Below, piece by piece: positions 1-42,091 of a stretch of 42,091 bases of DNA (position 1 is its first letter; each line of letters begins with the position of its first letter). This DNA comes from Pseudomonadota bacterium (GTDB taxonomy: Bacteria; Pseudomonadota; Alphaproteobacteria; Rhodospirillales; 2-02-FULL-58-16). The DNA is taken from NCBI GenBank assembly GCA_022545455.1, contig JACZQZ010000008.1, forward strand, positions 1-42,091. The letters are read 5' to 3'. A program made the translations under genes and the position numbers. The notes below the pieces were generated by a model. That model was not told the origin of the DNA. It saw only the letters and a list, made by a program, of their open reading frames with translations, and ran no database searches.

Positions 1-41
1 TTGCCGACGCCCCGAGGGAGCGGGAAAGGCGACCCGAAGGG

Positions 42-136
42 CGGCGTTGCGAGGCTTCCGGACGTCGTCGCGCGCCGCTTGTGGTGCATGCACACCAAGG
101 CGCGACGCGCTCCTAGCCGGAAACCTCGCAACGCCG
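42..136. repeat. 95-bp imperfect palindrome with 20-bp terminal arms
   Basis: The left arm (42-61, CGGCGTTGCGAGGCTTCCGG) and the right arm (117-136) are inverted copies with a single mismatch. The interior also folds back: a second near-palindrome is centred on the TGCATGCA at about 86-92, flanked by GCGCG-rich arms. It lies in a non-coding stretch upstream of the hydrolase gene, next to another dispersed repeat. This layout is typical of a REP/MITE-like element or of an insertion-sequence remnant; I see no transposase in it. Family not recognised. Confidence 0.6.
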
Positions 137-145
137 TCGTATGGG

Positions 146-172
146 TACACTTTAGCTGATACAGGCCACTAG
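146..172 (-). repeat. 27-nt dispersed repeat, copy A
   Basis: Read on the minus strand this begins CTAGTGGCCTG and ends AAAGTGTA. It matches positions 29147-29173 (plus strand) at 24 of 27 bases, all three differences being C/T changes. Such a match 29 kb away in non-coding DNA is unlikely by chance and suggests a mobile-element end or a dispersed intergenic repeat. Confidence 0.6.
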
Positions 173-278
173 AACGGACGGTTGCCGGCCCTCGCCAGGG
201 CCGAGGGGATCGGAATACCTATGTTCAATAATATCGGTATGATGTAGGCGCTCCGTGGCGGGCCCCGGCGAACGATCC

Positions 279-1091
279 ATGACCAATTTCATCACCGTGG
301 CGGTGGTCGTCTACGTGGTTTTCGTGGCCGCCCTCTATGTGTTCCAGCGCAACATCATGTATTTTCCCGACACCTCGGTGCCGTCGCCCGTGCACAGCGG
401 CGTGCCCGAAATGCAGCCCGTAACGCTCGAGACCGAAGACGGACTGAACCTCCTGGCCTGGTACCGGGCGGTGGAGGGGCAGCCGGTGGTGGTCTACTTC
501 CACGGCAATGCCGGGAACATCGGGGCCCGGGGTTTCAAGGTCAGACCGTATCTGGACGCCGGTTTCGGCGTGCTGCTGGTGAGCTATCGCGGGTACGGCG
601 GCAACCGGGGCAGCCCCACCGAAGAGGGCCTGTACGCGGACGGCCGCGCCGCCCTGGATTTCCTTGAAGCCCAGGGCGTGGCGCCGGAGCGGACGGTGAT
701 TTACGGCGAATCCATCGGCACCGGTGTCGCCGTGCAAATGGCCAGCGAACTGGGGCCCGAAAATCCGGTCGCGGCCCTGGTCCTGGAAGCGCCATTGACG
801 TCGATGGACGACGTGGCCGCCCATCACTACCCTTATGTGCCGACCCGCTGGCTGATCAAGGACCACTTCGATTCGGCGGCCAAGATAGCCGGCGTCAACA
901 CGCCGGTCCTCATTATCCACGGCGACAGGGACCGCACGATCCCCATCAAATTCGGCCGCATGCTGTTCGAGGCCGCCGCGGAGCCCAAGGAAAGCCGATG
1001 GCTGGAGGGCGGCGATCACAACGACCTTTACGATTTCGGCGCCGCCGAAGTGGTGATCGAGTTCGTGCGGCGGCTCGGCGTCGGCGGGTGA
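279..1091 (+). CDS. Membrane-anchored alpha/beta hydrolase (BEM46/ABHD13-like)
   Basis: Predicted serine hydrolase of about 270 residues, substrate unknown. An N-terminal hydrophobic segment (about residues 5-22 from ATG 279) should anchor it in the inner membrane with the catalytic domain outside or at the membrane face. Visible hallmarks are an HGN oxyanion-type motif (about residue 75), the nucleophile elbow GESIG (Ser145), a HGDRD strand end (Asp218) and GGDHND (His247), a complete Ser-Asp-His triad. The frame is open back to a GTG at 255, but ATG 279 places the hydrophobic segment right at the N-terminus as in the family; neither start has a strong ribosome site. It stands alone, with repeats upstream. 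Family call is firm, biochemical role unknown. Confidence 0.85.
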   Translation: MTNFITVAVVVYVVFVAALYVFQRNIMYFPDTSVPSPVHSGVPEMQPVTLETEDGLNLLAWYRAVEGQPVVVYFHGNAGNIGARGFKVRPYLDAGFGVLLVSYRGYGGNRGSPTEEGLYADGRAALDFLEAQGVAPERTVIYGESIGTGVAVQMASELGPENPVAALVLEAPLTSMDDVAAHHYPYVPTRWLIKDHFDSAAKIAGVNTPVLIIHGDRDRTIPIKFGRMLFEAAAEPKESRWLEGGDHNDLYDFGAAEVVIEFVRRLGVGG

Positions 1092-1204
1092 CGGATCGGG
1101 TGTGGAACAAAACGTGAATATTGGCCGCCATTGCAGACGAATTGCCCAATAAATGCATGATTTATGACGAATTTTATTATATACTTCTTCGACTTGGGGG
1201 TGGA

Positions 1205-1233
1205 GACGGCGCCGGTGATCACCGGGCGCCGTC
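1205..1233. promoter_or_regulatory. Strong hairpin just upstream of the 1243 gene
   Basis: GACGGCGCC at 1205-1213 pairs with GGCGCCGTC at 1225-1233 around a GGTGATCACC core that is itself a perfect palindrome, giving a nearly continuous stem. It ends 9 bases before the ATG at 1243. The DNA just upstream (1141-1190) is strikingly A+T-rich for this window and includes TATACT at 1180-1185, a possible -10 box. The hairpin could be a 5' UTR control element or an operator; no T-run follows, so an intrinsic terminator is less likely. Confidence 0.4.
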
Positions 1234-1242
1234 TATTCGTTT

Positions 1243-1680
1243 ATGGACGGGAAGGATATGACCCAGGTCGGAAAAACAGTTTCGGCGGCACCGGCGGTAA
1301 GTGTGCCCGGTGGCCGCATGGTCCCCGGGGCGCGCGGCGTGACTTCCACGGATCGCCCGGAGGTGGAGGGGATCAGCCCGCGGGCCGGCGTCTCCTTCGA
1401 TGACGCCGCGTTCGGTGACGACGACCACGCCCCGCCCGGCGAAGAAGACAAGGCCGGCGGCCCGGACGCACCCCTGGTCTTCACCACCACGATTCAGGCC
1501 TTTGCCGCCATGTTCGATGTCTCCGCCCCGGCCAAGAACCCGGGCCGGCCGGCCAAGGGCGCCCAATCCCACGCGTCCGCCGGATTGCGCTCCCGGGCCA
1601 TCGAGACCTACGAGTCCAACACAAAGGTCGTCAGCGGCGCCGGACCCGCCCGCGGCTGGTCCTTCAAGATGACCCTCTGA
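1243..1680 (+). CDS. Hypothetical protein, 145 aa, low complexity
   Basis: I do not recognise this protein. It is rich in Gly, Ala, Pro and acidic residues in its first two thirds and probably disordered there. The last 40 residues look more conserved, with a segment RAIETYESN followed by a short basic/aromatic end (GWSFKMTL). There is no signal peptide or membrane segment. The reading frame has the third-position G/C bias expected of a real gene here. A second ATG at 1258 follows a GGACGGGAAGG stretch and could be the true start, shortening the protein by 5 residues. Isolated gene behind an A+T-rich promoter-like region and a hairpin. Confidence 0.5.
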   Translation: MDGKDMTQVGKTVSAAPAVSVPGGRMVPGARGVTSTDRPEVEGISPRAGVSFDDAAFGDDDHAPPGEEDKAGGPDAPLVFTTTIQAFAAMFDVSAPAKNPGRPAKGAQSHASAGLRSRAIETYESNTKVVSGAGPARGWSFKMTL

Positions 1681-1759
1681 GTGACCCTTTGACTGGGATT
1701 GCGCCTTCCTCCCCGGCCGATGCCACGGGAACGGCCGCACGCCGGGATGGACGGCCGCC

Positions 1760-1921
1760 TCAGGCGCCGAAAACCACCAGCAAAACGACTGCGATAAGGA
1801 TCAGGCCCGTGGCCCAGACCGCCGGGCTCAACCCCGTGGCCCGGTCGCCGGCTTGCGCGGGCGGGTGATCGGCGCGGGGTGCCCCTGATTGGTTCCGTTT
1901 CGCCGAGAATTCGTCGGCCAT
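1760..1921 (-). CDS. Small single-span membrane protein, 53 aa
   Basis: A short frame that starts at ATG 1921 and stops with TGA at 1760. The first 31 residues are polar and Pro/Ala-rich; the last 20 are one hydrophobic helix (TGLILIAVVLLVVFGA) ending right at the stop. This tail-anchored layout is a common pattern of small membrane proteins and is not expected from random out-of-frame translation. No clear Shine-Dalgarno site is seen. Convergent with the hypothetical gene at 1243. Function unknown. Confidence 0.5.
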   Translation of the reverse strand: MADEFSAKRNQSGAPRADHPPAQAGDRATGLSPAVWATGLILIAVVLLVVFGA

Positions 1922-2103
1922 GGCTGGCGCCGCATCGCACCGCGGGAAATGGAGATCCGGACCCCGTCCATTGTCTCCATGGCCGCCGGTCCGGTGTGTT
2001 AACCCTTTGTTTGCCTTGTTACCCTATATTCGGCGGCGCTTACAGGCAAGGCCGCCTATGCGGGTGATGCGAACCCGCGGGCTGCGAGGACTTGGGGGGA
2101 AAC

Positions 2104-2646
2104 ATGCCGGCTGCAGTGGAATCCGCCTTCGACGTGGCCTTCTGGTTCGCCGACATGGCGCTGAACGAAAACGAATACCTGCAACCCCAGAAGCTCCATC
2201 GCCTGATGTTTTTGGCCCAGGCCTACTATGCGGTGGCCTATTCCGGGTGCCGCCTGATGCCGGCCGTCTTCGTCGCCGAGGAATTCGGTCCCATCGAGCC
2301 CACCATTTACAAGGCCTTCACCAAGGGGCGCCCCGACGTGGACGTGGACCTGATCGTGCCCGAGGACGTGGAGTCGTTCCTGCGAAGTATCTGGCACCGC
2401 TTTGGCCACCATTCGACCGAGCGCCTGACACGGATAACCAATGAGACCGCGGCCTACCGGCAGGCATTGAGGAGAGGCCTGCGGGCCGAAATCGGCCACG
2501 ACTCCATGCGGCGTTCGTTCGCCGGGGCGCAGGATGCGCCGGCGCTGGACCAGGTTTTGAAACCGAAGGTCCTGCGCTCCCAGACGGGCAGGCCGGTAGC
2601 CGTGCGGGCCTGGGTGCCCGGGAACAGGCCCCGTGGCGGCATATAA
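2104..2646 (+). CDS. Panacea-domain (DUF4065, SocA-like) protein
   Basis: About 180 residues. The first 75 match the Panacea/DUF4065 pattern: a helical start (FDVAFWFADMAL), the QPQKLHRLMFLAQAYY segment equivalent to the family's KLQKLLYYaQ signature, and EEFGPIEPTIYKAF equivalent to AwkyGPVvpelY. In known cases this domain works as an antitoxin or proteolysis adaptor (SocA in Caulobacter, Panacea antitoxins). I see no toxin-like partner on either side: the next genes are a 53-aa membrane protein upstream and livK downstream. ATG 2104 is preceded by GGGGGGAAAC, a good ribosome site; the in-frame TTG at 2092 lies inside that site and is rejected. The C-terminal 60 residues look basic and poorly structured. 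Confidence 0.75.
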   Translation: MPAAVESAFDVAFWFADMALNENEYLQPQKLHRLMFLAQAYYAVAYSGCRLMPAVFVAEEFGPIEPTIYKAFTKGRPDVDVDLIVPEDVESFLRSIWHRFGHHSTERLTRITNETAAYRQALRRGLRAEIGHDSMRRSFAGAQDAPALDQVLKPKVLRSQTGRPVAVRAWVPGNRPRGGI

Positions 2647-2750
2647 CGGTTCTTAAAGCCACTAGCCCGCAAAGGCCCTGCCTGCCATCGATCGAGGCGA
2701 TCCCGAGGCCCGGATCACGAAGCGGTGCTTCCCGCTTTGATGGTTTGATG

Positions 2751-2778
2751 TTGCGGTTTGCCCATACTCCGATACAAT
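2751..2778 (+). promoter_or_regulatory. Candidate sigma-70-type promoter of the liv operon
   Basis: TTGCGG (2751-2756), a 16-bp spacer and TACAAT (2773-2778) sit about 100 bases before the livK start. It is the best match to a housekeeping promoter in the 232-bp gap between the Panacea gene and livK. Confidence 0.4.
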
Positions 2779-2878
2779 TGCGCCAACGTATCGCCAGCGG
2801 CCGGGTGCACGGCAATTCGGTATGCTCGGGCGCTGGGGCCTGCGTTGAACGGATAAAATAGTTTGGGAGGAGAACCTT

Positions 2879-4126
2879 ATGTCAAAACACCTTAAGTTCC
2901 TGACCGCGTTGGCGTTCGGGGTGGCCGCGGCGGGTCTTGTCGCCGCCGGTCCGGCGAGCGCCAAGGTCGAGGGCGACACCATCATCATCGGTTCCGCCAT
3001 CTCGTTCACCGGCAAGTATTCGACCAACGGCATCCATGCCTCCAACGGCTACAACCTCGGCGTCAAGCGCGTCAACGAGATGGGCGGCGTCATGGTCGGC
3101 GGCAAGGCGTACAAGCTGAAGATCAAGTACTACGACGACGAGTCGACCCCGTTGCGCACCGCCCAGCTGGCCGAACGGCTGATCAAGCAGGACGGCATCA
3201 AATTCATCCTTGGCCCGTACAGTTCGGCGACCACCAAGGCCATGGCGCCGATCACCGAGAAGTACAAGATTCCCATGGTCGAATCCGAGGGCGCGTCGCG
3301 GTCCCTGTTCACCCAGGGCTACAAGTACCTGTTCGCGGTGCTGTCCACGTCGGAGCAGTATCTGGCCAGCTCCATCGCCCTGGCCGCCGAAATCGCCAAG
3401 AAGAACGGCAGGAAGCCGTCGGATGTGCGGGTGGCAATGGCGTTCGAGAACGATCCGTTCTCGCTCGACGTCAGGGCCGGCGTCATCGACGACATCAACA
3501 AGTTCGGCATGAAGATCGTCGTCGACGACAAGCTGCCGCGGGACCTCGCCGACATGTCGGCGACCCTGACCAAGGTCAAGGCGCTGAAACCCGACCTCCT
3601 GGTGGTTTCGGGGCACTCCAAGGGCGCGGCGACGGCGGCGCGTCAGATCAAGGAGCTGAAGATCGACGTGCCGATGATCGCCATGACCCACTGCGAGGCG
3701 GCGAAGATCGTCAAATTGTTCGGCGCCGCGACGAACGACTTCCTGTGCCCGACCCAATGGGCGGAAACGCTGAGCTACAAGGGCAAGTATTTCGGCACCG
3801 CGGCCGAGTACGACAAGCTCTTCAAGGCAACCTACGACGGTTACAAGAACGTGCCCTATCAGGCGGCCCAGGCTTCGGCGGCCGTGCTGGTGTGGAAGGA
3901 TGCCTTCGAGCGGGCGAACTCGTTCGACACCGAAAAGCTTCGCCAAGCCCTCTCCGAGACCAATATGAAGACCTTCTACGGCAACATCAAATTCTCGAAA
4001 GCGGGCAACAATATTGCCAAGCCGATGGTTCTGCGCCAGATCCAGAACGGCAAGTTTAATGTGGTGGCGCCGTCCAAATGGGCGTCGCACAAGGTGAACT
4101 GGCCGCGCAAGGTGCCAGGCATGTAA
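2879..4126 (+). CDS. livK: Branched-chain amino acid-type ABC transporter, periplasmic binding protein
   Basis: 415 residues, Peripla_BP_6 (LivJ/LivK) family. A clear signal peptide ends in GPASA at residue 28. The mature protein opens with the family-typical DTIIIGSAISFTGKYS and retains the EYKIPMVE/EGAS hinge-side segments of a type I periplasmic binding fold. Start ATG 2879 is preceded by GGGAGGAG. It heads an operon with both permeases and both ATPases. The ligand could be an amino acid, but members of this family also carry amides, urea, aromatic acids and other carboxylates, so substrate is open. A stable hairpin follows its stop codon, probably to keep binding-protein mRNA in excess. 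Confidence 0.93.
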   Translation: MSKHLKFLTALAFGVAAAGLVAAGPASAKVEGDTIIIGSAISFTGKYSTNGIHASNGYNLGVKRVNEMGGVMVGGKAYKLKIKYYDDESTPLRTAQLAERLIKQDGIKFILGPYSSATTKAMAPITEKYKIPMVESEGASRSLFTQGYKYLFAVLSTSEQYLASSIALAAEIAKKNGRKPSDVRVAMAFENDPFSLDVRAGVIDDINKFGMKIVVDDKLPRDLADMSATLTKVKALKPDLLVVSGHSKGAATAARQIKELKIDVPMIAMTHCEAAKIVKLFGAATNDFLCPTQWAETLSYKGKYFGTAAEYDKLFKATYDGYKNVPYQAAQASAAVLVWKDAFERANSFDTEKLRQALSETNMKTFYGNIKFSKAGNNIAKPMVLRQIQNGKFNVVAPSKWASHKVNWPRKVPGM

Positions 4127-4155
4127 GGGACTTAACCCGGTAACACTTGGTCCGT

Positions 4156-4181
4156 CCGCCCCCGCCCCCGGGCGGGGGCGG
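4156..4181 (+). promoter_or_regulatory. Intergenic hairpin between livK and livH
   Basis: CCGCCCCCGCCC (4156-4167) pairs perfectly with GGGCGGGGGCGG (4170-4181). There is no T-run after it, so it is unlikely to be a full terminator. In binding-protein operons such a structure usually stabilises the upstream binding-protein message or partly attenuates transcription into the permease genes. Confidence 0.6.
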
Positions 4182-4216
4182 CGGCGTATCGGCCAGGCAC
4201 GAAGGATATCCGAGGA

Positions 4217-5119
4217 ATGTTGGATAACATCACCCTGCTCGCCATCGCGCCACTGCTGAACGTGCAGCTCTTGCTGGACGGGCTTTTCATCGGCGCCATC
4301 TTCGCCCTGGCGGCCTACGGACTGGCGTTGGTGTGGGGGGTGATGAACGTCAAGAACCTGGCCCAGGGCGATTTCGTCATGATGGGCGGTTACATCGCGT
4401 TCGTCATGACCAAGCTGGGTATTCACCCGATTTTCGGCCTGCCCGTGGCCATCGTCTTCATGTTCGGGTTCGGCTGGATGGTTTACCGGGTGATCATCTA
4501 CCGGGTCATCGGCAAGGATCTGTTTACGTCGCTGCTTGCCACGTTTGGCATGGCCATTGTCATACAGCAGTTGTTGAACCTGATATTCAGCCCCGACGTG
4601 ATGGTGGCCGAATCGGGGTTCGCGATTCGCTCGTACCTGGGCGGCATGGTCACGGTGGCGGATATCAAGTTGATTTCCTTCCTCCTGGCCGCCGTTCTGG
4701 CCGCCCTTGTGATTACCTTCATGAAGTACAGCCGCATGGGCCAGGCGATCCGGGCGACGGCCCAGGATCCCCGGGCGGCGCGGGTCATGGGCATCGATAC
4801 CGAGCGCGTCTATGCGTTCACGTTTGCCCTCAACGCCGCCATCTGCGGCGCCGCCGGCGTGCTGATTTCCATGATCTGGGTGCTGCAGCCTTTCTTCGGG
4901 ATGACGTACTCGATCCGGGCCTTCGTCATCGTCACGGCGGCCGGCCTGGGCAACCTGCCGGGCGTCATCATCGCCGGGCTCGGGCTTGGCGCCGCCGAGC
5001 AGTTCGCGGGCTTCATCCTGGGCGCGGAATTACAGCAGTTCACCGTGGTCGGGCTGCTGGTCGCCATCCTGGTGTGGCGCCAGGTCCAACAGAGCCGGCA
5101 CCGGCAGGTGGTGCGATGA
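4217..5119 (+). CDS. livH: Branched-chain amino acid-type ABC transporter permease LivH
   Basis: 300 residues, almost entirely hydrophobic, with about eight membrane spans. Family markers include LLDGLFIGAIFALAAYGLALVWGVMNVKNLAQGDFVM split over the first two helices and the cytoplasmic coupling region RMGQAIRATAQDPRAARVMG that contacts the ATPases. Start ATG 4217 follows GAAGGATATCCGAGGA. Its stop overlaps the livM start by 4 bases (ATGA), so the two permeases are translationally coupled. Confidence 0.93.
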   Translation: MLDNITLLAIAPLLNVQLLLDGLFIGAIFALAAYGLALVWGVMNVKNLAQGDFVMMGGYIAFVMTKLGIHPIFGLPVAIVFMFGFGWMVYRVIIYRVIGKDLFTSLLATFGMAIVIQQLLNLIFSPDVMVAESGFAIRSYLGGMVTVADIKLISFLLAAVLAALVITFMKYSRMGQAIRATAQDPRAARVMGIDTERVYAFTFALNAAICGAAGVLISMIWVLQPFFGMTYSIRAFVIVTAAGLGNLPGVIIAGLGLGAAEQFAGFILGAELQQFTVVGLLVAILVWRQVQQSRHRQVVR

Positions 5120-6216
5120 ACACCCGCCTGCGGCGGACCCTTCCTTACGCCGGTTTACTCATCGCCGGCATCGCGGCGCCGTTCCTGTTTCCGGATTATA
5201 CGTTCCAGTTCACCGTGCTTTGGGTGATGATCCTGTTCGCCCTCACCTGGGACATCCTGGGCGGGCAGATGGGCTACAACTCGTTGGGTAACATCGCTTT
5301 CTTCGGCGTCGGCATGTACATCTGCGCCGTGGTCCAGATCGGGCTTTACTACGACGTCGCCCAGTACACCGCCTCCTACGGCGCGGTGAAGGTTGAGTTC
5401 ACGGCGGAGCAGTATTTCACCGGCCTGGCGGTGGGGCTGATCGCGGCGGGGCTGGGGGCGATGGTTTTCTCGGTTATTCTGGGCTGGGTCGTCTTCGGGC
5501 TGCGCGGCCCCTACTTCGCCATCGGCACCTTGGGCGTCGCCCTGTCGGCCGGCGAGTTGACAGGCGCCTGGGACTACGTCGGCGGCGGCGGCGGCATCGC
5601 GCTGCCCATCTATCCCGGCGAACCGGACGATCGCTCGCTGTTCTTCTACGCCCTGTGTTTCGTGCTGGCGATGATCCTCTTTTTCCTCCTCCGATGGATC
5701 TATTTGGGCCGGTTCGGGCTGGCTGCCAACGCCATCCGGGACGACGAGGAGAAGGCCGAGGGAATGGGCATCCACACCATGCGTTACAAGACCGTCGGCT
5801 GGGCCATCGCGGCGTTCTTTCTCGGCATCTCGGGGGCCCTGTTCGGCAACATGATCGGCTTCATCGAGCCCCTCGAGGTGGCCTTCCCGACGGTGACCTT
5901 CGGTCTCTTCATGGTGGTGATGTGCCTCCTGGGCGGCAGGGGCACCCTGTGGGGGCCGGTCATCGGGGCGACGCTGTTCCACACCTTCAAGGAAGTGACC
6001 TGGACCTACCTGCTCGGCTGGCAGTGGGTGGCCCTGGGGGCGTTGATCGTCGTCAGCGTGGTCTTCTTCCAGCAGGGGATCGTCGGCTGGGTGAAGGAGA
6101 AATGGCCGGAAAAATTCGGCATTGCGGTCGATGACCGTGCCCTGGCGGAAACGGAGCCGGACCTGGACGAGGCCCCGTCACAGCGGCTCCGGCGGCAAAC
6201 GGAGGCCGCCCAATGA
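5116..6216 (+). CDS. livM: Branched-chain amino acid-type ABC transporter permease LivM
   Basis: 366 residues, about nine to ten membrane spans. It shows the LivM hallmarks LTWDILGGQMGYNSLGN near residue 50, RGPYFAIGTLGVAL mid-protein, and the coupling region RFGLAANAIRDDEEKAEGMG. The central loop between about residues 70 and 100 is longer than usual. A hydrophilic C-terminal tail of about 50 residues is charged and probably disordered. ATG 5116 overlaps the livH stop; its own stop overlaps livG by 4 bases. Confidence 0.93.
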   Translation: MNTRLRRTLPYAGLLIAGIAAPFLFPDYTFQFTVLWVMILFALTWDILGGQMGYNSLGNIAFFGVGMYICAVVQIGLYYDVAQYTASYGAVKVEFTAEQYFTGLAVGLIAAGLGAMVFSVILGWVVFGLRGPYFAIGTLGVALSAGELTGAWDYVGGGGGIALPIYPGEPDDRSLFFYALCFVLAMILFFLLRWIYLGRFGLAANAIRDDEEKAEGMGIHTMRYKTVGWAIAAFFLGISGALFGNMIGFIEPLEVAFPTVTFGLFMVVMCLLGGRGTLWGPVIGATLFHTFKEVTWTYLLGWQWVALGALIVVSVVFFQQGIVGWVKEKWPEKFGIAVDDRALAETEPDLDEAPSQRLRRQTEAAQ

Positions 6217-6974
6217 GCGCCATGATCGAATGCGAGGGGGTGACCAAGGCCTTCGGCGGCATCGTCGCCAACAACGAAATCACGCTCGAGGTGCCCGAGG
6301 GGCGCATCACCGGGCTGATCGGCCCCAACGGATCGGGCAAGACCACGTTGTTCAACTCCATCGTCGGCTATCATCCCGTCGACGCGGGATCCATCAAGTT
6401 CGAGGGCCGCGAGATTTCCGATTTGCGGGTGCAGCAGATCGCCCGCCTGGGCCTGCTGCGCACCTTCCAGCAGACGCGCATCTATTCGAAGATGAACTGC
6501 GTCGACAACATGCTGATCTCGGTCCCGCACCGGACCCAGACATACCGGACCATGTTCTCCAAGTACCCGCCGGAGGTGACCGAGCGGGCGGAGGACCTGC
6601 TCGAATTCGTCGGCCTCTACGAGAAGCGGTTTCTCATCTCCGGCGATCTCTCGTTCGGTCAGCAGAAGCTCCTGGAATTCGCCATGGCGCTGATGAACGA
6701 GCCCAGGTTGCTGCTGCTCGACGAGCCCACCGCGGGGATCAACCCCACCCTGATCAACGGCCTGATCGACCGTCTGCGACGGGCCACGAGCGAACTCGGC
6801 GTCACCTTGTTCGTCATCGAGCACAACATGCCCGTGATCATGGGACTGGCCGACAACATTTACTGTCTTGCCAACGGCCGGCTGCTCGCCCATGGCCCGC
6901 CGGAGAAGATCCAGAACGACCAGCGCGTGATCAACGCCTATCTGGGCGCGCACTATTACCTGGACTCCGACTGA
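6213..6974 (+). CDS. livG: Branched-chain amino acid-type ABC transporter ATPase LivG
   Basis: 253 residues. Walker A GPNGSGKTT (37-45), Q-loop Gln86, signature LSFGQ (146-150), Walker B LLLLDEP (166-172) and the switch His in VIEHNM are all present. The signature reads LSFGQ, with Phe instead of the first Gly of LSGGQ, a tolerated LivG variant. The C-terminus ends with the AYLGAHYYLDSD-type tail of this family. It overlaps both neighbours. Confidence 0.94.
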   Translation: MSAMIECEGVTKAFGGIVANNEITLEVPEGRITGLIGPNGSGKTTLFNSIVGYHPVDAGSIKFEGREISDLRVQQIARLGLLRTFQQTRIYSKMNCVDNMLISVPHRTQTYRTMFSKYPPEVTERAEDLLEFVGLYEKRFLISGDLSFGQQKLLEFAMALMNEPRLLLLDEPTAGINPTLINGLIDRLRRATSELGVTLFVIEHNMPVIMGLADNIYCLANGRLLAHGPPEKIQNDQRVINAYLGAHYYLDSD

Positions 6975-7861
6975 TGGCGGAGACCGGCGGCGGCACGAAC
7001 CATGCCAAAAAAGCCCGCGGGCACCTGGCCGGGAAGGCCGAGGCCGTCATCTCGGTCGACGAGGTTACCCGTCAGGCCCAACGGATGGCCGAAGGCGTCA
7101 CCCCGGAACAGGTGGCCAAGCTGGCCCGGAATGCGCCCTATGTGAAGATCGAGAACCTGCGCGCCGGGTACGGCAAGATGGAAATCCTGCACGACTTCAA
7201 CCTGCAGGTATCGAAGAAACAGTCCCTGTGCCTGATCGGGCCCAACGGCGCCGGCAAGTCGACGGTGCTGCACTCGATCTTCGGTTTCACCAACATCTTC
7301 AGCGGCAGCATCGTGGTCGGCGACGGCGACGACATGCGCGACATCACCGCCATGTCCGCCAGCGAGAAACTGAAGAACGTGGGTATCGCGTATATCCTTC
7401 AGGACAAGTCCATCTTTCCGGCCATGACCGTGGAGGAGAACCTTTGGATGGGCGGCTACCTGATGGAAGAGCCGGACCAGGCCAAGGAGGCGGCGGAAAA
7501 GATTTTCGAGAAATATCCCCGCCTGGCCGAGCGCCGCACGCACACCGCCGGCGTGCTCTCGGGCGGCGAGCGCCGCCTGCTGGAAATCTCCCGCGCCCTG
7601 ATAATGGAACCGGAAATCCTCCTCGTCGACGAGCCGTCCATCGGCCTCGAGCCCCGGTTCATCGACATGGTGTTCGACATCCTCGACGAACTGCAGAACG
7701 TCGAAGGCAAGACCATCATCATGGTCGAGCAGAACGCCAAGAAGGGTCTGGAATTCGCCGACATCGGCTACGTTCTGGTTTCCGGCGAGATCGCCATCGC
7801 CGGGCCGGGCGACGAGCTCCTGGAAAACCCGGAAGTGGGCCGCCTTTTCCTCGGCGGCTAG
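6974..7861 (+). CDS. livF: Branched-chain amino acid-type ABC transporter ATPase LivF, N-terminally extended
   Basis: 295 residues, against about 235 for the usual LivF. Residues 1-55 are an added Lys/Ala/Glu-rich segment with a helical stretch before the domain starts at YVKIENLRAGYG. Core motifs: Walker A GPNGAGKST (89-97), signature LSGGE (195-199), Walker B ILLVDE (215-220), and a switch-region Gln in MVEQN (normal in LivF, where His becomes Gln). The A of ATG 6974 is the last base of the livG stop. An internal ATG at 7085 would remove most of the extension, but no ribosome site marks it. Confidence 0.92.
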   Translation: MAETGGGTNHAKKARGHLAGKAEAVISVDEVTRQAQRMAEGVTPEQVAKLARNAPYVKIENLRAGYGKMEILHDFNLQVSKKQSLCLIGPNGAGKSTVLHSIFGFTNIFSGSIVVGDGDDMRDITAMSASEKLKNVGIAYILQDKSIFPAMTVEENLWMGGYLMEEPDQAKEAAEKIFEKYPRLAERRTHTAGVLSGGERRLLEISRALIMEPEILLVDEPSIGLEPRFIDMVFDILDELQNVEGKTIIMVEQNAKKGLEFADIGYVLVSGEIAIAGPGDELLENPEVGRLFLGG

Positions 7862-8024
7862 GCGCGCGTTTCTCCGTTTCCGCCGTCCGATCTCTTTCGA
7901 TCCCGATGGACCGGCGGACGCCTTCGCATGCGCCCCCTGTGCCTCATGTGCCGCGGGGAACCGTCGATTTTGCAGCGGCCACCGGCTATGGTGGCCTTCC
8001 CGACGGCGGGAAAGGAAAACGCCC

Positions 8025-8897
8025 ATGTCCAAGGCGGCGCGGCTTCGGGCGAAAATCCGGGAAAAGCCGCTTACCCACATCATCGGCGCCCACAATCCGC
8101 TCAGCGCCCGGCTTGCCGAGGAGGCCGGGTTCGACGGCATCTGGGCCAGCGGCTTCGAGCTCTCGGCCGCCTACGGCGTTCCCGATGCCAGCCTGATCTC
8201 CATGACCGAGCACCTGGAGATGGCCCGCGCCATGAACGACGCCGTGGGCATCCCCGTCATCGCCGACGTGGACACCGGCTACGGAAACGCCATCAACGTC
8301 ATGCATACGGTGCGCAAATACGAAGACGCGGGCATGGCGGCGATGGTGATCGAGGACAAGGTCTTTCCCAAGGATACCAGCCTGCTGGCCGGCGGGCGTC
8401 AGGAGCTGGTGGCGATCGAGGAGTTCGAAGGCAAGTTAGCCGCCGCCGTCGCCACCCGCCGGGACCCCGACTTCATGATCATCGCCCGCACCGAGGCGCT
8501 GATCGCGGGGTTGGGCCAGGCGGAAGCCAAAGGGCGTGCAGAGCGGTACGCCGACGCCGGCGCCGATGCGGTGCTCATCCATTCGAAGTCGGAGACCCCG
8601 GACGAGATCGTGGAGTTCATCGGCGCGTGGGCGCGCGGGATCCCGATCGTCATCGTGCCCACGGCGTACCCGCAGCTTACCGAGGCCGACATCATCGCCC
8701 TCGAAAAGGTGAAGATGGTCATCTACGGCAATCACGCCATCCGTGCCGTGGTCACGGCCCTGGAAAAGGTGTTCGGCCAGATCCGCAAGGACGGCGGCAT
8801 CCACAACGTGCACGGAACCATCGTTCCGGTGACCCGGGTCTTCGAGCTTCAGGGCGTGCCCGGGATGAAGGCGAACGAAAAGAAGTATCTGCGTTAG
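8025..8897 (+). CDS. pphA: Probable phosphonopyruvate hydrolase (PEP mutase/isocitrate lyase superfamily)
   Basis: 290 residues. Phosphonopyruvate hydrolase splits the C-P bond of 3-phosphonopyruvate to pyruvate and phosphate in the cytoplasm. The (beta/alpha)8 superfamily markers are clear: Mg-ligand region DVDTGYGN (Asp81, Asp83), Glu110-Asp111-Lys112, Arg155 in IIARTEA, and His186 in LIHS. The decisive stretch is the gating loop EDKVFPKDTSL: PEP mutases have EDKxxxxxNS, while phosphonopyruvate hydrolase (Variovorax PphA) has Thr in place of that Asn. Here the position is Thr118, as I remember for the characterised enzyme. A 2-methylisocitrate-lyase-like role is less likely, since those enzymes carry a KKCGH loop that is absent here. 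Ribosome site GGGAAAGG lies before ATG 8025. No transaminase or phosphonate transporter is beside it; the liv operon ends 163 bases upstream. Confidence 0.75.
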   Translation: MSKAARLRAKIREKPLTHIIGAHNPLSARLAEEAGFDGIWASGFELSAAYGVPDASLISMTEHLEMARAMNDAVGIPVIADVDTGYGNAINVMHTVRKYEDAGMAAMVIEDKVFPKDTSLLAGGRQELVAIEEFEGKLAAAVATRRDPDFMIIARTEALIAGLGQAEAKGRAERYADAGADAVLIHSKSETPDEIVEFIGAWARGIPIVIVPTAYPQLTEADIIALEKVKMVIYGNHAIRAVVTALEKVFGQIRKDGGIHNVHGTIVPVTRVFELQGVPGMKANEKKYLR

Positions 8898-8899
8898 TG

Positions 8900-9802
8900 T
8901 TAACGTCCGCCCTCCGCCTCCTCGATGGCCCGTATCACGTCGTGATAGCTGTCCGGCGCCTTGTCCTTGAAACGGGATTTCAGGCCCAGCTTGGCGCACC
9001 CGCCCAGGCGGCGCGCCGCCGCGCCGGCCATGATCGGTTCGATGCCCATGGTCCTCAGGGTTTCGGCGACCTCTTCCATCTCGTGGGCGCGGCGTTCGCC
9101 GTGGATCGCGGTCCGCCCGAGCAGGTAATGGGCGAGCTGGTTCCAGTCGATCCCGGGATAGCCGACGCGCATGGACTCGAGCACCCGCTCGGTCACCCCG
9201 TAGCGCGACGAGGCGAGCGCGCATTCCAGGAACAGCGCCTCCAGGCCCTTGACGACGATGCTGCGGAACATCTTGGCCGCCGCGGCGCGGCCGATCTCGG
9301 GCCCGAAGTCCTCCACGCACATTCCGTAGGCCGACAGCCGGGCCACCAGCTCCGGCGCCGCCTCGCCGCACAGCAACATGGGGACCTTGTGGCCCAGCGG
9401 CGGCACCCCGGCCATCACCGCGGCCTCGACGAAACGGGCGCCGGTGGCGGCGACGATCTCCGCCACGTCCTGTTTGACCGCGGGCGAGGTGGAATTCAGG
9501 TCCATGTAGATGTGCCGCGGGCGCAGGTACGGGGCCGCCTCCCTGGCGACGGCGACGGCGACCGACGAGACGACCGCCGAGATGATCACCTCGCTGCGGC
9601 GGACCAGCTCCTCGACGGACCGGGTGAGGGTCACGCCTGCCTCGGCGGCCCGTTTTTCCATCTCGGCGCGCCGTTCGGATTCCAGGGCCACGTCGTAGGC
9701 GGCGACGGCGGGCGCGCCCGCCTCGCGGATACCCTTGGCGATGGCCGAGCCGGCCTCGCCGAATCCGATGAAACCGATGGCTGCGTCGGGCTTGTCGTTC
9801 AC
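8900..9802 (-). CDS. NAD(P)-dependent dehydrogenase, 6PGDH/beta-hydroxyacid type with DUF1932 C-terminus
   Basis: 300 residues. The N-terminal Rossmann motif is GFIGFGEAGSA; the middle carries a DLNSTSP segment equivalent to the DxSTxxP motif and the catalytic-helix region with KMFRS, where Lys is the usual general acid/base. The C-terminal half matches the DUF1932 all-alpha type. Such proteins oxidise or reduce 3-hydroxyacids, but the substrate is unknown. GTG 9802 is chosen because GGGAGGGAAG lies right before it; no ATG fits the Rossmann start. It converges on the pphA-like gene with only 2 bases between the stop codons. Confidence 0.8.
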   Translation of the reverse strand: MNDKPDAAIGFIGFGEAGSAIAKGIREAGAPAVAAYDVALESERRAEMEKRAAEAGVTLTRSVEELVRRSEVIISAVVSSVAVAVAREAAPYLRPRHIYMDLNSTSPAVKQDVAEIVAATGARFVEAAVMAGVPPLGHKVPMLLCGEAAPELVARLSAYGMCVEDFGPEIGRAAAAKMFRSIVVKGLEALFLECALASSRYGVTERVLESMRVGYPGIDWNQLAHYLLGRTAIHGERRAHEMEEVAETLRTMGIEPIMAGAAARRLGGCAKLGLKSRFKDKAPDSYHDVIRAIEEAEGGR

Positions 9803-9851
9803 GGCTTCCCTCCCGTTTGCCGTTGCCTCTCGCGAAGCCGGCCGCGCCCCA

Positions 9852-10736
9852 TCACAGGTCGATGTCGACCCACAGCGGCTGGTGGTCCGAGCCCTGGGCC
9901 TCGCTGTCGACGTGCACGCCCCGGACACGGTTGGCCAGCATCGCGCCGACGAACACGTAATCGACCCGGAGGTGGCCGTCGGCGCGTGGCCAGGTGAGCC
10001 CGCCGTCGGGGTCGTTGCCGGCGGCGAGCCAGGCGTCGGCAAAGCCGTCGATGGGGGTGACGCGGCCGTATCTTTCCGTCACCGGACCGGCCATCATCTC
10101 GTATTCCGGCGAGTCCGGCTCCATGTTGAAGTCGCCGAGCGCGATCGCCTCGCCGGGCATGGGCGGGGGCGGCCCTTCCCCGGCCCAGTCGCGGGGATCG
10201 CCGCCGCCCGACCAGGCGCCGCCTTCGCCCGCGGCGCTGCCGAGGATCTCCCGCAGCCGGGCCACCTGGCGCCGGCGCTCCAGGCTGGAGACATGGGCAA
10301 GGTGCACCGAATAGAAGCGCACGGGTCCGCCCGTACACTCGATGACTCCTTCCAGGGCGGCGCGCTGCATGCTCAGCTGTTCGAGCAGCCCGATCTTGGG
10401 CAGCAGGTGGTTGCGGGCCGAAAGGATGGGTGTGCGCGCCAGTAAAAGGTTGCCGAACTGCTTGCGGCGGTGGGGCGCGTCCGGCCCGACGCCGCCGTCC
10501 AGGTCGAGCCCCGGACCATAGACCCAGTGATAGCCGGGCAGCAGGCGCGTCAGTTCGGCGACCTGATCGACCATCCCCGAGCGCTTCCAGAAGCGCTCCA
10601 CCTCCTGCATGGCGATGACGTCGGCGCCTTCCACCGCCTTGGCGATGCGCGCCAGGTCGAAGCGGTCGTCCTTGCCCCGGCCGAACTGGATGTTATAGGT
10701 GACAAGCCTCACGCCGGTTCCGCTCCCGTGCGTCAT
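9852..10736 (-). CDS. Endonuclease/exonuclease/phosphatase (EEP) family protein
   Basis: 294 residues. Shows the metal-dependent EEP fold markers in order: LVTYNIQ (Asn15), MQEVE (Glu45), SVHLAH, ALGDFN and a terminal GSDHQPLWVDI. These make the Mg site and catalytic Asp/His pair, so it should be an active phosphodiesterase or phosphatase. The relatives include DNA-repair nucleases, sphingomyelinases and inositol phosphatases; substrate cannot be told. A Gly/Pro-rich insertion follows about residue 170. No signal peptide. ATG 10736 lacks a clear ribosome site and GTG 10712 is an alternative that starts directly at the first strand. Confidence 0.8.
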   Translation of the reverse strand: MTHGSGTGVRLVTYNIQFGRGKDDRFDLARIAKAVEGADVIAMQEVERFWKRSGMVDQVAELTRLLPGYHWVYGPGLDLDGGVGPDAPHRRKQFGNLLLARTPILSARNHLLPKIGLLEQLSMQRAALEGVIECTGGPVRFYSVHLAHVSSLERRRQVARLREILGSAAGEGGAWSGGGDPRDWAGEGPPPPMPGEAIALGDFNMEPDSPEYEMMAGPVTERYGRVTPIDGFADAWLAAGNDPDGGLTWPRADGHLRVDYVFVGAMLANRVRGVHVDSEAQGSDHQPLWVDIDL

Positions 10737-10928
10737 GTGTGCCGCGGCCCGCCACGATGGGCAACGGCGCAGCCTTTGTCACGTTTTTCGTCCTCCACCC
10801 GCCGGAAAAACGGCATTGACGCGCGCCGTGGGCCGCATGATCGTAAACGTGACGGCGTCGGCCAGGGCGCAAACGGGGATGGAAACGGGGATGGGCGCGG
10901 GCGGGCCGATACAAAAGGGAGGCGGGTC

Positions 10929-11306
10929 ATGACCGTGCGGTCGCTGGACCATTACACCATCCGCACCGCGGATCTGGAGGCCTCGGTGGCGTTCTACGTG
11001 GATGCCCTGGGGTTGCGCCACGGGGAACGGCCGGCGTTCACGTTCCCCGGTGCCTGGCTTTACTGTGGCGACTCGCCCACGGTGCACCTGATCGGCGGCA
11101 ACGGCCCAAAGGACGCCGGGAGCGGCGCCATCGACCATGTCGCCTTCCGCGCCGGCGGTCTCGCCGAGTTCACCGGCCGCCTGCGCCGGCTGGGCATCCC
11201 CTTCGACGAGCGCACCCCGCCCGGCACGCGGACGCGCCAGGTGTTCGTGAAAGACCCCGACGGCCTCACCGTCGAGGTCAACTTCCCGGGCGAAGCGCCG
11301 GCCTGA
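10929..11306 (+). CDS. VOC-superfamily (glyoxalase/dioxygenase-like) protein
   Basis: 125 residues, a single vicinal-oxygen-chelate module. Candidate metal ligands His8 (LDHYTIR), His70 (IDHVAFRA) and Glu116 (TVEVNF) sit at standard positions, so a divalent metal is likely bound. The family covers glyoxalases, dioxygenases, epimerases and resistance proteins, and the sequence gives no substrate. Start ATG 10929 follows GGGAGGCGG. It is 90 bases upstream of the PLP enzyme and probably co-transcribed with it. Confidence 0.82.
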   Translation: MTVRSLDHYTIRTADLEASVAFYVDALGLRHGERPAFTFPGAWLYCGDSPTVHLIGGNGPKDAGSGAIDHVAFRAGGLAEFTGRLRRLGIPFDERTPPGTRTRQVFVKDPDGLTVEVNFPGEAPA

Positions 11307-11396
11307 ACCGCCCCGGTTTGCCTGTCCGGGCCGGGGGCGGGTAGGCTGCCTGGCCGGCGGAGCCCGGCGCGGCCAGATTATTGATGGAGACAGCGG

Positions 11397-12404
11397 ATGC
11401 CCCTTGCCGATTTCCCCAGGGTCCGGCTCGCCCACACGCCGACGCCGTTCGAGCCGATGGACGGGCTGACGAAACTGCTCGGCGGGCCCCGCCTCTACGT
11501 CAAGCGGGACGACTGCACGGGCCTTGCCATGGGCGGCAACAAGGCGCGGCAACTGGAATTCTATCTCGGCGAGGCCAAGGCCGGGGATGCGGACACCATC
11601 CTGATCACCGGCGCCGTGCAGTCCAACTATCTGCGCATGGCGGCGGCGGCGGCGGCGAAACTGGGCATGGCCTGCGAGATCCAGCACGAAGAAAGGGTCC
11701 CCGGCATGGGCGCCGATTACCACAGTTCGGGCAACGTGCTCCTGGACCGGGTGTTGGGCGCCACCATCCACACCTGCCCCGGCGACGCGGACGAGAAGGC
11801 CGCCGACGCGGCCCTGGAGGCGATCGCCGGGGACGTGCGGGCCAGGGGCGGCAGGCCGTACGTCATTCACCTGGGCGAGGACCATCCGCCCCTCGGCGCG
11901 CTGGGCTACATCGACGCCGCCCGCGAGGTGCTGGACCAGGCGTCCCAGGCGGGACTCGCCATGGACCTGATCGTGGTGCCGAGCGGCAGCGCGCTGACCC
12001 ATGTCGGCATGCTGATCGGGCTCAGGCTGGCGGGGTCCAAGGTGCCGGTGCTGGGTATCTGCGTCCGCCGCGGCGGCGACGAGCAGGCGGACCGGGTCCT
12101 GAGAAGGGCGTCGGAAGTGGCCGACATGATCGGAAAGCCCGGGCTCATCGGCGCGGAAGACGTGTGGGTGGATGACCGGGTCCTGGCGCCCGGTTACGGC
12201 ATCGCCAACGACGAAACCCTGGAAGCCATCTCCCTTGCCGCCCGCCACGAGGGATTACTGCTCGATCCCGTGTATTCCGGGAAGGCGCTCGCCGGTCTGA
12301 TCGGCCTCGTCCGCGAGGGCGTCATCGCCCCGGACCAGACCGTCGTCTTCCTGCATACGGGCGGCACCCCGGCCCTCTTCGGGTACCAAAGCCTGTTCGG
12401 GTGA
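11397..12404 (+). CDS. PLP enzyme of the D-cysteine desulfhydrase / L-cysteate sulfo-lyase / ACC deaminase group
   Basis: 335 residues, fold type II PLP enzyme. Lys49 in MGGNKARQLEF is the PLP Schiff-base lysine; LITGAVQSNY (Ser76, Asn77) is the substrate/cofactor loop and LDPVYSGKA plus FLHTGG bind the phosphate side. Family members release NH3 and a 3-substituent from C3 amino acids: D-cysteine desulfhydrase frees sulfide, L-cysteate sulfo-lyase (CuyA) frees sulfite, ACC deaminase opens a ring. The overall match, including KRDDCTG near residue 40 and the ending GGxxALFGY, looks closest to CuyA to me, but the His that usually follows QSN is Tyr78 here. Given the sulfonate genes downstream, cysteate is an attractive but unproven substrate. 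Confidence 0.75.
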   Translation: MPLADFPRVRLAHTPTPFEPMDGLTKLLGGPRLYVKRDDCTGLAMGGNKARQLEFYLGEAKAGDADTILITGAVQSNYLRMAAAAAAKLGMACEIQHEERVPGMGADYHSSGNVLLDRVLGATIHTCPGDADEKAADAALEAIAGDVRARGGRPYVIHLGEDHPPLGALGYIDAAREVLDQASQAGLAMDLIVVPSGSALTHVGMLIGLRLAGSKVPVLGICVRRGGDEQADRVLRRASEVADMIGKPGLIGAEDVWVDDRVLAPGYGIANDETLEAISLAARHEGLLLDPVYSGKALAGLIGLVREGVIAPDQTVVFLHTGGTPALFGYQSLFG

Positions 12405-12455
12405 GGAGGCCATGGACAAACACGGGTGAATCGGAACCCGCGGTTCGGCGCGGCG

Positions 12456-14144
12456 CTACACCAGGTACAGAACCAAATAGGCGCCGAGCAGCACGATCAT
12501 CCAGAACACCATGCTGCCGGCCTGTACGGAACGGGCCAGGGCGCCTTCGGGTCCGTGGTGGCGGAAGACGAAACCGATGAGGACGCCGATCCAGGTCCGC
12601 GCCTCCGTCTCCGCGCGCCTCAGGGCCTTGCCGGTCAGGGTCGCGGCCCGGTCGAGCACCCACTTGCCGAGGGTCCTGTAGAACCAGTCGAAGTCCAGGG
12701 TGATGGTCAGCGTCCGCCGCATCAGGGGCAGCATGGTGAAGAACGCGAGGCCCGAGAACAGCAGCAGCTGAAGCATGTTGACCACGTGGGGAACGGTGTA
12801 GGGCGCGTACTCCACCGGGTAGGGCAGCAGGGCGTACAGGGGCTGCGGCCACACGCCCAGGCCGATGCACAAAATGGAGAACAGGACCATGGCCAGGCGC
12901 ATGTTCAGGGGCGGGTCCGGGGGCCGCAGTCCGGAGTCCTTCTGGAAGAAGACGAACCACGGGAACTTGATGCCGGCGTGCAGGAACACGCCCGCCGTTC
13001 CGGCGGCGAGCAGGAACCAGGCGACGGCCAGTTGCTCGTCCACCGCCCCCTGCGAGATCATCGACTTGCTGATAAAGCCCGAGGTCAGGGGGAACGAGGA
13101 AATGGAAAGGGCGCCGATGATGCCGCACGCGGTGGTGAGGGGCATGCTCTGGAACAGGCCGCCGAGATCGCTGCATTTGCGCTTGCCGGTCATGTACAGA
13201 ACCGACCCCGCCGACATCAGCAGCAGCGCCTTGTAGATGATGTGGGTGAAAGCGTGGGCGGCGGCGCCGTTCAGCGCCATCTCGGTGCCGATGCCGATTC
13301 CGGTGACCATGAAGCCCACCTGGTTGACGATGCTGTAGGCGAGGATCCGCCGCATGTCGTTTTCCAGGAGCGCGTAGACGATGCCATAAAGCATCATGTA
13401 CAGGCCCACGTAGATCAGAATTTCGGCGCCGGGAAAGCCCCGCAGCAGCACATACACCGCCGCCTTGGTGGTGAACGCGGAAAGAAACACGGTTCCACTG
13501 TATGAGGCCTCCGGATAGGCGTCCGGCAGCCACGCCGACAGGGGCGGCGCCCCGGCGTTGATGAGGAAGCCGGCGAGCATAAGCCAGGTCCCCGGCGTGC
13601 TCGGCGTCATCGCCGTGAAGGCTATCGTGCCGGTGTCCGTCACCTGGGCGACGATCCCGGCCATCAACAGGACGCCGCCGAACAGGTGAACCTGCAGGTA
13701 TCGCATGGAGGCGCGATAGGAATTCTCGCTTCCCCTGGACCACACGACCAGGGTGGAGGTAATGGCCATGATCTCCCAGAACACGAAGAGCGTGATCAGA
13801 TCACCGGCCAGGGCGACGCCGACGGCGCTGCCGGCGTAGACGGAAGCCGCGGCCAGCTCCGCCACCCGCGGCTGATTCAGCGCGAACAGACCGCCGGCGA
13901 AGGCCATGATGGCGAAGATGGTGGCGAACAGGCGGCCGAGGGCGTCGGCCTTGACCACCTCGAGCCTGTACTCCAGGAAGCGCGCCGACAGCGAGACGCC
14001 GTCCGGCAGTTGCCACACCAGCCACACCGTCAGCAGGGGCAGGGCGAGGATGGCGATGCTGCGCGCGTACCCCCTGAGCAGCGGCAGGAGGAGGCCGCCG
14101 AGGATGAGCACCAAGGCCGGCGGGAAGGCGCTACTCGCCGTCAT
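12456..14144 (-). CDS. Mrp-type antiporter large subunit, MrpD/NuoL-like with NuoL-like C-terminus
   Basis: 562 residues, 14 or more membrane spans. Conserved charged residues of the proton-translocating antiporter fold are present: Glu124 in FVFWEIMAI, Lys227 in FTTKAAVYVLLR, and the HAFTHIIYKALLLM segment. After the core comes a roughly 80-residue extension (FDWFYRTLGKWVLDRA to a final hydrophobic helix ending at the stop) that resembles the C-terminal arm of NuoL or MrpA more than MrpD. I infer it stands in for the large N-terminal part of MrpA, which is otherwise missing from the operon. Last gene of the operon; its start overlaps the preceding small gene by 14 bases. Confidence 0.85.
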   Translation of the reverse strand: MTASSAFPPALVLILGGLLLPLLRGYARSIAILALPLLTVWLVWQLPDGVSLSARFLEYRLEVVKADALGRLFATIFAIMAFAGGLFALNQPRVAELAAASVYAGSAVGVALAGDLITLFVFWEIMAITSTLVVWSRGSENSYRASMRYLQVHLFGGVLLMAGIVAQVTDTGTIAFTAMTPSTPGTWLMLAGFLINAGAPPLSAWLPDAYPEASYSGTVFLSAFTTKAAVYVLLRGFPGAEILIYVGLYMMLYGIVYALLENDMRRILAYSIVNQVGFMVTGIGIGTEMALNGAAAHAFTHIIYKALLLMSAGSVLYMTGKRKCSDLGGLFQSMPLTTACGIIGALSISSFPLTSGFISKSMISQGAVDEQLAVAWFLLAAGTAGVFLHAGIKFPWFVFFQKDSGLRPPDPPLNMRLAMVLFSILCIGLGVWPQPLYALLPYPVEYAPYTVPHVVNMLQLLLFSGLAFFTMLPLMRRTLTITLDFDWFYRTLGKWVLDRAATLTGKALRRAETEARTWIGVLIGFVFRHHGPEGALARSVQAGSMVFWMIVLLGAYLVLYLV

Positions 14145-14379
14145 AGTAGGTATCCTTGCGCTTCAGAAGGACGCCCATCGCCTTGGCCAACAGGATCATC
14201 ACGACGCAGGTCAGGAGGCCGTACCAGGCATAGAAGGCGAAGGTGCCGTCGAGCCCGAAGTAGGGATGGCCGTAAACGACCACATCGCCCACGGCGAGGA
14301 CGGCGAGGACGGCGACGAAGACGATCCACAGCACGCGGATCGAGCGCCGCCTGACCAGCCAGTGCTTGCCCTCGCTCAT
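14131..14379 (-). CDS. Small two-span membrane protein in the Mrp operon, 82 aa
   Basis: A short basic N-terminus (about 14 residues with RRRS) is followed by two hydrophobic helices (about residues 17-38 and 48-72) and a polar C-terminus KRKDTYYDGE. I do not recognise it as any named Mrp subunit. The ATG at 14379 overlaps the stop of the upstream antiporter subunit (ATGA) and its own stop overlaps the next start, so it is translated in step with two large subunits. That points to a structural or assembly role in the same complex. Confidence 0.75.
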   Translation of the reverse strand: MSEGKHWLVRRRSIRVLWIVFVAVLAVLAVGDVVVYGHPYFGLDGTFAFYAWYGLLTCVVMILLAKAMGVLLKRKDTYYDGE

Positions 14380-15914
14380 CCCGCGCCTCCCGCCAGTTGA
14401 CGGGCGAGCGCCAACGGAAGGTCGGGAAAGAAGAACAGGAACAGGATTCCCGCGGCGGAGACGGTGAGCGCCAGGACGACGGTCAGCGGTGCCTCTCCAT
14501 GCCCTTCCCGGCGGTGCCCGTGGTGGCGGGGATTCCCGCCGTCCCCGGCTTCGGCGCCCCGTGCGCGGCCGCCGGCGGCCACCGGCTCCGCCGTCTCGGC
14601 GCGAAAGAAGGCGGCGTACACGATGGGCAGGAAATAGGCGGCGTTGAGCAGGGTGCTGAGCACGATCACCGCCACCGCGAACGTTTGTTCGGCCTCCATG
14701 GCGGCCCGCAGAATATACCATTTGCTGACGAAGCCCACGGTCGGCGGAATGCCGATCATGGAGAGCGCGCCGATGGCGAAGGCGGCCATGGTCCACGGCA
14801 TCCTCCGCCCGATCCCGTCGAGCTCGCTGACCAGAGTCTTGTGGCTGGCGACGAGGATGGAGCCGGCGCAGAAGAACAGGGTGATCTTGCCGAAAGCGTG
14901 GGCGGCGATGTGGAACGCCGCCCCCATGGCCGACAGCGGCGTCAGGATCGCCGCCGCCATGATCACGTAGGAGAGCTGACTCACCGTCGAGTAGGCGAGG
15001 CGGCGCTTCAGGTTGTCCGAACGCAGCGCCACCACCGACGCGGCGACGATGGTGAACCCGGCCACATAGAGAAGCCAGCCGCCGCTGGCCGCCTGGGCCA
15101 GGAAATCGATGCCGAAGATGTAGACGATCACCTTGAGCACGGTGAAGACGCCGACCTTGACCACGGCCACCGCGTGCAGGAGCGCGCTCACCGGCGTCGG
15201 CGCCACCATGGCCGCCGGCAGCCAGCGGTGCAACGGCATGACCGCCGCCTTGCCGATGCCGAACACATACAGCGCCAACAGGATGCCGACGGTGGGACCG
15301 GCGGCCTTGCCGGCGAGGATGCCGCCGGCCGTGAAATCGAGCGTCCCGGCAATGGTCCACGTCCAGACGATGGCGAAAAGCTGAAGCCCGATGGAGGTTC
15401 CCAGCAGGATGCCCAGATAGACACGCCCGGCCCGTTTGGCCTCCTCGGTCCCGTGGTGGGTGACGAGGGGGAAGGTGCAGAGCGTCAATACCTCGTAGAA
15501 GGCGAAAAGCGTCAGCATGTTGCCGGCGAAGGCGACGCCCATGGTGCTCGACAGCGCGATGGCGAAATAGGCGTAGAACCGGGTCTGGTTCTTCTCGTGG
15601 TGGGCGCGCATGTAGCCGATGGAATAAATGGACGTGACCAGCCAAAGAAAACTCGCGACGCCGGCGAACAGCATGCCCAGGGGCTCGACCTCGAAGGCGA
15701 TGGCCAGGCCGGGCAGCATCTCGCCGAGGACGACGGCGGGCCGCCCGCCGGCGAACACGGCGGGGAACAGCGAGGCGACGAGCCCGAACAGGATGACCGC
15801 CGCCGCCAGGGTCACGCCTTCGCGCAGGTTGGGCCGCGACCCGGTGAGCACGATCAGCACGGCGGCGACAAGGGGCACCGCCACGGCCAGCAGAATCGTC
15901 GCCTCGGCGCTCAT
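14376..15914 (-). CDS. Mrp-type antiporter large subunit, MrpD-like (second)
   Basis: 512 residues with about 14 spans. Conserved charges: Glu141 in FAFYEVLTL, Lys222 in GIGKAAVMPLHRWLP, Lys253 in AVVKVGVFTVLK, and HAFGKITLFF. The motif order is that of proton-conducting NuoL/M/N and MrpA/D proteins. A His/Arg-rich loop (NPRHHGHRREGHGEA) lies about 40 residues before the C-terminus, between the last two helices, and is unusual. ATG 15914 overlaps the stop of the upstream MrpD; the downstream 82-residue gene begins inside its stop codon. Confidence 0.88.
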   Translation of the reverse strand: MSAEATILLAVAVPLVAAVLIVLTGSRPNLREGVTLAAAVILFGLVASLFPAVFAGGRPAVVLGEMLPGLAIAFEVEPLGMLFAGVASFLWLVTSIYSIGYMRAHHEKNQTRFYAYFAIALSSTMGVAFAGNMLTLFAFYEVLTLCTFPLVTHHGTEEAKRAGRVYLGILLGTSIGLQLFAIVWTWTIAGTLDFTAGGILAGKAAGPTVGILLALYVFGIGKAAVMPLHRWLPAAMVAPTPVSALLHAVAVVKVGVFTVLKVIVYIFGIDFLAQAASGGWLLYVAGFTIVAASVVALRSDNLKRRLAYSTVSQLSYVIMAAAILTPLSAMGAAFHIAAHAFGKITLFFCAGSILVASHKTLVSELDGIGRRMPWTMAAFAIGALSMIGIPPTVGFVSKWYILRAAMEAEQTFAVAVIVLSTLLNAAYFLPIVYAAFFRAETAEPVAAGGRARGAEAGDGGNPRHHGHRREGHGEAPLTVVLALTVSAAGILFLFFFPDLPLALARQLAGGAG

Positions 15915-17392
15915 GGGGTTCCCTTCAGCAGGAAGGCCGCGGCGCCGCCCGCCACCTCCAGGGTGCGCGTGGCGTCGATGCCGAAATAAACACTGGCGCC
16001 GGTGAGCAGCCACATGGGCACGAGCATGGAAAGCGGCGCCTCGGCGGGCGCCGGCCCGCCCTCGGGCGCGGGCCGGAAGTAGGCCACCTCGACGACGCGC
16101 CAGATGTAGATCACCGCCAGCAGCGAGCTGAACAGCACGAGCACGGCGATGGGCCACCAGCCTTTCTCCAGCGCCGCCTGGATCAGGTACCACTTGGAGA
16201 CGAAGCCGACCGTCAGCGGCACCCCGATCAGGCTCAGGCCGGAGACCACGAACGACGCCATGGTCACCGGCATGCGCCGGCCCAGGCCCGCCATGTCCCC
16301 GATATTCACCGAGCCTATGCGCAGGAAGACGCAGCCCAGGGCCATGAACAGGGCGCACTTGATCAGGGCATGGTTGAACAGGTGGACGATGCCGCCGGTG
16401 AGGCCGGTAACCGTGGCGAAGCTTACGCCTAAGACCATGTACCCGATCTGGGCGACGCTGGAATAGGCGAGCATGCGCTTGACGTTGTTCTGGTAAATGG
16501 CCACCGCCGAGCCCGAGACCATGGCCAGGATGGCCAGGCCCATCAGCACGTCGCCGATGAGGTTGATCCGGAAGACCTCGACGCCGCCGAAGATGGTGAA
16601 AAAGATGCGGATGAGGACGTAGACGGCCACCTTCGTCCCCGTCGCGGCGAGAAACGCCGTCACCACGGACGGGGCGTACGTGTATGCGTTGGGCAGCCAC
16701 AGGTGCAGCGGAAACAGGGCGAGTTTCAGGCTGATGCCGACGGTCAGGAAGGCCAGCGCAACTAAGATGGTGCGGGTATCGGCGACGGCGGGCATGAGGG
16801 TGGCCAGGTCCGCCATGTTGAGCGTCCCCGTCATCATGTACATCATCGCCACCCCGATCAGGTAGAAGGTGGCGCCGAGGGTGCCCATGATCAGGTAGCG
16901 GTACGCCGCCGTCAGCGCCCGCCGCTCCTTCCCCAGGCCGATCAGCACGTACGACGACAGCGACGAGATCTCCAGGAACACGAACAGGTTGAAGGCGTCC
17001 CCGGTGATGGCGATGCCAAGCAGGCCGGTCAGGCACAACAGGTACATCGCGTAGAACAGGTAGATGCGGTCCCGGGGTATCTCGTGCTCGACGCTGCGGC
17101 GCGCGAACGGCGTCACCACGGCCCCGATGGCGGCGACGATGACCAGGACAAAGGCCCCCACCATGTCGACCCGGTACTCGATGCCCCACGGCGCCGCCCA
17201 GTTGCCGAGAGGGTACGTTACCGGGCCGGTCTCGAGAACCTGGAGGAGCAGCAGGACGGCGATCGCCAGCACCACCCAGCTCACCGCCAGGGTCAGGGCC
17301 CACGCCAGGGCCGGGCGCCTGAGCAGGACGCACAGCGGCGCCGCCATCAGGGGGACCACCACCTGGAGGGCGGGCAGATGGGCGGCGATCAC
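15911..17392 (-). CDS. mrpD: Mrp-type antiporter subunit D
   Basis: 493 residues, 14 spans, and the closest of the three large subunits to canonical MrpD. Glu141 in FVFLEISSLSSYVLIG, Lys223 in SLKLALFPLHLWLPNAY, the TGTKVAVYVLIR helix and HALIKCALFMALG are all typical. MrpD is one of the ion-conducting subunits of the cation/proton antiporter in the inner membrane. It follows mrpC with a 4-base overlap, exactly the place of mrpD in other Mrp operons. Confidence 0.92.
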   Translation of the reverse strand: MIAAHLPALQVVVPLMAAPLCVLLRRPALAWALTLAVSWVVLAIAVLLLLQVLETGPVTYPLGNWAAPWGIEYRVDMVGAFVLVIVAAIGAVVTPFARRSVEHEIPRDRIYLFYAMYLLCLTGLLGIAITGDAFNLFVFLEISSLSSYVLIGLGKERRALTAAYRYLIMGTLGATFYLIGVAMMYMMTGTLNMADLATLMPAVADTRTILVALAFLTVGISLKLALFPLHLWLPNAYTYAPSVVTAFLAATGTKVAVYVLIRIFFTIFGGVEVFRINLIGDVLMGLAILAMVSGSAVAIYQNNVKRMLAYSSVAQIGYMVLGVSFATVTGLTGGIVHLFNHALIKCALFMALGCVFLRIGSVNIGDMAGLGRRMPVTMASFVVSGLSLIGVPLTVGFVSKWYLIQAALEKGWWPIAVLVLFSSLLAVIYIWRVVEVAYFRPAPEGGPAPAEAPLSMLVPMWLLTGASVYFGIDATRTLEVAGGAAAFLLKGTP

Positions 17393-17742
17393 GCGTCGTC
17401 CTCCTGGCCTTCGATTTCGTCGTCCTCGATGGTGCCGTACGCGTTGCGGATGCGCACCACCAGCGCCAGGGCCAACGCCGTGGTGGCGACGGCGACCACG
17501 ATGGCGGTCAGGATCAGCACATGGGGCAGGGGGTTGGAATAGGTCTCGATGCCCGCGTCCAGGATCGGCGCCGTGCCGCCCTGGACCTTGGCCATGGAGA
17601 TATAGAACACGAACACCGAAACCTGGAATATGTTGAGGCCGACCACCTTCTTGATCAGGTTGTCGTGCGCGATGACAATGTAAAAGCCGACCATCATCAG
17701 CACGATGGTGATCCAGTAGTTATAGAGGCCGGGGAACTCCAC
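17389..17742 (-). CDS. mrpC: Mrp antiporter subunit C (NuoK-like)
   Basis: 117 residues, three membrane spans. NuoK/MrpC markers: GFYIVIAHDNLIKKVVGL near residue 30, then NPLPHVLILTAIVVAVATTALALAL, in which the PLPHVLILTAIVV stretch is nearly invariant in the family. The end is acidic (EDDEIEGQEDDA). It lies 3 bases after mrpB and overlaps mrpD by 4 bases. Confidence 0.94.
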   Translation of the reverse strand: MEFPGLYNYWITIVLMMVGFYIVIAHDNLIKKVVGLNIFQVSVFVFYISMAKVQGGTAPILDAGIETYSNPLPHVLILTAIVVAVATTALALALVVRIRNAYGTIEDDEIEGQEDDA

Positions 17743-17745
17743 CGT

Positions 17746-18162
17746 TCAGCCGTCCTGATGGGCGAAGATGAAGAAAATGGTGATCATGGCGCCGGAGACG
17801 GTGGCGCCGACCCCGAACTCGATCAGGGTAATGCCCAGGTGCTGGCCGATCACCGGGTTGTCGGCGAGCACCGAGTAATCCAGGAAGTTGCCGCCGAGCA
17901 AAATTCCCGCCACCCCCACGCTGGCATAGAGCAGCAGGCCCAGCGACAGCAGCGTCCGCGTCGCCCATGCCGGGGCCACCTTGCGGGCGTTGTCGATGCC
18001 GAAGATGAGGGCGTAGAGGATGAACGCGCTGGCGAAGATGACGCCGGCCTGGAAGCCGCCGCCGGGGCCGAAATCGCCGTGGAACTGCACATAGAGCGCG
18101 AACAGCATGATCGGCGGGATCAGGAGCTTGGAGACGACCCGCAGGATGGCCTTGAATATCAT
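17746..18162 (-). CDS. mrpB: Mrp antiporter subunit B (MnhB domain)
   Basis: 138 residues with about four spans. MnhB markers are the G-rich GPGGGFQAGVIFASAFILY mid-N-terminal segment and a central GAGATVSGAMI-like region near the C-terminus (here GVGATVSGAMITI). In Mrp complexes it packs beside the MrpA C-terminal part. ATG 18162 overlaps the stop of the upstream MrpA-like gene by 4 bases. Confidence 0.92.
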   Translation of the reverse strand: MIFKAILRVVSKLLIPPIMLFALYVQFHGDFGPGGGFQAGVIFASAFILYALIFGIDNARKVAPAWATRTLLSLGLLLYASVGVAGILLGGNFLDYSVLADNPVIGQHLGITLIEFGVGATVSGAMITIFFIFAHQDG

Positions 18163-18692
18163 TGCGCGGCCTCCTTTTTGTCCGCCGGTTTGCGCTTCTT
18201 CTTGGGCCTGCGGGAGCGTCCGATAAGGATCAGGACGCCCACGGCGGCGGTGAAGATGACCGCCACCTCGCCCAGGGTGTCATAGCCCCGGTAGCTGGCC
18301 AGAACCGCCGTCACCACGTTGGGCAGGCCGGTGTCGGGTCCGGTTCTCGTGAGGTAGTAGGGCGCCACGTGACTGTGGATGGGGGCGTTCGGGTCGCCGT
18401 AGCGGGGCATGTCCATGGTGCCGTAGATCAACACCGCGCCGGTGGCCACGACCAAAAGCAGCGGCGCCAGGGTCTTGCGCGGCGCGGCCTTCTCGTCGCT
18501 GGTGGTGAGCGCCAGGGTTCCCAGCATGAGCACGGTGGTGATGCCGGCGCCGACGGCGGCTTCGGTGAAGGCGACGTCCACCGCGTCCAGCACGACGTAC
18601 AGCACCGCCGCCAACAGGCTGAACACGCCCGCCAGCATGACCACGGCGAACAGGTTCCTCAGGCGCACCAGGGCCAACGCCGTAACCGCCAT
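18159..18692 (-). CDS. MrpA C-terminal-like subunit (DUF4040/MbhD plus MbhE-like region)
   Basis: 177 residues. The N-terminal half is the DUF4040/MbhD type, with LDAVDVAFTEAAVGAGITTVL as its signature split by the membrane; the second half, with NVVTAVLASYRGYDTLGE, matches the MbhE-like part that in standard operons is fused to the end of MrpA. Here it is a separate gene, as in Mbh/Mbx-type operons. The Mrp structural work places the conserved Glu of this region on the proposed ion path. The best ATG (18692) appears late: the helix begins upstream as LIDFALLSF, and a CTG at 18719 overlapping the mrpG stop may be the real start. Confidence 0.85.
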   Translation of the reverse strand: MAVTALALVRLRNLFAVVMLAGVFSLLAAVLYVVLDAVDVAFTEAAVGAGITTVLMLGTLALTTSDEKAAPRKTLAPLLLVVATGAVLIYGTMDMPRYGDPNAPIHSHVAPYYLTRTGPDTGLPNVVTAVLASYRGYDTLGEVAVIFTAAVGVLILIGRSRRPKKKRKPADKKEAAQ

Positions 18693-18715
18693 GAACGAGA
18701 GCAGCGCGAAGTCGA

Positions 18716-19075
18716 TCAGGTTTTCGATGGCCCGTCTGTCCTTTCGCTGGATTTGGCCGAAGGGGCGTCCTTCCCGTCCACGACGGGCGTGACACCGCCG
18801 TTCAGCGCCGCCCGCGCCAGCGCGTGGGTGGTCGTCGGGCTGGCGAAGAATATGAAGACAACGATCAGGACCAGCTTCACCGTCACCATGGTGAAGCCTT
18901 CATGGATCATCAGCCCGGCGAGGATCAGTCCCATGCCGAGCGTATCCACGATCCCGGCCCCGTGCATGCGGGTAAAGACATCGGGCAGGCGGATAATGCC
19001 GACGGCGCCGATGAAGGCGAACAGCGAACCGGCGATCAGGCATGCCCAGCTGGCGATGTCGGCGAGCAGCGCCAT
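18716..19075 (-). CDS. mrpG: Mrp antiporter subunit G
   Basis: 119 residues from ATG 19075. Three spans; the MnhG/PhaG markers are FIGAVGIIRLPDVFTRMHGAG and DTLGMGLILAG, then KLVLIVVFIFFASPTTTHALARAA. An extra polar tail of about 25 residues follows. ATG 19075 has GGGGAG 7 bases upstream and shares a base with the mrpF stop; a GTG at 19078 is the alternative start. Confidence 0.92.
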   Translation of the reverse strand: MALLADIASWACLIAGSLFAFIGAVGIIRLPDVFTRMHGAGIVDTLGMGLILAGLMIHEGFTMVTVKLVLIVVFIFFASPTTTHALARAALNGGVTPVVDGKDAPSAKSSERTDGPSKT

Positions 19076-19362
19076 CACACGTCTCCCCGTTCGTCTTCGC
19101 CCAAGGGGTGGCCCAGGTGGCTGAACTTGACGTATTTGGTCACGGCGATGGTGGCGATGAAGTTGATCAGCGCATAGACCAGCGCGATGTCCAGGAACTC
19201 GGGCCGCCCGGCGAGGAAGCCGTGGACGGCGATGAGGACCACGGTCAGGGTGCCGAAGGCGTTGACCGCCAGGATGCGGTCGTAAATGGTCGGACCCTTG
19301 ATGGCGCGGACCAATGCCAGCGCCATGGTGACGAGGATGGCGGCGGAGGCGCCGGCGAACAT
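19075..19362 (-). CDS. mrpF: Mrp antiporter subunit F
   Basis: 95 residues, three spans. The MnhF/PhaF signature is RAIKGPTIYDRILAVNAFGT, followed by ALVYALINFIATIAVTKY. The stop codon overlaps mrpG and the start is immediately on the mrpE stop, so the E-F-G genes are coupled. Confidence 0.93.
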   Translation of the reverse strand: MFAGASAAILVTMALALVRAIKGPTIYDRILAVNAFGTLTVVLIAVHGFLAGRPEFLDIALVYALINFIATIAVTKYVKFSHLGHPLGEDERGDV

Positions 19363-19862
19363 CAGACCCCGTGCTCCCCTCGGCCGTCGGCGGCGCCCTC
19401 CACCGCGGTGACGCGGCGGTCCATGTCGCCGCTTATCAGCCCTTCGGCGGCCTCGCGGGTGAGGGCGTGGACGCTCAGCACCCCTTCCTCCAGGCCTATG
19501 GTGACCGTTCCCGGCGTCAGGGTGATGGAGTTGGCGTAGATGACATGGCCCAGCTCGCTCTTCTGGGTGCCCTTGAGGCGCAGCACGGTGGGGCCGATGA
19601 CCATCTTAGGGCGGACGATGACACGGGCGATGTCGATGTTGGCCTTGACGATCTCCCACCCCAGCCACGGCAGATAAAGGAGGAAACGCCAGCTCAGGTG
19701 AATGGGGTGGCCTTCGCGGTCGATCAGGTCCATGCGCCGGGCAATGAGGACGACGACGATGGTCGAGGCGACGCCGAGACCCAGCAACAGGGGCTGGTAA
19801 TGGCCCGACAGCAGCAGCCAAAGCCCGTAAAGGACCGCTCCGAGACTCAGCGCTTGCAGCAA
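19362..19862 (-). CDS. mrpE: Mrp antiporter subunit E
   Basis: 166 residues. Two N-terminal spans precede the cytoplasmic MnhE domain with LPWLGWEIVKANIDIARVI and the NSITLTPGTVTIGL signature; the last 40 residues are polar. The start is TTG 19862, 7 bases after GGGGGAG; there is no nearby ATG in frame. It is the first gene of the operon, divergent from the DUF192 gene across 162 bases that should hold both promoters. TTGACG on the minus strand at 19958-19963 is a possible -35 box, without a convincing -10. Confidence 0.9.
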   Translation of the reverse strand: MLQALSLGAVLYGLWLLLSGHYQPLLLGLGVASTIVVVLIARRMDLIDREGHPIHLSWRFLLYLPWLGWEIVKANIDIARVIVRPKMVIGPTVLRLKGTQKSELGHVIYANSITLTPGTVTIGLEEGVLSVHALTREAAEGLISGDMDRRVTAVEGAADGRGEHGV

Positions 19863-20024
19863 AACCCGGCTCCCCCGATGGCGTCTTCCCGGGCTGCCCC
19901 CCCAACGCCGCGCATTTTCGCTTTGGCCGGCTCTTTCTTGGCCTCAGACGATGGTTTCGTCAAGGGGGCCGTAAAAAAACGTTTAGGTTTGCCGGCGCAC
20001 GGGCATTTGCGGTATGGGAGTCCC

Positions 20025-20528
20025 ATGAACGCGACGCGACGCCGCCTTCTCCGTGCCGTACTGCTTTTCGCCGCCGCCGGCCTGGTGGCCGGTCCGCATG
20101 CCGCGGCCTTGGGCGCCGGGGCTGCCGCGCCGGTGCGATTCGAGACCTCCAACCTTGTTGTGGTGACCGCCCGGGGAAGGTCCGATTTCACGGTCGAGCT
20201 GGCGCTGAGCGAGGCCCAGCGGGTGCAGGGGTTGCAGGGACGGCGCCGCCTTGCCGCCGACGCCGGCATGCTGTTCGATTTCCAGGGCACGGGCCCGGTC
20301 GTCATGTGGATGAAGGACACGTATGTGCCGCTGGACATGCTGTTCATCGATTCCGGGGGGCGCATCGTCAACATCGCCGAGCACTTGGTGCCGCTGTCGC
20401 TCACCGCCATCCGCTCCGCCGGGCCGGTGCGCGCGGTTTTGGAACTCAACGCCGGCACGGCGGCGCGCCTGGGCATCAGACCGGGGGACAGGGTGCTGCA
20501 TTCCGTCTTCGGGGCGGGCGGGGGATAG
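20025..20528 (+). CDS. Exported DUF192 family protein
   Basis: 167 residues. A signal peptide (RRRLLRAVLLFAAAG, cut near residue 30) is followed by the DUF192 domain: GLQGRRRLAADAGMLFDF, then MWMKDTYVPLDMLFID, which is the family's FWMKNTxxPLDixFxD signature. The role is unknown; most members are small periplasmic beta proteins. ATG 20025 follows GGGAG. Convention: it stands alone between the Mrp operon and the suy operon. Confidence 0.85.
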   Translation: MNATRRRLLRAVLLFAAAGLVAGPHAAALGAGAAAPVRFETSNLVVVTARGRSDFTVELALSEAQRVQGLQGRRRLAADAGMLFDFQGTGPVVMWMKDTYVPLDMLFIDSGGRIVNIAEHLVPLSLTAIRSAGPVRAVLELNAGTAARLGIRPGDRVLHSVFGAGGG

Positions 20529-20532
20529 GCGA

Positions 20533-20562
20533 TTGACAGGCCGCGTTTTGTACACCTAGCTT
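20533..20562 (+). promoter_or_regulatory. Candidate promoter of the suyAB-sdh-like operon
   Basis: A perfect TTGACA (20533-20538), an 18-bp spacer and TAGCTT (20557-20562). It begins 5 bases after the DUF192 stop and lies about 40 bases before the suyA start. The -10 box overlaps a direct repeat (20559-20576) that could be an operator. Confidence 0.5.
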
Positions 20563-20576
20563 TGCACCGCTTTGCA
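20559..20576 (+). promoter_or_regulatory. Direct repeat GCTTTGCA x2 at one-helical-turn spacing
   Basis: GCTTTGCA occurs at 20559-20566 and again at 20569-20576, a 10-base period that puts both copies on the same DNA face. They overlap the candidate -10 box and the likely transcription start of the suyAB operon, the place expected for a repressor. No regulator gene is seen in the window. Confidence 0.35.
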
Positions 20577-20603
20577 GGCGGGCCTGAAACCGGGGAGGAA
20601 CAA

Positions 20604-20891
20604 TTGGCGGCACCGCATTTTCTCGTGCACAACACCGTCGACACCACGGGCGTGGTGGTGGTGGAAGGCGTCGAAGCCGGCGACGAGCTGACCGGCTGGG
20701 TCATGGAGACCGACGGCACCGTCACGGTGAAGGCGCGCGATGCCATTCCCCTGGGCCACAAGGTATCCCTCGGCGACATCAAGAAGGGCGATACCATCAT
20801 CAAGTACGGCCACGACATCGGCCTGGCGGTCGCCGACATCCCCGAGGGCGGGCACGTCCACGTCGACAACGTCAAGACCAAGAGGTGGTAG
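20604..20891 (+). CDS. suyA: (R)-sulfolactate sulfo-lyase, small (alpha) subunit SuyA
   Basis: 95 residues, SAF-domain protein homologous to the N-terminal part of altronate/galactarate dehydratases. With SuyB it splits (R)-3-sulfolactate into pyruvate and sulfite in the cytoplasm. The sequence shows PHFLVHN at the start, the [18 protein letters not shown] core, IPLGHKVSL and IIKYGHDIG, and the terminal [12 protein letters not shown] that I associate with SuyA. Start is TTG 20604, directly after a near-perfect GGGGAGGA site; no ATG fits. The gap to suyB is 2 bases. A plain UxaA-type sugar-acid dehydratase is the alternative; neighbours that look like sulfolactate dehydrogenases (38974, 39907) argue for SuyA. 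Confidence 0.78.
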
Positions 20892-20893
20892 CC

Positions 20894-22060
20894 ATGGCAA
20901 CGCCGACTTTCCGGGGATACCGGCGCACCGACGGCCGGGTCGGAATCCGCAACCACGTCGTTATCCTGCCGCTGGACGATCTGTCCAACGCCGCGTGCGA
21001 GGCGGTCGCCCACAACATCAAGGGCACCCTGGCCCTGCCCCACCATTACGGCCGGCTGCAGTTCGGCGAGGACCTGGAACTGTTCTTCCGCACCCTGATC
21101 GGCACCGGCAGCAACCCCAACGTCGCCGCCGTGGTGGTGATCGGCATCGAACCGGCCTGGACCGGGCGCATCGTCGACGGCATCGCCGCCACCGGCAAGC
21201 CCGTGGAAGGCTTCGCCATCGAACGGAACGGCGACCACAACACCATCGCCGCCGCCTCGCGCAAGGCCAAGGAGTACGTCCATTGGGCCAGCGAGCTGAG
21301 GCGCGAGGAATGCGCCTTCGGGGAAACCTGGATTTCCGTGAAGTGCGGCGAATCCGACACCACGTCGGGTCTCGCCTCCAACCCCACCGTGGGCAACATG
21401 ATCGACAAGGTGGACGCCATGGGCGCGACCACCTGTTTCGGCGAGACCTCCGAGATCACCGGCGCCGAGCAGGTCTGCGCCGCCCGCGCCGCCACCCCGG
21501 AGGTGGGCGAGAAATTCCTCAAGACCTGGTCCGATTACAACGACTTCATCATGGCCAACAAGACCGACGACCTGAGCGACAGCCAGCCCACCAAGGGCAA
21601 TATCGAAGGCGGCCTCACGACCATCGAGGAGAAGGCCTTCGGCAACCTGGAAAAGATCGGCCGGACGACGAAATACATCGACGTGCTGAAACCCGCCGAA
21701 CGGCCGGCCAAGGGACCGGGCCTGTATTTCATGGACACCTCTTCGGCGGCGGCCGAATGCGTGACCCTTCAGGCCGCCGCCGGGTTCACCGTCCACCTGT
21801 TCCCGACCGGCCAGGGCAACGTCATCGGCAACCCGATCGAGCCGGTCATCAAGCTGACCGCCAATCCGCGCACGGCGCGGACCATGGGCGAGCACGTGGA
21901 CCTGGACGTGTCCGGCCTGTTGCGGCGTGAAATGACCCTGGACGAGGCCGGGGACGCGCTGCTCGAGATGACCGTTCGCGTCTGCAACGGGCGGCTGACG
22001 GCGGCGGAGGTGCTCGGTCACCGCGAGTTCGTGATCACCAAGCTGTACCGGAGCGCCTGA
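20894..22060 (+). CDS. suyB: (R)-sulfolactate sulfo-lyase, large (beta) subunit SuyB
   Basis: 388 residues, UxaA/GarD C-terminal family. Segments recalled from SuyB proteins are very well kept: [77 protein letters not shown] and [18 protein letters not shown]. Cys in KCGES and the other conserved Cys residues probably hold an iron or Fe-S site as in this dehydratase family. The ATG at 20894 follows AGAGGTGG. The gene sits between suyA and an SDH-like set of subunits, 84 bases before the latter. Specificity for sulfolactate rests on resemblance and context, not on a tested residue. Confidence 0.8.
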
Positions 22061-22144
22061 AGCGCAAGGCCGGCGGCGCACGCGTCCCGTTCCCGGGCCG
22101 GGCGGCCACCGGCGGCGCGGACGGGCACAAGGAAGACGGCGAAC

Positions 22145-22870
22145 ATGGCGGACATGGCTTCCATGCTGGATGTCTCGGTCTGGCGGGGCGCCGACGAGGG
22201 CCGGTTCGTTTCCTACCCGGTTCCGCGCCGCGAAAACCAGACCGTGCTCGACGTGGTCACCTACGTCCAGCGGCGCCTCGATGCGACGCTGGCGTACCGC
22301 TTTTCCTGCCGGGTCGGCATGTGCGGCTCGTGCGCCATGACGGTCAACGGGGTGGCGCGGTGGACGTGCCGCACCCACGTCGGCCGGGTGGCCAAGGACG
22401 GCCGCCTGCGCATCGCGCCCCTGAGGAACATGCCGGTGATCAAGGACCTCAGCGTCGACATGGCCGGGTTCTTCGCCAAGGCGGCGCGCGCCAAAGGCGC
22501 GTTCCGTCCCACCGCCGACAGGACCGCGGACTTCGCCGTCATCGCGCCCGATTCGCCCCGACGCCGGCGCGCCGACGCCGCCATCGAATGCATCGGATGC
22601 GGGGTGTGCTATGCCTCGTGCGACGTGGTCACCTGGAACCCGGATTACCTGGGGCCGGCGGCGCTGAACCGCGCCTGGACCCTGGTCAACGACGAACGCG
22701 ACGGGGGCAACCGGGAACGCCTCGCCGCGGTGGCGGGGGACGCCGGCTGCCATGCCTGCCATTCCCACCAGAGCTGCATGGAGCGCTGCCCGAAGCATCT
22801 CAACCCGACGGAATCGATCGCCGGACTGAAGCGGGCGACGGTGCTCGCCGCGCTCACGGGGAAACTGTGA
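22145..22870 (+). CDS. Succinate dehydrogenase/fumarate reductase-like iron-sulfur subunit
   Basis: 241 residues, SdhB/FrdB architecture. The [2Fe-2S] ligands are Cys55, Cys60, Cys63 and Cys75 (SCRVGMCGSC). The C-terminal ferredoxin domain has CIGCGVCYASC (Cys149, 152, 155, 159) and CHSHQSCMERCPKHLNPT (Cys205, 211, 215), enough for a [4Fe-4S] and a [3Fe-4S] cluster; Cys202 is extra. It would carry electrons from a flavoprotein to the membrane quinone site. No flavoprotein gene is adjacent; the only candidate in the window is at 37244. It lies downstream of suyB and overlaps the first anchor gene by 4 bases, so it is a specialised paralogue rather than the TCA-cycle enzyme. Confidence 0.85.
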   Translation: MADMASMLDVSVWRGADEGRFVSYPVPRRENQTVLDVVTYVQRRLDATLAYRFSCRVGMCGSCAMTVNGVARWTCRTHVGRVAKDGRLRIAPLRNMPVIKDLSVDMAGFFAKAARAKGAFRPTADRTADFAVIAPDSPRRRRADAAIECIGCGVCYASCDVVTWNPDYLGPAALNRAWTLVNDERDGGNRERLAAVAGDAGCHACHSHQSCMERCPKHLNPTESIAGLKRATVLAALTGKL

Positions 22871-23217
22871 GCGCCCGCGCCGAAACCCTTTTGTGGCTCG
22901 CCCAGCGCATCAGCGCCATGGTCCTGGCGGTGGTCGTGGCGGTGCACATCGGCACCATCATCTACGCCGTGCAGGGCGGCTTGAGCGCCCAGGAGATCAT
23001 CGGCCGCGTGCAGGGAAACACCGGCTGGCTGGCGTTCTACGGGGTGTTCGTCGCCGCCGTTGCCGTCCACGGGCCGATCGGCCTGCGCACCATCCTGCGC
23101 GAGATGACGCCGGTGCCGGCGCGCCTGATCGACGTGGCGGCGGCCGCCTTCGCCGTCCTCCTGGCGTGGACGGGCTGGCAGGCGGCGTATGGCCTGTACG
23201 GGTTCGGAGGGGCCTGA
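22867..23217 (+). CDS. SDH-like membrane anchor subunit (first)
   Basis: 116 residues, three hydrophobic helices. The first carries LAQRISAMVLAVVVAVHIG and the second AVAVHGPIGLRTIL, similar to the SdhC/FrdC patterns HRxSG and HxxxGlR, whose His residues usually ligate heme b. GTG 22867 overlaps the stop of the iron-sulfur subunit. It should anchor the SDH-like complex and form part of the quinone site with the next gene. Confidence 0.75.
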   Translation: MSARAETLLWLAQRISAMVLAVVVAVHIGTIIYAVQGGLSAQEIIGRVQGNTGWLAFYGVFVAAVAVHGPIGLRTILREMTPVPARLIDVAAAAFAVLLAWTGWQAAYGLYGFGGA

Positions 23218-23573
23218 TGCGCCCGTTCCGGCTTGCCGGCGGGTCGCGCGACCATCCCGCGTACTGGGCCTTCGCCGTGCACCGCCTGTCGGGCCTTTTG
23301 TTGGTGCTTTTCCTGCCCGCCCACTTCTACGTGCTTTCGCGCGCCATCCAGGGCGCGGCGGCCCTGGACGCCGTGCTCGCGTGGACCGAGGGTCCGCTGG
23401 TCAAGGCCGCCGAGGTCGGCCTGATACTTCTCCTCGCCGCCCACCTGACCGGCGGGCTGCGCCTTCTCGCCGTGGAGTTCCTGCCCTGGCGGGACTGGCA
23501 GAAGACCCTGATCGCCGTCACCGCCGGCGTCAGCCTCCTGATCGGCCTCGGTTTCCTGATCAACGTGGCGTGA
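23217..23573 (+). CDS. SDH-like membrane anchor subunit (second)
   Basis: 118 residues, three spans. AVHRLSGLLLVLFLPAHFYVL and LAAHLTGGLRLLAVEF match the SdhC-type HRxSG and HxxxGxRHL signatures, with His residues available as heme ligands. ATG 23217 shares a base with the stop of the first anchor. Together with the two preceding genes it completes an SDH-like membrane arm without a flavoprotein. Confidence 0.78.
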   Translation: MRPFRLAGGSRDHPAYWAFAVHRLSGLLLVLFLPAHFYVLSRAIQGAAALDAVLAWTEGPLVKAAEVGLILLLAAHLTGGLRLLAVEFLPWRDWQKTLIAVTAGVSLLIGLGFLINVA

Positions 23574-23613
23574 CCCCGGGAGTCTTGTCGGGACGCTTTG
23601 CTCCGGCTGATCC

Positions 23614-24114
23614 CTACCGTCCGGGCTTGAGGATCAGATACCCCAGGCCGCCGGCGACGCCGAGTCCGGTGCTGCCCTCGAGCGCCAGGGGCTGCAAGGA
23701 GATGTTCTTGGCGCCGCCGCCGACGAGAGCGCCCGCGCCCGCGCCGACGCCGACCGTGACCGAGACCTTGCCGCCGACGTACGTGCCGGCCAGGGAGTGG
23801 GCGCCGGGGCGCGTGTCCGAGGTGCCGCCGAGCACCACGAAATGGGTGGTCTCGGTGCGGTTCCAGTTCAGATCGACGCCGAGGCCGATGCCGGTCTCGC
23901 CGGTGTAGGTCTCCTCGCCCTCGGCCGTCTTGAACACGCACCGCACGTCCACGGTCGAGTGGATCAACAGGTTGCGCCGCGTCCCTTCGACGCTGTTACA
24001 GCTCAGCACGCCGATCTCGATTCCGCCGCGGGCCATCGCGTCGGGAATGGGCAGCCCGAGCAGGAGCACGCCCGCCAGGACCATGCCCGGTGTAAGATGC
24101 TTGTAGGTGTTCAT
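23614..24114 (-). CDS. Exported DUF992 protein
   Basis: 166 residues. A signal peptide ends at about AMA (residue 28). The mature part follows the DUF992 pattern, a small beta-rich periplasmic protein: IGVLSCNSVEG, DVRCVF, GVDLNWN, SLAGTYVGGKVSVTVG and GGAKNISLQPLALEG. Two cysteines near the start of the mature protein could form a disulfide. ATG 24114 has a near-perfect AAAGGAGG upstream. The function is unknown. It lies 41 bases downstream of the lipoprotein gene at 24156 and is probably co-transcribed with it. Confidence 0.85.
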   Translation of the reverse strand: MNTYKHLTPGMVLAGVLLLGLPIPDAMARGGIEIGVLSCNSVEGTRRNLLIHSTVDVRCVFKTAEGEETYTGETGIGLGVDLNWNRTETTHFVVLGGTSDTRPGAHSLAGTYVGGKVSVTVGVGAGAGALVGGGAKNISLQPLALEGSTGLGVAGGLGYLILKPGR

Positions 24115-24155
24115 GTCGAATCCTCCTTTCCGGTGTTGCGCGTTCTCGGCGCCGG

Positions 24156-24644
24156 TTACTGGGTGATCTTCCAGGTGCCGTCGCCCTGCCTGCAGGCGGT
24201 CCCGTAGGCGTCCCTGTTCCGGCCGCCGACGGTGACGGTGGTCCGGTACTCGCGGCAGTTCCGGTCGTCGGCGGTCCGGTAGGTCCGCGTCGGGGTGAAG
24301 GTTCCCGAATGGCCGGAATCCGGATTGCGCCAGCGCACGGTCTCGCCGGTCCGGTTGTACTCGAGGGCGTTCCGGGCCGTGCGGTCGGCGCGCGCCCTGT
24401 CGGCCCTGTCCAGGGACCGGCCGACCTCGCCCCCGAGGTAGGCGCCGCCGAGGGCGCCGATGGCGATGGCGGCGAGCCGCCCCGTGCCGCCGCCGATCTG
24501 GGAGCCGGCCAGGGCCCCCAGGCCGGCGCCGAGGAGGGTGCCCAGGGACCGTTTCGGGTTGTTCTGCAGCTCGGCGCAGGCCGACAGCGAAAGGACGACC
24601 AGCGCCGCCGAGGTGATGCGTGTGATGTTCATGTTCCTGCTCAT
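24156..24644 (-). CDS. Outer-membrane lipoprotein-like surface protein with glycine zipper
   Basis: 162 residues. The lipobox LSAC puts the lipidated Cys at residue 23. Residues 35-75 are a glycine-zipper repeat (GTLLGAGLGALAGSQIGGGTG and more) that could insert into or lie along the outer membrane. The C-terminal domain has CREYRTTVTVGGRNRDAYGTACRQGDGTWKI split around a Cys pair, the pattern of the RT0821/Lpp0805 surface-protein family. ATG 24644 or ATG 24632 can be the start; the latter has AGGA close by. Function unknown. Confidence 0.75.
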   Translation of the reverse strand: MSRNMNITRITSAALVVLSLSACAELQNNPKRSLGTLLGAGLGALAGSQIGGGTGRLAAIAIGALGGAYLGGEVGRSLDRADRARADRTARNALEYNRTGETVRWRNPDSGHSGTFTPTRTYRTADDRNCREYRTTVTVGGRNRDAYGTACRQGDGTWKITQ

Positions 24645-24998
24645 TTACCGGGTGTGGTTCGCCGACCAGGGATATTTCGTGTCCCTGTGGCCATCGACGC
24701 CAGCTTCGCCGGGCAAAATGGAAATTCAAAGTTTTTGCGGTTCCGACGGCGCCGGGTGTGCCGCGTCGACTGCTTGACGCCCATTAGGCGGCGGTGCAGG
24801 TCACGTTTCCGTCCGATCGCGCCGCCCCCGAACGGCCATACCGGAAGCGCGGCCCCGGTGAGCCATCGGTCCGGATACCGCCGGGTGGGATTTGTGGTCT
24901 CGGCCCACCGAACACGCTATATTTGACAAAACCCGTGCGCAGGAGCCGGCCGAATTGAGACCGGCGCGGAAGGTTCGGCATAGGGAGGTGTCGCACTC
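24645..24998. other. 354-bp intergenic region upstream of the AsmA-like gene
   Basis: Divergent spacer between the lipoprotein gene (minus) and the AsmA-like gene (plus). The part near 24918-24932 is A+T-rich and contains TTGACA (24923-24928), but no -10 box stands at the right distance on the plus strand. I see no convincing gene, repeat or terminator in it. Confidence 0.5.
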
Positions 24999-27900
24999 AT
25001 GAAAAAGGTTGGACTCGTCCTCGTTGGCTTGGTCGTGCTTTTGGTCGCCGCCGTCCTGGTGGCCCCGCGGCTGATCGACTGGAACGGCTACAAGCCGGAG
25101 ATCGCGCAGGCGGTCAAGGAGGCGACCGGGCGCACCCTGGTCATCGGCGGCGATATCGAGGTGTCGATCTTTCCCGGGATCTCCTTCGGACTGAGCGACG
25201 TCAGCCTGTCCAACGCCGAGGGCGCGGCCGAGGCCCGGATGTTCACCCTGGAAAGCGTGCGCGGAAAGCTCGCGCTCCTGCCGCTGATCGCCCGTGAGGT
25301 GATCGTCGAAGAGCTGGTGATCCGGGCGCCGGTCCTTCACCTCGCGGTCGACGAGAACGGCCGGCCCAACTGGGTCTTCGCGGGCGCCACGCCGGCGCCG
25401 GCGGAAGCGGAGACGCAGACGCCGGGGGACGAGGGCCTGCCGATTTCCGGCCTCACGCTGGGTGACGTGCGTGTGGAAGAGGGGCTGGTCACCTTTCGCG
25501 ACGCGCGCACCGGCCAGGAGGTGGTGGCCAAGGCGATCACCCTGAAAGCGGCCCTCACGGAACTTTCCGCCCCCTTCACCCTGGACGGCAGCCTGACCCT
25601 CAACGGGGAGCCGGTGACGCTCAAGGTTTCGCTGGATTCACCGGGCGGCCTCCTGGGCGGCGGCCGCGCCGCCCTGGAGACCACACTCGAGGCGCCGCGA
25701 CTCAAACTGAGCTACGGCGGCGGCCTGCGGCAAAAGCCGGTGCCGGCCCTGGACGGCACCTTCGATCTCTCCATTCCCTCGGTGGGCAAGTTGGCGGCGT
25801 GGCTGAAACGGCCGCTCGAGGCCGGCCGGCCGGACCCGGGGCCGCTCAAGGTTCATGCGGTCTTCGAGGGCCAGGGAGCCAGGATAACGCTCAAGGAAGC
25901 GACGATCGAAGGCGCGGGGCTTCGGGCCAAGGCGACCGGCGGCTTCGACGGCACCGGCGGGATCAGGCGCGTGACCTTCAATCTCGAGGCCGGCGTGCTC
26001 GACCTCGACCGCTATCTGCCGCCGCCGGCGGAAACGGCGGTGGCCGCGGAACCCGGGGCGAAACGGCCGGAAAAGAAAGGAAAGCGCGATCCCTTCGCCG
26101 CGATCCCCGACGCGCCCTTCGACCTTGCCCCGCTCAAACAGACCGAAGCGGAGATCAAGATCGCCATCGGCGGCGTCAAGGCGATGGGCTACCGGGTGGG
26201 CAAGGTCGGGCTTAGCGTCAGCCTGCGGAACGGCGTGCTCGCCGCCGAAGTGAACGAGCTTCGGCTCTATGGCGGCAACGTGACCGGGAAGCTCAGGCTC
26301 GACGGCTCGGGCGACACCCTGGGCGCCGACACCACCTTCGTCGTCGACAAGGTGAACGTGGGCGCCCTGGCCCGCGCCGCCCAGGGCGGCCAGGCCAAGG
26401 TGGCCGGTATCGCGTCCGGCCGGCTGCAGGCCAAGGGCAGGGGCAAGAGCCCGCGGGCGCTGGTGCAGAGCCTGGTGGCGGCCGCTTCGCTGTCCCTCGG
26501 CGGTATCGACGTGAAGGACGCGCCGGGCGCCCTCACCAAGCTCGATCTCACGTTCGATCTTCCCGGCGTCGAGGCGAACCCGAGCATCAAGGGCAACCTG
26601 GTCTACAACAAAGAGCCGGTCGCCTTCTCCCTCACCCTCGACCCATTGGCGAAGGTGCTGTCCGGCGTACGCTTCACGACCAAGCTGGCCGTCCGGTCCA
26701 AACGGCTGAAGCTGAGCTACGACGGCGCGGTCCAGACCGAACCGGTGCCGGGCCTGGACGGCCGCTTCACGCTCGACGTGCCGTCGGTCGGCAAGCTGCT
26801 GGCGTGGCTCGAAAATCCCTTGCCCAAGGGCCAGCCCGATCCGGGCCCGCTCACGGTCATTGCGGTCCTCAGCGCCGACGGACCGAAGGTCACCCTCAAG
26901 GAGGCGACCATCAAAGGCAGGGCGCTCAACGCCAAGGCCAGCGGCAGCTTCGACGGCTCGGGCGAGATCGCCAGGATCGTGCTCAATCTCGAGGCCGGCG
27001 TGCTCGACCTCGACCGCTACCTGCCGCCGCCGGCCAGGGCGGCCAAGGACGACAAGCCGGCGGCCCGGGCCGCGCCGGCGGGCAATCCGCTGGCGGCCCT
27101 GCCCGACGAGCCGTTCGATCTGACGCCGCTCCGCAAGACCGAGGCGACCGTCTCGGTACGGCTCGGCGGGCTCAAGGCCATGGGCTACAAGCTCGGCAGG
27201 ACGGTGCTTACGGCCACTCTCAAGGGCGCCGTGCTCGATGCGACCCTCGAGGAACTTCGGCTCTACGGCGGTACCGTAACCGGCACCGTCAGGCTCGATG
27301 GCGCGGGCGCCGTGCTCGGAGTCGATACGGCGCTCACCATCGACAAGGTCGACATCGGGGCGCTGGCCCGGGCCGCCGAGGGCGCGGCCGCCAAGGTAAC
27401 GGGCGTCGCCTCGGCAACCCTGCACGCCAAGGGCCGCGGCAGGAGCCCGCGGGCGCTCGCCGAAAGCCTGGCCGCCAAGGCCGATCTCAGGCTGGGCGGC
27501 ATCGACCTCAAGGACGCGGGCGGGGGCACGGTATCGGAAGCCACGCTCACCTTCGACATGCCAGGCTTCGACCGGCCGACGACGGTCAAGGGCAGCATCA
27601 CCTACAACAAGGAGACGGTATCCCTCGACGTCGGGCTGGCGCCTTTGAAACAGGTGCTCTCGGGTCAGGCCTTCGATCTGACGGCGGCCGTTGCCTCCAA
27701 TCTGCTCAACGCGCGGTATGGCGGAAAGGTGCAAACCGAGCCGGCGCCGGGGCTTGACGGCCGTTTCGATCTCGACGTGCCGTCGGTCGGCAGGCTGGCG
27801 GCCTGGCTGGGCCGGCCCTTGGACCCGGCGCAGCCCGATCCCGGGCCGCTCAAAGTCACGGCGCTGATGAGCGCCGACGGCGCCAAGGTGGTCCTCAAGG

Positions 27901-29150
27901 AGGCGACGATCGACGGCAAGGCGCTCGAGGTCAGGGCGACGGCGCGGGTCGATACCTCGCGGGCGGTCACGCGCTTCGATGCGACCGTCGACATCATCGA
28001 GGCCGATCTGAACGCCTACCTGCCGCCGCAAAAGGAGGGACAGAAAAAAGCAGCCGCCCCTGCCGGCCCGGCGGGACCCCCGGGCTGGAGCGAAGACCCG
28101 ATCGACGTGTCGGCGCTGCGCCAGGCGGACGGACAAGTGAAAGTGAAGATCGGCCGCGTGCGCTACGGCGAGCTCGACATCGAAAACGGCGCCGCGACGC
28201 TGACGCTGACCAAGGGGGTGCTGAAGGCCGTCGTCGAGAAGCTGCAGATGGCCGGCGGCGTCATCGATTTAGGCGCCACCGTCGATGGCTCGCAAAAAGC
28301 CCTGGCCATCGACTACCGGGTGAACGTGACCGGCGTGCAGGCGCGTCCTGTCTTGAAGACCTTCGCCGGCAGCGACCGCCTGAGCGGCACCGTCGACTTC
28401 CAGACGGCGGGTCGGGCGAAAGGGGCGAACCAAAAGCAATTGGTCGAAACCCTGAACGGCCAGGGACGCTTCGAGTTCAGGAATGGCGCGATCCACGGCA
28501 TCAACATCGCCTCGGCTCTGCGCAAGGCGAAGACCCTGGGCTTCGGCGAGTCGGGCGAACAGAAAACCGACTTCGCGGAACTCTCCGGCAGCTTCACCAT
28601 TCGCAACGGCGTGCTCGAGAACCGCGATCTCAAGATGCTTGCCCCGCTGGTCCGCCTGACGGGTAGCGGGCTCGTGCCGATGCCGCCGCGCGCGGTCGAC
28701 TACAGGGCGGTGGCCAAGCTGGTCGCCTCGCTCAAGGGTCAGGGCGGCGAGGATGCGTTGGCCGGCCTGTCGATCCCGGTCACGGTCAGGGGATCCTGGG
28801 ACAAGCCGGAGATCGGCGTCGACTGGAAGAGCGTCTTCACCGAGGCCGCCCTGGACCCGAAGCGGCTTACCAACATGCCGGACGACCTGCGGAATTTCGG
28901 CACCAGCCTGGGGGTCAAGCTGCCGATTCCCGGTTTGCCCACGGGCACGGCCGAGACCGGCGGAACGGGCGGCATCCTGGGCAGCGTGCTCAAGATGATC
29001 CCCGGCCTGTCCGGCGGCCAGCCGCCGCAACAGGAACCGCCCCAGGCGCAGCCCCAACAGGAGACACCGCCACCGCCGCCGCCGCAAAAGGAGCAAGCGC
29101 CCAGCCTGTTCAGCCCGCTCGAAAGCCTGAAAGGGCTGTTCGGGAACTAG
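24999..29150 (+). CDS. AsmA-like envelope protein with three 335-residue repeats
   Basis: 1383 residues. An N-terminal membrane helix (VGLVLVGLVVLLVAAVLVAP) is followed by the AsmA N-terminal pattern LIDWNGYKPEIAQAVKEATG and a C-terminal AsmA_2-type region (about 1060-1300). Between them three copies of a module start at about nt 25707, 26712 and 27711, each with a Y-GG-x-x-PVPxLDGxF stretch, a VPSVGKLxAWL helix, a PDPGPLKV stretch and a DLDRYLPPPA stretch (DLNAYLPPQ in the third). The last 60 residues are Pro/Gln-rich. Proteins of this family build long beta-groove bridges across the periplasm for phospholipid transport or outer-membrane upkeep. Start ATG 24999 follows GGGAGGTG. Monocistronic as far as I can see. 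Confidence 0.88.
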   Translation: MKKVGLVLVGLVVLLVAAVLVAPRLIDWNGYKPEIAQAVKEATGRTLVIGGDIEVSIFPGISFGLSDVSLSNAEGAAEARMFTLESVRGKLALLPLIAREVIVEELVIRAPVLHLAVDENGRPNWVFAGATPAPAEAETQTPGDEGLPISGLTLGDVRVEEGLVTFRDARTGQEVVAKAITLKAALTELSAPFTLDGSLTLNGEPVTLKVSLDSPGGLLGGGRAALETTLEAPRLKLSYGGGLRQKPVPALDGTFDLSIPSVGKLAAWLKRPLEAGRPDPGPLKVHAVFEGQGARITLKEATIEGAGLRAKATGGFDGTGGIRRVTFNLEAGVLDLDRYLPPPAETAVAAEPGAKRPEKKGKRDPFAAIPDAPFDLAPLKQTEAEIKIAIGGVKAMGYRVGKVGLSVSLRNGVLAAEVNELRLYGGNVTGKLRLDGSGDTLGADTTFVVDKVNVGALARAAQGGQAKVAGIASGRLQAKGRGKSPRALVQSLVAAASLSLGGIDVKDAPGALTKLDLTFDLPGVEANPSIKGNLVYNKEPVAFSLTLDPLAKVLSGVRFTTKLAVRSKRLKLSYDGAVQTEPVPGLDGRFTLDVPSVGKLLAWLENPLPKGQPDPGPLTVIAVLSADGPKVTLKEATIKGRALNAKASGSFDGSGEIARIVLNLEAGVLDLDRYLPPPARAAKDDKPAARAAPAGNPLAALPDEPFDLTPLRKTEATVSVRLGGLKAMGYKLGRTVLTATLKGAVLDATLEELRLYGGTVTGTVRLDGAGAVLGVDTALTIDKVDIGALARAAEGAAAKVTGVASATLHAKGRGRSPRALAESLAAKADLRLGGIDLKDAGGGTVSEATLTFDMPGFDRPTTVKGSITYNKETVSLDVGLAPLKQVLSGQAFDLTAAVASNLLNARYGGKVQTEPAPGLDGRFDLDVPSVGRLAAWLGRPLDPAQPDPGPLKVTALMSADGAKVVLKEATIDGKALEVRATARVDTSRAVTRFDATVDIIEADLNAYLPPQKEGQKKAAAPAGPAGPPGWSEDPIDVSALRQADGQVKVKIGRVRYGELDIENGAATLTLTKGVLKAVVEKLQMAGGVIDLGATVDGSQKALAIDYRVNVTGVQARPVLKTFAGSDRLSGTVDFQTAGRAKGANQKQLVETLNGQGRFEFRNGAIHGINIASALRKAKTLGFGESGEQKTDFAELSGSFTIRNGVLENRDLKMLAPLVRLTGSGLVPMPPRAVDYRAVAKLVASLKGQGGEDALAGLSIPVTVRGSWDKPEIGVDWKSVFTEAALDPKRLTNMPDDLRNFGTSLGVKLPIPGLPTGTAETGGTGGILGSVLKMIPGLSGGQPPQQEPPQAQPQQETPPPPPPQKEQAPSLFSPLESLKGLFGN

Positions 29151-29173
29151 TGGTCTGCATCAGCTAAAGTGCA
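29147..29173 (+). repeat. 27-nt dispersed repeat, copy B
   Basis: Begins CTAGTGGTCTG and matches positions 146-172 (minus strand) at 24 of 27 bases. It begins inside the stop codon of the AsmA-like gene. Unlike copy A it can form a 6-bp stem, TCTGCA (29154-29159) with TGCAGA (29170-29175). Confidence 0.6.
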
Positions 29174-29277
29174 GATGAATTGGCCGCGACCGTTTGCCGG
29201 ACCGGAGGCCCGCGGGCCGGCCTGCGCGCGGCGTCGGTGCGCTCTTTGGGGCCCCGGCGGAGGGCCGGCGGCGCCGA

Positions 29278-30147
29278 CTAATTTCCGCCGTGGGCGGCGC
29301 GCACGCCCGTGGCCACGCGGGCCTCGCAATGGCGGGCCAGCGCCTTGCGGTCGGCGAATGCGGACGCGCGCACCGGCTCGTGGAACGTCACCTCGACCAC
29401 CGCGCCGCGCAGCCCGAACACGCGTACGAGGTGGCCGAACAGGGTCGCCTCCCCGTACCAGGCGTAGCATGCCTCCAGGCCGCCGGTGAGCGGCCGCCCG
29501 TCCGCGTAGCGTGGATAGGCGACGGAGACGGGCTGGATCCAGATGTCGCGGCCCAGGCGCCGGGGCTGCACGATCTCGAAAAGGGTGCTCTTGAAGGGGA
29601 GCACCCGCCGGCCGTCCGAGCTGGTGCCTTCGGGGAAGATGATCACCGACTCGCCCATGGCCAGCCGGTGGCGCAGCTCGGTGTTGTCCACCGAGGCCCG
29701 GGTCGCCGTCCGCTCGATGAAGATGGTCCGCTGAAGTTTGGCCAAGGGCCCGATCACCGGCCAGCGGACGACCTCGGCCTTGGCGACAAAAAGCGCGTCA
29801 AGAAACCCGCCCAGGACCACAACGTCCAGATAGGAGACGTGGTTGGCCGCGTACAGGACCGGGCCTTCGCCCACCGGGTGTCCACGCACACGCACCTTCA
29901 ACGCGCACAGCCGGGAACATCCCCGGTACCACGACCGCGCGACGGCGCTCCGGACGGGGCGGCTTAACGGTGCCGCGAAAAGGTACGGCGCCAGCAGGAT
30001 CACCGTCATGACGGCGAAGGCGGCGCAGCGGACGATGGCGCGAAGCGGCGAGACGCTTAGTGGAGCCGCTTCACCGGGGCAACGCCGCCGGGCCGGTAGC
30101 GGCGCCGGTATTTGTCCGTCAGCCGGTCTGTCTTCACCAGTACACAT
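29278..30147 (-). CDS. olsA: 1-acyl-glycerol-3-phosphate-type acyltransferase, probable OlsA
   Basis: 289 residues, PlsC family. Motif I is NHVSYLD (His103-x4-Asp108), motif III FPEGTSSDG (171-176) and a membrane helix lies at about 44-60. Paired with OlsB it should O-acylate lyso-ornithine lipid to ornithine lipid at the inner membrane; on its own it could also acylate lysophosphatidate. ATG 30147 overlaps the olsB coding end by about 90 bases; no better downstream start codon exists before the helix except ATG 30009 (Met47). Convergent with the AsmA-like gene. Confidence 0.8.
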   Translation of the reverse strand: MCTGEDRPADGQIPAPLPARRRCPGEAAPLSVSPLRAIVRCAAFAVMTVILLAPYLFAAPLSRPVRSAVARSWYRGCSRLCALKVRVRGHPVGEGPVLYAANHVSYLDVVVLGGFLDALFVAKAEVVRWPVIGPLAKLQRTIFIERTATRASVDNTELRHRLAMGESVIIFPEGTSSDGRRVLPFKSTLFEIVQPRRLGRDIWIQPVSVAYPRYADGRPLTGGLEACYAWYGEATLFGHLVRVFGLRGAVVEVTFHEPVRASAFADRKALARHCEARVATGVRAAHGGN

Positions 30148-30923
30148 ACGTCCACCGTATTGAACTGCCTGTCGATTACCGCCCCGTCGCCGACGAAACC
30201 GCCGAGCCGCATGTAGCCCTTCATCAGCGGCGGCAGCGCGGCCATCCCGATGTCGTCACCGACCACGGCCCGCGGCAGGAAACGCATGTCCACGTAACGG
30301 TGGCCGAGCGCCCGCGGGCGGAAGCTCTCCGGTGCCAGGTGGCGGTGATAGAGGTATGAGAGGGCGACGGCGAACCGTGTGGGGTCGGTTCCCGTAAAGC
30401 TCCCGCAGCCGAACAGCATCTCCACGTCGAACGCGCCCACGTACTCCGAAATTCCCCGCCACAGGAGCTGCATCACCGCGCCCTGGCGGTAGTCCCGGTG
30501 CACGCAGGACCGCCCCACCTCGGCCACCTCGCCCGGATAGCGGAGGAGCGGCGCCACGTCGTACTCCTGGGCCACGTAGAAGCCCTCGTGCGCCGTCGCC
30601 ACGGAGCGCCGCATCAGCCGGTAGGTGCCGACCACCGAGGGGTTGGCGCCGATGCGCGCGCGGTCGATGACCACGAGATGGTCGCAGTACGCATCGAATT
30701 TGTCGACGTCGCGCGCCCGCCGTTTCATCAGCGGCGTCGGCCGGGCCTCCAACTCCTCGTAGAAAACCCGATACCGGAGCGCCTGGGCCGCGTCGATTTC
30801 GGCCGCCGACTCCGCGAGGCGGACCTCGAGGGTCTCCAAAGCCAGAACCACCATATCCTCCGGTCTCCGTTGCGGTGACAACCCGACAGGCACCGACCGT
30901 AAAACCGGGGTTTGGAATTCCAT
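30057..30923 (-). CDS. olsB: L-ornithine N-alpha-acyltransferase, probable OlsB
   Basis: 288 residues, GNAT-like acyl-ACP-dependent acyltransferase. Recognised from LEVRLAESAAEIDAAQALRY near residue 35, RVFYEEL, DVDKFDAYCDHLVVID, VEVGRSCVHRDYR-like centre (EVGRSCVHRDYRQG) and FGCGSFTGTDP. OlsB makes lyso-ornithine lipid from ornithine and a 3-hydroxy fatty acyl-ACP, giving phosphate-free membrane lipid. Several starts are possible: ATG 30935, ATG 30923 and ATG 30854 (closest to a GGAGG site). It overlaps olsA, the usual olsB-olsA order. Confidence 0.82.
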   Translation of the reverse strand: MEFQTPVLRSVPVGLSPQRRPEDMVVLALETLEVRLAESAAEIDAAQALRYRVFYEELEARPTPLMKRRARDVDKFDAYCDHLVVIDRARIGANPSVVGTYRLMRRSVATAHEGFYVAQEYDVAPLLRYPGEVAEVGRSCVHRDYRQGAVMQLLWRGISEYVGAFDVEMLFGCGSFTGTDPTRFAVALSYLYHRHLAPESFRPRALGHRYVDMRFLPRAVVGDDIGMAALPPLMKGYMRLGGFVGDGAVIDRQFNTVDVCVLVKTDRLTDKYRRRYRPGGVAPVKRLH

Positions 30924-31102
30924 AGGGCTGCGCATTTCCAAGCGCCCGGGGGTGCGCGTCAGTTGCGCAACGCCGCCGCCGGGTGGTGGCAGTCCAAAAA
31001 TTTTGTATTTCCACCCCACCGTTCCACGGTCGGGGCCCAGACGACCCGGAGGACCCGGCAACCGGGTGGCGAGCGCATCACCCCAAGGGAGGCGGCTGAT
31101 CC

Positions 31103-31957
31103 ATGGCACGACTGGCGATGAAGCGGCCATTGTATTTGGGATTATTGCTGATTGGCCTTGCCGGCTGCGCCGGCATGGCCACCCGCGGGCTCGCGCAAAG
31201 CCTTTCCCAGGCCATCGTCAACCATGACGACCCGGCGACGGTTAAGGCCGGGGCGCCGGCCTACCTGCTGTTGCTCGACGGCTTCATCGACGAGTCCCCC
31301 GACGATCCGGATTTGCTGATCGCCGGCGCCCGGTTGAACGGGGTCTACGCGACCGTTTTCGTCGAGGACCCGGAGCGCGCCCGGCACCTGTCGGGCAAGG
31401 CGCGGGCCTACGCGGGCCGCGCCCTGTGCCTGCGCCATCCGCCGATGTGCGCCCAGGATCGGCGGCATTTCGATGAATTCGCGCCGCTGCTCGCCGCCAT
31501 GACCGAGGCCGACGTTCCCGCCCTCTACACCTATGCCACCGTCTGGGCCGGTTGGATACAGACGCGCAGCGGCGATTGGGACGCAATCGCGGACCTGCCC
31601 AGGGTCGAGGCCATGTTGGAAAGGGTGGTGGCCCTCGACGAGGGCTACGACCGTGGACAGGCCCACCTGTACCTGGGAGTGATGCGCACCCTGCTGCCAC
31701 CGGCCCTGGGCGGCCGGCCCAGGGAAGGCCGGGCGCACTTCGAGCGCGCCATCGCGCTTTCTAAGGGTCGCAACCTCATGGCCAAGGTGGAGTTCGCCAG
31801 ACGCTACGCCCGGCTGGTGTTTGACCAGGCCATGCACGACCGCCTGCTGCGCGAGGTGCTGGAGGCCGATCCCCGCGAACCGGGGCTGACCCTGAGCAAT
31901 ACCCTGGCCCGCCAACAGGCACGGCAACTGCTGGCAACGTCCGAAGACTATTTTTAG
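31103..31957 (+). CDS. TatT-type lipoprotein of a TRAP transporter (TPR-like)
   Basis: 284 residues. The lipobox LAGC gives Cys22 as the lipid-bearing residue. The rest is all alpha-helical with TPR-like packing: SQAIVNHDDP, GAPAYLLLLDGFIDESPDDPDLL, KARAYAGRALCLRHP, and a late repeat REGRAHFERAIALSKGRN. This matches the TRAP transporter TatT family, in which a trimeric periplasmic lipoprotein docks the TRAP binding protein and may hand over hydrophobic ligand. The TRAP genes follow directly (9 bases to the binding protein). Start ATG 31103 is behind GGGAGGCGG. Confidence 0.85.
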   Translation: MARLAMKRPLYLGLLLIGLAGCAGMATRGLAQSLSQAIVNHDDPATVKAGAPAYLLLLDGFIDESPDDPDLLIAGARLNGVYATVFVEDPERARHLSGKARAYAGRALCLRHPPMCAQDRRHFDEFAPLLAAMTEADVPALYTYATVWAGWIQTRSGDWDAIADLPRVEAMLERVVALDEGYDRGQAHLYLGVMRTLLPPALGGRPREGRAHFERAIALSKGRNLMAKVEFARRYARLVFDQAMHDRLLREVLEADPREPGLTLSNTLARQQARQLLATSEDYF

Positions 31958-31966
31958 GAGCGAATC

Positions 31967-32986
31967 ATGTCGCGGAACCGAATGGCCCTCTTCGTCCTCA
32001 TCGCGTGCGTCTTGGGCGCGCTCCCTTACGGCGCCGGCGCCCAAACGTTGAAGATCGCAGCCGTCGTCCCGGATGGAACGGGCTGGATGCGGGAGATGCG
32101 CAACAGCGCCAAGGAGATAGCCACCCGCACCGAGGGTCGGGTGAGATTCAAGTTCTATCCGGGCGGCGTCATGGGCAACGACAAGAACGTCCTGCGCAAG
32201 ATCCGCATCGGCCAGCTTCACGGCGGCGCCATGACCGCCAGTGGATTGACCGCGATATACCGCGATGCGGTGATCTACAACCTGCCGTTCATCTTCTGGT
32301 CTTATGCCGAGGTCGATTACGTGCGCAAGCACATGGACCCGCTCATCATCGACGCCCTGAGAGAGCGCGGTTTTATCAGCTTCGGACTGGTGGAGGCCGG
32401 ATTTTCGTACTTCATGTCCCGGCAGCCGATCCGCACCGTGGACGATTTGCGAAAACGCAAGGTGTGGGTCCCCGACGATGAGGAGGTCGGCCGCACCGTA
32501 TTCAAGGCGCTCGACGTCTTTCCCGTTCCCCTGCCGCTGACCGATGTGCTCACGGCCCTGCAGACCGGGCTCGTCGATACGGTTCCCAACTCTCCGGTCG
32601 GCCACATCACCTTCCAGTGGCATAGGCGGGTGAAGTACTTCACCGACATCCCGCTCATTTACCTTTACGGATCGCTGGTTATCCAACGCCGGGCGTTCGA
32701 ACGGCTGAGGAGCGAAGACCAAGCCGTCGTCCACGAAGTCCTGGCGGTGGCGTCGGGCAGGATCGACCGCCGGAACCGCGAGGCCAATCACCGGGCGCGG
32801 ATGGCCTTGCGGCGTCAAGGCATCGTCTTTGTCGAGCCAGCGGATGAGGACCTGCAGAAGTGGAAAAACGTGATTGCCGATTCGGTTGGCGGCCTCAGTC
32901 GGAAAGGAATTTTTAGCGCCGGGATTCTGACAACGCTCCAGGGCCATCTGGATGACTACCGACGCATCGCCCTCAAATCCAAATAA
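31967..32986 (+). CDS. dctP: TRAP transporter substrate-binding protein (DctP/TatP family)
   Basis: 339 residues. Signal peptide cut near GAGA-Q (residue 25). DctP-fold landmarks are KIAAVVPDGTGW at the start of the mature protein, FKFYPGGVMGNDK, RIGQLHGGAMTASG, IYNLPFIFWSYAEVD and DVLTALQTGLVDTVPNSP. The usual conserved carboxylate-binding Arg (helix after the FxxPGGxxG region and in RKVWVPDDEEVGRTVFKALD) seems present, but specificity cannot be read. Organic acids and sulfonates are carried by such systems. Start ATG 31967 has AGGAG upstream. Its end overlaps dctQ by 35 bases. Confidence 0.9.
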   Translation: MSRNRMALFVLIACVLGALPYGAGAQTLKIAAVVPDGTGWMREMRNSAKEIATRTEGRVRFKFYPGGVMGNDKNVLRKIRIGQLHGGAMTASGLTAIYRDAVIYNLPFIFWSYAEVDYVRKHMDPLIIDALRERGFISFGLVEAGFSYFMSRQPIRTVDDLRKRKVWVPDDEEVGRTVFKALDVFPVPLPLTDVLTALQTGLVDTVPNSPVGHITFQWHRRVKYFTDIPLIYLYGSLVIQRRAFERLRSEDQAVVHEVLAVASGRIDRRNREANHRARMALRRQGIVFVEPADEDLQKWKNVIADSVGGLSRKGIFSAGILTTLQGHLDDYRRIALKSK

Positions 32987-33476
32987 CGGGATCCTGGGCC
33001 GCCTGGCGCGGGTGACGGCGGCCATCGAGGACGGCCTTCTCGTCATGCTCCTTTCGGCGATGATCGTTCTGGCGGGAAGCCAGATCGTGCTGCGCAACCT
33101 GTGGGATGCGGGTCTTTTTTGGGCCGACCCCCTGCTGCGCGTATCGGTCCTGTGGGTGGGCCTTTTGGGGGCCATGGCCGCCACCCGCGACGACAACCAC
33201 ATCACGGTCGACATCCTGTCGCGCGTGCTGAGCGAGCGGGCCCGGTCGGCGGGCCGCGTGATCACCGACCTGTTCACCTCGGCGGTGTGCGGTCTCCTCG
33301 CCTACCACGGCGCGCGCATGGTGCGCATGGATTACGAGGCGGGTCTCTTGGCTTTCGCCGCCGTGCCGGCGTGGGCGTGCGAGCTGATCATTCCCATAGG
33401 GTTTGGCGTCATCGCCGTCCGCTTTCTGCTGTCTTCGCTCGACCACCTGTGGCGGTTTTCGGGAGCCCGGCAATGA
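32952..33476 (+). CDS. dctQ: TRAP transporter small permease DctQ
   Basis: 174 residues, four membrane spans, matching the 4TM DctQ family: LVMLLSAMIVLAGSQIVLRN, then WADPLLRVSVLWVGLLGAMAAT, the DDNHITVD loop signature, and two later helices. With DctM it forms the sodium-driven membrane part. It begins inside the end of the binding-protein gene and overlaps dctM by 4 bases. Confidence 0.92.
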   Translation: MTTDASPSNPNNGILGRLARVTAAIEDGLLVMLLSAMIVLAGSQIVLRNLWDAGLFWADPLLRVSVLWVGLLGAMAATRDDNHITVDILSRVLSERARSAGRVITDLFTSAVCGLLAYHGARMVRMDYEAGLLAFAAVPAWACELIIPIGFGVIAVRFLLSSLDHLWRFSGARQ

Positions 33477-34750
33477 TCCTGACCGGGACCCTGCTGGTCA
33501 TCCTGGCCCTGCTCGGGGCGCCGCTGTTTGCCGTCATCGCCGCCAGCGCGCTCATCGGCTTTCATCTCTCCGGGGTGGATCTTTCGGCGGTGACCATCGA
33601 GCTCTACCGCCTGGCGGAGATGCCGGTGCTGCTGGCCATCCCCCTGTTCACCTTTGCCGGCTACCTGCTCAGCGAGAGCCAGGCGCCGGCCCGGCTGGTC
33701 GCGCTGGCGCGGGCGCTTCTGGGATGGATGAAGGGCGGGTTGGGCATCGTGGCGCTGGTCGCCTGTGCGCTGTTCACCGCGCTGACGGGGGCGTCGGGCG
33801 TCACCATCGTCGCCCTCGGCGCCCTGCTCTATCCGGCGCTCGCCCAGGCGGGCTACGGCGACCGCTACAGTCTCGGCCTGATCACGACGTCCGGCAGCCT
33901 GGGCCTCCTGTTCGCGCCTTCGCTGCCGCTCATCCTCTACGCCGTGATCGTTCAGCGGCTCGGCGTGGGGCGGGCCGCGAGCGTCGACGAGATGTTCCTC
34001 GCCGGCATCCTGCCCGGCCTGTTGATGCTGATGATGCTCGCGGTTTGGAACGCCTGGAGCAACCGCACCCAGCCCCTGAGCGCGTATTCCTGGAGCGAGG
34101 CCCGGGCGGCCCTGGGTGCGGCCCGGTGGGAGATACCCCTGCCGTTCGTCGTGTTGGGCGGGATCTACAGCGGCTTCTTCGCCGTTTCCGAAGCGGCCGC
34201 GGTGACCGCGCTCTACGTGCTCGTGGTCGAGGTCGTGATCCACCGCGAGGTGACCCCCGGCGAGCTGCCAAGGATCATGCGCGAATCGATGGTCCTGGTG
34301 GGCGGCATTCTGATCATCCTCGGCGCTTCGCTGGCCTCCACCAACTACCTCATCGATGTCGAGGTCCCGACCCGGTTGTTCGCGGCGATCAAGGCGCATA
34401 TCTCCGACCGGCTCACGTTCCTGATTTTGCTGAATATCTTTCTGTTGGTGCTCGGCACCATGTTGGACATCTTCTCGGCCCTGGTCCTCATGGTGCCGCT
34501 GCTGTTGCCGATCGCCGTCGGCTACGGCATCGACCCGGTTCACTTCGGCATCATCTTCCTGGCCAACATGCAGATCGGCTACTTCACGCCGCCGGTGGGG
34601 ATGAACCTGTTTATCGCCAGCTACCGGTTCAACAAGCCGATCCTGCTGTTGTTCCGGGCGACCCTGCCGTTCCTGGCGATTCTGTTGGCGGCCGTGCTCG
34701 TCATCACCTACTGGCCGGCCCTGTCCCTGGTCCTGGTCGGCAGGCCATAA
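33473..34750 (+). CDS. dctM: TRAP transporter large permease DctM
   Basis: 425 residues, about 12 spans. DctM signatures include LAIPLFTFAGYLLSES, LFTALTGASGVTIVALGAL and the second-half counterpart MLDIFSALVLMVPLLLPIA, then NMQIGYFTPPVGMNLFIAS, the conserved sodium-coupling region. ATG 33473 overlaps the dctQ stop (ATGA). Last gene of the TatT-TRAP operon. Confidence 0.94.
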   Translation: MILTGTLLVILALLGAPLFAVIAASALIGFHLSGVDLSAVTIELYRLAEMPVLLAIPLFTFAGYLLSESQAPARLVALARALLGWMKGGLGIVALVACALFTALTGASGVTIVALGALLYPALAQAGYGDRYSLGLITTSGSLGLLFAPSLPLILYAVIVQRLGVGRAASVDEMFLAGILPGLLMLMMLAVWNAWSNRTQPLSAYSWSEARAALGAARWEIPLPFVVLGGIYSGFFAVSEAAAVTALYVLVVEVVIHREVTPGELPRIMRESMVLVGGILIILGASLASTNYLIDVEVPTRLFAAIKAHISDRLTFLILLNIFLLVLGTMLDIFSALVLMVPLLLPIAVGYGIDPVHFGIIFLANMQIGYFTPPVGMNLFIASYRFNKPILLLFRATLPFLAILLAAVLVITYWPALSLVLVGRP

Positions 34751-34891
34751 GCGGACTCCGCGGGGCGAGCCGGTGACCACGGTGGAACTCCGAATGCATT
34801 TGGATTGCCGGACCTCGGCCGCACGGTGGAAGGGGATGAACCTGCGCTCCGGTACCGCCGATCCCGTCGCTGTGAGAGGAATGCAATACCC

Positions 34892-35482
34892 ATGACTCCT
34901 ATCGACTACTCGGTTCACCTGATCCTCAGCGTGTTCATCATCATCGGTGTCTACCAGTGCTACTTCTGGTGCCAGCGCAACATGGTCGTGAAACCCCGCG
35001 ATCTTGGAATTTACGTAGACGCGTGGATCCCGTACTGGCCGTCGTGGGTGTGGATTTACAGCTTCCTGTATTACCCGGTGATTCTGTACCTCAATTTGGT
35101 GGTGGAGTCGTCGCACCAGTTCACTCAGTTGGTCATCAGTTACGTCTTGCTGCTGACGTTGCAGACCGCCTTTTTTCTAGCGTTTCCCGTTGTGACCCCT
35201 GAGAAATGGCGCACCCGCAACACCGGGCGCACGGTGTCGGAACGGTTTCTGGCGTATGTGCAGAAATTCGATGGCCGCGCCAATTGTTTTCCGAGCATGC
35301 ACTGTTCGGTAGCCATGTTGACGGCTCTGCACCTTAGTCCATACCTCGGACCAGGCGCTTATGCGTTCCCGCTGTTGATAGGCCTGAGCAGCCTGTTCAC
35401 CAAGCAGCACTTTCTGGTCGACGTTCCAGCCGGCGTGGCGCTTGGCTGGGGCACGTTCGAATTGTTTAAACTCCTGCCCTAG
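34892..35482 (+). CDS. PAP2-superfamily integral membrane phosphatase/phosphotransferase
   Basis: 196 residues, six hydrophobic segments. The lipid-phosphatase motifs appear as NCFPSMHCSVAM (Ser and His of the phosphoenzyme motif) and TKQHFLVDVPAG (His and Asp of the third motif); the first motif (KxxxxxxRP) is not obvious. This layout is that of the PAP2_3/inositol-phosphotransferase-like group acting on lipid-linked phosphates. ATG 34892 lies 11 bases after AGAGGA; a mini-frame (ATG 34881, four codons) ends exactly over this start. G+C is about 57% in five lines counted by hand, well below the neighbours. A TTG at 34805 would add 29 residues of unlike composition and is rejected. Confidence 0.75.
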   Translation: MTPIDYSVHLILSVFIIIGVYQCYFWCQRNMVVKPRDLGIYVDAWIPYWPSWVWIYSFLYYPVILYLNLVVESSHQFTQLVISYVLLLTLQTAFFLAFPVVTPEKWRTRNTGRTVSERFLAYVQKFDGRANCFPSMHCSVAMLTALHLSPYLGPGAYAFPLLIGLSSLFTKQHFLVDVPAGVALGWGTFELFKLLP

Positions 35483-35619
35483 TGTCCTGTCGGTGCGGCG
35501 CCTTGAGCGCTGGACGGAGACCCGTCGACGCCCCATATACCAGCCTTCACCCTGGTCATGCTCCGCGGCGCGTGGGGGCGCGGGGGCCGGGCGCGGCGGC
35601 ACGCTTTTTCGGCCCTTGG

Positions 35620-35644
35620 AGGATACGCGGTTTGGACGTATCCT
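35620..35644. promoter_or_regulatory. 8-bp inverted repeat, candidate operator upstream of the fumarase-like operon
   Basis: AGGATACG (35620-35627) and CGTATCCT (35637-35644) are perfect inverted copies, 9 bases apart. The repeat covers the candidate -35 box of the downstream operon. It is not followed by a T-run and lies about 115 bases before the first start codon, so an operator or mRNA leader hairpin is more likely than a terminator. Confidence 0.45.
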
Positions 35645-35662
35645 GTTGTCGTTGCTGATAAT
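35632..35662 (+). promoter_or_regulatory. Candidate promoter of the fumarase-like/flavoprotein/slcC/comC operon
   Basis: TTGGAC (35632-35637) and GATAAT (35657-35662) with a 19-bp spacer. It is the best promoter-like pair in the 275-bp gap and its -35 box lies inside the inverted repeat at 35620-35644. The rest of the gap is very G+C-rich and I see no small gene in it. Confidence 0.4.
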
Positions 35663-35757
35663 TTCGGGGCCGCGCGGTTGTTCCGGGCGCCGGGCGGCGG
35701 GGCGTCACCACCCATCGCGTGCGCGCACCGCGGATGGGGCAACAGGAGGAACGCACC

Positions 35758-36633
35758 ATGATCGTTGACCTTGCGGTCGCCGAGGAGACGGCGAAGCTCC
35801 TCTACATCCGTGCCCTCAAGCTGCTGCCCGACGACGTGAAAGAGGGTTTCGCCCGCCTCGACGCCGGCGAGTCGGACGCCACGGCCAAGGACGTGCTCGC
35901 CACCATGATCAGGAACATCGACGTGGCGGAGAAGACCGACAACCTGCTGTGCCAGGACACCGGCATCCCCATCTACAACGTCACCATCGGGCGCAACGTC
36001 GACGTCGACGGTTTCGCCCTGAAGGAAGCCATCCGGCGCGGCTGCGCGCGGGCGACCAAGGAATACCCGCTGCGGTCTTCCATCGTCCATCCCCTCACCC
36101 GGGTGAACGAGCACACCTCGTGCGGCCGGCGGGTGCCGGTGATCAACATCGACTTCTCCGACACCGACGACGAGCTGCTGATCGAGATGATCCCCAAGGG
36201 CAGCGGCTCGGAGAACGGCTCGTTCCTGAAGATGTGCATCCCGGCGGACGGGGTGGACGGCATCAAGGTCTTCGTCATCGACAAGGTGCTGGAGGCGGGC
36301 GGCAGGGTGTGCCCGCCGACCATCGTCGGCGTCGGCGTCGGCGGCACCGCCGACCTGTGCGTCCATCTGGCGAAGATAGCGGCGACGCGCCCCTTGGGCA
36401 CCAGCTGCGACGATCCCGACGGCGCCAGGCTGGAAGAGGAGCTGACCACGGCGGTGAACAGCCTGGGCGTCGGCCCCCAGGGCCTGGGCGGCGATTCGAC
36501 CGCGTTCGCCGTGCACGTCGAGATGGCGGCGACCCACATCACCATGAATCCCGTCGCCGTCAACATCCAGTGCCACTCGGCGCGCCGCGCCAGCGCCACG
36601 TTCACGCCCGACGGCATCGAGCTGGGGTTTTAG
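35758..36633 (+). CDS. Class I fumarase / tartrate dehydratase-like alpha subunit
   Basis: 291 residues, the size of TtdA-type alpha subunits. It binds the [4Fe-4S] cluster of a class I hydro-lyase. The three cluster cysteines are probably Cys65 (NLLCQDTG), Cys185 (GRVCPPTIVG) and Cys272 (NIQCHSAR); their spacing (120 and 87) fits known class I fumarases. GSGSENGSFLKMC and GIGGTADLC-like (GVGGTADLC) segments are family standards. ATG 35758 follows AGGAGG. It is first in an operon with the beta subunit, a flavoprotein and two hydroxyacid dehydrogenases, so it likely hydrates an unsaturated acid to a 2-hydroxyacid; fumarate, tartrate, mesaconate or sulfoacrylate cannot be told apart by sequence. 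Confidence 0.85.
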   Translation: MIVDLAVAEETAKLLYIRALKLLPDDVKEGFARLDAGESDATAKDVLATMIRNIDVAEKTDNLLCQDTGIPIYNVTIGRNVDVDGFALKEAIRRGCARATKEYPLRSSIVHPLTRVNEHTSCGRRVPVINIDFSDTDDELLIEMIPKGSGSENGSFLKMCIPADGVDGIKVFVIDKVLEAGGRVCPPTIVGVGVGGTADLCVHLAKIAATRPLGTSCDDPDGARLEEELTTAVNSLGVGPQGLGGDSTAFAVHVEMAATHITMNPVAVNIQCHSARRASATFTPDGIELGF

Positions 36634-36635
36634 CC

Positions 36636-37247
36636 ATGACCGAGCACGACCTTCGAATGCCGTGCGGCGAAGCCGACGTGCGCAAGCTCAGGATCAGCGA
36701 TCACGTGACCCTGCAGGGGACCCTGTTCGGCATCCGCGACGCGACCCAGATCCACATGTTCGACAAGCACCGCAACACCCGCTTCGACCTGAACGGCCAC
36801 GCGGTGATCCACACCGCCCCCAACGTCAGGAAGGTGGAGCCCTCGGAACGATACCCGGCCGGCTACGCGCCCATTTGCATCGGCACCACGACGAGCGCCC
36901 GCATGGAGCGCTTCACCCGTCCCTTGATGCACCAGTACGGCGTGCGCATCATCATCGGCAAGGGCGGCCTGGGCGACGAGTCGCTGAAGGCGTTCGGAGA
37001 CCTGGGCGGCGTGTATCTCGCCATCATCGGGGGCACGGCGGCCCTGGAGACGACCTGGATCGAGACCATCGAGGACGTGGACCTGGACGACCTCAACCCG
37101 GAAAGCCTGTGGAAGTTCAGGATCAGGGATTTCGGCCCCTTGCGGGTGGCCATGGATTCCCATGGCGGCAGCCTCTATGACACGGTGCGCCGCGACGCCG
37201 CCGGCCGCCGCGCGGCGGCCCTCGCGGCCATGGGGGTGCGCGGTTGA
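36636..37247 (+). CDS. Class I fumarase / tartrate dehydratase-like beta subunit
   Basis: 203 residues, like TtdB and the C-terminal half of single-chain class I fumarases. Landmarks are LRISDHVTLQGTLFGIRDATQ, IHTAPNVRK, GTTTSARMERF, and KGGLGDE followed by GVYLAIIGGTAAL, with the SLYD near the end. It contacts the substrate together with the alpha subunit's cluster. Begins 2 bases after the alpha stop and overlaps the flavoprotein gene by 4 bases. Confidence 0.86.
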   Translation: MTEHDLRMPCGEADVRKLRISDHVTLQGTLFGIRDATQIHMFDKHRNTRFDLNGHAVIHTAPNVRKVEPSERYPAGYAPICIGTTTSARMERFTRPLMHQYGVRIIIGKGGLGDESLKAFGDLGGVYLAIIGGTAALETTWIETIEDVDLDDLNPESLWKFRIRDFGPLRVAMDSHGGSLYDTVRRDAAGRRAAALAAMGVRG

Positions 37248-38968
37248 GGCGGCTGAAGACCGACATCTTGATCCTCGGCAGCGGCGGCGCCGGCCTTTTC
37301 GCCGCCCTTCATGCCCAAGCGGCGGCGCCCGATCTGTCCGTCACCGTGGCGGTGAAGGGCCTGCTCGGCAAATCCGGCTGCACGCGCATGGTCCAGGGCG
37401 GCTACAACGTGGCCCTGGCGCCCGGCGATTCCGTCGAGCGCCACTTCATGGACACCATCGAGGGCGGCAAGTGGCTGAACGACCAGGAGCTTGCCTGGAC
37501 CCTGGTCACCGGCGCCCGGGAGCGCATCCGCGAGCTGGAGAACGAGGTCGGCTGCTTTTTCGACCGTAACCCGGACGGCACCATCCACCAGAAGGCCTTC
37601 GCCGGGCAGACCTTCGACCGCACCGTGCACAAGGGCGACCTGACGGGCATCGAGATCATCAACCGCCTGGCCGAGCAGGTGTGGGCCCGCGACATCGGCC
37701 GCCTGGAGGACCACCGCGCCGTGGAGCTGATCAAGACGCCGTCCGCGGACGCCATCGCCGGGGTGCTGATGATCGACATGCGGGCGGGCGATTTCGTCTT
37801 CGTCCAGGCGCGGGCGGTGCTGCTGGCCACCGGCGGCGGCCCCACCATGTACAAGTACCACACGCCGTCCGGCGACAAGAGCTGCGACGGCATGGCCATG
37901 GCGCTGCGCGCCGGGCTGCCGCTCAGGGAAATGGAGATGATCCAGTTCCACCCCACCGGCCTCATGGCGGGGCCGGAGACGCGCATGACCGGCACCGTGC
38001 TGGAGGAGGGCCTGCGCGGTTTCGGCGGGCACCTGCTTGACGGCGCGGAGAGGCGCTTCATGCCCGACTACGACCGCCACGCCGAGCGGGCGACGCGGGA
38101 CATCGTCAGCCGCGCCATGTACGAGGAAATGCGCGCCGGCAACACGGCGCCCGAGGGCGGCCTTTACCTGACCATGCGCCACCTGGATCCGGACGCGGTG
38201 AAGGCCGGGTTCAAGGGCATGGTCGAACGCTGCGCCGACTGCGGCTTCGACCTGGTCGGCGGCCTGGTCGAGGTGGTGCCCACCGCCCATTACATGATGG
38301 GCGGCGTGGTCTTCGGCGTCGACTGCGGCACCGAGATCGCCGGCCTGTTCGCCGCCGGCGAGGACACCGGCGGGGTGCACGGGGCCAACCGCCTGGGCGG
38401 CAACGGCGTCGCCAACGCGACCGTCTTCGGGGCCATCGCCGGCGACACCATGGCGGCCTCGGTCGCCGGCGCGGACGGCTTCCGCGACCCCGACGAGGAC
38501 GCCATCGCCGCCGGCGTGGAGCGCTGCCGGACGCCGCTCGGCCGCCCGCCCGGGGATATCGAAGAGATCCGCGAGCGGCTTTCCGAACTGATGTGGGAGG
38601 ACGTGGGTATCGTCCGCAGCGCCTCGGGGCTGGAACGGGCGGGCGCCGCCCTGGTCGCGCTGGAGACCGACCTCGACGCCGTCGGCGTCGCCGGGGAGGA
38701 CCTGGTCTACAACCTTACCTGGCACGACTGGTTGAACCTGAAGAGCCTGATCCTGGTCGGCCGCGCCATCACCGCGGCGGCCATGGGGCGCGAGGATTCC
38801 CGGGGCGCCCACTTCCTGTCCGACCATCCGGAGGAGGGGGACCTGGCCGCCTCGCGCTTCACCAGCGTCCGCCTCGACGGCGGCGATATGGTGGTCCGCA
38901 CCGAGCCCGTGCGCTTCACCCGGGTCAAGCCGGGCGAGACCCTGCTCGCCGATTCGGCCGCCGAGTAG
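37244..38968 (+). CDS. SDH/fumarate reductase-like flavoprotein with non-canonical FAD and pocket residues
   Basis: 574 residues, close to SdhA in length. N-terminal FAD motif GSGGAG (12-17). QFHPTG (His236), TRD (Arg285), HYMMGG (His349) and ANRLGGN (Arg383) sit almost at the E. coli SdhA numbers 242, 286, 354 and 399, so the substrate site and proton-shuttle Arg are kept. Two things differ: the FAD-linking His (SdhA His45) is Cys46, so the flavin should not be held as histidyl-FAD, and the TEGCRGEGG pocket loop reads EEGLRGFGG after a 6-residue insertion. Start is TTG 37244 inside the beta-subunit stop, with GGGGGTG upstream. It should pair with the iron-sulfur and anchor genes at 22145-23573; L-aspartate oxidase or APS-reductase-like relatives are less likely with the fumarase-like genes beside it. 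Confidence 0.82.
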   Translation: MRRLKTDILILGSGGAGLFAALHAQAAAPDLSVTVAVKGLLGKSGCTRMVQGGYNVALAPGDSVERHFMDTIEGGKWLNDQELAWTLVTGARERIRELENEVGCFFDRNPDGTIHQKAFAGQTFDRTVHKGDLTGIEIINRLAEQVWARDIGRLEDHRAVELIKTPSADAIAGVLMIDMRAGDFVFVQARAVLLATGGGPTMYKYHTPSGDKSCDGMAMALRAGLPLREMEMIQFHPTGLMAGPETRMTGTVLEEGLRGFGGHLLDGAERRFMPDYDRHAERATRDIVSRAMYEEMRAGNTAPEGGLYLTMRHLDPDAVKAGFKGMVERCADCGFDLVGGLVEVVPTAHYMMGGVVFGVDCGTEIAGLFAAGEDTGGVHGANRLGGNGVANATVFGAIAGDTMAASVAGADGFRDPDEDAIAAGVERCRTPLGRPPGDIEEIRERLSELMWEDVGIVRSASGLERAGAALVALETDLDAVGVAGEDLVYNLTWHDWLNLKSLILVGRAITAAAMGREDSRGAHFLSDHPEEGDLAASRFTSVRLDGGDMVVRTEPVRFTRVKPGETLLADSAAE

Positions 38969-38973
38969 GAACC

Positions 38974-39903
38974 GTGGCCGACATCGTCATCGCCGAGTTC
39001 ATGGACGAGTCCGCGGTCGAGGACCTGCGCCGGGACTACGACGTGGTCTACGACCCCGGACTGGTCGACCGCGCCGAGGACCTGCTCGCCGCCGTCGCCG
39101 GCTGCCGGGCGCTGGTCGTGCGCAACCGCACCCAGGTGCGCGGCGCCCTGCTCGACGCGGCGCCGCGCCTGGAGGCGCTGGGACGCCTGGGCGTGGGCCT
39201 GGACAACATCGACATGGAGGCCTGCCAGGCCCGGGGCATCGCCGTGTTGCCGGCGACCGGCGCCAACGACCTGGCGGTCGCCGAGTACGTCATCGCCGGC
39301 CTGTTGATGCTTCTGCGCGGCGCCTACCACGCCGGCGCCCGGGTACTGGCCGGGGAGTGGCCGCGCACGGACCTGATGGGGCGCGAGGTCGCCGGCCGCC
39401 GCCTGGGCCTGATCGGCTTCGGCGCCATCGGCCGGTCGGTGGCGTCCCGGGCGCGGGCGCTGGGCATGACCGTTGCCGCCTGCGACCCATACGTGTCCGC
39501 CGACGATCCGGCCTGGGCCGCCCTGTCGGTGGAGCCACGGGACTTCGACGCCGTCGTGGCCGAAAGCGACGCCCTCAGCCTGCACGTGCCGCTGACCGAC
39601 GAGACCCGCCATCTGATCGACGGCAAAGCGCTCTCGCGCATGCGGCCCGGCGCCGTCCTCATCAACGCCGCCCGCGGCGGCGTGGTCGACGAGGACGCGG
39701 TGGCCGGGGCCCTCAGGGCGGGCACGCTCGGCGGCGCCATGCTCGACGTGTTCGAGAACGAGCCCCTGGCGGCGGGCTCGGCATTGGACGGCGTCCCCAA
39801 CCTGATCCTCACCCCCCACATCGCCGGGCTGAGCGAGGACTCGCACCGGCGCATCAGCGCGGTCACCGCGGCCAACGTGCGCCGGGTGCTGGAAGGGAAT
39901 TGA
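38974..39903 (+). CDS. slcC: D-2-hydroxyacid dehydrogenase, probable (S)-sulfolactate dehydrogenase SlcC
   Basis: 309 residues, D-isomer 2-hydroxyacid dehydrogenase family (NAD-binding GLIGFGAIG at 145-153, Asp171 at the end of the second strand favours NAD). The catalytic triad is Arg234 (NAARGG), Glu263 (FENEP) and His282 (TPHIAG). SlcC turns (S)-sulfolactate into sulfopyruvate. The N-terminal half (IVIAEFMDESAVEDL, YDPGLVDR, LVVRNRTQVRG, RLGVGLDNID) is the subfamily that, as I recall, contains SlcC; other 3-phosphoglycerate-dehydrogenase-like activities remain possible. Start GTG 38974 has GTAGGAACC before it. It lies 5 bases after the flavoprotein and 3 bases before comC, the SlcC-ComC pairing known for sulfolactate racemisation. 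Confidence 0.75.
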   Translation: MADIVIAEFMDESAVEDLRRDYDVVYDPGLVDRAEDLLAAVAGCRALVVRNRTQVRGALLDAAPRLEALGRLGVGLDNIDMEACQARGIAVLPATGANDLAVAEYVIAGLLMLLRGAYHAGARVLAGEWPRTDLMGREVAGRRLGLIGFGAIGRSVASRARALGMTVAACDPYVSADDPAWAALSVEPRDFDAVVAESDALSLHVPLTDETRHLIDGKALSRMRPGAVLINAARGGVVDEDAVAGALRAGTLGGAMLDVFENEPLAAGSALDGVPNLILTPHIAGLSEDSHRRISAVTAANVRRVLEGN

Positions 39904-39906
39904 TCC

Positions 39907-40908
39907 GTGGCCAACCTGACCCTGGACGCGCTCCACGATCTGGCCGTGCGCGTCCTTTGCGCGTCCCGGACCTCGCCGGAGAACGCCGCCGCCGTGGCCC
40001 AGGCGCTGGTGGCGGCCGAGGCCGATGGGTTGGCCGGCCATGGCGCGTCGCGCCTGCCGGCCTATGCCGACCAGGCCATGGCCGGCAAGGTGGACGGCTT
40101 CGCCACGCCCGGGCTCAGCGAAACGGCCGCCGCCGCCGTTCGGGTGGATGCGCGCAACGGTTTCGCCTACCCGGCCATCGCCCTCGGGCTCGACCACGCC
40201 GCCCGCATGGTGGAGAAGACCGGCGTCGTCGCCGTGGCGGTGGGCAATTCCCATCATTTCGGCGCCGCCGGCTACCACGTGGAGCGGCTGGCGGAAAAGG
40301 GCCTCCTCGGCCTCGCCTTCGGCAACTCGCCGGCGGCCATCGCGCCGTGGGGCGGGTCCAGGGCCCTTTACGGCACCAATCCCATCGCCTGCGCCTGTCC
40401 CCGGGCCGGCGCCGCGCCCCTGGTCATCGACCTCGGTTTGAGCAAGGCCGCCCGGGGCACGATCATGGTCGCCGCGCAAAAAGGCGAGCCCATCCCCGAG
40501 GGCTGGGCGCTGGACGCCGAGGGCCGGCCGACCACCGACGCCAAGGCGGCCATGGAGGGCACCATGCTGCCCATGGGCGACGCCAAGGGGTCGGCCCTGG
40601 TGCTCATGGTCGAGATCCTGGCCGCGGCGCTCACCGGTTCCCATTTCGGCTATCAGGCGAGCTCCTTCTTCGACGCCGAGGGGCCGCCGCCCCGGATCGG
40701 CCAGTTCTTCCTCGTCCTCAGGCCCGAATGCTTCGCCGGCGACGCCTTCCCCGGGCGGCTGGAGGAACTCCTGGCCGCCATCGTCGAACAGCCGGGGGCC
40801 CGCCTGCCCGGGCAGCGGCGGCTGGCCAACCGCGAGAAGGCGCGGCGCTCGGGCGTGGACATCCCCGACGCCCTCCACGCCGAATTGCTCAAGCGCGCCG
40901 AAGGATGA
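39907..40908 (+). CDS. comC: Ldh_2-family dehydrogenase, probable (R)-sulfolactate dehydrogenase ComC/SlcD
   Basis: 333 residues, malate/L-lactate dehydrogenase (Ldh_2) family, which has a non-Rossmann NAD(P) fold. Conserved active-site residues: GHGASRLPAY (His45, Ser48, Arg49) and NSHHFGAAGY (His116, His117); cofactor and substrate stretches NSPAAIAPWGG and YGTNPIACACP are also standard. ComC reduces sulfopyruvate to (R)-sulfolactate, the SuyAB substrate; family members also act on malate, ureidoglycolate or 2,3-diketo-gulonate. Adjacent to the SlcC-like gene, it would close the sulfolactate inversion. Start GTG 39907. End of the operon; a hairpin follows 6 bases after the stop. Confidence 0.75.
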   Translation: MANLTLDALHDLAVRVLCASRTSPENAAAVAQALVAAEADGLAGHGASRLPAYADQAMAGKVDGFATPGLSETAAAAVRVDARNGFAYPAIALGLDHAARMVEKTGVVAVAVGNSHHFGAAGYHVERLAEKGLLGLAFGNSPAAIAPWGGSRALYGTNPIACACPRAGAAPLVIDLGLSKAARGTIMVAAQKGEPIPEGWALDAEGRPTTDAKAAMEGTMLPMGDAKGSALVLMVEILAAALTGSHFGYQASSFFDAEGPPPRIGQFFLVLRPECFAGDAFPGRLEELLAAIVEQPGARLPGQRRLANREKARRSGVDIPDALHAELLKRAEG

Positions 40909-40914
40909 TAACGA

Positions 40915-40943
40915 AAGTCAAAACGCCCCAGTCGTTTTGACTT
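40915..40943. terminator. Perfect 11-bp hairpin after comC
   Basis: AAGTCAAAACG (40915-40925) pairs with CGTTTTGACTT (40933-40943), loop CCCCAGT. It starts 6 bases after the comC stop codon. The TTTTGACTTGAG in the right arm is only weakly T-rich, so termination is plausible but not certain; the hairpin is also the left border of the element described at 40909-41260. Confidence 0.55.
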
Positions 40944-41088
40944 GAGAAGCCCGCGACCGCGGGCCGCCGCCCCTGGGGGGCACCGGGGGGTGTCCCCCCG
41001 GGCACTGGAAATGCGGGGGGCGCCCCCGCGACCCCCGGGGCGTAAGCCAAGGGCGCGGACGCGCCCGCCCGGCGCTCGAGGGAATCGA

Positions 41089-41115
41089 GAGAAGTCACAA
41101 TGTTTGTGACTTCTC
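41089..41115. repeat. Perfect 12-bp inverted repeat
   Basis: GAGAAGTCACAA (41089-41100) and TTGTGACTTCTC (41104-41115) around TGT. The core AAGTCA...TGACTT is shared with the hairpin at 40915-40943. No T-run on the plus strand follows; on the minus strand it is followed by CTCGATTCCC, also without a T-run. Confidence 0.55.
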
Positions 41116-41260
41116 GAATAAGGCCCGCCGGCCCAGGGCGCCCTTGCCGCCGGTCCGGGAACAGTCCGGGACTGTGGGGGCCAAAAAGGGCCTTCGATGC
41201 CCCTCCGTTGCCTTTTGCGCGCTTGCGCGAATCGTCCGAATCCCTTAGAAACCCGGGGCG

Positions 41261-41337
41261 CGGGGAGTGGCGCAGCCTGGTAGCGCATCTGCTTTGGGAG
41301 CAGAGGGTCGCTGGTTCGAATCCAGTCTCCCCGACCA
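41261..41337 (+). tRNA. tRNA-Pro (anticodon TGG)
   Basis: Full cloverleaf: acceptor CGGGGAG/CTCCCCG, D-arm GCGCAGCCTGGTAGCGC, anticodon stem CTGC/GCAG with loop TTTGGGA giving anticodon TGG, and a TTCGAATC T-loop. Discriminator A and encoded CCA (41335-41337). Confidence 0.95.
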
Positions 41338-41369
41338 CCTGTTGCCTGGCCTGGGACGAAAGGACCGCC

Positions 41370-41663
41370 ATGACGGAGGCGCGCATCTACCAGCCGGCGA
41401 GGACCGCCATGCAGGCGGGGCAGGCGAACACCCGGAAATGGGTGTTGGAGTTCGAGCCCGCGGCGGCGAAAACCGTCGATCCCCTCATGGGGTGGACCGG
41501 CTCGGTCGATACCCGCGAACAGGTGCACATGACCTTCGACAGCAGGGACGAGGCGGTGGCGTTCGCCAGGAAAAACGGCTTCACCTTCCGGGTGGAGGAG
41601 CCGAAGACGCCGCGCATCCGGCCCAAGAACTATGCCGACAACTTCCGCTGGGACGGCGGCTGA
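41370..41663 (+). CDS. Complex I accessory subunit-like protein (NDUFS4/ETC_C1 family)
   Basis: 97 residues. The mitochondrial 18/21-kDa (NDUFS4) family pattern is evident: ARIYQPARTAMQAGQANTRKWVLEF at the start, DPLMGWTGSVDTREQVHMTF in the middle (FxGWTxSxD), then FDSRDEAVAFARKNGF and IRPKNYADNFRWD at the end. In alphaproteobacteria this protein is an accessory subunit on the NADH-oxidising arm of complex I and is typically encoded apart from the nuo operon, as here between two tRNAs. Start ATG 41370 follows AAAGGA. Confidence 0.9.
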   Translation: MTEARIYQPARTAMQAGQANTRKWVLEFEPAAAKTVDPLMGWTGSVDTREQVHMTFDSRDEAVAFARKNGFTFRVEEPKTPRIRPKNYADNFRWDGG

Positions 41664-41676
41664 CGTATCGACCCGC

Positions 41677-41706
41677 TTGGGTTTTGCGGTCCCCGGGCGG
41701 TATACT
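41677..41706 (+). promoter_or_regulatory. Candidate promoter of tRNA-Arg
   Basis: TTGGGT (41677-41682), 18-bp spacer, TATACT (41701-41706), about 46 bases before the tRNA. The bases after the -10 box are G+C-rich, as is common for stable-RNA promoters. Confidence 0.5.
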
Positions 41707-41752
41707 TCCGCGCCGGTCCCGGGGCGGGGAACCGTCTGCAAGACCACCTGGA

Positions 41753-41829
41753 GCGCCCGTAGCTCAACCGGATAGAGCACCTGCCTTCTAAGCAGGATGT
41801 TGTGGGTTCGAGTCCCGCCGGGCGCGCCA
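41753..41829 (+). tRNA. tRNA-Arg (anticodon TCT)
   Basis: Acceptor GCGCCCG/CGGGCGC, D-arm AGCTCAACCGGATAGAGC, anticodon stem CCTGC/GCAGG with loop CTTCTAA giving TCT, TTCGAGTC T-loop, discriminator G and encoded CCA (41827-41829). Confidence 0.95.
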
Positions 41830-41842
41830 TTTTCCGACAATA

Positions 41843-41882
41843 AAACAAGGCCTTAGCTGGAAACGGCTAGGCCCTTGTTTCT
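41843..41882 (+). terminator. Intrinsic terminator after tRNA-Arg
   Basis: AAACAAGG (41843-41850) pairs with CCTTGTTT (41873-41880); an inner stem CCTAGC-like/GCTAGG extends it with small bulges, loop TGGAAACG. A T-rich tail (TTGTTTCTT) completes the terminator pattern. Confidence 0.7.
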
Positions 41883-42015
41883 TGTGGAAGCGGTCAGGCT
41901 AACGCAGGGCAAACAAAACGCCGCTACAGCCGCATCTGCCCGGCGGGGTATCTGACCACCCCAACACCGAGGGATGCGCCCCAGGGCCCCAGGCCGCCTT
42001 AAACGGGCGCGTCTA

Positions 42016-42045
42016 TGCAAAAGAAAACCCCGCACGAGGGCGGGG
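42016..42045 (-). terminator. Intrinsic terminator facing left
   Basis: On the minus strand a CCCCGC...GCGGGG stem (42028-42033 with 42040-42045) is followed by TTTTCTTTT. It should end a transcript entering from beyond the right edge of the window. The stretch between it and the tRNA-Arg terminator shows no gene. Confidence 0.7.
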
Positions 42046-42091
42046 CGAGGTTGGATCGCGGGCGCCCACGATCCGGGGACCGGCCTTGGCG

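Follow-up and report, generated by a model that had tools for sequence, protein, structure and literature searches.

The flavoprotein encoded at positions 37244–38968 (+) of the window, a 42,091-nucleotide stretch of an alphaproteobacterial genome (Rhodospirillales; contig JACZQZ010000008.1) analysed here at its full length, is probably the A subunit of a complex-II homologue that sits in the membrane and acts on a sulfonate analogue of succinate, most likely 3-sulfopropanoate, with a fumarase-like hydratase (FumAB), the sulfolactate dehydrogenases SlcC/ComC and the sulfo-lyase SuyAB acting downstream. The sulfonate reading is supported by sulfolactate gene sets, co-occurrence with SuyB, the comparison with control loci, swaps of the hydro-lyase, sulfite genes, and the presence of a separate ordinary succinate dehydrogenase (SDH) and fumarase.

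The open reading frame begins with TTG and encodes 574 amino acids without an internal stop, and its GC content at the three codon positions (0.71/0.48/0.95) is gene-like. Its start overlaps the 3′ end and stop of the upstream FumA-beta frame by 4 bases, and its product contains the Pfam domains FAD_binding_2 and Succ_DH_flav_C, the latter being the C-terminal domain of complex II. The codon composition, the overlap and the domains establish 37244–38968 as a genuine gene, and the family-wide invariance of the residues described below ruled out a sequencing error or pseudogene. With both domains, the catalytic His/Arg set, and iron–sulfur and anchor partners, the protein belongs to the complex II superfamily (SDH and fumarate reductase, FRD). 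The preliminary description had called it an SDH-like flavoprotein; Pfam domains, fold and catalytic residues confirmed the complex-II type, yet the protein falls outside SDH proper. In the profile search, none of the NCBIfam models for SDH, FRD, L-aspartate oxidase (NadB), 8-methylmenaquinol:fumarate reductase (MFR) or thiol:fumarate reductase (TfrA) reached its cut-off. The top score was obtained with TfrA (NF004900, 483 bits vs. a cut-off of 718), and the curated SDH/FRD models TIGR01812 (405 vs. 567 bits), TIGR01816 (311 vs. 727) and NF006686 (320 vs. 854), the NadB model TIGR00551 (345 vs. 453 bits) and the MFR model (312 vs. 1100) were likewise missed.

Phylogenetic analysis placed the family on its own branch (support 100/100), apart from SDH/FRD and from NadB, whose rows formed long branches in the tree. 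Its identity to SdhA/FrdA of SDH and FRD was approximately 26–33%, and structure comparison identified E. coli FrdA as the nearest solved fold (TM 0.83–0.85). Two sets of homologues were used, namely 81 relatives with at least 70% identity and 31 homologues from an even, unbiased draw of the class; family members occur in proteobacteria, actinobacteria (Rhodococcus jostii RHA1) and haloarchaea. An ordinary SdhA was also found in 30 of the 31 carriers in the class sample. The genome studied here likewise contains an ordinary sdhCDAB and a second class I fumarase, the former ruling out the flavoprotein as a substitute for the genome's SDH.

To assess the active site, the flavoprotein was aligned with the ordinary SdhA of this genome and with SdhA, FrdA and NadB of E. 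coli. Cys46 (codon 37379–37381, +) aligned with the FAD-linking His45 of SdhA, His45 of FrdA (numbered with Met) and Ser45 of NadB; a one-residue insertion directly before it was required, and the match of GCTRMVQGG to SHTVSAQGG was unambiguous. This cysteine was present in 81/81 near relatives, 31/31 members of the class sample, Rhodococcus and haloarchaea. Residues His236, Glu255, Arg285, His349 and Arg383 corresponded to SdhA His242, Glu255, Arg286, His354 and Arg399. The substrate loop HPTG...EEGLRGFGG (residues 236–262; 37949–38029, +), which reads HPTGLMAGPETRMTGTVLEEGLRGFGG, is six residues longer after HPTG than that of SdhA and three longer than that of NadB, includes the basic residue Arg247, and carries Glu254 at the position of SdhA Thr254. 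Cys46, Lys130, Arg247 and Glu254 were invariant in the 81 relatives (at least 70% identity); Cys46 and Glu254 were also invariant in the 31 class homologues, R. jostii RHA1 and two haloarchaea, where positions 130 and 247 held Lys or Arg. Phe260 occurred in only 9 of the 81 relatives, with Ala as the usual residue, and is therefore not general to the family. These alignments bear out what had been proposed by eye, namely that Cys replaces the FAD-linking His (a family-wide feature, as it proved), that His236, Arg285, His349 and Arg383 hold the active-site positions, and that the loop is altered, with about six residues gained after HPTG and Thr254 changed to Glu. The profile alignment that had been suggested as a check, run with SdhA, FrdA and NadB, also put Cys and not His at the FAD position and showed a loop different from that of SDH. 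The changed acid pocket fits the gene-context evidence for a sulfonate-bearing substrate, although the placement of Glu254 close to a sulfonate is not intuitive and counts against this reading.

The FAD would be either non-covalently held, in which case the substrate couple or the enzyme would have to differ enough, or bound to Cys46. The strict conservation of Cys46 favours a role for the thiol, though a bond to FAD does not follow from it. In MFR of Wolinella, Ala86 occupies the His position, FAD is non-covalent, and fumarate is reduced whereas succinate is not oxidised; His-to-X mutants lose succinate oxidation as well (PMC2680327). Since His-less enzymes lose succinate oxidation, oxidation by a Cys46 enzyme needs explaining, either by a Cys linkage or by a different potential. 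The AlphaFold2 model (66 relatives) gave a clear fold with a pTM of 0.84; with pLDDT below 50 at the loops 39–53, 118–131, 206–210 and 380–386, it is uninformative on the Cys46–FAD distance and the sulfonate pocket. A bolder proposal, which we regard as doubtful, is that the family, spread over proteobacteria, actinobacteria and haloarchaea, makes up a third functional class of complex II. On this proposal, 8-alpha-S-cysteinyl FAD on Cys46 would restore the potential for quinone-linked oxidation of 3-sulfopropanoate, and loci with an MmsA-type gene would release sulfite directly, giving malonate semialdehyde without SuyAB.

The candidate partner subunits are encoded upstream, 12 kb from the fumarase-like genes and approximately 14 kb from the flavoprotein gene. 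They comprise an SdhB-like iron–sulfur subunit (22145–22870, +; dhsB/Fer2_3) and two membrane anchors, SdhC-like (22870–23217, +; Sdh_cyt, 32.0 bits) and SdhD-like (23214–23573, +; Sdh_cyt, 41.6 bits). The frame 22893–23573 is a longer read in the SdhD frame, and its interpretation as a single 226-aa anchor was rejected in favour of separate SdhC and SdhD genes. In most relatives, a homologue of the SdhB at 22145 closely precedes the flavoprotein gene, and this synteny upheld the earlier pairing of the two proteins. Among 48 relatives with full flanks, SdhB, SdhC and SdhD were each found near 47 of the flavoprotein genes; in the class sample, in which some contigs are short, SdhB was near 24 of 31.

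Directly before the flavoprotein gene are the alpha (35719–36633, +; Fumerase PF05681, 295 bits) and beta (36636–37247, +; Fumerase_C) subunits of a class I fumarase-like hydratase, whose alpha gene is syntenic in relatives. Such a type 1 fumarase precedes the flavoprotein gene in 9 of the 31 class loci, and a type 2 class I fumarase follows it in 19; the alpha subunits of the two types are 34% identical. In Natribaculum and Haloarcula, the place of the hydro-lyase is taken by an argininosuccinate-lyase homologue. XcbC/XcbC1 of coenzyme M biosynthesis convert phosphosulfolactate to sulfoacrylate. The Natribaculum homologue scored 260 bits with XcbC, below the cut-off of 575, and also exceeded the argH cut-off. 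The argH-annotated gene adjoins both the flavoprotein gene and SuyAB (L101:8203–9705 in Natribaculum, L106:8284–9786 in Haloarcula), a context that suggests a function other than argininosuccinate lyase. The exchange of three different hydrating or eliminating enzymes beside one dehydrogenase suggests a sequence of dehydrogenation followed by hydration.

The window also holds a putative sulfolactate module. SuyA-like (20562–20891, +) and SuyB-like (20885–22060, +) frames precede SdhB, giving the order SuyA-SuyB-SdhB-SdhC-SdhD at 20562–23573, and SlcC-like and ComC-like genes complete the arrangement FumA-alpha/beta-flavoprotein-SlcC-ComC at 35719–40908. The SuyA-like protein weakly matches the N-terminal part of galactarate dehydratase and its gene lies beside SuyB in relatives. 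The genome has no GD_AH_C gene other than the SuyB-like one, whose product is 66% identical to that of a UxaA-family gene beside hpsN/hpsO in Cupriavidus pinatubonensis HN-2; identification of SuyAB had been made in JMP134, a related strain of that species (PMC12890257). The pair at 20562–22060 thus combines a large SuyB of the UxaA/galactarate dehydratase family with a small SuyA, as characterises SuyAB, and is predicted to cleave (R)-sulfolactate. A D-2-hydroxyacid dehydrogenase of the 2-Hacid_dh family (38974–39903, +), found beside ComC and SuyAB in relatives, is the SlcC-like candidate sulfolactate dehydrogenase. The ComC-like Ldh_2 protein (39907–40908, +), whose PDB relatives include L-sulfolactate dehydrogenase (2x06), missed the curated cut-off of NF040650 (192.5 vs. 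500 bits), and gene context points to its ComC role. That SlcC, ComC and SuyAB were assigned from gene context and scores of moderate size counts against the sulfopropanoate reading. A TRAP transporter in four parts (TAtT, DctP, DctQ, DctM; 31103–34750, +), a possible importer of the substrate, lies directly upstream of PAP2 and FumA genes.

Similar gene sets were observed in relatives, in which the flavoprotein is accompanied by its own SdhB-SdhC-SdhD and one of the three hydro-lyases, often near SuyAB, SlcC/ComC, TauE or sulfite oxidase. Methylobacterium radiotolerans carries a single island with the order SdhB-SdhC-SdhD-FumA-alpha/beta-flavoprotein-TPP enzyme-TauE-SuyA-SuyB-symporter-hydroxyacid dehydrogenase-Ldh. 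TauE/YeiH sulfite exporters or sulfite dehydrogenases adjoin the flavoprotein gene in Methylobacterium, Paracoccus, Sulfitobacter, NT-25 and Pseudomonas. The NT-25 cluster also contains TRAP, sulfolactaldehyde-reductase-like and SSADH-like genes, which would be needed for conversion of 3-hydroxypropanesulfonate to 3-sulfopropanoate. The TPP enzyme encoded near many relatives was considered as sulfoacetaldehyde acetyltransferase (Xsc) and rejected (192 bits vs. a cut-off of 676). In Burkholderiales loci (L015, L018, L028, L033, L048, L076 and others), a sulfatase gene recurs between the anchors and FumA, together with TctC-type receptors and the TPP enzyme. A methylmalonate-semialdehyde-type CoA-acylating dehydrogenase gene lies near the type 2 operon in Methylobacterium nodulans (L097), Pseudomonas sp. 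MPC6 (L103) and Cupriavidus sp. P-10 (L111); these loci belong to three different proteobacterial classes, and the dehydrogenases are 62–77% identical to the MPC6 copy.

The association was quantified in 385 genomes drawn without bias from the class. Of these, 32 encoded the flavoprotein and 34 encoded SuyB, with 20 containing both against 2.8 expected (Fisher p 1.6e-16), and a genus-level test with the present genome left out gave p 7.5e-10. At least one of the sulfite-releasing enzymes SuyB and Xsc was encoded by 26 of 32 flavoprotein carriers, compared with 42 of 353 other genomes; neither was detected in the remaining 6/32 carriers, which counts against the sulfopropanoate reading. SuyB was present in 8/9 genomes of type 1, the type of the window, and in 9/19 of type 2. 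At the local level, sulfonate or sulfite genes occurred within approximately 9 kb of 10/31 flavoprotein loci and of 0/30 ordinary sdhA loci in the same genomes (p 5e-4). No recognised sulfonate gene was detected within 8–9 kb in 14/48 full-flank relatives and 21/31 class-sample loci, a further point against, and many genomes without such a local gene encode SuyB or Xsc elsewhere. The comparison with control loci indicated that the local association is real but partial; the genome-level association is stronger.

3-Sulfopropanoate is succinate with a sulfonate in place of one carboxylate, and its dehydrogenation gives 3-sulfoacrylate, hydration of which gives 3-sulfolactate. In the proposed route, the SdhABCD-like complex would oxidise 3-sulfopropanoate to 3-sulfoacrylate and pass the two electrons through its iron–sulfur centres to the quinone pool, FumA-alpha/beta would hydrate 3-sulfoacrylate to 3-sulfolactate, SlcC and ComC would interconvert the sulfolactate enantiomers via sulfopyruvate, and SuyAB would cleave (R)-sulfolactate to pyruvate and sulfite. 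The whole would replay the succinate–fumarate–malate segment on a C3 sulfonate. The substrate, the reaction direction, the stereochemistry of the product and the role of quinone as electron acceptor are all inferred here. At the three type 2 loci, the methylmalonate-semialdehyde-type dehydrogenase could be explained if water were added to sulfoacrylate at its sulfonated carbon, and we speculate that this other regiochemistry yields sulfite and malonate semialdehyde. The SlcC/ComC pair is known as a two-component sulfolactate racemase, with SuyAB releasing pyruvate and sulfite and TauE exporting sulfite (PMC12421959). A 2024 paper described degradation of 3-sulfopropanoate as unreported except for a thesis on Roseovarius nubinhibens, in which it proceeds via sulfoacrylate and sulfolactate (PMC11489063). 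Literature searches for a link between this route and SDH/complex-II or fumarase homologues gave no match and no gene assignment.

Several other functions were weighed against the 3-sulfopropanoate reading. The sulfolactate module may be a mere neighbour that serves another substrate, and an unlikely candidate is a second oxidoreductase for succinate/fumarate or a substituted dicarboxylate such as methylsuccinate, working with the fumarase in dicarboxylate catabolism, with the sulfonate genes incidental. The retained catalytic His/Arg set, the nearby dicarboxylate-type transporters (DctA, TctC, TRAP) and the absence of sulfonate genes at several loci agree with such an enzyme, whereas the separate SdhA in 30/31 carriers, the invariant Thr254-to-Glu change in the pocket, the loop insert with its conserved basic residue, the SuyB co-occurrence (p ~1e-16) and the 0/30 control loci with sulfonate genes argue against it. 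Less probable again is a sulfosuccinate dehydrogenase, which would form sulfofumarate, hydration of which at the sulfonated carbon would free sulfite and oxaloacetate. This proposal involves the same chemistry and sulfite-handling neighbours and accounts for loci without SuyAB; however, it leaves SuyAB, SlcC and ComC without a role despite the strong co-occurrence of SuyB, and gives none to the methylmalonate-semialdehyde-type dehydrogenase of the three type 2 loci or the SSADH-like gene of NT-25.

We consider it very improbable that the enzyme works in the reverse direction and reduces fumarate or sulfoacrylate in the manner of the His-less MFR. TfrA is the top NCBIfam match, albeit below its cut-off, and MFR without the His reduces fumarate and does not oxidise succinate (PMC2680327), but the combination of hydratase, sulfolactate dehydrogenases, sulfite-releasing lyase and sulfite oxidase or exporter is a degradative arrangement.

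The predicted 3-sulfopropanoate dehydrogenase shares with SDH and quinol:fumarate reductase the fold, the catalytic His/Arg residues and SdhB/C/D-type partners. It differs from SdhA/FrdA in the Cys at the FAD-linking His, the Glu at Thr254 and the loop insert of six residues that includes a basic one, and in forming its own clade with its own operon of hydratase and sulfolactate genes. Like MFR (Wolinella SdhABE), it is a complex-II member without the FAD-linking His, but MFR has Ala rather than Cys, an SdhE-type anchor instead of SdhC/D, Tat export and fumarate-reducing activity. TfrA, compared by profile score alone, is the top NCBIfam model, and the protein described here is set apart from it by SdhC/D anchors and sulfonate neighbours. 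NadB also lacks the FAD-linking His, has a loop longer than that of SdhA and shares the His129 position; in contrast, it has Ser instead of Cys, keeps Thr259, uses no Fe–S partner and forms a separate branch. The downstream gene set in the window and in relatives matches the SlcC/ComC/SuyAB pathway (PMC12421959), whose known entries are sulfolactaldehyde, DHPS and sulfolactate itself, whereas entry from a saturated sulfonate through a dehydrogenase and hydratase is proposed here. The SDH-like nature, the Cys, the loop and the Fe–S partner given in the preliminary description stood, but it had missed the conserved family, the anchors, the hydro-lyases and the sulfolactate/sulfite genes, which lie partly in the window.

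Elsewhere in the window, a phosphonopyruvate hydrolase is encoded at 8025–8897 (+; TIGR02321, 395 bits, above the cut-off of 374) beside a branched-chain/urea-type ABC transporter (2879–4126, 4217–5119 and 6213–6974). Use of phosphonoalanine or phosphonopyruvate by this region is likely, and would constitute a second pathway for a C–heteroatom bond in the window. An ordinary Mrp-type Na+/H+ antiporter operon occupies 12456–19862 (−).

Natural sources of 3-sulfopropanoate include fermentation of sulfoquinovose and DHPS, and homotaurine, and a 2026 review called the mechanism of its degradation in Bilophila unclear. If the proposed function is correct, the genes described here, currently annotated as 'FAD-binding protein', 'succinate dehydrogenase' and 'fumarate hydratase', would be candidates for aerobic 3-sulfopropanoate degradation in many Burkholderiales and Alphaproteobacteria. 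Moreover, they would represent a complex II whose gain of a new substrate came with a defined set of changes in its residues, and the family offers a direct test of the effect of a non-His position on flavin attachment and on succinate and sulfonate oxidation.
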